In this document: in pieces, positions 1 to 64,000 of the stretch
Layout: every line of letters starts with the position of its first letter
Position numbering within the stretch: the first letter of the stretch is position 1
Assembly (NCBI GenBank): GCA_947359465.1
Contig: OX375877.1
Location: forward strand, 67,930,698-67,994,697
Direction: 5' to 3'
Source of the DNA: Metellina segmentata
Taxonomy: Eukaryota > Arthropoda > Arachnida > Araneae > Tetragnathidae
Length of the DNA: 64,000 nt
Made by a program: the position numbers and the translations under genes
Notes under the pieces: generated by a model
Database searches by the model: none
Told to the model about the DNA's origin: nothing
The model's input: the letters and a program-made list of their open reading frames with translations, nothing else

Positions 1-959
1 CAAAAAACGTAACGATCATAGGTTTAAGATTCTGAGAAAGAAATGATATACTATTTTATAGTTCTGAAAAATAGATCACCATGTGTACAGAACTCTTTCA
101 GGGACATAACCCCTTTAATATGTAGCTGAATGGGTACAACCGGAATTAATATGAGTACTATAAAAATTGGAATGCAACAAAGTTATTCTTTTAATGGGCA
201 CTCCCGTTATGAAAACAGTTTAAACCGCAGTTCCGTCTAATTAGCTCTTATGTAGTAGAAAAATGGTAGTAGAACTACAAAACAACTCAGGGAGGAAAGC
301 CTTCAGATACATAGAGCAATTGTATTGCATTTATATAACTTAAGAGTTTGCAACATATTGCAACTAAAAAACAATTTTAATGTATGGGACAAATTATAGG
401 ACGTAGACAAAAGGCTACGTTAATATTCAAGTCGTGAATTTAAAACAAAAATGCTCTTTGATTGAAATAATAATTGTTTCTAAGCAGTCACATGTAAAGT
501 AGTCTTTTCATGTACATGCCCAAAACGCTGGCTCTGTAATTCGTTCAATTCAGAGAATCGGAACTGGTGAATTGAAATCCAATGAAGGTGTAATAACCAA
601 TAGTGTTTGTTGCTAATGGAGTCTTTGAAAGCAATGCAGACTCAAGGTTTAAACAAGACTCACCATCAACACTTTGATAGGGCCCGAAACGTACAGCTTA
701 GAAGCTTAAACATACTTTCTGCGTTTGAATAGGAAATAAGAATAGTAATATATGTACATAATAGTTCAAATACGTAGAAGTGCTCTGAATACTTCAATAA
801 TGCTGAAGAGCACAGGACTGTTTACTAAGAAAGATTAATACTCGTGTTTTAAGTTATGTTTGTCGCAATAGTAATGTTTTGAAGCACGAAGACTATTTAA
901 AGGTAATGATATTTTGAGATAAGTATATGTTAACACTTACGACTTTTCACCATTCCTGG
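1..959. other. Intergenic, no gene seen
   Basis: AT-rich sequence with no long open frame, no recognisable protein motif and no repeat structure that I could identify. An upstream exon of the gene at 3857-10846 could lie here, but I could not pick one out. Confidence 0.5.
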
Positions 960-1200
960 TGAATCTCTCAATAAGGTATCTCGTCATAAAAAAACGACTA
1001 AACAATCTACCTAGTCATTAGAAGAAAACATAACGGATCTTTATGGACTATATACCTCGTTATTAGAAGAAAACTGGTCAGATCTTTATCGACGAGATAT
1101 CTCATCAATAAACAACAACTGACCAGATCTTGATGGACGAGATATCTTGTTTCATTAGAATAAAACATAACATATCTTCATCTCATCATTTTCAAAGAAG
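960..1200. repeat. Degenerate local repeat with GACGAGATATCT motif
   Basis: Four or five imperfect units spaced roughly 45-65 bp apart. They share the words GACGAGATATCT, CAGATCTT and ATTAGAAGAAAAC (near 977, 1045, 1091 and 1136). Similar wording recurs at 25120-25235, so this is probably a dispersed repeat rather than a local accident. No coding potential. Confidence 0.5.
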
Positions 1201-2005
1201 TAGTTACTATTTTGATGAAAATGGTACTTTGTCATTAGCAAAATGTTGATGGACGATATATCCTGCGTAAAGTACTTAAGTACCGTTATTTCAAACGAAA
1301 TCTTTCATAGAGGGATATATCTAAGCACTTCAATAATTTACCGTCATATGGCTTGTAGACTAAAAACCATTGACTAACAAACATTCTCGAAACTACGTTA
1401 GTATGTGTCGGGAAACAAACACTTTCACGACCGATTCTACCCTCAAACCCTTGCGTGACTTCAGTACTAAAGTTTTTCTTTTTCACTTCCTGATGCGTGT
1501 CTTATGTGAGTCCTGGGAAGAATGATGTCTCTTTCGAGGTGAGAGATAATTTAATTTAAGAAAAAAATTAACCTTTCCTTTTGCAACCGAAGATCGTCAA
1601 GCCGTGGGTGACTGCATCGTATCTCGTTTTTGAGCAATGCTTTCACAAAGCGAACAATAGTGTTCTTGTCATCTGTTAATCAGGTCATTGCGTCCTTGTT
1701 CGCAATCACTTTGTGGAAAACAAATTCCACTATTAAATTGAATCGATTTTTCAGAAACTACTCGCGTGTTACACTTTTTTACGTTTGAGGTAAACTGACT
1801 AATTTACCGATTGGCGTCCAGGAAATTTTCCAGGTTTTTCCATGGGAGAGAGGAACAGCTTATCCGAACTGCGCAGTGGACAATCTAAAGCCCGTTAATA
1901 TCGAAACAAACAAAATCTTTTCCAGTTCTTCATCAATTGCATTAGGCCTCGGTAGCCAATTTGGAATGGATTAGCAATAGGAGTGTTGAGATTATTAAAC
2001 TTTAT
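1201..2005. other. Intergenic, no gene seen
   Basis: No supported gene. The short open frame on the minus strand at 1286-1486 has no recognisable motif and looks random. Confidence 0.45.
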
Positions 2006-2009
2006 TCAA

Positions 2010-2320
2010 ACCAAGACCTTCGTCGTGTACGTGCAAGCTGGTGTATGTTTAATATGTCGGGGTTCCATTCTTGTGTGTGGAAGTAAGGAAAGTGGGGTAC
2101 CAACTCAAGTGGTGTCCTCGTCATATGACTGTGACTCAAAATTATGAGGTATTGTTCTAGGACCTTTTCCTTCAAGATTGAATTTTTTACTGATGAATAG
2201 CCTGTTGTGTTGCTCCAGTGCAATTCAACTACCTACCTTTCACACTTCAAATGTCCAGCTCAGATGTTTCGCTCGTCATATGACCGTCAAAATCACGATA
2301 CATTGTTCTTCGATCCCTTC
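2010..2320 (+). mobile_element. SINE fragments (degenerate)
   Basis: Divergent copies of the SINE seen intact at 4395-4715. Shared words include GTGGTGTCCTCGTCAT, GACTCAAAATTA and TGTTGTGTTGCTCCAGTG. The tRNA-like head is missing, and a second partial piece lies around 2260-2320. Confidence 0.6.
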
Positions 2321-2324
2321 ACGA

Positions 2325-2665
2325 TTGGCCAACCAACCGGTCTGGTGGTTAAGGTGTTAGCCTCTAGATCGGAAGGTTCCTGTTTCGAATCCAGGTCAGT
2401 GCATGGATATTTGTAAACGTATGGTGTAGAGGCGGCTGGTGCACCTTAAATCTGTCGTGGCCGAAAGTCCTCACGTTGGGTTGGCGTGGAAGTTTGGAGA
2501 GTGGGGTGCCAGCTCAGGTGTTGCTTCGTCATCTGACCGTTCAAAATTACGAGGTGTTGTCCTCGGATCTTTCCCTTAAGGGACTGATCCCGGACCGTCG
2601 TCAATAGCCCGTTGTGTTGCTCTAGTACGACGTTAACAAAAATTACCAAATTACCATCAAGAACA
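2325..2665 (+). mobile_element. tRNA-derived SINE
   Basis: The head (about 2330-2410) resembles a tRNA. It contains a pol III A-box-like stretch (GTGGTTAAGGTGTTAGC) and a degraded B box (GTTTCGAATCCAG). The body and tail match the copies at 4395-4715 and 55918-56242. The tail ends in GTACGACGTTAA followed by ATTACC repeats. Confidence 0.75.
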
Positions 2666-2799
2666 TATATTAGCAAACTGGAAGGGTTAGATACCAGACC
2701 GTTGCTAATAGCCCGGTTTTTTTTTCTCCAGTGCGACGTTGAATAGCAACCTACCTTTAGTTGCAGAGCTACATAATATTGATAAAACTTTACGGAAGA

Positions 2800-3490
2800 T
2801 ATTTGTAAACGTATTGTGTAAAGGTTGCTGGTAAACCTAAAATCTATCGTGGCCGAAAGTTCTCACGTTGGATTGGTGTGGAAGTTTGGAGAGTGGGGTT
2901 TCAGCTCAGGTGGTGACTTGTCACCTGACCGTGGCTCAAAATTACGAGGTGTTGGCCTCGGATCCTTTTCTTAAGAGATTGATCCCGGACCGTCATCAAT
3001 AGCCTGTTGTGTTGCACTAGTACGACGTTAAATTAAAAATTACCAAAAAAATTAACATATTTAGGGAAACTTTCTACGTGGCGTCAGCCCGTTGTGTTGC
3101 TCTAGTACGACGTTAATTAAAATTACCATCTACATGGCTTCAAAGTTTAGTTAGTACAAAGGAGAGCGGGTTGATGAAATTCATGCTGATTGATATAACC
3201 TTAGAACGTTGAAAAAATATCTTTAATTTCCGTTGTGGTGTTCCCACATCACACCGTCCTTGAAATGAATGAGACAGGTAAGTTTGGAGAGTGGGGAGTC
3301 AGCTCAGTTGTGGCCTCGTCATTTGACCGTGGTTCAAAATTAAGTGGTGTTGTCCTATGATCTTTCCCTTAGAGTCAATAGCCCGTTGTGTTGCTCTAGT
3401 GCGACGTTAATTAAAAATTACCAAATTACCCTTCACGTTTGATTTCGGACCGTCGCCTATAGCCCGTTGTGTTGCTGTAATGCATCGTAA
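2800..3490 (+). mobile_element. Cluster of head-less SINE fragments
   Basis: At least three 5'-truncated pieces of the same SINE (about 2800-3060, 3270-3430 and 3440-3490). All keep the 3' part with the CCCGTTGTGTTGC word. The array of tails suggests repeated insertion next to older copies. Confidence 0.6.
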
Positions 3491-3856
3491 ATTCCTACTT
3501 AAGATGATTGTGAACTGATGCACCATAAGCGGCATGAGTATGTAGTATACATTATGGAAGAAATGGATGAATGGAATACTTCAGTAATCATTTTACCGTG
3601 TAATATGCTGAGTACCTCTCGCAAAAGTCTTGCAACATGCTAGCGAATATTATTTTACTTGAATCTCGTATGAGTTTCCGTGAAGTAGTATATAAAGCAG
3701 TATGTTGTTGATATGGGATTTGACTCTTGGCGTTACCATGTACGTTATCAAAACGAAAACAGCTTTATGTAATCTTATAAGATAGTTCTTGAATGGATTT
3801 GAGAGATGATTTTTACGTTGATAAAATTGCACTAACGCCGTGTATGTTTATTTCAG
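3491..3856. other. Probable intron, no other feature
   Basis: AT-rich DNA that ends in a good 3' splice site, TGTTTATTTCAG, at 3845-3856. The first exon of the downstream gene presumably lies further upstream and was not found. Confidence 0.4.
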
Positions 3857-3937
3857 CTTTATTTTCTCCTGTGTCCGCATACATCGACCAATGGACAGAG
3901 GGTTGCTGAGAATAGCTTCTTCACAAGAAACAACCAA
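3857..3937 (+). CDS. Internal exon of secreted cuticular-type protein gene (putative)
   Basis: This 81 nt stretch is bounded by TTTATTTCAG on the left and GTAAGATT on the right. It is open in one frame for exactly 27 codons. It encodes a hydrophobic start (LYFLLCP) followed by a polar segment ending TRNNQ. Length and frame are phase 0, and the exon at 6950 also begins in phase 0, so the two join cleanly. Arthropod cuticular-protein genes commonly have an intron inside the signal peptide, so the hydrophobic stretch may be the end of a signal peptide whose initiator exon lies upstream. I infer the exon from splice signals and frame only. A transcript would be needed to be sure. Confidence 0.5.
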
Positions 3938-4394
3938 GTAAGATTTTATTCGGAATTTTCTATATTACGCATTTTTGCTCTTTATTCATTTCTCTACTGA
4001 CAAAATGCGTTTATTTAAACTTACGTTTATAGTTAGGCAGATTTAATGCCTAACTTTATACCATAATTATAATATCGTATTTATTCCTCTCAATGCTTAA
4101 TGAAAACGACATGAATTCCGACAATCTGTATCCCATTGTTTGAATAAGTAAGTACTGTGAATTAGAAATGTAACATATTCAAATTTAAATTGATAGTGCT
4201 AATGTCAGCACCAAAGGCAATTAAGAGAGCCCTAGATTTTAAAAAGAAAATCGAACACACATCTCAAACTATAAAACCATGTTGTAAAATTAATTAATAG
4301 TAACGTTCATAGAAAAGGGTTTAAAACAATTGCGAGACGAATTTCTCTCTGGTCACTATTCGCTATAAGATTAAAACTTTTTCCTTGCACCAAC

Positions 4395-4715
4395 AACCGG
4401 TATAGTGGTTAAGGTGTTAGCCTCTAGATCGGAAGGTTCCTGGTTCGAATCCGGGTCCGGGCATGGATGTTTGTAAGCGTATGGTGTAGAGGCGGCTGGT
4501 GCACCTTAAATCTGTCGTGGCCGAAAGTCCTCACGTTGGGTTGGCGTGGAAGTTTGGAGAGTGGGGTGTCAGCTCAGGTGTTGCTTCGTCATCTGACCGT
4601 GGTTCAAAATTACGAGGTGTTGTCCTCGGATCTTTCCCTTAAGGGACTGATCCCGGACCGTCGTCAATAGCCCGTTGTGTTGCTCTAGTACGACGTTAAC
4701 TAAAATTACCAATTA
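4395..4715 (+). mobile_element. tRNA-derived SINE, best-preserved plus-strand copy
   Basis: The head GGTATAGTGGTTAAGGTGTT (A box) and GGTTCGAATCC (B box) give a tRNA-like pol III promoter. The unrelated body of about 200 bp is shared with many copies in the window, and the 3' tail carries TTACC repeats. Body words such as GGCGGCTGGTGCACC and CCTCACGTTGGGTTGG recur at 2450, 34750, 41080 and 56080. Non-autonomous; a LINE in the genome would be its mobiliser. Confidence 0.85.
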
Positions 4716-5507
4716 CCTACCTTGCACCAACATTGCAGTACAACATTTATTTGACATTTGAGATTGATCATTCCCCATGAGAAAATATTCTTCATAATTC
4801 ATATTCTCATGTAATTATGGTGCTAGATTAGCACACGTGAAAAGTGAACCCGATAAAAAAGGTGAAATTTATGCTAGATTTCATGAAAAATTGTATGGAA
4901 GAAAATAACTATGAGCGTCAAAAGAATACAATTAATACGAAATAAATACATCACAACACAAATCCAAAACCGTCGTTCATGAGCCATTATAATTGAACAA
5001 GTTATATATTGGAGAAGGTAAAAAAGTACTTGTGTTAAAAAATTAAGAAAAAACACATTTCTCACGAAAGGTCTAACCTATTTTAGTCTTTATACTCGGT
5101 CTAAGTACTATTACCATTACTACATTTGATACGCAATTGATGCAGATATGAATACATAAGCATTTCATTATAGGGCGTGGAGCAAAAATATCTGTCATTG
5201 CTGACTTCTGCTGGTAATTTAGTAACTTTGCATACTTATAAAAAAATCAGAAACTTTTCGGCACAAATTTTATGTTAGGAATGTATTCCAAAAGAGATTT
5301 ATATGTATTCATTCACCTGCATTCAGAACGAAGCTGTAAAACGTCAAGGCGATTTGATTGAAATATATTATATACATTTCTGAAATATTGTGTTCGTTTC
5401 ATTTTATCAATTTACAAAATTCGTCGTTTCTATTTGTAGGATAACACACAGTTTAATTTAATGGGTTTAATGAGTGGTTTACTATTTCTACATATCAAAC
5501 AAAACAA

Positions 5508-6225
5508 TGCATGCTAATTTTTGGACCTTTCTGGGCCATAATTACAACTACTGCTTTATCTGAGGCATCGGTTTGGATGATAAATTCTTTAGAAAAGTCA
5601 GGGGTGTATAGCACAGGATTTTCCGTGCGTTTTCTCTTCAATCTCTTGAATGCTTTCTCACATTCTTCCGACCACTCAATAAATTATTTCCTATTTTCCC
5701 TTTAATGCATAGGTTAAAGGCTCGGCTATAATCCTGTATCCTTTTATATAACATTCATAATAGCTACCAAGTCCAAAAAACTGCATAATCTGAGCTTTAT
5801 TTTTAAGCATCGGGAAATCGACTACCTCCTTAATTTTCGCCTCTGTGGAGGTTCTTACACCCTCTTACTACGTGTCCTAAATATGTCAACAATTTTGTGC
5901 AAATCTAAACTTAGAAGGTTTAATTGTTAATTTTGTTGACGCTACTTTTCGTAAGACGATGGCTACATGTTTCACATGTTCTTTTCAATTTTCTGAAAAT
6001 ATGACCACGGCGTCCAGGTACGAAACACGAAATTCGTCGTATCCCTTTAACAACTGTGCCATAAATTTTTAAAAACAATAGGGTGCGTTTATCAATCCAA
6101 AAGGAAGAACTATGTGTCTATGACTTCTGAAGGTAGTTACAAATGTGGCCAATCTTCTAGGGTTTAAAGGTACCTGCCAATAACCTTTAGTCAAATCAAT
6201 CACCGCAATATTGTAACGTCATAGC
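5508..6225 (-). pseudogene. Gypsy-type reverse transcriptase/RNase H remnant
   Basis: Read on the minus strand, broken frames give a gypsy RT order: VIDLTKGYWQVPL, then LPFGLINAP, then YLDAVVIFSEN, then the connection and RNase H start (FFGLGSYYE, ...LTYALKGK). The usual YLDD or YIDD catalytic box reads YLDA, and several stops and frameshifts interrupt it. No LTRs were recognised around it. It sits in the host-gene intron in antisense orientation and is certainly inactive. Confidence 0.8.
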
Positions 6226-6949
6226 CTACGTTATCAAGAGCGGCAAGGAATGCTTGGTAAAAGGCAGATAGAACAACAAGTACGGTGAGGACGGCTGATG
6301 ACTTTGTATTAAACAAAATTTAAAATGTATTAATTTTAATTTAATGTAATGTTTGTTCGTCCAAGAGGTGCACGTTCCTGTATCGAGTGCTTGTGTCGTC
6401 CATGCCAATAAAAGACTTGACGGTCTAACCCAGCTCCCTTATTTCCGTCTTTGAAACACTCAACACTATACTTGACCTTTCGATGCGGTCATTGATGTTG
6501 GGTAAAGGAAAGTACTCAATTGCTTATTTATATAAAAATTAATTGAGATGATTTTAAAATGAAAGTAGGAGACCAGAAAGGGTACAAGATGACAGATGAA
6601 GTCACCTAACCTTTCTACGTTCCCCGAATATACATCTCGATTTTATAAATTCCCCTCGAGGGTACATCTTCTTTAGAAGTGTACGGGCTTTATGAACCCT
6701 AGGTACTCTAGTGATGTTCTTTCTCGTGGAGTTAATTGCCTCTGGTATGGGTGTCTAGACTCCAGGATGAGCAAGGCGATCATTATCTTTCTTATCTCCA
6801 TTCTTTATTTTCGCAATTACTTTGCATTGTCTGTCGTGTTATACGCAGCTTGGTCCAATATGACTCTTGCACCATACAACCCAAACCAACCAACTTTTCT
6901 AAATTCTGAATTTGAAAGCATTTGCTAATTCATTTTATTATTTTTACAG

Positions 6950-9900
6950 GATGTAAGCAGGTACAGTCTTCGCTATGACCTAGCGGACGAGGTCAATCCC
7001 AAACCAATCTCCGAAGTTAAACCTGTTGAGCCTTTTCACGACATCTACACTATAAGGGGGGAGGCTGGCGAGACGAGGAGGGTGCATTACGCAGTAGATG
7101 ACAACGGCGTCCGTGCCAACTTCCACTCCAACACAGTTCATTTCGGTAGGGAAGCAGATCCCAGCAACGTCTTCTTCGGATCAAGACTGAACAGGTGGCC
7201 TGCCCCCAACCCGAACCCTGCTGCGAACCAGGACAGGGACAGTCCCTTGGTAATACCCAATGCAGAACAAGAGGCCTTGTCACCACCTGTACAGATTCCG
7301 GATGCTTTTGTTCCGTTCAGACCTTCCCAGATATCCTTTCTTCCAGAGGATATCAATGGGGGTGCACCAAGTGACCGAGATCCGCAACGTGAAAGATCCG
7401 ACCAGAACGGCAAGTCTCCGTCTGAAGTTCTGACCGATGACCACATTCAAAATACCCGATTGTTCCCAGATGGACAAGCATACGAGTCTATTCGTATCCC
7501 GAGGCCAGTGGTTGAAGCAGGATATTTTCCAGTGCAGGGCGGTGAATATAGGGATCTTCAAAGGGCAGTTGATGTACAAGCCCAGTCAGTCTTTACCAAT
7601 GCTGGACAAGAAATAGCGCCGAAAGCAATTGAGAATCCGGGAACCTTTGTACCATTCAGACCTCCCCAGTCGCCGATCGTTCCTCAATCACTCGTTGGGA
7701 GCGATGAATCAAACGTCGAGTTTGTACCAGCTCCTGATGTACCATTTTTAGTTCCAGGTCAAGCGTATGAGCCAATCCGAGCACCGAAGTCTATTGATTA
7801 TCCTCCTCAGGTTGAAGGTATTGGAAAATATCTTACTATGTTTAATCTACCTAGCTATGATTTTAGCATTTATGGAAGTCCTGCCAACCAGCCAGTGGAT
7901 TCTGAATCCATTTCCCCCATACCGAATTCGCCAACGAAACAGGATTCATTCTTACCAAAACCAAATTCGTTTGTTAAAAACGAGCAAATTTTTGATCCAG
8001 TGCCAAAATGGAACAACCCGAATGTGCAAGATGTAGAGCAAATTAAATATAGTCCAAAAGTTGAAACCAAATTGAGTAATTATGTTGAGAAGTCTAAAAA
8101 AGGAAAGGTGTCTTTGTTTCCCGGAATGACCAAAACATCATCGCCTCCAAAGTCAGTTGAAATTCCAGCTTCCGGTTTGCCCGGAACATTGTCTTTTTCT
8201 AAGTCTATGATTTCATCTCCAATGTCGACTATCTTCGATTCTGCGAAGGAAAATGGTCAGTATTATCACTACGTCATGAATTTAGGTCGTAAATCCGGAT
8301 CTAACCCTCAAGGAAGAACAAAGTTATTTTCGACTGGTAATGGTCTGTTCAAAATTTTAAACCAAACTGGAATCCATTTTCAACCAGACCGAATAACATA
8401 TTCAAATAAGAAAACCAATGCTATTCCCTCAGCAACAACGCATAAGCCATTGATTGCAGCTACTGAAAAAGCAAAGAAATCGGATAAAAAGGATTTTGAT
8501 TCCATAAAATTTGATTTGGCAACTGCAGGAGACGTTCTTGACACTTCAAAACTTGTCGAACTTTTACCGATTGTAACGCCACCCAAACAAATCACTAATG
8601 TTGTTGAGAATAAGAAAATGTCCGAGAATGTAATGAATGAAATACTTCAAATCGTTGATACCGAAGAACCTAGATCTGCAATTCCAAAGCAATCACTACC
8701 AGAAACATCTACATCGGTTTTCGATACTGAAACTTCCACATCTCATTATTCTATGGAAGATATCTTCGATTTCACTCCAGAACACAATGACGGACCGACC
8801 GATAATCCTTCTCAGAGACAATCCAACACAACAGCTATTAATTCAATCGTGAATATTCAAAATGAAGTAACGCCATTGTTTATAACATTACCCGAAGAGC
8901 CGTTGGACGCATTGTTTATACCTGGTAACATACAAGATGAAGACGAAACAGATCTATTGAAAGAGAATGGCCAAGCTGATTTCATCGATGCCCTGCTGAG
9001 TGATTTTCCCACTACATCCGTCTCCACTCAAGCAACTACAACTGCAGTGACGATGTCGAATTCTACAACTGCTCCTAACATCACTTCCTCAGACGAAACA
9101 ACTCTAATAACCACTGATGCCACCACGCCAAGTACTATGCCCACTTCATGGACAACTGAAATCCCAACCACAATCGCAAAAGATACCACAGTTACGTCAC
9201 CAAGTACGAGTCCTACACCTGAAAGCGATAAAGACAATTTAACAACAACTAACCAAGCGGGACACTCCACAGCTGCGTTTACTACATCTTTTGTCACTGA
9301 AGCAACGACAGAAATTCCCACAACATTAACACCCCACCAAAATGACACCAGTGTAGCTGTAATGGTGGAAGTAATTGATGCCAAGTCACTCGCTACAATT
9401 CCGCAAACATCAGTGCCAAGTGAAGAGCCGAAATCCGATAAACCTAGTGAAGACAACAGATTGAAGGTAGATTCGAATAAGCCTATGCTCGAACTTTTGA
9501 TTCAAAATACAGAAATGAATGACTTCATGGCGAGAATAAACAACATGCCTATTATGATCAGGGTTTTGAATCCTCAAACTCAAATGCAACAGCAAACTGA
9601 AGCAAAGTCTGAAGCAGAAAATACAATCACTGATAATTTAACGGTCACTCCACAAGCTGACGACTCCGCTAACCACAATGAAGTTGTAGACATTTCCAAA
9701 CCTGCTGAGTCTTCAAAAACCACTGGAAAACCTGAAGTGATAAATGATCTATCACCTCTACCTGAAGTCACTGCTCTTCCAGTAGTCACTGCTCTTCCAG
9801 AAGTCACTGCTCTTCCAGAAGTCACTGCTCTTCCAGAAGTCACTGCTCTTCCAGTTGCCCCAACCACTTTGCCAAGTCCAACAGAGAGGGATTTAAAAGT

Positions 9901-10846
9901 TGAAGCAACTATAGAAATTAACCGCCCAAAGAAGTCTAAAGCCGCAAGAAAGATTTCCAACGGAAAGAAAGAAAAAGACCTCAAGGAAAACGCCTTTTCT
10001 TCATTCAACCAATCAGCTTTAGTAAAACCCGAATTTCAGGAAAGTTCCATCGTAGAAACACTCAACCAGCCAGCTCCAGCAATACTTCCTTTACGTTATA
10101 CATTAATCAGTTCAGACAACTTCGGAACAGAACCATCTGTCTTTGATACAGGCCTGCCAAAAATGGGAGATTATTCCATGAAAATGATAAATGACATGGA
10201 AAAATTCAATCTCAAAGAAACCCCCAGCTCTTACCACAGTGGAAGCGATGCTTTCTTACTTCCTATGACAAGCGAAACAGGTGGCATGAACATCGAAAGC
10301 ATGAATAAAGACGAACCACTCCATTTGATTCCTGTGTTCTATGAAGATGAATTACCTGGCATGCCCCAAGAAAATGGACGCCTACTCGAATACCAACTAG
10401 TAGATGACCATTTCGGTTCAAGTATGCCATCGGTACAAGAACCCATGTACGACACATTTTCACAACTTAAGAATTTAACTCTACCCGCATTTCAAGGAAT
10501 GAATCACAACGAATACAACCTTCCACCTTCTGTAGAGTACGTGGATTTTTTACCCTATGAAGACATGGAACAAGGAAATCGAGCCTCCAATGGTGGTGAA
10601 TACAGCTATAACCCAGAGACAGTTATGTACTTGGACAACTACGATACCATGCCAAGCAACGATGATCAACAGAAAGAATACGTCATAATAGGAGGTAGTG
10701 GTAATTTTGAAACGTCTTCGCCTGTGTCAGACATTTACCCCCAATCTACTAACATGCAAGAACAATCAGTATTAATGCCGATAAATATGTCACCGAAGTA
10801 TGGAGCCCGTTTACTTCACGAAAAATCCACAGGTATGGGTTTATGA
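6950..10846 (+). CDS. Large secreted cuticular-type protein, last exon (1,298 codons)
   Basis: The open frame starts right after the splice acceptor at 6949, since an in-frame stop lies at 6926, and ends at 10846. The first 60 residues contain YSLRYDLADE and, after a spacer, GETRRVHYAVDDNGVRANFH. This resembles the end of the Rebers-Riddiford chitin-binding domain (Y-x-A-D-x-x-G-F-x-A). The rest is low complexity with no catalytic domain. It has Pro-rich blocks with repeated FVPFRP and GQAYE(S/P)IR motifs (about residues 120-280), a mucin-like Thr/Ser/Pro block (about 680-810), a short perfect repeat of PEVTAL (about 940-970), and an acidic Tyr/Met-rich C-terminus. I infer an extracellular matrix or cuticle component. 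Phe-X-Pro-type repeats and O-glycosylation-prone Thr runs fit that, but the family is not certain. The 5' exons are incomplete here. Confidence 0.75.
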   Translation, partial: DVSRYSLRYDLADEVNPKPISEVKPVEPFHDIYTIRGEAGETRRVHYAVDDNGVRANFHSNTVHFGREADPSNVFFGSRLNRWPAPNPNPAANQDRDSPLVIPNAEQEALSPPVQIPDAFVPFRPSQISFLPEDINGGAPSDRDPQRERSDQNGKSPSEVLTDDHIQNTRLFPDGQAYESIRIPRPVVEAGYFPVQGGEYRDLQRAVDVQAQSVFTNAGQEIAPKAIENPGTFVPFRPPQSPIVPQSLVGSDESNVEFVPAPDVPFLVPGQAYEPIRAPKSIDYPPQVEGIGKYLTMFNLPSYDFSIYGSPANQPVDSESISPIPNSPTKQDSFLPKPNSFVKNEQIFDPVPKWNNPNVQDVEQIKYSPKVETKLSNYVEKSKKGKVSLFPGMTKTSSPPKSVEIPASGLPGTLSFSKSMISSPMSTIFDSAKENGQYYHYVMNLGRKSGSNPQGRTKLFSTGNGLFKILNQTGIHFQPDRITYSNKKTNAIPSATTHKPLIAATEKAKKSDKKDFDSIKFDLATAGDVLDTSKLVELLPIVTPPKQITNVVENKKMSENVMNEILQIVDTEEPRSAIPKQSLPETSTSVFDTETSTSHYSMEDIFDFTPEHNDGPTDNPSQRQSNTTAINSIVNIQNEVTPLFITLPEEPLDALFIPGNIQDEDETDLLKENGQADFIDALLSDFPTTSVSTQATTTAVTMSNSTTAPNITSSDETTLITTDATTPSTMPTSWTTEIPTTIAKDTTVTSPSTSPTPESDKDNLTTTNQAGHSTAAFTTSFVTEATTEIPTTLTPHQNDTSVAVMVEVIDAKSLATIPQTSVPSEEPKSDKPSEDNRLKVDSNKPMLELLIQNTEMNDFMARINNMPIMIRVLNPQTQMQQQTEAKSEAENTITDNLTVTPQADDSANHNEVVDISKPAESSKTTGKPEVINDLSPLPEVTALPVVTALPEVTALPEVTALPEVTALPVAPTTLPSPTERDLKVEATIEINRPKKSKAARKISNGKKEKDLKENAFSSFNQSALVKPEFQESSIVETLNQPAPAILPLRYTLISSDNFGTEPSVFDTGLPKMGDYSMKMINDMEKFNLKETPSSYHSGSDAFLLPMTSETGGMNIESMNKDEPLHLIPVFYEDELPGMPQENGRLLEYQLVDDHFGSSMPSVQEPMYDTFSQLKNLTLPAFQGMNHNEYNLPPSVEYVDFLPYEDMEQGNRASNGGEYSYNPETVMYLDNYDTMPSNDDQQKEYVIIGGSGNFETSSPVSDIYPQSTNMQEQSVLMPINMSPKYGARLLHEKSTGMGL
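9757..9860 (+). repeat. 18 bp in-frame tandem repeat
   Basis: About five copies of CTGCTCTTCCAGAAGTCA encode repeated PEVTAL, with a PVVTAL variant. The repeat is in frame and nearly identical at the DNA level, so copy number probably varies between alleles. Confidence 0.85.
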
Positions 10847-11602
10847 TGACGTGGAATGTTATACCAAAGGTAGCACGAATCTGTTAGTAACTTTTAAGAT
10901 CCATTTGACAGCGTAGATTCGAAACAGCTCTAGTTGCTGTTCATGGATCCCGTAGCTGTCTTTGCAGGCCAACTGTTGAAGGACAATCTGAATGTGTTGC
11001 ACAGATTTGTGTAAAACGATTCATTCTCACTCAATGAAATGTGATGGAACTCTTGGTGCTCTTGAGTTGTGTTGTTACATTTCAGCCAAATTTAAATATA
11101 CGTAGTCATTATTTTGTATGCTAATATACGTGTATAATTCAAAATATTTATAAAATAAAAGAACAAGAAATTACTGCAGGTCTTTAGTTCATTAATATAC
11201 ATTGGTTAAGTTCAAATAAAAGTCATTAATTTTTTTAAATCTGTATCGTCTTTACGATTTATTTAAACTAAAAAAACTCTTCTTCATAACTGAAAACTTA
11301 TAGTCTTAACGTATTAAAAATGATTCTACTTCAAAAATTATTACTTCAAGAAATGCATCTTAAATAAAAGTAGTGAATCACAAGCCTACTCACAAAAGAA
11401 TTATATTAATCCTAAGATTATATTAATCGAATAAAATATGTAAAATGGAGAATAATATGGTTTTTTTTTAGCTTAAACTTGCAAAAAATGAATTATGCAT
11501 ATGTATTATATATTTTTTGAAATCCGTATCACAATAAAGCGAATTGCGTTTAAAAGATTATTATATTCGAAACCATAAAATACTGTAAAATGTGATTGTC
11601 TC
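10847..11602 (+). other. 3' UTR and downstream region with poly(A) signals
   Basis: AATAAA hexamers occur at 11154-11159 and 11215-11220, about 310 and 370 bp after the stop codon. They are plausible cleavage signals for the gene ending at 10846. The rest is AT-rich and empty up to the gypsy element. Confidence 0.5.
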
Positions 11603-11854
11603 TGTGATGTTCTTCTCTTTCAGTAACCAAGCTCGAGATTATAAAAATAACAATTTAATTAAATGATAAAAGCACATACAAAAACGAACATCATTTCATC
11701 CGGTGCAGTACATCGCACCTCAAAAACAAAATAACCTCTCTCAACCGAGGCAAGTATCCGACTGTCAATTTCTCTATGGAAACCCTTGCACGCAGGGAGG
11801 GAGGTCGCCAAGAACTCTCATTAAATTGATCGCCAACAGCGGCCAAATATCACA
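11603..11854 (-). repeat. 3' LTR of Gypsy-1
   Basis: Starts TGTGATGTTCTTCTC and ends ATATCACA on the plus strand. It differs from the other LTR by scattered substitutions, which indicates an old insertion. Preceded by GTCTC. Confidence 0.9.
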
Positions 11855-12179
11855 CCTACCCTCCAAGATGGAGTTTCATCTACAAATCAAACTTTCATCT
11901 GATAACGAAATTGGTCTACTGTTGCGCTCGATTTACCTCTCTATTTTCGCAAAATATGAAATAACTGTATCTTAAAATATTATCTTAGTAAAAAAAAATC
12001 TTAAACAGATCAAGACATAAAAATACACTTTCGATATCAGTAGCAAATCACAAGCACAACTAAGTTGACAACAGATGAGAAAATAATATATGTATATAAA
12101 CAAAACCTTCCTACTTAGACAAATAAAATTTAAAATCAAACATATCTGTTTCTCTTAAATCAGAATAGACTCCCAGCCT

Positions 12180-12200
12180 CTCTCTCTCTCTCTCTCTACT
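12180..12200. repeat. (CT)n microsatellite
   Basis: About ten CT dinucleotides. Confidence 0.9.
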
Positions 12201-12389
12201 CTTTTTAAAGCTACAATTACTAAACAAAACTAAGACGTATACAATATGATAAACTGGAATAAAATGACATCATTATAGTAGCATGAAATCGTTATTTTCC
12301 TACCACAAATTTATGAACCCAAATTATATATAGAAACTATAAGTACAAAATAGCAAATATCTAAATGAAAGAAAATATCTCCTAGCTAG

Positions 12390-12580
<191 letters not shown>

Positions 12581-13042
12581 ATGTAAGATTCGTGTTGTTC
12601 TGTTTGGTAAGGTCTATATTAAAGACTTCGAATCTTACAGCACATTGACATTTAATGAATAAATATATACAATTATTATGTACAGTTGAGTTATATTTCA
12701 AAAAAGTTCCGTCATTATCGGCAGCAGTCGTCTCTGCTCGGAAAAAATACGTCAGCTCTCAATGGCGTCCAGGGAAAAAGTGTCTGTTCTATTAATTTTC
12801 TCGTAACTGAATACCAGAATGTGAATGGCTCGTGACAGTCTTGCCTTGCATTCCTACTACAATGCAACTGACTCCTACCAGTCTCGTTGCTCTTATAATG
12901 AGTTCTTTCCAGACTAGTAGACAACTACCGTTGTTTAGTATTCCTACAATCGGCCATCCTGATGATCTTTCGTCCTCGAAAGGAACACGACAAACCTAAA
13001 AAAAAAACACAAAACAGTATCTGGGAATACATTGATTCAGTA

Positions 13043-13456
13043 TTAGTTATTAAACCACGACTTCATATGGTCAGCTGCTGTCGACGTCAAGTTCGGTTCT
13101 TCATGGTTTCCAACTTTCTCAACGTCATAGCGATCATGGGGTTTCACTTTCTTCACTCGATATGGTCCTAAGAATTTCGGTCGTAATTTCATTCCGACAC
13201 CAAATTGAGTCCGCTGAATAGCAATAAGATCGCCCTCTTTGTATTGATGAGGTTTCTTCCTCTTCTTATCATACGTTCTTTTATTCTCTTCCTGAATTTT
13301 TAGGATATTCTCTTTGGCATCGTCTCTTAATTTCTTCCTCTTCTCTAGAAAAACTTCAGTATATTCTTCTTCTAAAAGCTGGACTATCTTGAGATCTTCT
13401 TTGTTTCGCATTTTCACACAGTTTCGAAAGTTCCTTCTATCCGTCTTTTCCGTCAA
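13043..13456 (-). pseudogene. Gypsy-2 integrase C-terminal part (137 codons)
   Basis: Reads a charged helical segment (KENILKIQEENKRTYDKKRK), then a basic motif and EGDLIAIQRTQFGVGMKLRPK, then FLGPYRVKKVKPHDRYDV. That last piece is the GPY/F module found at the end of many gypsy integrases. The catalytic DDE core is absent, removed by the internal deletion. Open but not a functional gene. Confidence 0.8.
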
Positions 13457-13459
13457 CTC

Positions 13460-13592
13460 GTCTTTTCCGTCTACGCGTTTTTTCGTCTACGCGTTTTTTC
13501 GTCTACGCGTTTTTTCGTCTACGCGTTTTTTCGTCTACGCGTTTTTTCGTCTACGCGTTTTTTCGTCTACGCGTTTTTTCGTCTACGCGTTT
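13460..13592. repeat. 18 bp tandem repeat inside Gypsy-2
   Basis: About seven copies of CGTCTACGCGTTTTTT(T). It lies at the deletion junction of Gypsy-2 between the integrase and gag remnants. Open frames across it are artefacts. Confidence 0.9.
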
Positions 13593-13806
13593 TCTTTTTT
13601 GTCGTTTCAGTCTATCATCAGCACCACGTCAGGAGAAGTCATGAAACTGTTCTTGCAGATGATTAAAACACAAGTCCAGGTTTGCATAGGGAGTCAAAAC
13701 ATTCCGCCGGCCGGTTCAATCGTCACTGCTTTCGGGGTCTGCTAATCCGTCGTTCAAGCCCTCGTACGAAGGAGGAGAATCGTCGCGGTCGTCATCGGTT
13801 TTTCAC

Positions 13807-13824
13807 ATCCCGGCCGAACTCCCA
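13807..13824 (-). promoter_or_regulatory. Primer binding site of Gypsy-2
   Basis: The minus strand reads TGGGAGTTCGGCCGGGAT, starting five bases inside the 5' LTR. TGG pairs with a tRNA CCA end and the rest looks like an acceptor/T-arm complement. I could not name the tRNA. Confidence 0.6.
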
Positions 13825-14070
13825 TTTTTTGTAAGATTCGTGTTGTTCTGTTTGGTAAGGTCTATATTAAAGACTTCGAATCTTACAGCACATTGACATT
13901 TAATGAATAAATATATACAATTATTATGTACAGTTGAGTTATATTTCAAAAAAGTTCCGTCATTATCGGCAGCAGTCGTCTCTGCTCGGAAAAAATACGT
14001 CAGCTCTCAATGGCGTCCAGGGAAAAAGTGTCTGTTCTATTAATTTTCTCGTAACTGAATACCAGAATGT

Positions 14071-14306
14071 TGCATATATATATATATATATATTGAAATG
14101 AAATCATTATACACAAAAGAAAATCAAGACAAATGCAAATAAACATTGAAAGGATACTGAATAAATGCAATCTAAGGATATGCAATAATTCAAAAGTTTC
14201 ACGTATTCAAGTTAATGATATCTAGCACATTTACGTATCGGAAAATAATCTTGATAATGCATCCGCGTGAGGCATTTTAGCTCCTGGGCAATGTTTTATT
14301 GTGATG
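14071..14306 (-). other. Gypsy-1 3' untranslated part with short (TA)n
   Basis: Lies between the RNase H end and the nested Gypsy-2. A short TA run (14072-14092) adjoins the truncated Gypsy-2 LTR. No coding signal. Confidence 0.5.
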
Positions 14307-15611
14307 TCATATTTTTGAAGAGCAGCAAAAACCCAACGCTGTAAACACGAAGATTGAGGAGCGCACTTCGTGAAATACGACAAGGGATTGTGATTTGGTA
14401 AAAAGTTCTATTTTGGAACCTAAAACTAAAGTTTCATACTTCTTTAAGCACCATACAATGGCATATTCTTCCGTCTCTATAGTAGACCACGCTTGTTGGG
14501 TTTTGTTTAACTTTTGGCTGCCATGCGCTATAGGTTGGGGCTTTCCTTGAATATTTTGGGATACACAAGCGGCAACACTATACTGTGAAGCATCTCTGTG
14601 AATTATGAATGATTCCCTCATAACGGGAGTGTGCATAGCAGGAGCTTTCGTTTGTTGAACGCCTCGTAGTGTATATCCGACCACGGTAGACTGTCAGGAA
14701 CTCTGTTCTTTGTTAGTTCTGTAAGAGGTAAAGCTACTTTTGCATAACGAGGTATGTATTATCGATAATAATTGCATGTTCCAAGCATGTTTCTCGATTG
14801 TTTCTTGGTCTCAGGTCTTGGTACTTGAGAAATCGCTTTGATTTTGTCTGGATCGGCTTGATGTTTCCCAGACCCGATTATATGGCCTAAATATTTTATT
14901 TCTGACCTAGAAAATGCACACTTCTGTAGATTCACTGTAAATTGCAGTTCTTCTAACTTAGTAAGAATGAGTCCTAAATGTTGTAAGTGATCGTTCGTGT
15001 TGTTAGAAAAGATAGCTATGTCGTCAATGTATGCACGACTAAATTCTCTAAATGGTGCTAACGCGCGATTCATTTCACTCTGGAAGGTGGCAGCTGCGTT
15101 TTTCAAACCAAACGACATGACTTTGAATCTGTACTGAGATATATGTGTGTGTTAAATTAAGTAAAATCACGACTTTCCTCTTCCATTGGAATAGCCCTAT
15201 ATCTCTTTAATAGATCGAGTGTGGTAATAATGTTGGCTTTTCCAATGCAATGTAGAAGTTGAATGGCATCTTCCATTGAAAAGTCATCGGTCTTGGTCAC
15301 AGCGTTCAAAGAGCGATAATCAACGTATACTCGCATACCTCCGTCCTTCTTGTTTACATACACGATGTTGTCTCCACGGAACTTTCTTCTATTAAATCCA
15401 GCTGAATTAATTCGTCAATTTGGGCGTCCACTTGCGATTTCAAAGCTTCAGGAATTCTGTAAACAAAGGGTTTTCGTCTCTCTTTTCCATCTTCTAACCT
15501 AATCCTATGTCCACCGACATTTGTAATTTTCACTTTTCCTGAAAAAAGTTTTCTGTGATTCTGTAATAATTTAAGAAGCAGATTCTTATCGTTATCATCC
15601 AAATGTTGCAA
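14307..15611 (-). pseudogene. Gypsy-1 reverse transcriptase and RNase H
   Basis: Pieces on the minus strand, 5' to 3': 15611-15354 gives the RT N-terminus (RKPFVYRIPEALKSQVDAQI, DELIQLDLIEES). 15363-15157 gives the fingers (KKDGGMRVYVDYRSLNAVT, ITTLDLLKRY). 15118-14759 gives the palm (MSFGLKNAAATFQ, AYIDDIAIFSN) with the YIDD catalytic box and the connection (FSRSEIKYLGHIIG). 14684-14307 gives RNase H (HRDASQYSVAACVSQ, PIAHGSQKLNKTQQ, TIETEEYAIVW). Frameshifts and stops separate the pieces. RT lies downstream of integrase, which is unusual for gypsy elements. Confidence 0.9.
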
Positions 15612-15749
15612 GTCTAATTTAATGATTCCATCAAATTATTCTTGTTGATTCATAGTCCTGGGAGAAGTATGGATAATCACCAAATTCGTCGTCATCTTCG
15701 AAGATGATTCCAACTGCAATGACTCTTGTCTGGAATTTTCGGATTTTGT

Positions 15750-17261
15750 TCACATGAACGTGTTTTTTCCTTCATCAGGTAATTTTACTAAGTAGGAGTG
15801 TTGAGGATAATATTTAATAATTTCACCGAGACCAGTCCAGCGAGCATATAATTTGTCGTTTGAGTCAGGAATAAGTAGATACACTTGATCTCCAGGTATG
15901 AAACATTTTGATCCAGTCCTTCTATTAAAGTAATCTGCATATGATTGTTGTTTTCCACCGGCAAATATTGTCACTTGTTCAGCAGTCTGTTCCATCTTCA
16001 TTTTTAATTCTTGCAAGTAATCCACTGCAGACTGACATATGTTTAGAGGTAGGGGAATCTCTCCAGACCATGATGATTTTAGCACCGCCAAAGGTCCTCT
16101 TGTTTGTCTTCCGTACATCCGTTGGAAAGGTGAAACACCAGTGGTACAGTTCGGTACTTCACGGTAAACGAATAGTAGATATGGGATGTGTCAATCCAGT
16201 TCGTCGGGTCAGTTCTTATCACGTGATGTAGCATTTCCATAACTTTATTGTATCGTTATATTAATCCGTTGCTGGCAGGATATCCAGAGCAAGAAAATTT
16301 AGGACAAGATCCTAATCTCTTGTGAAGTTCTTGAGTGAACGTTGAGATGAAATTGGTTCCTTGGTCGCTAGCTATGACATCTGGTATACCGGTCCTCATG
16401 AATATTTCTAGCAAAGCATCGCAGGTAGATTTCGCTGTCAAACTCTTCAATGGTACTGCTTCGGACCAGCGAGAATGTTGGTCCATTCGTCATAAGATGT
16501 ATTTATGTTTTTTTGCAGAAGGAGGCTCAATTGGACCGATGAGATCGATGTTCACCACTTGGAATGGTAAGTCAGGTCTTGAAACAGGTGTAATAGGTAT
16601 TCTATCATAACATTTTTCGGGTCTTCTCAATGGACACTTCCTACATGTTTTACAAAATGTCTCTACGTCTTGCGAAAGTCCAGGCTAGTAGAATGAATAA
16701 CTAATTCTCTCTTTCGTTTTTCGTATCCACATATGTGCTACAAATATAGACTCGTGAGCTAGCTTTAAAACTTGTAGTCGTTTATTCTTAGGAAGTACCA
16801 ATTGAGTCACGGTTTGTCCCAATATCTTATCCGTATGGAGAAGAAGACCATCGATATACAAATAATTTCCTTTTTTTTTTAAATTTCAGCTGTCGGAACG
16901 ATTCTTTTAATGATAAACAAGCCCTTTGCTCTCCTCTTAGTTTGGCGGTTTGAGTAGTGACGTCATCAGTTCTAATATTTTCTTTTGATTCTTGTGGTGC
17001 CTGCACGTCTCCGGTGTGTTCCGGTGACGCCTCAGAATCGTTATTTTCTTTTTCTTCACGTAAACGTAATACTGCTTCGTTGTTGTTTTTTCCATTTTCA
17101 AAAATATAGCATTCGTCATTTGTTGAATTCATCAGCAATTCATAAACTTCCGTTGTTAACAGGCAGGGAACATTCAATTTATCTGTTACTGCTAATAGAA
17201 CATGGACACAGTTGAATAAATTATTTTCATAGTTTTTGTAATAGATAGGGGTCCGGAACAC
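15750..17261 (-). pseudogene. Gypsy-1 integrase (zinc finger, core, C-terminus)
   Basis: On the minus strand the protease end and a linker (17261-16900) run into an HHCC-type region (about 16850-16620, with LKLAHES, FCKTCRKCPLRRP). Next is the catalytic core (16486-16256: MDQHSRWSEAVPL, IPDVIASDQGTNFIS, YPASNGLI). The C-terminal part follows (16118-15750: MYGRQTRGPLAVLKSSW, FIPGDQVYLLIP). The first two core aspartates are visible in DQHSRW and ASDQGTNF. The region of the glutamate is broken at YPASNGLI. It sits between protease and RT, so the pol order is PR-IN-RT-RH. Confidence 0.85.
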
Positions 17262-17293
17262 TTTTGATTTAATTTGTCCTCCGAAAGCCGGAG

Positions 17294-17784
17294 TTAATAA
17301 AATTTTACTTCTTTCTTCATCTTCAAATTAGGTACAACTGATGAATGAACAATCGAAATTTGAGTTCCCGAGTCAACGATGGATTCTATTTCTTTTGAGT
17401 TAATATAAATGTTTATCTTCTTTAAGGGTGCGACAAGATTCTGGATTGATTCGGATTTTAAAAATGAAGAATCGACCTTCACTACGATAGCTTCTTTGTT
17501 TCTAACACTATCGGTTACTTTTGAATTCTTGTGGAAATAATTCCTGTCGTTTCGTTTCGTCGGAACATCATTCCTCTTTTGTTTATTAGGACAGTGTCTT
17601 GCAAGATGATGAGAACTTCCGCACTCGTAGCACTGCTTTCGTTTTGGGAAATTGTCATTCTCCCTTCTGTGATGAGGTGGAATATATCTATCAGATAAAA
17701 AGACGAGTTCAGGGTGTTTAACTCGGCTAAAGTCGTTTCGGGATTATTCAAAAGATTTCCGCTTCTCTCCAAAGTATACATCAC
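17294..17784 (-). pseudogene. Gypsy-1 CCHC zinc knuckle and protease
   Basis: A minus-strand zinc knuckle CYECGSSHHLARHC lies near 17590-17645. It is followed by an aspartic protease start around 17294-17482, with VDSGTQISIV as the catalytic D-S/T-G box. Frames are interrupted between the two. Confidence 0.8.
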
Positions 17785-17890
17785 ATTCTTGTGGAAGTTC
17801 TTGCGGCTTTAACCATTTTTTTCCTGGACGTATCGCTATGTGAGAAGCAGTGTCAGTATCCAGTGTTTGAAATAGTTTGTCCGAAATAAT

Positions 17891-18695
17891 TTATTCCTTC
17901 AGAGAATCATAATCTTTGACTTTACGTAACTTACAGTAATAGTCCCATGTAAAGGTGAGTTTGGAGGCGAACTGGATATGAGTTTCTCCCGAGTTTCGTT
18001 TGGTTCTTCGGAAATTTTCCAAGCAAGCTTGAGGTGTTGGCTCATATTCTTTTAAAATTAAGGATTTTACTTTTTCGTAAGTTCTTAAATCTTCTTCTTT
18101 AATATAAACTAGCACATTCGATGCTTTATCTTTCAGAAGTTTCAACATTATTTCTGCTTGGAATTCTTCGGGAACTTTCTTATGCTTAAAGGCTCGTTCG
18201 AGGGAGTCGAAAAATAAATTCCATGATTCTGTTTTTCTTGGAAATGGAACAGTTAGTGTCTCTACTCCTTTTATTAGTTTATCGAGAGAGATCTCACCTT
18301 CTCTGCTGTTTTGCACTATAGGTAATGGAGTATTTCCCTGGTCCTGAGATGCTCGAATTCTCGTTAATTCAAGTTCTTGCTCTCGTTGTAACCGAAGTGC
18401 TTCTTCTTTCCTTCGGTCGTCTGCTTTTTTCCTTAGGTCCTCTTCTTTTCTTCGAACTTCTTCCTCTTTCCTCTTATTTCTTTCGATCTTTTTATTTCTA
18501 CAGTTGCCAAAATATCTTTAACAAATTCCGCATCTTTATATCCGCATTTGCTATATAACAGTTTATTTTTTTTAAGTCCACCATCTTCAAATTGCCAACA
18601 ACTGGTTCACCGATTTCCATCAAAAGCGTAACTATATCCTCTTTTTTCACGGATTTAAACATCTTTAGTCCAGATTTCTTTTTGAGTTCTTTCAA
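17891..18695 (-). pseudogene. Gypsy-1 gag
   Basis: The start (18695-18500) encodes a Lys-rich N-terminus (MKELKKKSGLKMFKSVKKED). A Glu/Arg/Lys-rich coiled-coil stretch follows in 18500-18330. Then comes the gag body at 18316-17891 (VPFPRKTESWNLFFDSLERA, KVPEEFQAEIMLKLL, ENFRRTKR). This is a retrotransposon gag_pre/UBN2-like matrix. Frameshifted between pieces. Confidence 0.75.
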
Positions 18696-18742
18696 TTAAA
18701 TCCGATCTCCTGGTTGCTCTGGTTCTACGAAATAGAGCGTGA

Positions 18743-18994
18743 TGTGATGTTCTTCTCTTTCAATAACCAAGCACGAAATTATAAAAATAACAATTTAATT
18801 AAATGATAAAAAGCACATACAAAAACGAACATCATTTCATCCGATGCAGTACTTCGCACCTCAAAAACAAAACAATCTCTCTCAACCGAGGCGAGTATCC
18901 GACTGTCAATTTCTCTATGGCAACCCTTGCACGCAGGGAGGTTAGTCGCCAAGAACTCTCCTAAATTGATCGCCAACAGCGGCCAGATATTACA
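18743..18994 (-). repeat. 5' LTR of Gypsy-1
   Basis: TGTGATGTTCTTCTC...GATATTACA, followed by the second GTCTC target duplication (18995-18999). Confidence 0.9.
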
Positions 18995-19079
18995 GTCTCT
19001 TTAAAATCAAAGCATTTTTATACAAAGACGTGATACCTCTTAAACACAGCGTACTTTATGAAATCATTTTCAGTGTCTT

Positions 19080-19318
19080 CGTATCCCTGTTGGAAGAACA
19101 GCGGATTAGCAAGTGGAAGATTGCGAGTTCGAAACTCGATTCAACCCCAACATCATCGTGTACGTGGGGCTGGTGCACATTAAATCTGTCGTTCCTCCAA
19201 ACGTTCTCACGTTGGGTGAGGTGTGGAATTTGTGAGACTGGGTGTCAGCCAAGGTGTAGACCTCGTCATCCGAACATAGTTCAAAATTATGAGGTATTTT
19301 CCTCGGATCTTTCCATTC
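19080..19318 (+). mobile_element. SINE, 5' part (split by Tc1-1)
   Basis: The tRNA-like head has a B box (GAGTTCGAAACTC) but is more diverged from the other copies. The SINE body continues to CCTCGGATCTTTCC at 19318 and resumes at 20670 with GATTTATCCCGAATAGC, ending about 20730. A Tc1 element separates the two halves. Confidence 0.75.
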
Positions 19319-19320
19319 TA

Positions 19321-20667
19321 CACTCATGTCCATAAAGTAAGGATAATTTATTAAACAAAAGATAAAGAACAAAAAAGATGGTGTATGTATGATAAAAACT
19401 ACGATTTTTGCTCACTACAAAAAATATCGACCTTACAAAAACTTAACATGACATGGTTGGTATGATGGTTAATACATTGTATGTCTCCCAGACAATGAAA
19501 TACAGTCCGTACAACGCCTAGGCATGCTGAGGATCAAGATCACTCCATTCAGCAAGTAATGCTCTCCGAAGTTCCGGTACACATGTAGGAGGTGGTTGAC
19601 ATGCTACAACTCGTCGGCCAAGCATGTTCCACACATGCTCTATCGGATTCAAGTCAGGTGAGAATGCTGGCCATTCCATACGGGTGATATCATCAGGTTC
19701 AAGGCATTCGTTTATAATGTTTGCACGGTGAGGACGGGAGTGTTCATGCAAAAACACAAATTCTGCGCCCATGGCACCACTAAACAAACTTACATGTTGT
19801 TCCAGATTGATGTCCCCATAAATTTGGTCTCTCATGGTTCCGATTTGAACATGTAGATCTGTTCTGGAGCCCAGTATAATTCCGCCCCAAACGACTAATC
19901 CTGCACCACCATAACGGTGTAGTTCAATGATGCTGTCTTGATGGTAGCGGGTACCTGGCGTTCTCCATATGAACGTCCACAGTGAATCAGACTGCAAGAA
20001 ACCTGGACTCGTCGGAAAACATCACACAAGCCCACTGTGACGATTTTCACATAGCATGTTCTCTACTCCAGGCTAACCGCTGGCGACAGTGAGTTGCCGT
20101 GAGCGGAACACATCTGACAGGCCTGCGAGCATATAGACCAACATGTCCCAAATGTCTGTAAGCGATTTGCCTTGACACTGTCGTACCCGTGGTTGAAGAT
20201 AGCTGACGAGAAAGATCGGATACTGTGCTCCGTCTGCTTCTTTTTGCAAGTTGCCAAATACTGGTTATCATTCAGAGTTGTAACTCGGAGGGAGACCTGT
20301 ACTGTAACGTCTACTGACATTTCCATCATTTTGGAATCGTTGCCAAAGCCTAGAGATGACACTTTGGGCGATTACAAGTTCCACTGAAACTTCCGTCTGA
20401 GTACGCCCACATTCCAGGCGGCCGATAATCCTACCACGTAAAAAATCCTCGACATGCGTCCTCTGTGCCATAACTATTCGGTTGTGGCACTGAGCGGCTT
20501 ACAGAACGCTTGTGAACAATTTTACTTCTTTGCTACCATTCCTTATATACACCTCTCTTACACTCTATTGTGACGTACTATGTGCGATAATTCTATAGGT
20601 GAAATTTTTATTTTAGAGTTCGATGTCCGTATAATTCTGAATTATCCTTAATCTATGGACATGAGTG
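19321..20667 (-). mobile_element. Tc1-like transposon (Tc1-1), degenerate
   Basis: Inverted ends CACTCATGTCCATA...TAAGGATAATT occur at both ends, flanked by TA (19319-19320 and 20668-20669). On the minus strand the transposase is in pieces. The first is an HTH N-terminus (20471-20268: GRIIGRLECGRTQTEVS, VISRLWQRFQ). The second is a linker (20271-20047: RQIAYRHLGHVGLYARRPVR). The third is the catalytic part (19997-19518: VVWGGIILGSRTDLHV, EWPAFSPDLNPIEHVWNMLG). The usual second catalytic aspartate (QDNARPH in relatives) reads HEHSRPH, and there are frameshifts, so it is inactive. Confidence 0.9.
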
Positions 20668-20669
20668 TA

Positions 20670-20730
20670 GATTTATCCCGAATAGCTCGTTGTGATGTTG
20701 CAGTGCGACTTTAATTAACTACCTTCAACT
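20670..20730 (+). mobile_element. SINE, 3' part (split by Tc1-1)
   Basis: Continues the SINE interrupted at 19318 (AGCTCGTTGTGATGTTGCAG, then TTAATTAACTACCT). Confidence 0.7.
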
Positions 20731-21583
20731 TCCTATTACAATGATGCACTTCAGAATAATAACCTAAGATAATGGAAGAAAATTTTTTGGAAATTTCCTA
20801 AACATTGTCAACAAATATCCTATTCTGTTCAAAAGGATTATGATTAAAATACCAATAACAGCTGAAACTAAATTTGTATTCCTACTTTTTAACGCAATAT
20901 CATTCCATACCTAATAATTAGTTATTAAACACAGCTTACAGACTATTAGAAAGAGCATAAGTAGAAAGAGCATAAGTTTATAGCAATAAGCAGGTCAATT
21001 TTACAAAAAAACATTAGTAATAACCGAATATTCTATTAATTGAGGTAACAAATACCTATTAGGAATTTGTAAAATAAGTATAATATTTTCATATTATAAA
21101 ACGTTCATAAATTCGTTAATAAAACGAAAGCATTTAAACGGATAATAAATATAAGAATGCCCAAAAGGTTCTGCATACAACACTATTGGGGAAAAACTGC
21201 TTGATAGGATTAACATTGTAGAAACATTGAATTAATTCACGATAAAATTGTAAATACAACCAATACATTTTTAATACTAAAAATGTAAATATTACAAAAC
21301 TAAAAGTGATACATATATATGTGTGTGTATGTATATGCACAGTTATTTCAATTAACAACGATAAGTATTAAATGTTGCTTTATATTTTTGATAAATGTTA
21401 TTTCATTAGGAGAAAATTGTTTTCTTGATTATAAATCGATTGAAACATAAAGTATCGGAAGTGAGTCCCAATGTACTATCAATGGACATAAATAATTTAG
21501 AAACAAGCCCAGATGCTATGAGCTGGTATATACATATTTTACGTACCTCGCATAGAAATCGAGTGTATTTGTATATGCACGAA
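20731..21583. other. Intergenic, no gene seen
   Basis: Very AT-rich, with no supported coding region. Short open frames carry no motif. Confidence 0.5.
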
Positions 21584-22675
21584 GGTACAGTTTCAGTCTA
21601 CGTTTATCGTGGTGGCAAATATCTTTGCGCTTTTCTGGCGCACTTTTAGTAGGTATGACAGGTTAAGGCCCGGTGCACACATCCTGTTTTTCAACGTGTG
21701 GCGCCGCTGCCGCAACGCAAGTCCGGTCTGAGATACATTAGATCCTATGGAGCAGTGCACACGTGCCTCCAGCATCGCTGGGGCGACGCACGTCCAACTT
21801 ACGTGCAATTTGTACCGCAGTTTCCCACGGCGCCGCACATGAGTCTCCGTTCTGAAGTACCTTGTTTTCATAAACAAATGGAATATAAATAATAATTAAT
21901 AAATGATTGTATCCAGTAACGTCTATTTTGTTTCCAAATATACTTTTTTTACACCGAGTAAGCGAAATAAACATGTTTCCTTCGATAGAATATTTATCGC
22001 AAATGGCGCAAAATAAGTTCGTGCGTCATTTCACGGTTATGTATGCATAGTTGGGCTTCGGTGCCGCAGTGGCGCCGCACGTTGAAAAACCGGATGTGTG
22101 CACCGGGTCTAAGGAAATCCATCTGTATTTTAGTTATTTCGTTTTTTAAGGCAAACTCCGCAAGCGGAAAGTTTCAATTTTCAATTTGAATATTCTAGAA
22201 AGTTCTCTTTCAAAATCCGTTAAACTCTCGTTTGATTTCATTGGTTCTTTTGGAATCTTTTCTTTGATCCCATTGGTTATTATAACTTTAAACTATCCTT
22301 TAATTTCATTGGTCCTCAAAAAAAAAATTTTCTTTGATTTCATTGGTCCTTTTAAATTTTTTCTTTGATTTCATTGGTTCTTTTAGTAGTTTTTCGCAAG
22401 TTGTGGAATTTTCTTTCATTTTAATTAATATTATGTATTAATTTATGCTCTGTCGTCTCAGGTTGTATTTTATGTATTGTATTTACGTATATCTATATTA
22501 TTTACGTATGCAATATATTTTTTAAAAGTTTACAAATGTGTTTCTGAAGCTTGTTACTTTCCGGTGTTGAAATAAAAAGATTTTTTAATTAATTCTTTCC
22601 TCGGCAACATTAAAAGTGCGCCCAAAAATCGCCAAGGTCGTTGTCACTGCGATAAACGTAGACTGAAGCTGTACC
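21584..22675. mobile_element. Non-autonomous DNA transposon with ~65 bp GGTACAG ends (copy A)
   Basis: The left end GGTACAGTTTCAGTCTACG and the right end (inverted GGTACAGCTTCAGTCTACG) extend as imperfect inverted repeats of about 65-70 bp, to GCGCACTTTTA. There is no transposase. The interior has repeated TTTGATTTCATTGGT words. A PIF/Harbinger-type MITE (21667-22109) is nested close to the left end. Superfamily not determined; no clean target duplication found. Confidence 0.7.
21667..22109. mobile_element. PIF/Harbinger-like MITE (copy 1, complete)
   Basis: The ends GGCCCGGTGCACACATCC and its inverted partner extend inward as long GC-rich inverted repeats with CGGCGCC words. TAA lies on both sides (21664-21666 and 22110-22112). 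GG/GC-rich ends with a 3 bp TAA target duplication fit PIF/Harbinger MITEs. No coding capacity. Confidence 0.75.
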
Positions 22676-23501
22676 GGACGAAATATAGCAAATGGATGTA
22701 AACATTGTCAAATTGTTTAAATTAAAATTAAAACGTGAGCCTAGATGGATATCTCGAAACATGCATTATGTGAGATTTTGTGTGACCAGCTTCTCCATTA
22801 GTTTGAATTTGAGTTTCCACTTCGCCGTTACCTTGCAATGTTTGCCTCTTTGGTAGTTATATGTCTTAAATTGTTTTTTCAACTGTGTATGGATTTTAAA
22901 GTTTTCTTTGTTTTACTGTAACTTATGAAGCATTTAGAAATAGAGTGGATCAAGTCCTCTTTCCGTTCAAACTCTGATAATCCCCCCCCCCCGAATTCCA
23001 TTAAGGTATCTTTATAGTGCATCTTTGAATCAAGTCCCTAGTTCCTTTGGTTCCCGAGAGATGGAAGAAGAAAAATCCGGGGAATAGGAAATGTACACAC
23101 AAGAAAAAATTTTAACTTGATGTACCTCAAAATGTTTTAAAATGGATTTGATCTACTCTAGTTTTGAACGCCTCCTATGTGTTTTCACTTAATTCACAGC
23201 TAAAATCAAACGCTACGAGATGTTTCATTTAAAATATCCTCGACTCTTTAGTTTTACTAGAGCTACATGCTATTGCTAAAACTGTGGAAGAACTTGCGGT
23301 AAAGATGTTGTACCCGGGGCATGTTTTGTCCCCAGTCAATTTTTCTCGCCAAATCAAATGCTAAGCTAAATTTTCTACCTTGGCATAAGGTTGCCTGAAA
23401 GATGGATCAAAACATCAATGTTACCATGTTTGGCAATAAATCGCCGTTGCTCCGGATACGACATCTACACAGAATTTGTTACTCTAGAGTAATATGAAAT
23501 C
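22676..23501. repeat. Direct duplication unit, left copy (about 22880-23500)
   Basis: Starts around GTATGGATTTTAAAGTTTTC and matches 24355-25005 over about 620 bp with moderate divergence and indels. Shared words include GGATCAAGTCC, CTCTAGTTTTGAACGCC and GGATCAAAACATCAA. A C9 run lies at 22982. No gene seen. Confidence 0.65.
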
Positions 23502-24340
23502 GGTACAGCTACAGTCTATGTTTATATCGGTGGCAACGGCCTTGGCGATTATTTTGGTGCACTTCTAATGTCGCCAAGGAAAAAAGGATTTAAAAAATAT
23601 TTTCCATTCAAATATATTTTTCTTTTTACAACGGAAAAAGAAAGCTTGAAAACACGTTTGAGAACGTTTTGAAAATTATATTTTTTAAGAAATTTCACAA
23701 TAAGTACTAAGCTTAAACACATTTAAAAGCACATTAGTCAACCAGCAGAAAAACTAAGCTGCCAATGTTGGGTAAGAATATACCCGGAAACGTATCAATT
23801 ACACTAAATACAGAGGGCAACTTGAAAAAGTAAAATATTTTTTAAAGAAAAAAAGTAAGAAATAATACCATCTGATACGTCAAAAGTGTTCCTGAAAAAA
23901 TTATTTAAAAAAAAAAAATTCGACATATGACGAAAAACCAATAAATGTCAGAAATCTACCTTGAAAAAAAAAAAACTATAATAAAATTAAATTCCACAGC
24001 TGGAAAAAAACCATTAAACAAACCAATGAAAACAAAAAAAAATTAAAAATACCAATGCAATCAAATAATATTTTAAAATTAAAATAAACAATGGAATCAA
24101 AGAAAAAAAATTTCAAATGAACTAATGAAATTAAACGATTTTAACGGATTTTGAAAGAACTTTCTAGATTAATCAAAATGAAAATTCAAAGTTTCCGTTT
24201 GACGAGATTGCCATGTAAACCACAATAACCGTAAATACAGATGGGTTGCATTAACAAAACGTAACTTGCTACTAGAAGTGCGCCAAAAATAAATCGCCAA
24301 GGCTATTGCCACCGCTGTAAGCGTAGACTGTAGCTGTACC
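23502..24340. mobile_element. Non-autonomous DNA transposon with GGTACAG ends (copy B)
   Basis: The left end GGTACAGCTACAGTCTATG and right end (inverted GGTACAGCTACAGTCTACG) match copy A over about 70 bp. The interior carries the complement of copy A's ATTTCATTGGT words (ACCAATGAAA), so the interior is in opposite orientation. AT-rich, no transposase. Confidence 0.7.
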
Positions 24341-24344
24341 AATT

Positions 24345-25005
24345 GATTTTCGTACTGTGCATGGATTTTTAAGTTTTCTTTTTTTACTGTAACTATATGA
24401 GGCATTCAGAACTAGAATTGATCAAGTCCACGTTTTGGTCGAACTCGGATAATCACACTCTCAAACTCCTTTAAGTTGAATCTTTTTAGTGAATCTTTGA
24501 ATCAAGTTCCTAGTTGCTTTGGATCCAGAGACAATGGCAGAAGAAAAATCCGGCGAATAGGAAAAGTATACACGAGAAGAAATTTTAACTTGATTTACCT
24601 CAAAATGTTATCAAATCGATTTGATCTACTCTAGTTTTGAACGCCCCATATGTGTTTTCACTTAATTCATGACTGAACTTCTAACATCAACGGGAACAAC
24701 GGAACTAACAACTAAAATCAACGGGTTGTCTGATTTAAAATATACTCGATTCTTCAGCTTTACTTAAGAGCCACATGCTATTGCTGAAACTCTGTGGGAG
24801 AACTCGCAGGAAAAAATATCATATTCGGGGAAGTTTAGTCGCCAATCAATTTTTCTCGGAAAATGAAATGCTAAGAGAACTTTCCAACCTTAGCGTAGGA
24901 TTGTCTGAAAGCTGGATCAAAACATCAAGGTTACCATGTTTGGCAATAAATCGCGGTTGCCCCGGATACGACATCTCCACCGAGCTCGCTTCTCTAGAAT
25001 AATTT
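24345..25005. repeat. Direct duplication unit, right copy
   Basis: Pairs with 22880-23500. Copy B lies exactly between the two units, and the right end of an A/B-type element precedes each unit. The duplication therefore probably included a transposon end. Confidence 0.6.
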
Positions 25006-25306
25006 GAAATCAATAGCTATGGAATTCATTCACCAATTTTGCCACTTAGTTTAACCTTTCAAGTGGTTTCTATGAGATATGTCGTCCAGCAAGATCTGAT
25101 CAAATTTGCTAACGACGAGATATCTACTCAACACGATATTGCTGATGTTTTTTACGATGACCTGAATAAATCTGATCAGTTTGTTTTATCTTCTAGTGAC
25201 GAGATATCTCGTCTATTCATAACTGGTCAGGATTGCTGATGTCTAGATACCTCCTATAGACATCCGCCAGGAGGGTTAAATCGTTTTATTTTAGCTATGC
25301 CACACA

Positions 25307-25338
<32 letters not shown>
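25006..25338. other. GACGAGATATCT-like segment and (CA)n(GA)n tract
   Basis: 25120-25235 repeats the GACGAGATATCT wording of 960-1200. 25303-25338 is a (CA)n run followed by (GA)n, directly before the minisatellite. Confidence 0.6.
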
Positions 25339-25339
<1 letters not shown>

Positions 25340-27262
25340 TATTCTGTAACTTCCTCTAATGCCAGTATTCTGTGACTTCCTCCAATGCCAGTATTCTGTA
25401 ACTACCTCTAATGCCAGTATTCTGTAACTTCCTCTAATGTCAGTATTCTGTAACATCCTCTAATGCCAGTATTCTGTAACTTCCTCTAAAGCCAGTATTC
25501 TGTAACTTCCTCTAATGCCAGTATTCTGTAACTTCCTCTAATGCCAGTATTCTGTAACTTCCTCTAAAGCCAGTATTCTGTAACTTCCTCTAATGCCAGT
25601 ATTCTGTAACTTCCTCTAATGGCAGTATTCTGTAACTTCCTCTATTGCCAGCATTCTGTAACTTCCTCTAATGCCAGTATTCTGTAACGTCCTCTAATAC
25701 CAGTATTCTGTAACGTACTCTAATGACAGCATTCTGTAATTTCCTCTAATACCAGTATTCTGTAATTTCCTCTAATACCAGTATTCTGTAACTTCCTCTA
25801 ATACCAGTATTCTGTAACTTCCTCTAATGGCAGCATTCTGTAACTTCCTCTAATGGCAGTATTCTGTAACTTCCTCTAATGCCAGCATTCTGTAACTTCC
25901 TCTAATGCCAGTATTCTGTAACTTCCTCTAATGCCATTATTCTGTAACTTCCTCTAATGCCAGTATTCTGTAACTTCCTCTAATGCCAGTATTCTGTAAC
26001 TTCCTCTAATGGCAGTATTCTGTAACTTCCTCTAATGGCAGTATTCTGAAACTTCCTCTAATGGCAGTATTCTGTAACTTCCTCTAATGGCAGTATTCTG
26101 TAACTTCCTCTAATGCCAGCATTCTGTAATTTCCTCTAATGCCAGTATTCTGTAACTTCCTCTATTGCCAGCATTCTGTAACTTCCTCTAATGCCAGTAT
26201 TCTGTAACTTCCTCTAATTGCAGTATTCTGTAACTTCCTCTAATGCCAGTATTCTGTAACTTCCTCTAAAGCCAGTATTCTGTAACTTCCTCTAATGCCA
26301 GTATTCTGTAACTTCCTCTAATGCCAGTATTCTGTAACTTCCTCTAAAGCCAGTATTCTGTAACTTCCTCTAATGCCAGTATTCTGTAACTTCCTCTAAT
26401 GGCAGTATTCTGTAACTTCCTCTAATGGCAGCATTCTGTAACTTCCTCTAATGCCAGTATTCTGTAACTTCCTCTAATGCCAGTATTCTGTAACTTCCTC
26501 TAATGCCAGTATTCTCTAACTTCCTCTAAAGCGAGGATTCTGTAACTTCCTCTAATGCCAGCATTCCGTAACTTCCTCTAATGCCAGCATTCTGTAACTT
26601 CCTCTAATGCCAGCATTCTGTAACTTCATCTAATGCCATTATTCTGTAACTTCCTCTAATGCCAGTATTCTGTAACTTCCTCTGCCAGTATTCTGTAACT
26701 ACCTCTAATGGCAGCATTCTGTAACTTCCTCTATTGCCAGCATTCGGTAACTTCCTCTAATGCCAGTATTCTGTAACATCCTCTATTGCCAGCATTCTGT
26801 AACTTCCTCTAATGCCAGTATTCTGTAACGTCCTCTAATACCAGTATTCTGTAACTACCTCTAATGACAGCATTCTGTAATTTCCTCTAATACCAGTATT
26901 CTGTAACTTCCTCTAATACCAGTATTCTGTAACTTCCTCTAATGCCTTTATTCTGTAACTTCCTCTAATGGCAGCATTCTGTAACTTCCTCTAATGGCAG
27001 TATTCTGTAACTTCCTCTAATGGCAGTATTCTGTAACTTCCTCTAATGGCAGTATTCTGTAACTTCCTCTAATGCCAATATTCTGTAACTTCCTCTAATG
27101 GCAGTATTCTGTAACTTCCTCTAATGGCAGTATTCTGTAACTTCCTCTAATGGCAGAATTCTGTAACTTCCTCTAATGCCAGCATTCTGTAACTTCCTCT
27201 AATGCCAGTATTCTGTAACTTCCTCTAATGCCAATATTCTGTAACTTCCTCTAATGCCAGTA
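25339..27262. repeat. 26 bp minisatellite, about 74 copies
   Basis: The unit CAGTATTCTGTAACTTCCTC plus TAATGC is repeated head to tail for about 1.92 kb, with very regular spacing. Variants are mostly at a few sites (GTATT/GCATT, TGCCAG/TGGCAG/AAGCCAG). Blocks of variants themselves repeat: the stretch from about 25440 to 25640 resembles 26230-26430. This suggests higher-order amplification. No interspersed unique spacers, so not a CRISPR-type array. Confidence 0.95.
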
Positions 27263-27596
27263 TTGTGATACTTGTGGAAATTATTTGAATGGCGCTGGCG
27301 TCGTTGACGTCATGCGCCTTTACTGCTCTCCCACACCTGCAGCTTTTGCCAGTTGATGAGTTGAAGTTCGACACTTGATTCGATTTCGAAAGAACCTAAG
27401 TGTTCTTAATTTGATTATGATATCGATTTGTATTAATATGTATTATTTTCTGTGTCTGTAAATAGTACGTAAATAGTAATTAAACTTTAATTTAACTGAA
27501 ATAATATCTCTAATCGAAATTTTGTATCGAACAAAAAATACCACTGAACCGATTCGATATTAGAAATTCTACCATTTTGCGTCAATACTTAAGGCA
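27263..27596. other. Unique flank of the minisatellite
   Basis: No gene recognised. Slightly higher GC just after the array (27280-27360). Confidence 0.4.
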
Positions 27597-27776
27597 ATGA
27601 AAAATCTGAAAGATTGGAATCAGTACAGAAAAGAAAATGTGAGCGTTGGTGAAAATGGGTTTTTATGTTACAAAATACCAAATCCCCCTGCTGAATGGGA
27701 TGCAATTAAAATGAATGTTCAGAAACTAAGTGATAACTTACATAAGGCTGGCAGTTTTTGTCATACATTTTATTAG
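27597..27776 (+). CDS. Orphan 59-codon open frame
   Basis: ATG at 27597, stop TAG at 27774-27776. The product is polar and mixed-composition (MKNLKDWNQYRKENVSVGEN, then IPNPPAEWDAIKMN). It reads like real protein rather than AT-rich noise. I do not recognise it. It could be the first exon of a gene or a transposon fragment; no splice donor or partner exon was identified with confidence. Confidence 0.25.
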   Translation: MKNLKDWNQYRKENVSVGENGFLCYKIPNPPAEWDAIKMNVQKLSDNLHKAGSFCHTFY

Positions 27777-28058
27777 AAATAAGAAGAAAGAAGAATAAGA
27801 AGTACAAGAAATGCTACTATACATATATTTGATTAATTAAATTTCATTTGGAGGTATGAAATGCACATATTGATGCGTATATTCGTTGTAAATGGATTTA
27901 CATGAGAATTGGAGTAATTACACCACTCTCTCTTTCTCTCTGCCATCCATAAATAAGAAGAATCGAGACATTGTAGCGCAGGTGTTATCTGCCGGTCTGC
28001 TAATGTTATATACTTCAATAAAGATCTATTTCTTTTGTTTCTCAGGAGAACAGACTAG

Positions 28059-28133
<75 letters not shown>

Positions 28134-28935
28134 AGAAAAATTCCATCTATATATATACTTCTCACAAACAACAAATTTACTACAAATTACCAGTTCTATC
28201 ACGACGCAACGAAGATCGTTTCAGTAGCCATATAGATGTAAATGATACAATCTGTTTCAATATTAACGAACTATTGCAGGACAATAAATTATGAGAGAGT
28301 AAACATATTTTTTAATCTCTCTGTTCTAATGATTTCTTTTCGCTCCTTGAGCGAAACAAAAGTTTCTATTTTGTTCATATGTTTCAAATTAAGCATGCAG
28401 AAGTTAATTGGAAATAAGATATTTTCTTCTTAGCTATCGCTGAAAAACAGTCAGTTAACGAGGACAGAGAAAAAAAATTTAAGCTCCAAACTGTTTCAAA
28501 GACTAATTATCTAAAAAAAACTTTATGGATGCCTAATTGAATAAAGTGAATTATAATCGATAATGACTAATTCTGCCCGGATCGGCTTTGTTAATGGTGC
28601 ATTTTCTCAGTTACTAAACTTTCGGAAAGTGTTGTTTCGTTTTTACATCCCAATAAGGAATTTTTACAGAAAATTAATTCTTTGAGATAGCAGTAGATTC
28701 AAGGGTATTGAACGTAGAGTATGCGAAAATAATAATTTGGAGAAAACAAGGGGGGTTTACATTCTACTTTCTAAGCGTGTTTCTTAAAAAATGTAACTGT
28801 GATGCAAGGAAAATAGAAATTCGTGGAGACATCAGGAGGATAAAGATTCTTATATAGAAAAGTTAAAATATAGTATCTTCAATGTTATCCAATGGTATTG
28901 TATTCACTTATATTGCATTCACAACATGCCCATAT
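27777..28935. other. Intergenic with (TA)n microsatellite at 28060-28128
   Basis: No supported gene. The TA run is about 70 bp, and the plus-strand open frame across it is an artefact. Confidence 0.5.
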
Positions 28936-28939
28936 GAAG

Positions 28940-29095
28940 TCAATCACAAGAGTCCTAATAATTCCTCTTGACTTTCATCATGATGAGTATTTTAACCCTC
29001 GATCCCTTTTTAATTATTATGTTCCTGGTCCAAGCGGTTTTAAGGTGATCGACCAGTGTTTTCGTACGCCAAATTGCTGTTAAGGTGTAGACCAA
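28940..29095 (-). mobile_element. LINE 3' fragment
   Basis: Matches the C-terminal/3' part of the LINE at 31900-32045. Shared plus-strand wording: TTTTAACCCTCGA, TGTTCCTG and GGTGATCGACCAGTGTT. Diverged and short. Confidence 0.55.
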
Positions 29096-29477
29096 TAGTC
29101 GACAAAGTGGTCGATATAACATTGTTAGGGGTCAATTAGTCGATTGAAAAATATACGACATCATTGTACGCTTAATATTACCTCTAAATTAAATTTTTTA
29201 TTTCGCACATTAACCATCCCTCTTATCAAATGCATTATGTTAACAAGAACGTCAAAACAAAAACGTATCGCTTTGATTTAAAGCTTTTTTAAAAAAGCTA
29301 AATTAAAGCGATTAATTTTTAAAAAAAGCTTAATTTAATTTTAAAATAAATTAAATCAAGCTAAATTAAATTTTTTATTCCACATATTAACCATCCTTCT
29401 TATCTAATGTATCATATTAGAAGAACTTCAAAACAAAAACGCATCGCTTTGATTTTAAGCTTATGTCTTAAATATAC
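29096..29477. other. AT-rich spacer
   Basis: Contains an internal duplication (words ATTAACCATCC and AACAAAAACG(T/C)ATCGCTTTGATT at about 29210-29275 and 29390-29455). No gene. Confidence 0.5.
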
Positions 29478-29479
29478 TA

Positions 29480-30352
29480 CACAGTCCAGCCACATTAATG
29501 TGACCACCTGTCAAAGGCCAGAATAACCACCTTTGGACAGATGCGTACTTGTGCTGATCCATCGTGCCTTCCACAATGATGAGTGCACCCAGTGAATGCC
29601 AGGAAAACATTCCCCAAATCATAATGCTCCCTCCTCCAGCCTGGATCCTTCCAGAAATTGTTGCAGGGTGTTTGTTTTCATACGTTTCACGCTGTATACG
29701 CCAACGTCCATCTGTCCGATGGAGCATAAAACGTGATTCATCGTAAAAAGCCACCTGTCGCCACTCTGTGGACGTCAAGTTGCGGTACTGACGTGCAAAT
29801 TCCAGCCTTCGTCGCCGATGAACAGCAGTCAGCATAGGTGCATTAACCAGGTGTCTGCTGCGGAGGCCCATGCGCAGCAACGTTCGCTGAACCGTTGTTG
29901 AGGATACACTTTTCGTAGCCCCTTGGTTCATCTGGGAGGTCAGTTGCTCAACAGTTGCACGTCTATTCGCCCGAACGGATCTCCGTAGCCTTCGTTCGCC
30001 TCTGTCATCTATAGCCCGTGGTGCACCACATGTGCCACGCAGCTGATTTTGGATAGTGCCATTTTGCCATGCACGGTATACTTTTACCACGGCGGCACCC
30101 GAACAGTTCACAAAATTAGCCGTTTCCGAAATGCTTCCACCCTTGGCCCGAAAACCAATAATCATACCCTTTTGGACGTCGGATAAATCGCTACGTTTCT
30201 GCATTACACCAACGATTGAAATGCTTTCCGATGCCCTAGGACATCCTTTATATACACTCCACTGAAATGTGCTGCCACCTGCCTTTTGTGATTGGTTATT
30301 TCACGTTGACGTCGAAAGTAGGTGGTGGTCACATTAATGTGACTGGACTGTG
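29480..30352 (-). mobile_element. Tc1-like transposon (Tc1-2), internally deleted
   Basis: Inverted ends CACAGTCCAGCCACATTAAT / CACAGTCCAGTCACATTAAT are flanked by TA (29478-29479 and 30353-30354). The minus-strand transposase frame opens at 30204. It has a paired HTH (SDVQKGMIIGFRAKGGSISE, VVKVYRAW), a GAPRA linker, a second HTH, and the first catalytic aspartate in VAFYDESRFMLHRTDGRW, then IMIWGMFSWHS. The frame then jumps into the terminal repeat. The second D and the E with DPNPIEH-type context are missing, so about 0.4 kb is deleted. Non-autonomous derivative. Confidence 0.9.
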
Positions 30353-30354
30353 TA

Positions 30355-30599
30355 TATATTATGCACAGTAAAAACATTTAAATATAAAATAAACAATCTA
30401 AATACACACATAAGCATTTTTTGTACTTGTCCTATTATACGCGCGCGCGTAGATAATATTAAAAGAGAAAAAAAAAGTCAAGAAACTCTTGAAGGGGTTG
30501 ACGGTCAAAGACGTTTGGCGATCCCTGGTGTAGACTGTGGTGCAGTGCTGAACAGATGTGTGCCATCTTAGGAGCATTTGTTCGAATTGATTCTCTAAA
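30355..30599. other. Spacer
   Basis: No gene. A short (CG)n stretch, CGCGCGCG, lies near 30441. Confidence 0.4.
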
Positions 30600-31110
30600 C
30601 CTCTTCAGATAGAATTGAAATAAATCATGTCCTGTGAAAAAGAGTATATTTCCATTGTCTGACCTTCAGATTTCAGTCATTCTCTTGGCCACACCTCATG
30701 AATTACCATACTTGTTGTTTCACTCTCATCCCATTCATTTGGCCAAGCTTGTCCTTTTGAGGTGTGATCATATCTAGTCATTGCCACGTACCAAATTTCC
30801 ACCGAGTTGGTATTCCTTCTGCTATGACATATGGTCCAGTTTACCTCGTTATCTTTATGTACCTTCCTGGTTGTTTTCTTTTTCTACTCTATCTTCTTTT
30901 CTATACTGAGATTTTCTACTCTATCTTCTTTTCTATACTTAGATTTTCTACTCTATCTTCTTTTCTATACTGAGATTTTCTACTCTATCTTCTTTTCTAT
31001 ACTGAGATTTTCTACTCTATCTACTTTTCCATTTTCATAATGACCAGCATAAGATTTAATCCTGTCTAGGAGAATTTCTCTTATCGCTTTCTCCACAGTA
31101 TAAATTTCTG
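30600..31110 (-). pseudogene. LINE RNase H-region remnant with internal tandem repeat
   Basis: Minus-strand translation in broken frames gives a WPNEWDE-type motif equivalent to WQNEWDEGETGRTVHDVLP of the LINE at 43819-45877. The piece after the repeat (31030-31110) matches the LINE segment near 44130-44190. A 33 bp repeat (TACTCTATCTTCTTTTCTAT core) is amplified about four to five times at 30885-31025 in the middle. Confidence 0.6.
30885..31025. repeat. 33 bp tandem repeat
   Basis: Four to five units of TTTTCTACTCTATCTTCTTT followed by TCTATACTGAGAT. The overlapping plus-strand open frames are repeat artefacts. Confidence 0.9.
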
Positions 31111-31369
31111 TTTGTTACAATCTCGCATACCTATATTTGGCGTAGAATTAAGACATGGTATCCGAGAGGTTAGTGCTCGGGTCCTACGTTGAACAGACTC
31201 TTGAAACAACCAAATTTTACCTAGCCCCAACTGCACCCTTTGCGGATTCTATTATGAACGGCGGCCGCATTCCTCTCTGTAGATTTCTCAGTGAGTCTTT
31301 ATTGGCGAAGCGTCATTAAGAGCCTAGTGGCTAAATGAGGCCATGACGTTTGAACGTCAATATACACTC
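31111..31369. other. Spacer before MITE copy 2
   Basis: GGTATCCGAGAGGTTAGTGC at 31156 slightly resembles a pol III A box, but I could not build a tRNA. No gene. Confidence 0.35.
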
Positions 31370-31372
31370 TAA

Positions 31373-31633
31373 GGCCCGGTGCACACGTCCGGTTTTTAAA
31401 CGTGCGGCGCCACTGCGGCACCGAAGCCCAGCTATGCACACATAACCGTGAAATGACGCACGAACTCATTTCGCGCCATTTGGGATAAATATTCTTTCGA
31501 AGAAACGTGTTTATTTCGCTTACTTGGTGTAAAAAAAAGTATATTTTGCACCAAAATAGACGTTACAGGATACAACCATTTATTAATTATTATTTATATT
31601 CCATTTGTTTATGAAAACGAGGTACTTCAGAAC
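31373..31633. mobile_element. PIF/Harbinger-like MITE copy 2, left half
   Basis: Begins GGCCCGGTGCACACGTCC after TAA (31370-31372). It matches the inverted copy 1 from its right end to the word GGTACTTCAGAAC at 31633. The next MITE base in copy 1 is found at 45878, not here. A 14.2 kb insertion therefore splits this MITE. Confidence 0.85.
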
Positions 31634-32053
31634 TAACTAACAAACTAACACCAACACACACTCCCGTGCCTAGTGTCGTGAGACACTGTACCAGTTTAAA
31701 TAAGTGTGGTCGGATGAGTAGAGCATGCCACCGAGGTGACATGTCTACCCAGAATGTTAGAGCACATTACATTACATTTATACATCCTTACATCTATACA
31801 GTATATACATTAAATCACTATACTAGGTTACATTATAAATATATATATACATCATGCAAGGTGAGAAAAAAGTTCGTTTTTCTTAGGATAATCAAGTCCT
31901 GATGATTTTCAATGAATCTCACCATGTTAATAATTTTAACCCTCGAGCCCTTGTTGCATGCAATGTTCCTGAGCCATGCAGTTTTTAGGTGGTCGGCAGG
32001 TGTTATCATATACCATGAGGCTGTAAGGGGGCAAACTGTGATGTAATGTAGAA
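31634..32053 (-). pseudogene. LINE 3' end (downstream part of split LINE)
   Basis: Minus strand. Codes for the end of the LINE protein (LHYITVCPLTASWYM, ADHLKTAWLRNIA, VRFIENHQDLI), then a 3' UTR ending at the MITE junction. It continues the frame that stops at 43819 (SENCSCGEIGTLL). The two reconnect at the palindrome insertion site, with the CHC-type motif spanning the break. 32048-32053 is the left target duplication GTAGAA. Confidence 0.85.
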
Positions 32054-33640
32054 AGTAGAGATAATATAGGGGTTCTGGAACAAGAGGATTGAGGATTTTA
32101 GGCACAGAGGATTGGAGATGATATAAGCATTTAATGGAAGATGGTCGTTGCTTGATAAGGTATTTGGGGAATCACTGATAAGGTTTGTGTGGTTTTCTGA
32201 TAAGCTGTTGAAAGAGGGGAGATAACGGTTGTTGGAAGGATAACAGAGGGTCGTGAGGGAAGGGGAGATAAGGAGATGTGTTTTTATTCAATAATTGTTT
32301 TATTTTTACATAAATTAATTAAAACGCTTAGACCCAAAGAAATTTACTTGTTTTTTTTTACATGTTGTTTATAAACGCTATATAAAACGCAGTGTAAATA
32401 GGAATGTTGTACACTAAACGATATTTAGAAAACGTTACAATGAATATTTATGCCTTTGGGAATATTACTTTTATACTTACATCAAGAAACTTTTATGCGT
32501 GTCTTACCACATACATTGCATTTTGGATTTTTAAAAAATTAAATACTAATTTTATAAACTGTGTGTTTTTCAATGCAAGATCTGAAATGAAATTTTATTT
32601 GCTATAAATATTTTTGTTTTTTAATTTAGATGCTTTCTCTTAAACACTAATTATACATTTGATGCTATAGTACATATTTTATTGCAGAATTTATTTTTAA
32701 ATAACGTAACCTTAAATAAAAGTACAAAAATCTTTTTTCTTTTATTTGAAAACTTTGCAAAACCCGTACTATGAACATGTTTCCTTGTAAATTTTTTTAA
32801 AATTGAACCAAAGAAAACTCACCCATATACCACAGAAATACAACACGGGACTTACAGAAGTAAGTTAATTAAACAAAGAAACAGTGGAACAAAGTTAATT
32901 AAACTTACAAAGTTTGATGACTTTAACGAATGAGTAGAAACGCAAATGACTCCTTATTCATTTGAAGAAGTTATAATTGTATTGAAACCAAACCATATAT
33001 TGTTTTTTAGTTATTCTTTTCTAGCCATACTATTTTTTTTATTTAAATAAATCTGTCTGAAATTTAGTGATTTAATTTTTTTTAGATTTACAAACTTTTT
33101 TAAATGAAATTTTCTTTGATTTATTGTAAAATGTTAAGATGATTTTACACCAAAATTAGATACTATTACACATATTATAATAATGATTTTGAAAAAATAC
33201 GATTGAAACATATAAATTAGCTATTATTACAAATTTTTAAATGCAGATTGCAAAAAAAATCTTTTTGATTTACAATGAAGACATTTAGCAGTTTAATTTC
33301 TTAAAGCGTGTTTTTATGTAAGAAAAAAAATTAAGATGAAACCTGTCAAAGTAAAATATTTTTTTACCTTAAGTTGAAACTTTGCAAGACCCATACTATG
33401 AAGATGTTTACTTGTACATTTGAAGTAGTCAAAATTAATGTTAATAAACTTTTAGTCCTTGAAGTTCTAAATTAAATGTTCTTTTTTTCTAATGCTCTTG
33501 CAAACCATACATTTTACTAAACATATGAACTTCTTTTTATTTACTTGAAAACCTTGTGTATTGCAGAGTTAAATGCGAATTTTGTACAAGTATTTTACAA
33601 GATACTTTGTATAGGTTTTTTATAATTTCAGATATACTAC
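32054..33640. other. Left arm, outer non-coding part
   Basis: Terminal region of the arm, strongly AT-rich and homopolymer-rich after about 32280. The first 230 bp are less AT-rich and polypurine-biased (GAGGATT, GGGGAGATAA). The mirror image is 42232-43818. Open frames of 65-67 codons here lack motifs, and I do not call them. Confidence 0.5.
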
Positions 33641-33644
33641 ATTG

Positions 33645-34900
33645 CTACGTTAAATGGATAGTAAGTGGGTTTTGTGATTTTGAAAATATTGTGTACACTT
33701 CTAGGCTGCTAAACAAAATAAATTGTTGCACTTTCTTGATAGTTAATGCATAATCTAAACATTTACTCACGCCACTGATAGTTTTACACATGAGTAAAAT
33801 TAAATAACAACTGAAAATTTATATACTAATTCATTTTTAAATGAATATATATCATTGAAATAATGTTTAAGTATGAATTCTATGTATTTCTTCAAACAAT
33901 CTCTGAAAAAAACAAATTGTTCTAAATCATATTGAAAAATAATTCTAAAACATATTGAAAAATAATTCTAAAACATATTGAAAGAAGTCAAACTGAAACA
34001 AAGTAAACTATATAACACTTTTTAGTTGAAAAACAACTAGGATTCACATATTTTACACACAATTATTGCATTATAGTAAAACCAAAAGAAAGTATTTTTT
34101 ACCTGCCTACATTTTTTAAGAGACATATATTTCCTATGAGCCAGTTATTAAATGCCGTCACCTCAGCTTTTGGGCAATGCAAATGATTTTTGTGATGACC
34201 CCATGATAGTTTTTGGATTTCTTTGTTGCTGCTTAGAGCACATAGTATATCGAATTTGGGACACCCAAAGTGTTCCAAGTTGATGTTTGGAATATTCAAG
34301 GCATCTAAGCGTTGTTTCTCAACACAACCACCTTTGTAAGCAACTAAGTACTGAGAGGCACTCTTTGTCTGCTTGTACAATTCCAAAAGTTTTGAGTCTA
34401 GCGCACAGTTTTACGATCTTTGGCACTAAGTTTATACTTATAAGGCAATAGGTTAAAACGAATACTTGAAGCTACTTGCGATTTTAAAGCGATGTATCTG
34501 TATTCACGTACTAAGAAACCTTCCTTAGTCTGAAATCCATCAAAATCCACAAGTGCACAGACATTAACGTAATGGTATGGTCATTTTAGTTAACGTCGTA
34601 CTAGACCAACACAACGGGCTATTGACGACGGTCCGGGATCAGTCCCTTAAGGGAAAGATCCGAGGACAACGCCTCGTAATTTTGAACCACGGTCAGATGA
34701 CGAAGCAACACCTGAGCTGGCACCCCACTCTCCAAACTTCCACGCCAACCCAACGTGAGGACTTTCGGCCACGACAGATTTAAGGTGCACCAGCCGCCTC
34801 TACACCATACGTTTACAAACATCCATGTCACACAGACATTAACATGACTATTGAAAAACGTTATATGTTCTTGGGAAAAATAATTGTAAACTGAAGACAC
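33645..34900 (-). pseudogene. Left-arm gene with DFDGF motif, SINE-interrupted, spliced
   Basis: Minus-strand pieces, 5' to 3': an open stretch from at least 34900 to 34844, then a SINE, then from 34568 VDFDGFQTKEGFLVREYRYI down to a stop near 34395. A one-base frame change leads into a 95-codon stretch (34386-34099: SQYLVAYKGG, NIPNINLEHFGCPKFDIL, HHKNHLHCPKAEV). This ends at a good donor CAG|GTAAAA (34103/34102). An acceptor TTTTTTCAG lies 200 bp on (33903) and leads into another open segment. The DxD-like start and the H-x-HCP end suggest a metal-dependent enzyme, perhaps an RNase H-fold nuclease, but I cannot name the family. The SINE and the frame change are present in both arms, so the gene was broken before the arms were duplicated. 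Confidence 0.6.
34569..34830 (-). mobile_element. SINE in the left arm
   Basis: 5'-truncated copy of the SINE family (no tRNA head), flanked by a perfect 13 bp duplication CACAGACATTAAC (34556-34568 and 34831-34843). The mirror copy at 41042-41305 has the same truncation point and the same duplication, so a single insertion was copied with the arm. Confidence 0.95.
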
Positions 34901-35468
34901 GAAGAACTGAACTATATAACACCATACACTTACTAATCAGTAAAGTTAATCTTATTTTAGTCCTATCTTTTGTGAGTGACAATGAACTCGTAAGTGAAGA
35001 ATGTACTCAGAAAACACGTGCTTGTGATAATGCGACAAGTGAAACTTTATGTTATAATACAGGATTTTAACAAAAGGAGTATGCTTAAATGTGTTTGTAA
35101 TTTGTCCTTTTTTTTTTTTTGCTCCATCACGTTGATGAGCTGAATACAATTCAATTCGATGACTAAACATGAGCAAGAAAGAAATATGTAACCAAATATA
35201 ATTTATGTAAGAGAAACTTTACTTTCTTTAAAGTATACCGATTTCTCTTGATTATGTAGTTTTATTTTTCTAAATTTACATCAGCAAAATTGAACTATTT
35301 ATTTAGGGGAACAAATCTTTGCCTTTTGTTGAACAGAAATTAGTATATTTGACTAGCATCAGTTTTTTTTTTTTTAATTGACGAAGATAACTTTTTTGAA
35401 GGGATTTAACTCAATAGGTCTTATAATTTTACACTTTAGAGTAACAGAGTAGTATAGTGTTTACGAAA

Positions 35469-36014
35469 ATGAATAACCATTATGTAAATATGAAGCCAAA
35501 ATTTCCAAGCATGTCGTTGCTCAATAAACGCCTATCTACGTTTAGAGATTGGCCACGCGCAAACTTTGACTTTTGGGACCTGGCCGAAAACGGATTGTTT
35601 TATACGGGTGTAATGGACAGGGTCAGGTGCTATTGGTGTGGCGAAGGGCTTGAAAATTGGCAAGGAGATGATGTAGTGAGACACGAACACATAAAGTTTT
35701 ATCCAAAATGTTTGGTAGCCCAACAACAACAAATGGTTGCTGACCCTATATCAAAAAGAACACCAACGGATGAAATTGTACAGGTGGATGAAATCAAGAA
35801 TAATACCAATGTTTTTATAAAAACCGAACCTTACCCCTCAAACAACAACAAGGACGAACGACTTTGTAAAATTTGTTTGGAATCGGAAATGGATGCTACT
35901 TTACAGCGTTGCGGTCATCTGGTCACATGCATGAGATGTGCGAAAGCTCTCTTAGCGGGTCCTATGTGCCGAACCAATATTTTACATAAAATTAAAACGT
36001 ACATTTGTTACTAA
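35469..36014 (+). CDS. BIR-RING inhibitor-of-apoptosis-like protein, left arm (intact)
   Basis: The first ATG is at 35469 (181 codons); the frame is open from 35457. One BIR domain (about residues 20-90) shows RLSTFRDWP, LAENGLFYTG, the zinc set CYWC...H...C (VRCYWCGEGLENWQ, then EHIKFYPKC). After a Gln/Asn-rich linker comes a C-terminal RING (about 135-180) with CKIC, RCGH and CMRC. The last pair reads GPMC where IAPs have CPxC, so one zinc ligand is missing. Viral and cellular IAPs of this size block caspases or act as E3 ligases. A single BIR plus RING resembles insect-virus IAPs more than the two-BIR cellular ones. The frame is intact, but ligase activity is doubtful given the missing cysteine. 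Confidence 0.85.
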   Translation: MNNHYVNMKPKFPSMSLLNKRLSTFRDWPRANFDFWDLAENGLFYTGVMDRVRCYWCGEGLENWQGDDVVRHEHIKFYPKCLVAQQQQMVADPISKRTPTDEIVQVDEIKNNTNVFIKTEPYPSNNNKDERLCKICLESEMDATLQRCGHLVTCMRCAKALLAGPMCRTNILHKIKTYICY

Positions 36015-36947
36015 ACGTTATCTACCCTTTGTCAATTCAAGTAGTAGATGCAATTTTAGTGACTAACTGAACATCACGTTAAAGAATTCTACAAGAGTGA
36101 TATTTTGAGTTTAATGGATGAAATTAACACATGTGCGGTAGCAAAAAGACTAGTAAGGAAGTTCGATACTTCTAAAATAATGATAAGACTTTCTATCAAA
36201 GACTTGTGGTAAAATCGTGTAGGAAAGACTTATATTTAATATATTTAGAAGGGATATAGTAACTATTTTACTTATTTGTTGTTTGTTCATTACATGCTAA
36301 ACCTATTTTGGATAGAGGAATTTTAAAGTGCCTTGAAAAGGAATTACAAATTGCTTTAAGAAAGATATGTGTAAAAGTACTCTGTAATACAAGAAAGCTG
36401 GAAATAAATATTTATATTTTGAGATATAACTGATTTTTTTTTGTGCATGACTTCTTTTTTTAATTGTTCTTGATAAACTTTATTTTGCTTGTTCCTTTAA
36501 AAAAAAAAAAAAAACATCGTAACTTTTTTTTGTTACTGCTTAGCTTATTTTTTACTGCTAAACGTTTTTTGTTTTGTTTTTGTTTATTGCTTAATTTTTT
36601 TGCCGCTTAACTTTGTTACTGTTAAATTTTGTTGTGTTGAAAATTAACTTTTTTTACTGTTTAACTTTTTTAACTGTTCAACTTTTTTTTTCTTATTCTA
36701 ATTTTTTTTTAACATTATCAAAAAAAAAATACTATAATTGTTGTGTAGAATAATTTTTTTGACAACACTGAATTGAAGGTATAATATTTATTGAAAACAT
36801 AGGAATCGGTAAAACAGTTAATATAATTGTTATAACATATCTTACAGGTCTTTTACATACATTTCTTTAATAGTATTGAAAATATCTGTTGTATTCAAAT
36901 TTTCAAAAAAGTTGCCTTCTAATATAATGTCATAAAAGTTTAACAAT
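36015..36947. other. Left arm, non-coding T-rich stretch
   Basis: 36420-36740 is a degenerate run of TTTTACTGTTTAACTTTTT-like units rich in homopolymers. AATAAA-type signals lie at about 36403. No gene. Mirror image at 38920-39800. Confidence 0.6.
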
Positions 36948-37304
36948 TTATTGTTCTCTCTCTCTTACAAAATGAATAGCAAACTCTTTCCAGTTAACAG
37001 CACATAAAGCAAGAGTGAAAAATCTGCAAAAGCATTCGTCAACATTCATCTTCATACATGCAAGTACAGATTGATTGACAATTTCATCCTTACAACCTAA
37101 GCAATCAAAAAGAATAGTAATAGTATTTACCACAATTTGCTTTAGACACTTGCAGAGAGAAGCTATAACTTCTCTCCAACATTCAGATTTACCAGTATCA
37201 ATGCAGTAAAGTTTGTAACTTTCATCAGGAAAACCATTTTGATTTTCAGTTTCACATAGTATGGCAGCAAATACGTCAAAAGCGATATTTTCAATATATC
37301 TCAC
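36948..37304 (-). CDS. Unknown Cys-rich open frame, left arm (118 codons)
   Basis: The frame is preceded by an in-frame stop and has no early ATG (it opens at GTG). It may therefore be a downstream exon or use an unusual start. The product has about 11 cysteines (DTGKSECWREVIASLCKCLK, ITILFDCLGCKDE, VDECFCRFFTLALCAVNW) and predicted helical segments. I do not recognise the family. Its mirror copy at about 38560-38919 is frameshifted. Conservation of the frame in one arm and the amphipathic pattern suggest it was a real gene of the parent element. Confidence 0.5.
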   Translation of the reverse strand: MRYIENIAFDVFAAILCETENQNGFPDESYKLYCIDTGKSECWREVIASLCKCLKQIVVNTITILFDCLGCKDEIVNQSVLACMKMNVDECFCRFFTLALCAVNWKEFAIHFVREREQ

Positions 37305-37390
37305 ACGTTAGCGTAGAATTCGTACAATTTAAAATACTGATCAAAATTCATAAAAACACAATGGGACGAGAAATGAAAACTATGATCTTT

Positions 37391-37744
37391 TTACTGAAAT
37401 ACACGTTGTAAAACCAAGTCCATTTTTTCAGCATCAAACACTTTAGAAAGGCAGACTCCCTTCTCTATAACTTTAACTTCGGAGGCAGTTGCAAACGCGA
37501 AAAACTTGATCACCTTCTTCATAAGAATATACCATGTTTTCGGATGCATAGAAACACATTCCTTCGTTGGTTGCAAGACACTGTGTTTACCTAAAGTAAA
37601 TTTACGTATGTGGACACGTGTGGAATCATTGGAGTTGTTAATTAGCACGAATAAATATTCGCCAAAGTGAAACATATTGTCTGGAAGTAATTGCATTGAC
37701 AAATTTAAGCTTTCCTCTGGAAACGCCTGATGGTTGAATCGCAT
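37391..37744 (-). CDS. PC4-like (transcription coactivator p15 fold) protein, left arm
   Basis: Start chosen at the ATG at 37744 (117 codons); the frame is open from 37816. The core reads FGEYLFVLINNSNDSTRVHI, then RKFTLGK, then TKECVSMHPKTWYILMKKV. This matches the PC4 pattern: a beta strand with (V/I)xIRxF/Y, a basic turn, then KG(I/V)SLxxxxW. PC4 domains bind single-stranded DNA as dimers and occur in cellular coactivators and in some DNA viruses and phages. Here it would serve replication or late transcription of the parent element (inference). It ends close to the palindrome centre, so the centre may have cut away whatever gene lay next. The right-arm copy is frameshifted. Confidence 0.6.
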   Translation of the reverse strand: MRFNHQAFPEESLNLSMQLLPDNMFHFGEYLFVLINNSNDSTRVHIRKFTLGKHSVLQPTKECVSMHPKTWYILMKKVIKFFAFATASEVKVIEKGVCLSKVFDAEKMDLVLQRVFQ

Positions 37745-37890
37745 TCTATTACACGCTTTGGGTTGGTTTTGTAAAACGCAACATTTTAAGAGCTTTGAGG
37801 TACACGTTTTCAACAAATAGCTTCAACTACCCAAGAGATAAAAAGTGTCGTCCAAAAGATAAATGAGATGAACAGAAATTTTAAACAAAC

Positions 37891-37973
37891 AGATCTAGTA
37901 GGAGCGAAAAAAAAACTACTACCGCCTACTTCCTGCTTGGAGGTAGGAAGTTTTTTTCGCTCCTACTAGATCT
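37891..37973. repeat. Palindrome centre with hairpin loop
   Basis: Arms reach AGATCTAGTAGGAGCG-A(9) on the left and T(7)-CGCTCCTACTAGATCT on the right. Between them is a 35 nt spacer holding a second inverted repeat, CCTACTTCC / GGAGGTAGG (37925-37933 and 37939-37947; 8 of 9 positions pair), around the loop TGCTT (37934-37938). The loop centre equals the element midpoint. Confidence 0.95.
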
Positions 37974-38019
37974 GTTTGTTTAAAATTTCTGTTCATCTCA
38001 TTTATCTTTTGGACGACAC

Positions 38020-38475
38020 TTTTTATCTCTTGGGTAGTTGAAGCTATTTGTTGAAAACGTGTACCTCAAAGCTCTTAAAATGTTGCGTTTTACAAAACCA
38101 ACCCAAAGCGTGTAATAGAATGCGATTCAACCATCAGGCGTTTCCAGAGGAAAGCTTAAATTTGTCAAATGCAATTACTTCCAGACAATATGTTTCACTT
38201 TGGCGAATATTTATTCGTGCTAATTAACAACTCCAATGATTCCACACGTGTCCACATACGTAAATTTACTTTAGGTAAACACAGTGTCTTGCAACCAACG
38301 AAGGAATGTGTTTTCTATGCATCCGAAAACATGGTATATTCTTATGAAGAAGGTGATCAAGTTTTTCGCGTTTGCAACTGCCTCCGAAGTTAAAGTTATA
38401 GAGAAGGGAGTCTGCCTTTCTAAAGTGTTTGATGCTGAAAAAATGGACTTGGTTTTTACACGTGTATTTCAGTAA
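38020..38475 (+). pseudogene. PC4-like copy, right arm (frameshifted)
   Basis: Mirror of 37391-37816. The frame is lost by single-base differences near 38165 and 38310 (TGTTTTCTATGCATCC where the left arm has TGTTTCTATGCATCC). The open pieces are 38169-38393 and 38284-38475. Confidence 0.85.
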
Positions 38476-38559
38476 AAAGATCAATAGTTTTCATTTCTCG
38501 TCCCATTGTGTTTTTATGAATTTTGATCAGTATTTTAATTTGTACGATTCTACGCTAAC

Positions 38560-38919
38560 GTGTGAGATATATTGAATATCGCTTTTGACGGTATTTGCTG
38601 CCATACTATGTGAAACTGAAAATCAAAATGGTTTTCCTGATGAAAGTTACAAACTTTACTGCATTGATACTGGTAAATCTGAATGTTGGAGAGAAGTTAT
38701 AGCTTCTCTCTGCAAGTGTCTCTAAAGCAAATTGTGGTAAATACTATTACTATTCTTTTTGATTGCTTAGGTTGTAAGGATGAAATTGTCAATCAATCTG
38801 TACTTGCATGTATGAAGATGAATGTTGACGAATGCTTTTGCAGATTTTTCACTCTTGCTTTATGTGCTGTTAACTGGAAAGAGTTTGCTATTCATTTTGT
38901 AAGAGAGAGAGAACAATAA
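38560..38919 (+). pseudogene. Cys-rich unknown copy, right arm (frameshifted)
   Basis: Mirror of 36948-37304. Small differences around 38570-38590 and 38717-38725 (GTGTCTCTAAAGC where the left arm gives GTGTCTAAAGC) break the frame; the part from about 38722 to 38919 is intact. Confidence 0.85.
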
Positions 38920-39802
38920 ATTGTTAAACTTTATGACATTATATTAGAAGGCAACTTTTTTGAAAATTTGAATACACAGATATTTTCAATACTATTAAAG
39001 AAATGTATGTAAAAGGACCTTGTAAGATATGTTATAACAATTATATTAACTGTTTTAACCGATTCCTATGTTTTCAATAAATATTATACCTTCAATTCAG
39101 TGTTGTCAAAAAAATTATTCTACACAACAATTATAGTATTATTTTTTTTGATAATGTTAAAAAAAATTAGAATAAGAAAAAAAAAGTTGAACAGTTAAAA
39201 AAGTTAAACAGTAAAAAAAGTTAATTTTCAACACAACAAAATTTACAGTAACAAAGTTAAGCGGCAAAAAAATTAAGCAATAAACAAAAACAAACAAAAA
39301 ACGTTTAGCAGTAAAAAATAAGCTAAGCAGTACAAAAAAAAGTTACGATGTTTTTTTTTTTTTTTTTTAAAGGAACAAGCAAAATAAAGTTTATCAAGAA
39401 CAATTAAAAAAAGAAGTCCATGCACAAAAAAAAAATCAGTTATATCTCAAAATATAAATATTTATTTCCAGCTTTCTTGTATTACAGAGTACTTTTACAC
39501 ATATCTTTCTTAAAGCAATTTGTAATTCCCTTTTCAAGGCACTTTAAAATTCCTCTATCCAAAATAGGTTTAGCATGTAATGAACAAACAACAAATAAGT
39601 AAAATAGTTACTATATCCCTTCTAAATATATTAAATATAAGTCTTTCCTACACGATTTTACCACAAGTCTTTGATAGAAAGTCTTATCATTATTTTAGAA
39701 GTATCGAACTTCCTTACTAGTCTTTTGCTACCGCACATGTGTTAATTTCATCCATTAAACTCAAAATATCACTCTTGTAGAATTCATTAACGTGATGTTC
39801 AG

Positions 39803-40415
39803 TTAGTCACTAAAATTGCATCTACTACTTGAATTGACAAAGGGTAGATAACGTTTAGTAACAAATGTACGTTTTAATTTATGTAAAATATTGGTTCGGC
39901 ACATAGGACCCGCTAAGAGAGCTTTCGCACATCTCATGCATGTGACCAGATGACCGCAACGCTGTAAAGTAGCATCCATTTCCGATTCCAAACAAATTTT
40001 ACAAAGTCGTTCGTCCTTGTTGTTGTTTGAGGGGTAAGGTTCGGTTTTTTTATAAAAACATTGGTGTTATTCTTGATTTCATCCACCTGTACAATTTCAT
40101 CCGTTGGTGTTCTTTTTGATATAGGGTCAGCAACCATTTGTTGTTGTTGGGCTACCAAACATTTTGGATAAAACTTTATGTGTTCGTGTCTCACTACATC
40201 ATCTCCTTGCCAATTTTCAAGCCCTTCGCCACACCTATAGCACCTGACCCTGTCCATTACACCCGTATAAAACAATCCGTTTTCGGCCAGGTCCCAAAAG
40301 TCAAAGTTTGCGCGTGGCCAATCTCTAAACGTAGGATAGGCGTTTATTGAGCAACGACATGCTTGAAATTTTTGGCTTCATATTTACATAATGGTTATTC
40401 ATTTTCGTAAACACT
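39803..40415 (-). pseudogene. BIR-RING copy, right arm (frameshifted)
   Basis: Mirror of 35457-36014. At least two small indels break the frame (near 40050 and 40010-40020, and near 40340). One BIR residue also differs (CYRC where the left arm has CYWC), and the RING end keeps the same GPMC. Fragments 40275-39934 and 39991-39803 remain open. Confidence 0.9.
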
Positions 40416-40944
40416 ATACTACTCTGTTACTCTAAAGTGTAAAATTATAAGACCTATTGATTAAATCCCTTCAAAAAAGTTATCTTCGTCAATTTAAAAA
40501 AAAAAAAACTGATGCTAGTCAAATATACTAATTTCTGTTCAACAAAAGGCAAAGATTTGTTCCCCTAAATAAATAGTTCAATTTTGCTGATGTAAATTTA
40601 GAAAAATAAAACTACATAATCAAGAGAAATCAGTATACTTTAAAGAAAGTAAAGTTCTCTTACATAAATTATATTTGGTTACATATTTCTTTCTTGCTTA
40701 TGTTTAGTCATCGAATTGAATTGTATTCAGCTCATCAACGTGATGGAGCAAAAAAAAAAAAAAGGACAAATTACAAACACATTTAAGCATACCTATTTGT
40801 TAAAATCCTGTATTATAACATAAAGTTTCACTTGTCGCATTATCACAAGCACGTGTTTTTCTGAGTACATTCTTCACTTACGAGTTCATTGTCACTCACA
40901 AAAGATAGGACTAAAATAAGATTAACTTACTGATTAGTAAGTGT

Positions 40945-42227
40945 ATGGTGTTATATAGTTCAGTTCTTCGTGTCTTCAGTTTACAATTATTTTTCCCCAA
41001 GGAACATATAACGTTTTTCAATAGTCATGTTAATGTCTGTGTGACATGGATGTTTGTAAACGTATGGTGTAGAGGCGGCTGGTGCACCTTAAATCTGTCG
41101 TGGCCGAAAGTCCTCACGTTGGGTTGGCGTGGAAGTTTGGAGAGTGGGGGTGCCAGCTCAGGTGTTGCTTCGTCATTGACCGTGGTTCAAAATTACGAGG
41201 CGTTGTCCCTCGGATCTTTCCCTTAAAGGACTGATCCCGGACCTGTCGTCAATAGCCCGTTGTGTTGGTCTAGTACGACGTTAACTAAAATGACCATACC
41301 ATTACGTTAATGTCTGTGCACTTGTGGATTTTGATGGATTTCAGACTAAGGAAGGTTTCTTAGTACGTGAATACAGATACATCGCTTTAAAATCGCAAGT
41401 AGCTTCAAGTATTCGTTTAACCCTATTGCTTTAATATAAACTTAGTGCCAAAGATCGTAAAACTGTGCGCTAGACTCAAAACTTTTGGAATTGTACAAGC
41501 AGACAAAGAGTGCCTCTCAGTACTTAGTTGCTTACAAAGGTGGTTGTGTTGAGAAACAACGCTTAGATGCCTTGAATATTCCAAACATCAACTTGGAACA
41601 CTTTGGGTGTCCCAAATTCGATATACTATGTGCTCTAAGCAGCAACAAAGAAATCCAAAAACTATCATGGGGTCATCACAAAAATCATTTGCATTGCCCA
41701 AAAGCTGAGGTGACGGCATTTAATAACTGGCTCATAGGAAATATATGTCTCTTAAAAAATGTAGGCAGGTAAAAAATACGTTCTTTTGGTTTTACTATAA
41801 TGCAATAATTGTGTGTAAAATATGTGAATCCTAGTTGTTTTTCAACTAAAAAGTGTTATATAGTTTACTTTGTTTCAGTTTGACTTCTTTCAATATGTTT
41901 TAGAATTATTTTTCAATATGTTTTAGAATTATTTTTCAATATGATTTAGAACAATTTGTTTTTTTCAGAGATTGTTTGAAGAAATACATAGAATTCATAC
42001 TTAAACATTATTTCAATGATATATATTCATTTAAAAATGAATTAGTATATAAATTTTTCAGTTGTTATTTAATTTTACTCATGTGTAAAACTATCAGTGG
42101 CGTGAGTAAATGTTTAGATTATGCATTAACTATCAAGAAAGTGCAACAATTTATTTTGTTTAGCAGCCTAGAAGTGTACACAATATTTTCAAAATCACAA
42201 AACCCACTTACTATCCATTTAACGTAG
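40945..42227 (+). pseudogene. Right-arm gene with DFDGF motif, SINE-interrupted
   Basis: Mirror of 33645-34900, with the same SINE insertion and the same stop/frame change before the 95-codon segment (41485-41772). The donor CAG|GTAAAA lies at 41769-41770 and the acceptor TTTTTTCAG ends at 41968. After splicing, the frame continues through KKYIEFILKHYFN to 42227. One extra T near 42055 relative to the left arm keeps this exon open longer here. Confidence 0.55.
41042..41305 (+). mobile_element. SINE in the right arm
   Basis: Same SINE as 34569-34830, flanked by GTTAATGTCTGTG (41029-41041 and 41306-41318). It has at least five one-base indels or changes that the left-arm copy lacks (see findings). 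Confidence 0.95.
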
Positions 42228-42231
42228 CAAT

Positions 42232-43818
42232 GTAGTATATCTGAAATTATAAAAAACCTATACAAAGTATCTTGTAAAATACTTGTACAAAATTCGCATT
42301 TAACTCTGCAATACACAAGGTTTTCAAGTAAATAAAAAGAAGTTCATATGTTTAGTAAAATGTATGGTTTGCAAGAGCATTAGAAAAAAAGAACATTTAA
42401 TTTAGAACTTCAAGGACTAAAAGTTTATTAACATTAATTTTGACTACTTCAAATGTACAAGTAAACATCTTCATAGTATGGGTCTTGCAAAGTTTCAACT
42501 TAAGGTAAAAAAATATTTTACTTTGACAGGTTTCATCTTAATTTTTTTTCTTACATAAAAACACGCTTTAAGAAATTAAACTGCTAAATGTCTTCATTGT
42601 AAATCAAAAAGATTTTTTTTGCAATCTGCATTTAAAAATTTGTAATAATAGCTAATTTATATGTTTCAATCGTATTTTTTCAAAATCATTATTATAATAT
42701 GTGTAATAGTATCTAATTTTGGTGTAAAATCATCTTAACATTTTACAATAAATCAAAGAAAATTTCATTTAAAAAAGTTTGTAAATCTAAAAAAAATTAA
42801 ATCACTAAATTTCAGACAGATTTATTTAAATAAAAAAAATAGTATGGCTAGAAAAGAATAACTAAAAAACAATATATGGTTTGGTTTCAATACAATTATA
42901 ACTTCTTCAAATGAATAAGGAGTCATTTGCGTTTCTACTCATTCGTTAAAGTCATCAAACTTTGTAAGTTTAATTAACTTTGTTCCACTGTTTCTTTGTT
43001 TAATTAACTTACTTCTGTAAGTCCCGTGTTGTATTTCTGTGGTATATGGGTGAGTTTTCTTTGGTTCAATTTAAAAAAAATTTACAAGGAAACATGTTCA
43101 TAGTACGGGTTTTGCAAAGTTTTCAAATAAAAGAAAAAAGATTTTTGTACTTTTATTTAAGGTTACGTTATTTAAAAATAAATTCTGCAATAAAATATGT
43201 ACTATAGCATCAAATGTATAATTAGTGTTTAAGAGAAAGCATCTAAATTAAAAAACAAAAATATTTATAGCAAATAAAATTTCATTTCAGATCTTGCATT
43301 GAAAAACACACAGTTTATAAAATTAGTATTTAATTTTTTAAAAATCCAAAATGCAATGTATGTGGTAAGACACGCATAAAAGTTTCTTGATGTAAGTATA
43401 AAAGTAATATTCCCAAAGGCATAAATATTCATTGTAACGTTTTCTAAATATCGTTTAGTGTACAACATTCCTATTTACACTGCGTTTTATATAGCGTTTA
43501 TAAACAACATGTAAAAAAAAACAAGTAAATTTCTTTGGGTCTAAGCGTTTTAATTAATTTATGTAAAAATAAAACAATTATTGAATAAAAACACATCTCC
43601 TTATCTCCCCTTCCCTCACGACCCTCTGTTATCCTTCCAACAACCGTTATCTCCCCTCTTTCAACAGCTTATCAGAAAACCACACAAACCTTATCAGTGA
43701 TTCCCCAAATACCTTATCAAGCAACGACCATCTTCCATTAAATGCTTATATCATCTCCAATCCTCTGTGCCTAAAATCCTCAATCCTCTTGTTCCAGAAC
43801 CCCTATATTATCTCTACT
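42232..43818. other. Right arm, outer non-coding part
   Basis: Mirror of 32054-33640; AT-rich, ending in CCTATATTATCTCTACT at 43818. No gene called. Confidence 0.5.
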
Positions 43819-45877
43819 GTAGAAGTGTGCCAATTTCACCACATGAGCAGTTTTCGGACTTGATTTTCTTAAACCCCGTTAGGTAGGATGGGAATGGGCC
43901 GTGCCCTGTGAAGAAAAGTGTCTCTTCCCTGGTCCAACTTGATGATTTTAGTGACACTTTTGGTAACACATCGTGCACCGTCCTGCCTGTTTCTCCTTCG
44001 TCCCATTCATTCTGCCATGCACCAAGTAGCCAGCTAGTGGTTTCCTTTCTGTAATGGCTCTTGGGCCATTTCACCCCTTCATCTACGCATTCCATTGTTG
44101 TTGCCTCTTTTGCTAATCTATCTGCTTCTTCGTTTCCATCGTGACCCGCATGGGCTTTAATCCATCCTAGGCAAATTTCCTTGTTGTTGTATAGAAAGTG
44201 TTGTATTTTTCGTGCCAGTGGACTAGGCGTCTTGGGGTTTTTAAGTGCAGGAGACCAGCTCGACTGTCCGACCAGATCTTGACATTTTTGTCTGCTTTTG
44301 CTTCTGCTGCTTTTATGGCTGAAAGCATTCCATAAAGCTCCGAACGGAAAACGGAATTATTATCCTGCATGATCGTGGACCATTGTTGTGTTATGCGCCC
44401 TTCTTGAATAGCGCAGAATGCACTTCCCACTCTCTTCTCCATTTTAGAGCCATCGGTATAGTAGCTTATGCTGGAATGAAGAACTCCCCCTGCAGGATTT
44501 ATTCTGTCATTCGAAAGAGTTTTAGCTGGATGTATAGACCAGCCTATCGCTCTTTCCTCGTAGTCATCTTTGTTATAATTTGCATCTCCAAGCTTTGTAT
44601 TTATTTTCATTCTCATTTTGACGCACACCGCTTCTTTTCTTTTTGAAGTGAAAGATGCAGTGGTGCAATTCCCGCAATTGTTTGAAGGTCCATAGTGGAT
44701 GCTGTTCTGTAACTTCCTGTTATTGAGATCAGAAATTTTCTTTGTATCCCATTTAACTTTCTTACAGTACGTTGAGTTGGGTTGTGACACCAGACCACTG
44801 CACCGTGACTCAACATTCTTTCAGTCAATGTTTTGTACAGCAGCTTTCGAAATTTATGGCCTATTCCCCATCTCGTTCCAGCTATTCTTTGTAGCATTTG
44901 AAATTGGAACATGGCTTTTTGTCCTATAGTTTGTACATGAGCCGCCCAATTTAGTTTCTCGTCTAGTATAAGTCCTAGGTACTTTATAGTACTAGTTCGT
45001 TTAATTCTTCGTTTATTCCAGTAGATGGAAGGTCCTCTCGAGAGATTACTAAGGAGGAGGTATTTAGTCTTTTCTTCGGACACGTTCAGACCTTGCTGAT
45101 CTGTCCAGGTTTTTAACAGATCTAGTGCATTTGTGGCTAGCTCACCTAATTTGCGCTCTGATTTTGCCGCGATTACAAAGGCAAAGTCGTCAGCAAATGC
45201 TTGCATGTGGACTCCTTCAGGCCATGGTAGATCCAATGCTTCATCGGTCACGATATTCCACAGCACTGGTCCGCTGCACGATCCCTGTGGACAGCCTTTT
45301 GCTTGTTTCTTGATTGCCGGACCTTCGCTTGTCATTAACATGACTTTTCTATCCTCGAGGACTTTAGCAAGAGTATTTTTAATATTGGAAGGACATTTAG
45401 ATTTCGCTAGTCTGTTTTGATGACATTGTAGTTAAGACTGTCGAATTCCCCCTCAATATCAACCGACACAACAGCTACGTGCAGTTTTTTCTTTTTCTCT
45501 TCATTAATTCTGTTTAGTAAGGTTTCTAGAGCACTGTCAACAGATGAGCCCTCCTTGAAACCAAATTGGAGTGCATGCCTTTCTTTGTTTTCAACTTGAT
45601 GATAAGTTAATCTTTGCACAAGCAATCTCTCCAAAGCTTTTCAAATAGTTGGCAGAAGGGAAATTGGTCGATATGATTTTATTTCATCGTGTTTTCTTCC
45701 CGCCTTGTGGAAAAGAATAATAATTCCGATTTTTAGGGACTTAGGAAAGGTTGCAAGATTTAGACATTTATTGAAGAAAGCATATAGGGGAGTTCTGGAA
45801 ATTTGTTATTGATTATTTGCAACACCAGATTATCTATACCATCATATCCAGGTGCTTTGCCTTTCGGAAGATAGTTT
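43819..45877 (-). pseudogene. 5'-truncated R1/LOA-type LINE: RT and RNase H (upstream part)
   Basis: Minus strand from the truncated 5' end at about 45877: LPKGKAPGYDGIDN (RT start), then 45634-45407 (LVQRLTYHQ, VVSVDIEGEFDSL). Next is 45341-44613 (GCPQGSCSGPVLWN, then the catalytic box AFADDFAFVI, then EKTKYLLLS). RNase H follows at 44460-44170 (YYTDGSKMEKRVGSAFCAI, FRSELYGMLSAIKAAEA, IWSDSRAGL). The C-terminal part is 44095-43819 (WLLGAWQNEWDEGE, ENCSCGEIGTLL). It continues at 32053. Several frameshifts. It is truncated in the RT domain, as expected for target-primed reverse transcription. Confidence 0.9.
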
Positions 45878-46071
45878 GGAGACTCATGTGCGTCGACCGT
45901 GCGACGCCGTGAGGAACTGCGGTACAAATTGCACACAAGTTGGACGTGCGTCGCCCGTAGCGGCGCTGGAGGCATGTGTGCACTGCTCCAATGGATATAA
46001 TGGATCTCAGACCGCACTTGCGTTGCGGCAGCGGCGCCGCACGTTTAAAAACCGGATGTGTGCACCGGGCC
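45878..46071. mobile_element. PIF/Harbinger-like MITE copy 2, right half
   Basis: Resumes at GGAGACTCATGTGCG exactly where the left half (31633) stops. Ends ...TGTGCACCGGGCC, then TAA (46072-46074). Confidence 0.85.
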
Positions 46072-47019
46072 TAAGACAAAAAAAAAAGTTGCACCTGGAA
46101 GGAGTAAATCGTTATAAATTAAATTGAGTTGCGCAAATGATAAAATTTACAGAATCATTTGAGCATGCTTCACGCGCAGGACAGCATTCAAACACGCTGC
46201 ATACCGGGGAATAAAAGAGCATCCAGTAGCGCAGCAAATTCATGCTGTTGTGTTGTTTACATCGTTTCTTATTGAGTTATGCCTCGGAAAAACTTGACAA
46301 GCAATTTAAGCAACTGGGAGAGTTTGACATAGTCCGATTAATTGGCCTCCGAGAAGGTCTAGTCGACGAATGCGCTGCATATTGATTGTAGTGATGTTAC
46401 TGTCGCAAGCTGTTGGCAGCGGTGGATACAACAAGGCACATACTAGCGTCAACCAGACTCAGGAAGACCTTGAGACACCGGACCAAGAGAGTAATGACGT
46501 GTTGTAAGACATGCGCGTACCGACCCAACAGCCACTGTTGCAGACATCAAAGGGAAGTGGGAACCTCTCTTTATCATCTAATACTTGATCATACCATTTG
46601 TCAAAGGTTTGACGACGTGAGACTAAACTCACGTAGACCGTTTCAACAACTGCCTTTAAGACCATTGTACCGCCGTGAAAGGCTGGAGTGGTTTCGTGCC
46701 AGACGGACATGAGGCATCGAATGGTCTTCACTGACGAATCCCGCTTCAGTCTGGGTGTGGAGACGACAATCGAATCCATGTGTAGAAAAAAGCAACGTGG
46801 TCAGCGCCAAGATTCACGATTTGTTTAGCAGCGCCACACGCCCAGAAGACTTTTTGACATGGTGTTAGATGCAATTACGTATGATGCCAAATCCCCTTTG
46901 GTATTCGTTACTGCTCTTTGACAGGCCAGCGTTACGTACAAGAAATTTTACCGCCAGTTACACTCTCATTCCTGTACTCACAGGTTCACCCGCTTTTTCA
47001 ACAAGACAATGCTCTACCC

Positions 47020-48241
47020 CAGTGTTTCCCAATCTTTTGACATATGTGTACCCCTTCAATAATTTTCGTAACGCTGAGTACCCCTCGTCGAAAAAATAGA
47101 TGTATTTTAATAACAATCCAAATGTATTTTTTTCTTTGTGTGACATACACAAAATAATAAGAAAAGAGAAATAAAATTATTCAAAATAAAATATAAATAA
47201 AAGTTATATTATAAATAACGTTTATTTGGATCCATGAGAAGGATGAAATTGTTTCTGCTGAGGTAACAGATCGTCATAATTTGGTTCCCTGGTTGTTAAT
47301 TTTAATCTGAGATGTGGTTCCACGTCCAATAGTCCGTTCCTTTTTTTCGACCTGATGTCTACAAATGCTGAAAAAGCAACTTCACATAAATATGAAGTTG
47401 GAAAAGGCAAGATGTATTTTAGAACTTTTTCTGTTAAAACCGGATATACACAAGTTGCATTTGTAACCAGAATGATCTTAAAGTACTCTCCTTGTGTTTA
47501 TTTTTCAAGAATCCGTCTGAAGCCAATTCCAACAATTGCTTTTCTTCCTCATGCGACAAATCTTCTGGCATGGATGTTGTGTTAATGTTAAACGGATATC
47601 TTATCCATTTAATATTTTTGGTTCAATCAGAGAAATAGTTTTTTAAGCCCATTTGCAAACTCTCCAAATGCTGTGTTATGCATTTCAGAGTATCAGCATC
47701 AATTTTAGTGGTCGAACTTGTTATAAACTCACGAAGAGAGGGAAACGAGTCTACTTCGCCATTACCAACTCTCTTTTGCCATAACTTTTGTTTTGCGATG
47801 GCAGCGTTCACTTTATCTTGAACGTGAAACAATGAAATTTGTTTGCCTTGTAACGATAAGTTGAGGCAATTTAATACAGAGAATATATCTGCTAAGTATG
47901 CTAGTTTACAAAGCCATTTCCAGTCATGTAAACAATTTCTCAACTAGTATCTATCATTAAGAAAGCATTGAAGTTCATGTCAAAGCTGTGCCTGTCAGGT
48001 CGGTTGCACCCGACTGAGGGTTAACGAAGTTGTTTCTGAAACGAAGTGTGGTATATATCCGCCGTGTCACTCTGGACCATCTCACGCCTCACAAGACTGA
48101 CTTGACTCATGAGAACGTAGAATTAGGCGCAGCCAAGCACAGTGCAGTGCATATCCCCACCAAACTCCGGTGCAACGCGTACCCCCACCTAACTCTTTCC
48201 GTACCCCTGGGGGTACGCGTACCACACTTTGGGAAACACTG
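47020..48241 (-). mobile_element. hAT element inserted in Tc1-3
   Basis: 13 bp inverted ends CAGTGTTTCCCAA, with an 8 bp target duplication CTCTACCC (47012-47019 and 48242-48249). Subterminal GTACCCCT/GGGGTACGCGTACC words are repeated at both ends. Minus-strand fragments of a ZBED5/SCAND3-type hAT transposase are visible: 47943-47623 (WLCKLAYLADIFSVLNCLNL, LQGKQISLFHVQDKV) and 47410-47222 (PTSYLCEVAFSAFVDIRSKK, then LDVEPHLRLKLT). The latter is the C-terminal dimerisation region. Most of the transposase is deleted. Confidence 0.9.
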
Positions 48242-49351
48242 CTCTACCCCATATTGATGTCGTCTCTAGAGCTTGTGTACGACACAACTCTATCTTACTA
48301 TGGCCGGCATGCTCACCGGACCTGTCCCCGATCGAGAATGTATGAAATACCATTGGACGAGATCCATCCATCCGTACCGTGTAATCTGCTAGAATTAAGT
48401 GATATGGTTCAAGCAGAATGGGATGGCTCTACCCCATATTGATATCGTCTCTAGAGCTTGTGTACGACACAACTCTATCTTACTATGGCCGGCATGCTCA
48501 CCGGACCTGTCCCCGATCGAGAATGTATGAAATACCATTGGACGAGATCCATCCATCCGTACCGCGTAATCTGCTAGAATTAAGTGATATGGTTCAAGCA
48601 GAATGGGATGGCTCTACCCCATATTGATATCGTCTCTAGAGCTTGTGTACGACACAACTCTATCTTACTATGGCCGGCATGCTCACCGGACCTGTCCCCG
48701 ATCGAGAATGTATGAAATACCATTGGACGAGATCCATCCATCCGTACCGTGTAATCTGCTAGAATTAAGTGATATGGTTCAAGCAGAATGGGATGACTCT
48801 ACCCCATATTGATATCGTCTCTAGAGCTTGTGTACGACACAACTCTATCTTACTATGGCCGGCATGCTCACCGGACCTGTCCCCGATCGAGAATGTATGA
48901 AATACCATTGGACGAGATCCATCCATCCGTACCGCGTAATCTGCTAGAATTAAGTGATATGGTTCAAGCAGAATGGGATGGCTCTACCCCATATTGATAT
49001 CGTCTCTAGAGCTTGTGTACGACACAACTCTATCTTACTATGGCCGGCATGCTCACCGGACCTGTCCCCGATCGAGAATGTATGAAATACCATTGGACGA
49101 GATCCATCCATCCGTACCGCGTAATCTGCTAGAATTAAGTGATATGGTTCAAGCAGAATGGGATGGCTCTACCCCATATTGATATCGTCTCTAGAGCTTG
49201 TGTACGACACAACTCTATCTTACTATGTCCGGCATGCTCACCGGACCTGTCCCCGATGGAGAATGTATGAAATACCATTGGACGAGATCCATCCATCCGT
49301 ACCGCGTAATCTGCTAGAATTAAGTGATATGGTTCAAGCAGAATGGGATGG
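48242..49351 (+). repeat. Six tandem 185 bp copies of a Tc1-3 transposase segment
   Basis: Units start at 48242, 48427, 48612, 48797, 48982 and 49167, each beginning CTCTACCCCATATTGAT and ending GAATGGGATGG. They are almost identical (GATGTC in unit 1, GATATC later; a few point changes in units 4 and 6). Each unit spans the region between the second catalytic aspartate and the end of the catalytic domain. The series of 60-95 codon open frames here are artefacts of this repeat. Confidence 0.95.
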
Positions 49352-49576
49352 ACTGTCGCAGGACTTCATAAAGAGCCTGTATGACTCACTACCAAGGCGC
49401 TTGGCATGCTGCGTTAGGAATAATGGTGGTCATGCGCCATACTGAATGATACCACTTTTTTCGAATTTTTCTCAATAAAGTTTGAATATTTCAAATTTCA
49501 ATCATTTACTCATTCATAAGCACTTTACCAACCTTGTAAATTTCATTGCATTATGACAATTCTTTCTAGGTGCAAC

Positions 49577-50380
49577 TATTTTGTGGCTTAGAGTGTAACT
49601 TAAAACTCTGAACAGTACTGAAAACATGTATAAAAAACATGTAAAAAAGCGTTGCAACTCCTTTGTCTCGTGATTTCAGATCAAGAAGAAACATCCAGAA
49701 GGTAAATATAGCGTCGTATAAACAAAGGATGGGTGTATCTAACTTGACCTTTAGAATGAATGCCACAGGCACACTGAGTGTGGGAAGGGAGTCTGCAATA
49801 TGTCCAAACTTTACGATGCTGTTCGAATTTTGGGTGAATGTAACTTTGGATTGCGTGGAGTGAGGACTCCGTAAGTGGTGGCATAGCCCCAAGACGGAAA
49901 GATGAAAATAGTACGAATCGTACACAAGGAGTAGAGAACCGACAGCTAAGTTATCTAAATTCTTATTATTCCAAGAACATTAAGAAAAATATACAGTATT
50001 TACATCATCACATTAACAACATTACACCAATGCATAAGAGTATGTATTATCACAGTTCAGCATGGTGACCAAGCGTCACCCTCTGCTTCTTGTTCTCTAA
50101 TCTCATCTGCCTTGTGCTCTACACGCAGTCCAAAAAGGAAGCCAACGGTAAAAGTCGAAAACCAATCAGAGATCATCTGGACGATCACCACCTGCAGAGG
50201 ACGTTCTATTTCACATGTTCTTCTCAAGTCGTTGTACAGCGAGCAACAAAAGAACAGCAGCTAACACCAAACAATAACCAATCAGAATATATTCGGCATA
50301 TTCGATGACACAAAGGAGTAGGCACGTGGTTTGTAAGTCACCCTACCCAGGTCAAGCACAACGCAGTTTCTCTTTCATTA
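49577..50380. other. Intergenic, no gene supported
   Basis: 49566-49925 has a minus-strand open frame of 119 codons overlapping others on both strands. None shows a recognisable motif, and I do not call a gene. Confidence 0.4.
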
Positions 50381-50382
50381 TG

Positions 50383-51240
50383 TCACAGCACTTTGAACCT
50401 TAAGATCCAGCCTAGTTATTCGTTGTGCAGCAGAAAAAACAATAGAAGATCTACAAGTCAAACCATACTTCTCCAGTTTCAGGAAACTTTTTATACAACA
50501 TGAACATTTTTATTTATGTGTTCCACTAGAAAAACGCAAAACAATAGTTTTTATGTTAGCGCGCTCGTATCAAGAACATTTTACCAACAGAGAAGTTACC
50601 TCAAGAGGAATATAATTAAATATCCATAAATCATCTCAAATGGTAGGTAGGTAGATATTAATTTATATGTCACAACCCTTTAAACCTTAAGCTCCAGTCT
50701 ATTTAGCCGTTGTGCAGCAGAAAAAAACAATAGAAGATCTACAAGTCAAACCACACTTCTCCAGTTTCAAGAAACTTTTTATACAGCATGAAAATTTTTA
50801 TTTATGTGTTCCACTAGAAAAACGCAAAACAATAGTTTTTATGTTAGCGTGCTCTAGCGTATCTAGAACATTTTACCAACAGAGAAGTTACCTCAAGATG
50901 AATATAATTAAATATCCATAAATCATCTCAAATGGTAGATAGGTAGATATTAATTTATATGTCACAAACCTATAAACCTTAAGTTCCAGCCTATTTAGCC
51001 GTTGTGCAGCAGAAAAAACAATAGAGGATCTACAAGTCAAACCACACTTCTCCAGTTTCAGGAAACTTTTTATACAAAATGAAAATTTGTATTTATATGT
51101 TCCACTAGAAAAACGCAAAACAATAGTTTTTATGTTAGCGTGCTCTTCGTATCTAGAACATTTTACCAACAGAGAAGTTACCTCAAGATGAATATAATTA
51201 AATATCCATGAGTCAACTCCAATAGTAAGTAGGTAGACAT
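50383..51240. repeat. 289 bp tandem triplication
   Basis: Three head-to-tail units starting near 50384, 50673 and 50962. Each has CCTTAAG(A/C/T)TCCAG, GTTGTGCAGCAGAAAAAA, CCACTAGAAAAACGCAAAAC and ATATCCATAAATCATCTC. Divergence is a few percent. The open frames at 50712-50921 and 50888-51169 lie across the repeat and look accidental. Confidence 0.9.
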
Positions 51241-51244
51241 TTAA

Positions 51245-51360
51245 TTAAAGTCATACTGGAGCAACACAACGGGCTATTGGCGACGGTCCGGTATGAAACA
51301 AGAAAGGAAAGGTTCGATGACAACTGAGCCACGGACAGATAGACATCTCAAATGGAACAT
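51245..51360 (-). mobile_element. SINE fragment
   Basis: Minus-strand SINE tail (GGAGCAACACAACGGGCTAT, GACGGTCCGG) followed by diverged body. Confidence 0.65.
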
Positions 51361-52195
51361 TCGAAACTTTTCATGCTAGATTCAACAACAACACAGATCC
51401 AAGCTCTTGGATAATACTTAAGAGCGAATTTGACACCATATCAAAACCATAGTATTAATCTGCCAAGCATTCTTATGTTCCGTTCACAACAAAGTCGTTC
51501 TTCCATTTCGAAAGTGAAAGGATCGATCGATGTGGTCATCAGATATATCATCCATCAATTGTGCAGATGTATATTCGGTGAGAACATAAAAGAATCTTTG
51601 GTGGCACATTACAGCTTATATATGATCCCAATGCTCTCAAGATAAGAAGCAATCCTTCGAGAATTCTTTTTTTTTATGTTTCTCGTTCTTACAACTCTTG
51701 GCTTAGTGTGCCTAAGGAGCTGCAGCAACGATTATTGTATTATAAAAAACAATTCTTATTTTTAGTATTATTCAATTCATTTCAGAACTCAGACTTTGAA
51801 AAAGTGTCTGGCCTGAAAATCAACGAAAATGTACTTTAAATGTTTAAATCTCGCATGTATTGAATGTTTTTTTCAGAGATAGCAAATCTTTCGTCAGTTC
51901 ATAAGATCTTTAACGATTCGAAAAGTTTTTTAATACTTCAAAGCAAGGACTCTTCGCGAAATATTTATTTTCATTTGTATGAGTAAAAAGTGATTAAAAA
52001 GCTCAGAAGTGAAATGTTTTTCAAGACAAAACAAGCATTGTACGAAAACTAAATTGCTATCGGGCGTAACACTGTTGTTACCCTTATTGTAATAGTGTGC
52101 AAAGTCACCAGTAAAAACAGTCGATTCTCTCTAGTAGTAGTACGAGATAGTTTAACCAGCGTAAGGATTCGTTCAGTAGATCCTAAAACCTGTTG
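51361..52195. other. Intergenic, no gene seen
   Basis: No motif-bearing open frame and no repeat recognised. Confidence 0.4.
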
Positions 52196-52199
52196 TTAA

Positions 52200-52320
52200 G
52201 TCCTTCATGTAGCGTCTCCAACGATGGGGTATTGTCCTTTGATCTTTCCCTGAGGGATGATCCCGGACCGTCCCCAATAGCCCGTTATGATGCTCCAGTA
52301 CGACTTTAATTAGCTACCTA
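52200..52320 (+). mobile_element. SINE 3' fragment
   Basis: Matches the SINE from GGGGTATTGTCC through GATCCCGGACCGTC to TCCAGTACGACTTTAATTAG, then CTACCTACC. Confidence 0.7.
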
Positions 52321-52329
52321 CCTTCGTTT

Positions 52330-52640
52330 TCTCATAATTGTATTTTTTCTGCCATGCCACACAGTAGCAGGGACGCGTCATCTAACGTGTTCAATGGGTT
52401 ATTCACCAACACGATAACCCCCGGCTTGAATTTCCTCTCTCAGGTTGCCTTGGCCAGAGAGATCCCCAGATCTGACTCTCATTGAGCATATTAGGGATGA
52501 TCACGGCAGCAATCGCACCAGAATATAAGGCAGAACCTGTACATGGAATAGCGTAATCTGTATCAGGATAGAGTAAATAACTCCATATCACGCCGTATAT
52601 TGGTATATATTGTTGCCAGAGGGAGCTTAACAACCTACTA
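52330..52640 (+). pseudogene. Tc1-type transposase fragment
   Basis: One plus-strand frame reads LPWPERSPDLTLIEHIRDDH near 52446-52506, the region of the catalytic glutamate in Tc1 transposases (PxxSPDLNPIEHxWD). The rest is too diverged to follow. Confidence 0.65.
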
Positions 52641-53490
52641 ATTTATGAATTTTCTATTGTAATTTGCATACAGTTACTCAATTTAACATTGTTCGAATTT
52701 CTTTAAATGTTTTTCATAATACATACTAACTTTCTTCTAATCTTACGGATACGGATTTAGGATTATTTCGATCTTATTTTGGGCACAGTGTAGTTTCGGT
52801 TTAAATTGATTTTTTACTTTAAATTGCTTACATGAGAAATTTATTTAGATTTCATAAAATGAATCGGTAGTTTAGAAGTAAGTAAATGAATCGGTAGCTC
52901 TACAGTTCAAAACTTTTTTCTACGACTCCGAAGTTTATATTAGAAAACAAATACTTATGTTCCTCTCAGACTTCTCAAGAAATGTATGAAATATTTTCTT
53001 TGCAAATGCAACTCAATACGTTTTTTGAAGACAGAGGCAAACAAGAATGGCGTGGAATTTCACTCATACTTTGAGATACTGTTCTGTTCCATTAAAGTAA
53101 TAGCTTTTCAAACAAAAAGTTAGTGCGATTAATTGGTTCCTTAAATTCGAAAAAAACGTAACAATATGACACAATTCTTCGTTACTTGTAGTCATTAGAA
53201 TTGAAGTGATTTTTTTTCTTTGTAAATAAGTCTTCATTTTTATCCCACTCTCGACAGTGCAAATAATAAAATTTGCAAACAAATCACTAAGTCTTAAATA
53301 TTTCCGTACAAGTAACCTGAATTCGCTTCCAGCCTTAAGCTTTTGCCATTTTCAAGACTTTGAGAACCAATTTAGGTACTTGCTCAGTTTTATTTATACA
53401 GTATATGTAGTAGAGTTTTTCGGCCAGTCCAATGTTGTCTGTTAATTATTGACAGTACTACCTGATCTTCGACGCATATTATTTATTATT
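52641..53490. other. Intergenic, no gene seen
   Basis: AT-rich, with no supported gene or repeat. Confidence 0.4.
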
Positions 53491-53494
53491 TCAT

Positions 53495-53850
53495 GTCTTC
53501 CATCTATATAAATAAGAATGGAGTGTTTGTTTGTACATTCAATATTTTCGACCCATTTCAAGTTTTCTATCCGTTTTGGACCCTCCTGATGCCGAATCCG
53601 CCCTTTTCTCGTTTGGTGTCTGTCTGTCTGTCTGTCTGTATGTATGTTGTGCCCTATACACGTCCATGCGGTTTAAGATATTTTCATGAAAATTTGCATA
53701 CAGGGAGTACTTATCTTCATTTAGTGAGTGGCATTGGTTGCGAAAGTCTGTCTGTCCGTCTTTCTGTTCTATGCTCGATTTTGTGTTTGTGTGTTTGTGT
53801 AGACATCCCAGGAATTCTATTCCAGATATTTGATTGCATTGTATTTTATT
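53495..53850 (+). repeat. Dispersed-repeat-like segment with (GTCT)n
   Basis: TCTATATAAATAAGAATGGA, then GTGTTTGTTTGTACATTC, a GTCT run (53620-53640) and ATGAAAATTTGCATACAGGGAG. This wording is typical of an arthropod dispersed repeat, but I cannot assign a class. The 126-codon open frame across it is probably not a gene. Confidence 0.45.
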
Positions 53851-54915
53851 TTATACATTATTTATTAGTTTAGTGAATGCAATATTAAACATTTCTTTAT
53901 TGTTATATTTAGTTGAGTTTCATGCTAAAACACCTGAGTAAGTATACTTAAATCAACCATAATTTGGTAGTTTTGGAAAAATTGGAATGTCTATTGAATA
54001 TTACGATTACTTCGATTGCTTTACCAGTACTGCTGAAAAAGTAATTATTCTTCAAAAAAAAATTTTTTTTATGGAATTTCTTCTCTGATACTTCATTTAT
54101 TTCGAGTCTTATTTTTATTCTTTACGCAATGAAAACGATTTCCGAATATTTGGGACAGACGATATTTTTCAATGAAACGAGAATGAACAAGATCGCGCGA
54201 GCAGTGATATTTTTTTCTGGTTCTTTCGCTATGAATTAATTTCACATTTCTAAATTTTGTACACTTTTAAGTTGTGGCAACTGTGCGAGATCAAGAGATA
54301 AAATTGAATCACAGATTAATATCTTTAGAACAATTTTTTGCGACATCTTTTATTTTGTTTTACTTCGCTGTTTCCTGTTTTAAATATTTATTATTTTAAT
54401 AAATGTGTTTTCCTTCTCATCACACGCAATAGCACCACAAAGTATTAGACTTAAAAATGTTAGGTAAGTCAGTATAAATTTTCAGTAAATTTTAAGTGTA
54501 GTTATGCCATTATTGAAAGAATAATGCCGTTATTTAAAGAATAATGCCGTTATTTAAAGAATAATAATGTTTATTAAATCAATCTTGAACTTTTTCCAAC
54601 ATTAAAAAATTCGTTGTAATAATGACAGGAGAAGATTGCAAAATTTCACAATGTCGCATACCGGAGGCAAGAGTGCCACAAGGAAAAAAATATTGTTTTG
54701 TTGACTATGAGTGCGAGAGCACTCGCCGTAAATCGTAATTTTAATTAATTGAGTTGAACATGAAAATAACTTAAGAAAGGGAATTCCAAATCTTCCTATA
54801 AATCGTCTTTTATAGTAGTAACCTTAGTATCACCTTTCGTCATTTTGTAGCTTTGTCATACAGCAATTGTGCGATGTATGTGAAATGTATTACATGAATG
54901 GATATGCATGTGTAG
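53851..54915. other. Intergenic, no gene seen
   Basis: AT-rich, with no recognised gene. A short duplicated phrase (AAAGAATAATGCCGTTATTT) occurs at 54515-54560. Confidence 0.4.
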
Positions 54916-54917
54916 GA

Positions 54918-55850
54918 TTTGTGTCATCACTAGTTGCTAAACCAGTTTTAAGAAATGGGGAAACAAGTTTAAATACACTGAATTTTAAAAACATCGATGG
55001 TTTGGGGGCGATGTATTATCAACATCGATGTTTTGCTGTCGATGTCGCATCACTAGTTGCTAAACCAGTTTTAAGAAATGGGGAAAAAAGCTTAAATACA
55101 CTGAATTTTAAAAACATTGATGGTTTGGGAGCCATGTATTATCAACATCGATGTTTTAATTTTGAACATCGATGTTTTGCTGTCGATGTCGCATCACAAG
55201 TTGCTAAACCAGTTTTTAGAAATGAGGAAAAAGTTTAAATACACTGAATTTTAAAAGCATCGATGTTTTTGGGTCGATGTATTATCAACATCGATGTTTT
55301 AATTTTGAACATCGATGTTTCAAAACATCGATGTTTTGCTATCGATGTCGCATCCCTAGTCCAGGGCAGCGTGGAGATTCTGCCCTTACTATCACACGCC
55401 ACATATGCCCACAACAGGGCGTTTTGGTCTGGTGTGTCATCTCCCTCGATATTTTAAGACATCGATGTTTTATTAAAAAAAAACTGTATTGGAGCCGATG
55501 TTTAAAAAAACATCGATGTTTATACTTGTCAATCTTTTATTTTTAAATAAAAAATGTACTATTATAAAAATTAAAAAAAAAAAAAACAAGTAGCATCACT
55601 ACAGTAATCAGTAAATTGAACATACCTTTAGATCAAAGTGGCTAAGGGTAAAGGGTGTGAAAAGTAGGGATGAGACATCGATGCCGATGTTTTCAAAACA
55701 TCGATGTTTGTATCATTCATTCAATGTTGTTCATCATTGTTGTACTTACCATCGATTTATTGGAGCCGATGTTTTAACAATGTCGATGTTTTTACGTTGT
55801 CGATGTTTTATTTTTGAACGAAAAAAGCACCATAGTAAAAATTAAGATAA
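54918..55850. repeat. Field of ATCGAT palindromes (hAT-like MITE cluster)
   Basis: Many copies of AACATCGATGTTTT and half-forms, embedded in three direct repeats that share GTTGCTAAACCAGTTTTTA(A)GA, then TTTAAATACACTGAATTTTA. Outer edges read TAGGGATGAGACATCGATG and CGATGTCGCATCCCTAG, which look like (C)TAGGGATG terminal repeats of hAT-type MITEs with subterminal binding-site arrays. No transposase. The open frame at 54867-55238 is a repeat artefact. Confidence 0.6.
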
Positions 55851-55917
55851 ATAACAGTGCAACTAAGTATTTCTCATTGATGGCGACATCTGTCCCATCG
55901 GAAAGAGGTAAATTGGT

Positions 55918-56242
55918 AATTGGTAATTTTTGTTAACGTCGTACTAGAGCAACACAACGGGCTATTGACGACGGTCCGGGATCAGTCCCTTAAGGGAAAG
56001 ATCCGAGGACAACACCTCGTAATTTTGAACCACGGTCAGATGACGAAGCAACACCTGAGCTGGCACCCCACTCTCCAAACTTCCACGCCAACCCAACGTG
56101 AGGACTTTCGGCCACGACAGATTTAAGGTGCACCAGCCGCCTCTACACCATACGTTTACAAACATCCATGCCCGGACCCGGATTCGAACCAGGAACCCTC
56201 CGATCTAGAGGCTAACACCTTAACCACTATACCGGTTGGTCG
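55918..56242 (-). mobile_element. tRNA-derived SINE, full-length minus-strand copy
   Basis: Includes the tRNA-like head on the minus strand at about 56242-56170 (GGTATAGTGGTTAAGGTGTT, GGTTCGAATCCGGG) and the whole body and tail. Flanked by AGGTAAATTGGTAATTGG on the tail side and GAAAGAGG on both sides (55902-55909 and 56250-56257), a probable target duplication. Confidence 0.85.
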
Positions 56243-56359
56243 GCTCGGAAAGAGGTTTTTCCGTAAGTAGTGAAAAAATAAGTCGGCTTAAGGAGGAGAA
56301 AGTTAACAAACTTATTTTTTTACAAACTGTAAATAACAAATATTGGGACCTATAAGAAT

Positions 56360-57015
56360 TATAGATCATTACTTATATATTATTATTTAGATTGTTATAT
56401 TATTATATTATGATATATTGTTATTTAGATTGTTATATTATTATATTATAATATATTATTATTTAGATTGTTATATTATTATATTATAATATATTATTAT
56501 TTAGATTGTTATATTATTATATTATAATATATTATTATTTAGATTGTTATATTATTATATTATAATATATTAGTATTTAGATTGTTATATTATTATATTA
56601 TAATATATTAGTATTTAGATTGTTATATTATTATTTAGATTGTTATATTATTATATTATAATATATTAGTATTTAGATTGTTATATTATTATATTATAAT
56701 ATATTAGTATTTAGATTGTTATATTATTATTTAGATTGTTATATTATTATATTATAATATATTAGTATTTAGATTTTTATATTATTATATTATAATATAT
56801 TAGTATTTAGATTGTTATATTATTATATTATAATATATTATTATAATATAATATATTATTATTTAGATTGTTATATTATTATATTATAATATATTATTAT
56901 AATATAATATATTATTATTTAGATTGTTATATTATTATATTATAATATATTATTATTTAGATTGTTATATTATTATATTATAATATATTATTATTTAGAT
57001 TGTTATATTATTATA
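56360..57015. repeat. AT-only tandem array (~38 bp unit)
   Basis: Units of TTATTTAGATTGTTATATTA plus TTATATTATAATATA repeat about 15 times, with insertions of TAATATA blocks. Confidence 0.9.
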
Positions 57016-57214
57016 TTATAATATATTATTAGATTATTATTATTATTATAGATTATTACATTATTCAATTTGAAAACAAAAGATTCGTTAATTGTTCTTA
57101 ATAATTTTTTGAATTTGAAGTTACAGTGAAGTGACAGTTAAAAAAGTCTTAAAATTATAAATTAATAAACACGACAAATGACAAATTAAATCTCCCCTCT
57201 CCCCGGCGAACATT
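57016..57214. other. Spacer
   Basis: No gene seen. Confidence 0.4.
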
Positions 57215-57382
57215 AATGTTTGAGGTTGCTAAACCAGTTTTAAGAAATGGGGGGAAAAGTTTAAATACACATGTTTAAAGATCTCGATGTTGAAAAACAT
57301 CGATGTTTTTGGAGCGATGTGTTATGACCATTGCTGCTTTAATTTTGAACATCGATGTTTTGCTGTCGATGTCGCATCACTA
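57215..57382. repeat. Second ATCGAT-palindrome element
   Basis: Repeats the GTTGCTAAACCAGTTTTAAG, AACATCGATGTTTT and CGATGTCGCATCACTAGT words of the 54.9-55.8 kb cluster. It directly abuts a Tc1 fragment. Confidence 0.7.
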
Positions 57383-57383
57383 G

Positions 57384-57790
57384 TACGTAGACGACATTAT
57401 ACGACCGTTCTTTTTGCGACACCCCGGACTTACTTTTCAACAAGATAATGCCCGGCCGCACACGGCACGTGTTGATATAAATTGTCTTCAAGCTTTCCCA
57501 TCACTTCCTTGGCTAGCTAGATCTCCTGATATCTCTCCCATAGAACCCATTTGGAACGTTATGGTAAGACGAGTGCAACCATCCCGGAATGTTGACCATT
57601 TAGCCCGACAGTTGGAGACAATTTGGCAAGAAATTCCTCAGGACACCATCCGGGAACTTTTTTAGTCTATGCCACGCCGGGTGACAACTTGCATCTAGGT
57701 CAAAGATGGACCAACTCCTTATTGACTCCTTACCTTTGTAACGGTCAAACTCTGAAATAAATCATTCAATTGTTCTGAAATTTTAATCGT
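57384..57790 (+). pseudogene. Tc1-type transposase C-terminal fragment
   Basis: The open frame 57414-57665 reads LTFQQDNARPHTARV (second catalytic aspartate), SPDISPIEPIWNVMVRRV (catalytic glutamate in the IEP context), and WQEIPQDTIRELF at the C-terminus. It is 5'-truncated at about 57384, where the ATCGAT element ends, and followed by an Asn/Cys tail and AT-rich 3' sequence. No N-terminal HTH or first aspartate. Confidence 0.85.
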
Positions 57791-59044
57791 TTGTTTTCCT
57801 ATGTGTGTTCTTCACATCCACCAATAAACATAGAAACCGGACTACTCCTTCTCGGTGCGTCAGTTTATTTGTTATAGAGTGTATTTGGCCAAGCTGTAAA
57901 CACAAGACAGATAACTTCAAGTAAGTGCTGTCGTAAAAGGTAAAGAAAGGGGATTGGGAAATAGAATAATGGGATGAAAGCAGAAAGAGATCGCTTGGGA
58001 ATCCTATGTGCGCGAATTCCGTGTTTACAAGACAGTAAACTCCATGAGAAAATAATCAAAATATTTAAACTCGAGTTTACTCTTGTGACTTCTGTCCTGA
58101 TGATGATGGTACGTCTTTGCTTTGCAGAAATGGCCACTGACGATCTTTCTGAGTATTTAATCTTTGTTAATCGTCCGGTTGAAAGTTATTCTATCTTTTA
58201 TAACAAGAAATGTATTGGCCACACAGGCAAACTATCGCCCTGTTTTGTTGCATAGCATTTAAAATTTAGCAGTTCTACCATCAGCTGCGTTCAGACAGAG
58301 TAGCAGATTAGAATTCGTGTTGCCGTATATTTCAAAATATTTAGACCTGTCTTTAAATTTTCAAAATTTTTAAACAAAAATTATTTTTTGTTTTAAAAAT
58401 TGGGGATACTTTTACAGTGATTAAGTCTATTCTAGTCCAATTTCAGTACAAAAGTCACATTACTTTTTAGGAGTGAGGAAAATACAATTAGTTTTTCTAA
58501 AAATGTACTATTGAAATAAAGGATGATTCTATTCATAAATAGAAATTATTGTTTGATTCTAATACCTTTTTAATATCCATGTGCTTGAATCTTTTTAACC
58601 TTTTACGTAGTCTAACAAATTTTACAACAGCATGACTAAAAATTGTCGTTTCGGAGTTCATGGTTGTACTATGCACTTTTTCACCTTGAACGACATTCAC
58701 AATAAGGCTCTAAAGTTTCCGGCCTAAGATAATTATCGAAGAAATAGAATCAAACAATTTTTATTGTTCATAATAATACATTTTTTCGAAAGTTAATTAA
58801 TTTAGTCTTGATAAGTGCAATTTTCTGTCATTTACTTGGTTTAAAATGAATTGGAATGTGTACGTTAAACTTTGAGTTACAGTTGTTGATAGTTAAGAGT
58901 TTGTTTGAGTGCATATATAAGTAGTATTTGCTTACCTATCTTATGTTTTATTTTCATTTAGTTGATAGGCAGTTACTTTCACTCCAAGGAGGTCGAAAAC
59001 ATAGTTTGTTGTAGATTTTTAGCCCTGAATTTTTTATTTGATAG
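57791..59044. other. Intergenic, no gene seen
   Basis: Overlapping 90-codon frames on both strands at 57865-58255 have no motif. 58260-59040 is AT-rich with nothing recognised. Confidence 0.4.
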
Positions 59045-59335
59045 GTAGGTAGTTAATTAACGTCGCACTGGAGAAATACACCGAGATATTGACCACTGTC
59101 GGGGATCAATTCCGACTAGAAAAATCCGAGAACAACATCCCGTAATTTTGAACCAAGTTCGTTGACAAGAGCATCAACTTCGATTATGTGAGGGTTTGTG
59201 AAATATCAATATTTGTTCCACTTAATAATTTACGAGGTGTTGTCCTTGAATCTTTAGATTAGGGATTAATCCCTGACCTTCACCAATAGCCAGGTGTCTA
59301 GCTTCAGTACGAGGCTAATTATCCACCTATCTGTT
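59045..59335. mobile_element. Two SINE fragments in opposite orientation
   Basis: 59045-59180 is a minus-strand tail/body (AACGTCGCACTGGAG...GATCAATTCC). 59225-59335 is a plus-strand body/tail (TTACGAGGTGTTGTCC...CAGTACGAGGCTAATT). Confidence 0.6.
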
Positions 59336-59464
59336 GATTTTTTTTTATTATAACTTTCATTTATTAAATGTCTTGTTTCATTTTCTAATTTCGAAGAAAC
59401 CAACCTTCAATAATATGGTCCGTGAGCATTGCAGTAATGAGAGAGGTTTACTGTATGTAAATAA

Positions 59465-59590
59465 GGTAGAGTAGGTAGCATCTCACTGGAGCAACACAAC
59501 TGGCTATTGACGGATTCCAAAGGGAAAGATTCGAGTACAATAAATCGTCATTTTGACGAGGTTAGCACCCCACTCTCCAAATTGTATTAC
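59465..59590 (-). mobile_element. SINE fragment
   Basis: TAGCATCTCACTGGAGCAAC, CTATTGACGG, then AGGGAAAGATTCGAG and GCACCCCACTCTCCAAA, in SINE order on the minus strand. Confidence 0.6.
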
Positions 59591-60200
59591 TTGGAGAGGA
59601 AACGTCACAAAACTCAAATATCTCAGGAATGCTCCCTCCAATCGAAAGCTGACAACCCTTTTTCTAGTTTGTTTTGGACAAGAATTTGAGTGGTATGACC
59701 AGTGGTCGATCGATTCTGATTTCTATAGCAATAACTTCGATTTTTATTGTCCCTAAAGCTTGATTTTTTTTCATATGTATCAATATGTTTTCGAGAATAT
59801 TTTAGCAACAGCGGACCGAAAGAATACCAGCTGTTCCCCACCTTTATAACATGACTATAAATAGGTTACACAGCGAAAGTTAAATTTGCTCAAAATGTGT
59901 GAAAATCACTTCGCGGTATCAAAGGTCTGATGAAACGTCCGACCACGATCACTAAAGCATGGCGTACAACGCCCTTAATTTACATCTTCCTGAATAGCGA
60001 AGGTAAGACTATTGAGAAACGCGAATGCCACAAATATCTAGGGATAAGTGCGACGGAAAATAGAATGACCAGAATGAAGAAATAAGTAAAAGCAACTCGA
60101 CCCTAGTATATAAGCTACGGTGGCACGGAAGAAGGCATCATTTGCGACTAAGTGTATTCTCTCATCAACTCATGGATTACTATCTGAGGATAACAGCAGT
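59591..60200. other. Intergenic, no gene seen
   Basis: No motif-bearing frame. Confidence 0.4.
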
Positions 60201-60204
60201 TCTG

Positions 60205-60870
60205 GTAAGTGGTAAAAGTCTTAGTAATATCGCCGATAGCGTGTGGAACCAACAATTTCCGATCTTTTCCCCCATCTCATGGCACGCATAAACTAATTAA
60301 TAACACTCTATGGCTTAAAAGTCTTAGTAATATCGTCTATAGTTTGTGGAACCAACAATTTTCGATATTTTGCCCATCTCATGACACGCATAAATTAATT
60401 AATAAAATTCTACCGCTTTAAAGACTTAGTAATATCGTCGATAAACAATTTCCATCCCCCCCATCTCATGGCACGCATAAACCAATTAACAACACTCTAC
60501 GGTTTTAAAGTCTTAGTAATATCGTCGATAGTTTGTGGAACCAACAATTTCCGATCTTTTTTCCCATCTTATGACACGCATAAACTAATTAATAAAATTC
60601 TACGGCTTCATAGACTTAGTAATATCGACGATAGCTTGTTTAAACAACAATTTCATACCCCCCCCCCATCTCACGGCACGCATGAACCAATTAATAACAC
60701 TCTACGGATTAAAAGTCTTAGTAATATCGTCGATAGTTTGTGGAACCAACCATTTCCGATCTTTTCCCCCATTTCATGGCACGCATAAACTAATCAATAA
60801 AATTACATGGCTTCGAAGACTTAGTAATATTGTCGATAGCTTGTTAAACCAAGAGAAGTGCAAAAAGAGT
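60205..60870. repeat. ~105 bp tandem repeat, about six units
   Basis: Each unit has CTTAGTAATATCGTCGATAG, GTGGAACCAACAATTTCCGA, CATCTCATGGCACGCATAAA and TTAATAA(C/A)A(C/A)T(C/T)CTA. Units alternate between two subtypes, one of which lacks part of the GTGGAACC stretch, so the original unit may be a ~200 bp dimer. The open frames here are artefacts. Confidence 0.85.
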
Positions 60871-61609
60871 GAGAAAAACGAGGCAAAATTAAAGTAATAC
60901 AAATGAATTAGGCTTAAAAATGTTAGATGTAAGAATTGACGTATATATATTACAGTTGTGTTGAAATAATAGTAATAATATTGATTGATTCACAAAAAAG
61001 TGAATATTTTTAAACAATTTATTTAAAATACTTTGTAACAAGAATACTACAAAAACATTATTTTTACTAGAAAAGAAATTACTTATGAACACGCTTGTCA
61101 AAAGTTCAAGAAAACCCGCGCGCGCGTTGTATTGAAAAATCATACACCATTTAAATCATTTCACCATCCGTAAAGAAACCAATGTCATTCTCATGACACA
61201 CCGTTTGGAAAACGCTGAGTTAAACTATTGAAAGCGAAAATAGCAACTCTCCAGAAGAACATAAAACCGTTCAAAGTGGGAAATAAAATTTGGAAAATGA
61301 CTTAAATATTTCCGTGTAGTCTATTAAATTTTTGTAACAGGGCACAGTACCTTTAAGGCTTAAAAAATCGATTTTTTTTATTTCGATGAATTTAGAAAGA
61401 CTAAAATGGTCTGATACGAGTATTCTGGTAAAAAGACACCGCCATAAAAATTCGTATTAGTTCATAAACAATTAAAAATTTTTGACACCCTTATTTTAAT
61501 TTCAACTCTTTCAGCTAAACTTTAATCGCATTTTGCTCAGAATACGAAGTGCCAACAAATAAGCACTCTAGAACTCTTACGCAATTAAGCTTGCACTTGA
61601 AATTTGAAA
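60871..61609. other. Intergenic, no gene seen
   Basis: AT-rich. A CGCGCGCG run lies near 61119. Confidence 0.4.
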
Positions 61610-61611
61610 TA

Positions 61612-62437
61612 CAGATAATTTCAGAAAGGACTCCCTAACTTTGAAATGAAATAACTACGAAAGAGTGATAGATAGAAAGATGAAACACTTACGTTTAATG
61701 AGCAGGTCTGGAGTTTGAAATAGACCGGTTAATAAAATTAGTTACAACTTTGTATAATAGATACGCTCCAATCTTGACATTTTCCCCCTTTAAATTGGTT
61801 GTAAATTGCCATTCGTAAACAGGCGTCAAATCCCATAACGATGGATTCGAATGACCACCTTGACGGAAGCGAAAGGAAAAGTTTGAAGCCATCTGCCGAA
61901 TGTGTGCACTTAAATGTATACACATGCCTCGCAGATAAACTGTTCAAGCATTTGAAGATTCTTACTGTAAGCAATAAGTAACCCCAGAGAAAGAAGTCGC
62001 ATGGATTGAGATCCGGAGAGAATGGAGGCCAAGGTATTCCGGTGACTGTCTATTTGTTTAGAGCAATGAATCTGACGCTGAGGTGTGTTCGGGCACAATC
62101 TTGCTTAAGCCACGAAGTGTCTGGTGCAACCTCGTTGTTCTAATGAATGCATGTGTGTTACTCGAATTTCCTCCTTCAACAGGCTACTACTAAACTTCCT
62201 TCCACGTTTTGCCAGTGGAGGAGACAGAAGTTTGAACAATAGCTACTTCTCAGCTGTATTTATGATCCCGGATACTACAGCGCTATCTATTAGCCAGAGT
62301 TGTAACTAATTTTTCAACGGGTCTATTTTAAATTTCCGACCTGTCCATTAAATGCACTGCTTGTTTCATATTTCTATCGATCAGGGTTTCGTCGTTAAGT
62401 CATTTGAAAGTTAGGGAGTCCTTTCTAAAACACCCTG
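61612..62437 (-). mobile_element. Mariner/Tc1-type element, truncated
   Basis: Inverted ends CAGATAATTTCAGAAAGGAC and (inverted) CAGGGTGTTTTAGAAAGGAC extend into GACTCCCTAACTTT, flanked by TA (61610-61611 and 62438-62439). A minus-strand remnant reads PWPPFSPDLNPCDFFLWGYL near 62050-61970, the C-terminal catalytic region of mariner-like transposases. The rest is frameshifted or deleted. Confidence 0.8.
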
Positions 62438-62789
62438 TAAGTTGAACCATCATAAGAGCTTCAAAATAAAACCAAAATTTTGCACAAAGGTAAGAGCTGT
62501 ATTCAAATCTGAAAAGAGTATGAGAAAGAGAGAGAGAGAGATTTTACCAAAAATATCTATCTCTTATTAAGTGAAATATTAAGTGATTATTTCTCTCTCA
62601 TATTTTGTGTCACTTGGTTTGTATTTTTTGGCAGTAATTTAAAATAAAAGTATTCTGTTACTCGTTTCAGTCATTATTCTGGGTTAATATGGATGGGTTG
62701 ATTCTCAAAGTTGTCCTTTTCTAATAGATTGTAGAAAATTCGAATATAAATTAAGTAATATTGTATAAATTGCTAATTTAATTTTTCTG
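62438..62789. other. Spacer with (GA)n
   Basis: A short GA run at 62527-62542. No gene. Confidence 0.4.
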
Positions 62790-62955
62790 CGTTGGCTTGA
62801 TGTGGAAGTTTGGGTAGTGGGATTGCCATCTAGGTGTGACCTCGTCATCTGACCGTGATTCAAAATTACATGCTGTTCTCAAATCTTTCCCTTCACATTT
62901 GAATGCAGACCGTAGTCAATAACTCGTCGTATTGCACCAGTGGGACGTTTGTTAA
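62790..62955 (+). mobile_element. SINE 3' fragment
   Basis: GTTGGCTTGATGTGGAAGTTT, CCTCGTCATCTGACCGTG, then AATAACTCGTCGTATTGCAC in SINE order. Confidence 0.65.
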
Positions 62956-64000
62956 AATACTTTTCCCTGTATTCTTTAGTAAGGATTGTTCGCAAACACT
63001 GTTTAAATTTTCATTGTGATATTCTGGAGTTTACATTAGGGATAAAGTTGAGTATGAAGTTGCCTAGCACATAAGGTCAGAAATTTCCTTAGCATCTCGT
63101 TATACGTAGAGTGATTAGATGGGGACAGCGGTACATCAGTTACTCATATCACAAGCAGTGGATAATTATAATATTTAGTTGTTTGCATTTATTCACTGTA
63201 TTACATGGCAATTAAATTACGTAGCAAAACAAAATGGAAAAACTATAAGACAAAAGAAATATTTGAAAAACATCGAAATACCATTTCATCCCTGGAGCTA
63301 CAAAAGTGATGTCACTCAAATTCTACAAATTACCAAAAGACGTCAAAGAAAATTTATCTGTTCCATTTACTATTGAGAAACAATTGTTGTTTGGAAAGAA
63401 CTCGCTTATAAACATTTAATAAATAGATTAGTTTTATTCCCCAAAATGTCAATTTTTAAATATGACATTTCTCAAGAACGTAAAAACCATATTCTTTGTT
63501 TGAGTCTCAATACCAATTGGAATAAAATTCGTATAAATTCTTAAATTTCTAGTAAATAAAAGCAGAACCTCGCTAAAGTTCGAATTCTACCAACACATCT
63601 TTTGGTCTAAAAGTGTCTCAGAGATCAATTAAGATGTCACCCTCAGTATGATGTACACCTAGAGTATACTTTCGACTTTATAACACTCTATTAATAAAAA
63701 ATAAACTTGACAGCTGTCCATCAAAATTTGAAACTCGATCGATTTGAATAAATTCAGCTGTTTAATCGGTACTGTGGAAACTTTTACATTCCACGTCAAA
63801 GTCTTCAAAACGTAGCTTAAAACGTCCCTCGCATGCTTAGCGTTTTCAAAAATTCCATGTTCATTTTCAGGACTGAATTGTTTTGTATTTTTGAATTTTG
63901 TCATCTTAATGACCTTGTGCTTTTCTCCTCTTCGGATTTGTTTTGTGTTAATTTGTATTGTGTTCTATACATTAAATTCTGCTTTTATGGTTCTAAGGGA
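62956..64000. other. Intergenic, no gene seen
   Basis: AT-rich. Short frames at 63179-63376 (+) and 63659-63904 (-) carry no recognisable motif. Confidence 0.4.

What the first reader, a model, noticed from the sequence alone, without database searches (positions are those of the whole stretch)
32054..43818. An 11.77 kb near-perfect palindrome that behaves as one integrated element with Polinton-type ends
Seen directly: two 5.88 kb inverted arms; AGTAGAG...CTCTACT termini; a 6 bp duplication GTAGAA on both sides; and a LINE reading frame that becomes contiguous when the element is removed. Known: Polintons/Mavericks make 6 bp target duplications and have AG...CT termini, but their terminal repeats are usually hundreds of bp. 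Here the terminal repeats are the entire element. I infer a non-autonomous, all-palindrome derivative of a Polinton/adintovirus-like element, mobilised by an integrase in trans. I know of no described element with this architecture.
Basis: partly seen in the sequence, partly recalled or inferred. Interest (0 to 1): 0.93.

Follow-up and report, generated by a model that had tools for sequence, protein, structure and literature searches.

The report
Mirror-image Polinton satellites
This 11.8-kb stretch is a mobile element whose right half is the mirror image of its left half; it is one of a large family of such palindromes with virus-like Polinton ends in this (probably spider) genome, likely born when the end of a replicating Polinton folded back and copied itself, and predicted to move with a helper's enzymes.

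Summary
Confirmed, and larger than reported. Window 32054-43818 is a near-perfect palindrome flanked by the 6-bp duplication GTAGAA, inside a LINE whose other scored copies run uninterrupted across the site. The same 1.67-Gb assembly holds about 50 loci with convergent paired arms (not all read). I read the ends of 26: 23 have an exact, distinct 6-bp duplication and AGTAG(T/A) termini. A non-palindromic relative (C3) shares most of the arm and encodes integrase, major-capsid-type, protease-like and packaging-ATPase proteins. Palindromes occur in at least two Polinton groups and fold at several points. In 14 copies the two arms differ by 0-0.63%; copies differ by up to 4% within the window's group and about 9% beyond it. 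Of private substitutions, 52 are mirrored and 15 one-armed. Two copies (D, H) fit less well. Best reading: satellite-like Polintons made by snap-back during probably protein-primed replication, integrated in trans, arms re-templated each cycle. Read-level support, helper and replication steps are untested. Ten searches of an open-access library listed no described equivalent. New variant of a known kind; high interest.

The parts
32048..32053 (.). left target-site duplication GTAGAA
   Evidence: one hexamer at the joint in uninterrupted LINE copies
32054..37913 (+). left arm of the palindrome; terminus AGTAGAG
32209..35502 (+). part of the arm (arm positions 156-3449) found in pieces, with gaps, inverted at the right end of the relative C3
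36229..37885 (+). part of the arm (positions 4176-5832) found at the left end of C3 (interrupted by a 2.4-kb stretch) and not at its right end in the parts read or in the centre search
35469..36014 (+). IAP-like gene (BIR plus RING, 181 aa), open in 18 of 20 arms examined
39855..40402 (-). right-arm copy of the IAP-like gene, frame broken by small indels (decay or consensus error)
36842..37805 (-). region of a second gene (319 aa open in relative L039; weak PC4-like match below cut-off); in this copy split into 141- and 118-codon frames
38059..39025 (+). right-arm counterpart of the second gene, broken
37914..37950 (.). apex: 37 nt between the exact arms
37951..43818 (-). right arm of the palindrome; terminus CTCTACT
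43819..43824 (.). right target-site duplication GTAGAA
43825..45341 (-). interrupted host LINE (frames that look like reverse transcriptase and RNase H, label from memory), continued left of 32048

Best explanation
The element is an integrated, non-autonomous relative of a Polinton/adintovirus in which one end is present twice as mirror-image arms, likely because a strand folded back on itself during extrachromosomal, probably protein-primed replication and copied its own end. Shown here: both ends are the same end; exact 6-bp duplications flank 23 palindromes at distinct sites; several fold points exist, some on nearly the same arm sequence; in most copies compared the two arms are more alike than two elements are. 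Inferred: (1) a displaced or 3'-ended strand snaps back at a short inverted match or hairpin and is extended to the terminus, giving a linear DNA with a terminal origin at each end; (2) PolB and integrase are supplied by full-length Polintons, because no frame for either was seen in the window copy; (3) each cycle passes through a stage in which one arm templates the other, which keeps the arms identical while lineages drift; (4) the arm genes, above all the IAP-like gene, are maintained as cargo. The result works like a satellite or defective-interfering genome that has become a stable transposon family.
Against: No long reads, extrachromosomal DNA or terminal protein were seen. C3 shows no PolB in the parts read, and none of the 64 listed PolB matches (91 of 393 candidates scored) lies in it; C4 has the same capsid gene with other ends; so the helper is unknown. 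C3 differs from the palindromes in the outer 155 bases and beyond arm position 5832, so the exact parental sequence at the window's own fold was not found. At a third fold tested (L023) there is no overlap but 8 extra bases. The window copy alone has more one-arm (9) than mirrored (2) private changes, and its left arm is closer to B (0.32%) than to its own right arm (0.45%). Copy D has mirror-image flanks, no matching hexamer, arms 96/3966 different, and a left arm closer to F (0.18%) than to its own right arm. Copy H lacks a duplication and its arms differ by 28 of 750. Contig C32 has repeated apexes. Duplications do not show which integrase acted.
Confidence: 0.7

Rival explanations
1. The palindrome formed once or a few times and now moves as an ordinary integrase-mobilised transposon; its arms stay alike because gene conversion between them acts after integration, as in long chromosomal palindromes.
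For: Arms close to each other with a short loop are good substrates for conversion (established knowledge); many copies share one fold (18 of 32 centre pairs with a 143-145 nt gap).
Against: One-arm events persist: a roughly 6-kb insertion in one arm of copy G and a one-sided rearrangement in copy C are not copied across. G has 7 of 3,872 arm differences while E, 0.5% away, has 0, and H, apparently older, has 28 of 750. Several folds exist on near-identical arms, so palindromes arise repeatedly.
Confidence: 0.2
2. The palindromes are assembly artefacts, for example from hairpin reads or collapsed repeats.
For: Small arm differences in the window copy often sit in single-base runs; copy D has mirror-image flanks; contig C32 has repeated apexes.
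Against: A read artefact would mirror the flanks too; in 23 copies the flanks differ and carry exact 6-bp duplications, and the window's target LINE is uninterrupted in 40 of 40 scored copies.
Confidence: 0.04
3. The inverted duplication arose in the chromosome after insertion of a normal Polinton, by breakage or replication errors.
For: Fold-back inverted duplications are known from chromosomal breaks (PMC7467729 and PMC10622511, search listing with abstract start only).
Against: The palindrome's two ends abut one target-site duplication in 23 copies, and copies sharing one fold sit at different sites, so the palindrome itself was what integrated.
Confidence: 0.03
4. It is a fold-back element of another transposon class (Drosophila FB-like or hAT/MULE-like) that only resembles a Polinton at its ends.
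For: All-inverted-repeat transposons are known (recalled: Drosophila FB elements).
Against: 6-bp duplications, AGTAGT termini, arms shared with an element carrying integrase, capsid-type, protease-like and ATPase genes, and PolB inside other palindromes.
Confidence: 0.02

Closest known systems
Polinton/Maverick transposons (animal adintoviruses)
   Same: 6-bp target duplication, AGT-repeat termini, inverted ends, sequence shared with an integrase/capsid/protease/ATPase element
   Different: Intact vertebrate Mavericks have inverted repeats of 46-1,447 bp (mean 402) in 12.7-24.6 kb elements (PMC8097293, section read); here the inverted repeat is nearly the whole 11.8 kb and the core genes are absent.
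Adenovirus incomplete or defective genomes with a mirrored left end (recalled, no paper read)
   Same: One viral end duplicated in mirror image in a virus that replicates by protein priming
   Different: Those are products in infected cells; these are integrated, amplified over many loci and diverged into lineages.
Fold-back transposons such as Drosophila FB (recalled)
   Same: Element made almost entirely of inverted repeats, non-autonomous
   Different: Different class, duplication length and gene relatives; FB arms are built of short internal repeats (recalled).
Parvovirus-type rolling-hairpin replication (recalled)
   Same: Self-priming at a terminal hairpin would make one strand template the other half
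   Different: No parvovirus-type replication gene was recognised among the frames searched; ends look like protein-primed ends.

Membership tests
Polinton/Maverick | 6-bp target-site duplication | tested here: met
   23 of 26 palindromes whose ends were examined, window included; not D, H, C7:67.9
Polinton/Maverick | terminal motif (AGT)2...(ACT)2 or (AG)3...(CT)3 | tested here: met
   AGTAGT in three palindrome end types; the window's own type reads AGTAGA, one base off
Polinton/Maverick | terminal inverted repeats | tested here: met
   far longer than the published vertebrate range
Polinton/Maverick | pPolB, integrase, ATPase, protease and capsid genes in the element | tested here: not met
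   frames of 100 codons or more inside the window copy: an IAP-like gene and pieces of a second gene; hence a non-autonomous derivative, not an autonomous member
Polinton/Maverick | sequence shared with an element that has those genes | tested here: met
   C3: integrase and ATPase over Pfam's cut-off, protease below it; capsid by fold of an 85%-identical relative; PolB not seen in the parts read
Polinton/Maverick | protein-primed extrachromosomal replication | not testable with these tools
   only indirect: terminal triplets and one extra triplet
Adintovirus | integrase with C-terminal chromodomain (in the relative) | tested here: met
   rve plus Chromo in L036; definition from PMC11071296, passages read
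Adintovirus | PolB with N-terminal OTU-like domain | tested here: inconclusive
   PolB frames in L031 and L042 match DNA_pol_B_2; no OTU match was returned
Drosophila FB-type fold-back element | longer target duplication and arms of short internal repeats (recalled) | tested here: not met
   6-bp duplications; arms carry genes rather than being short repeat arrays

The most novel reading that the evidence does not exclude
The true unit of inheritance is one arm: a linear DNA with a protein-primed open end and a self-priming hairpin at the other, and the palindrome is its obligatory replicative dimer. Each round opens the dimer, one arm snaps back at the apex hairpin and rebuilds the other, so a Polinton-derived satellite has acquired a hybrid of protein-primed and hairpin replication, with concerted arms as its signature and the virus-like IAP gene as cargo.
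Probability: 0.3. Interest if true: 0.93.

Novelty: new variant of a known kind. Interest (0 to 1): 0.86.

Why it matters
Polintons are thought to replicate as linear, protein-primed, virus-like DNA, but as far as I know this rests mainly on their genes and ends. Palindromic copies that mirror one end, fold at different points, integrate with Polinton-type duplications and keep both arms the same would be a genomic record of that replication. They make it testable, by extrachromosomal DNA, terminal protein and helper dependence. They would also show that animal Polintons support their own satellite genomes, here spread over dozens of loci. Such large palindromes could further be a source of double-stranded RNA and of genome instability (inference).

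Tried and rejected
The IAP-like protein and the 319-aa arm protein gave no homologue at E <= 0.001 in the large protein search (it needs shared 5-residue words), although the IAP is clear by Pfam and by PDB sequence. PHROGs gave nothing for five proteins. NCBIfam gave only IS-type transposase matches to the integrase and one weak ATPase match, all below cut-off. A profile of the capsid relatives matched no PDB sequence; only the fold comparison did. A viral-contig scan with the capsid protein gave no relative (the tool may leave out records of this genome). C4:53.14-53.16 was read as a possible full parent: same capsid gene, different ends, plus PolB frames, so rejected as parent of the arms. 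C9:46.46 is not a full parent: from the apex hairpin it goes into a short inverted piece of the outer arm. Ten literature searches listed no palindromic Polinton; I saw listings and abstract starts (up to 20 per search), not every hit, and the library is open-access PMC only. Rows dropped: D, G and H from the mirrored-substitution count; 16 short secondary matches from the pairing; one of ten end pairs (C7:67.9) because its right terminus was not in the stretch. Not read: ends of C11:82.9 and both C5:129.8 pairs, and most of the 143-nt-gap and PolB pairs. In one search three of nine end pairs looked very different because that comparison was ungapped; with gaps they differ by 1 gap, 1 gap, and 4 substitutions plus 34 gap columns.
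Full report
Observation. The window holds an 11,765-bp palindrome at 32054-43818 whose exact arms stop 37 nt apart (37914-37950). Its ends read AGTAGAG and CTCTACT and are flanked by GTAGAA. Arm-to-arm alignment gives 83 differing columns of 5,910, 14 of them at the apex and only three in the outer 2.38 kb. The element sits in a LINE: joined flanks minus one hexamer give 250 open codons, and 40 of 40 scored LINE copies match the joined sequence across the joint. In the two that I looked at the site hexamer is GTAGAG.

It is a family. The window lies in a 1.67-Gb assembly of 173 contigs. The first kilobase of the arm gives 56 matches; the 40 main ones form 16 convergent pairs, no divergent and no same-strand pairs, with 8 unpaired. 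One of the 16 is the non-palindromic C3 element below; an outer-arm pair alone does not tell a palindrome from an element with long terminal repeats. The kilobase next to the centre gives 73 matches forming 32 convergent pairs, 18 of them with gaps of 143-145 nt, and 9 unpaired. PolB (PF03175) gives 64 matches with 9 convergent and 0 divergent pairs within 15 kb. The one read in full (C13) is a 14.1-kb palindrome with a truncated PolB frame in each arm, 99.98% alike over the 9.48 kb first fetched. Six of the centre pairs repeat arm pairs, so I count about 50 convergent-pair loci (15 + 26 + 9, contig C32 counted twice). The searches score only the best candidates, so this is a lower bound, and most pairs were not read. 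The named database relatives of the capsid-type protein are mostly from spiders; that the host is an araneid spider is an inference.

Insertion. I read the ends of 26 palindromes: A to H (8), C2:70.54 and ten further copies of the 143-nt-gap group, C1:73.78, C3:101.57, C8:88.84, C11:27.75, C13:12.13, C7:2.78 and C1:113.68. In 23 the flanking hexamer is exact and all 23 hexamers differ (rechecked in part). Three do not count: D, whose flanks are mirror images of each other; H, with an altered right terminus and no duplication; C7:67.9, whose right terminus was not in the stretch. In C3:101.57 the hexamer CGTACC is exact only once one extra terminal ACT triplet is allowed. In C1:73.78 the hexamer CACGTG is self-complementary. 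Termini are AGTAGA (window type) or AGTAGT (the others).

Different folds. The A type and the 143-nt-gap group end, by eye, in related small hairpins near arm position 5,810-5,880 (37 and 35 nt), also seen in copies about 9% from the window (C6, C7). Other palindromes fold elsewhere: a 56-nt loop at arm 3774/3833 (two copies, loop in opposite orientation), 308 nt at 4453/4763, 22 nt after an internally rearranged arm (L026), 107 nt at 1335/1451 (H), 2 nt in the PolB group, and halves ending near 5754 and 4816 in C11:27.75. At 3774/3833 the halves overlap by 4 nt and in H by 8 nt, as expected if a 3' end anneals to a short inverted match and is extended; in L023 there is no overlap but 8 extra bases. 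Copies with the 56-nt, 308-nt and C11:27.75 folds are only 0.6-1.1% apart in about 3.1 kb of arm, so palindromes seem to form repeatedly from similar progenitors.

Arms evolve together. Within copies the arms differ by 17/3795 (A), 2/3809 (B), 1/3833 (C), 0/3858 (E), 0/3973 (F), 7/3872 (G) and 96/3966 (D), while copies differ by 0.18-4.2%. Two exceptions: A's left arm is closer to B (0.32%) than to its own right arm (0.45%), and D's left arm is closer to F (0.18%) than to its own right arm. In the second group the arms differ by 0, 0, 0 and 1 of about 3,100, against 19-35 between fold groups; L024 and L025 are near-identical to each other. L026 and C13 arms are 99.8 and 99.98% alike; H is old or decayed (28 of 750). 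C6 and C7 have 7 and 22 mismatches (12 and 48 gap columns) in 3,475 and 3,488 mirrored columns, each difference counted twice, while both are about 9% from the window. Across A, B, C, E and F, 3,458 usable columns hold 103 variable ones; both arms agree in every element in 84. Private substitutions are mirrored 52 times and one-armed 15 times, 9 of these in A. Copy F carries two tandem duplications in both arms. In nine copies of the 143-nt-gap group, 5 have identical 269-nt ends; the others differ by one substitution, one gap, one gap, and 4 substitutions plus 34 gap columns. Against conversion in place: a roughly 6-kb insertion sits in one arm only in G, and a one-sided rearrangement in C.

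Cargo. The arm carries a BIR plus RING protein, open in 18 of 20 arms aligned over more than 90%, with dN/dS 0.49-0.67 between the window's group and the second group (0.23-0.96 over all 21 pairs, small counts). The second gene is open over 319 aa in L039 with a weak PC4-like match below cut-off, 21% identical to a frame near PolB in C4, and broken in the A family.

Mechanism. Shown: integration as a palindrome, arm shared with a capsid/integrase element, repeated folding, concerted arms. Inferred: snap-back during linear replication, protein priming, helper PolB and integrase, one-arm templating each cycle. Terminal repeats are read in the literature as allowing jumping-back in protein-primed replication of Mavericks (PMC8097293, passages and one section read); the extra ACT triplet in one copy fits this. 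Intact vertebrate Maverick repeats reach 1,447 bp, so arms of 5-7 kb with no core are outside that range. Mirrored defective adenovirus genomes are recalled, not read.

Novelty. Ten searches of the open-access library listed no palindromic Polinton; I saw listings, and papers outside the library were not searched. I file it as a new variant of a known kind.

Noticed in passing
C12:87099598-87113016 (L013, L014): Copy D: the host flanks are mirror images of each other too, and the arms differ by a rearrangement; either a larger inverted duplication or a local misassembly.
   Followed up: partly
G000:C32:49461-57889: Unplaced 57.9-kb contig with one outer arm hit and two apexes about 2.8 kb apart with 4-nt gaps at another fold point; possible concatemer or assembly tangle.
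   Followed up: no
C4:53139800-53160800 (L041, L042): Polinton-like region with a capsid protein 100% alike to C3 but unrelated ends plus PolB frames, suggesting exchange of ends between elements.
   Followed up: partly
L071/L072 (C3:101.57): One palindrome end has an extra terminal ACT triplet before an exact 6-bp duplication, possible trace of terminal slippage.
   Followed up: partly
window 30880-31039: 32-bp tandem repeat array TTTTCTACTCTATCTTCTTTTCTATACTGAGA about 1 kb left of the element.
   Followed up: no
window 29461-30204 (-): 247-codon frame that looks like a mariner-type transposase (from memory, not searched).
   Followed up: no
C10:94021044-94038890 (L019-L021): Copy G has a roughly 6-kb insertion in one arm with an apparent 7-nt duplication (arm 3881-3887), later than the palindrome.
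   Followed up: partly
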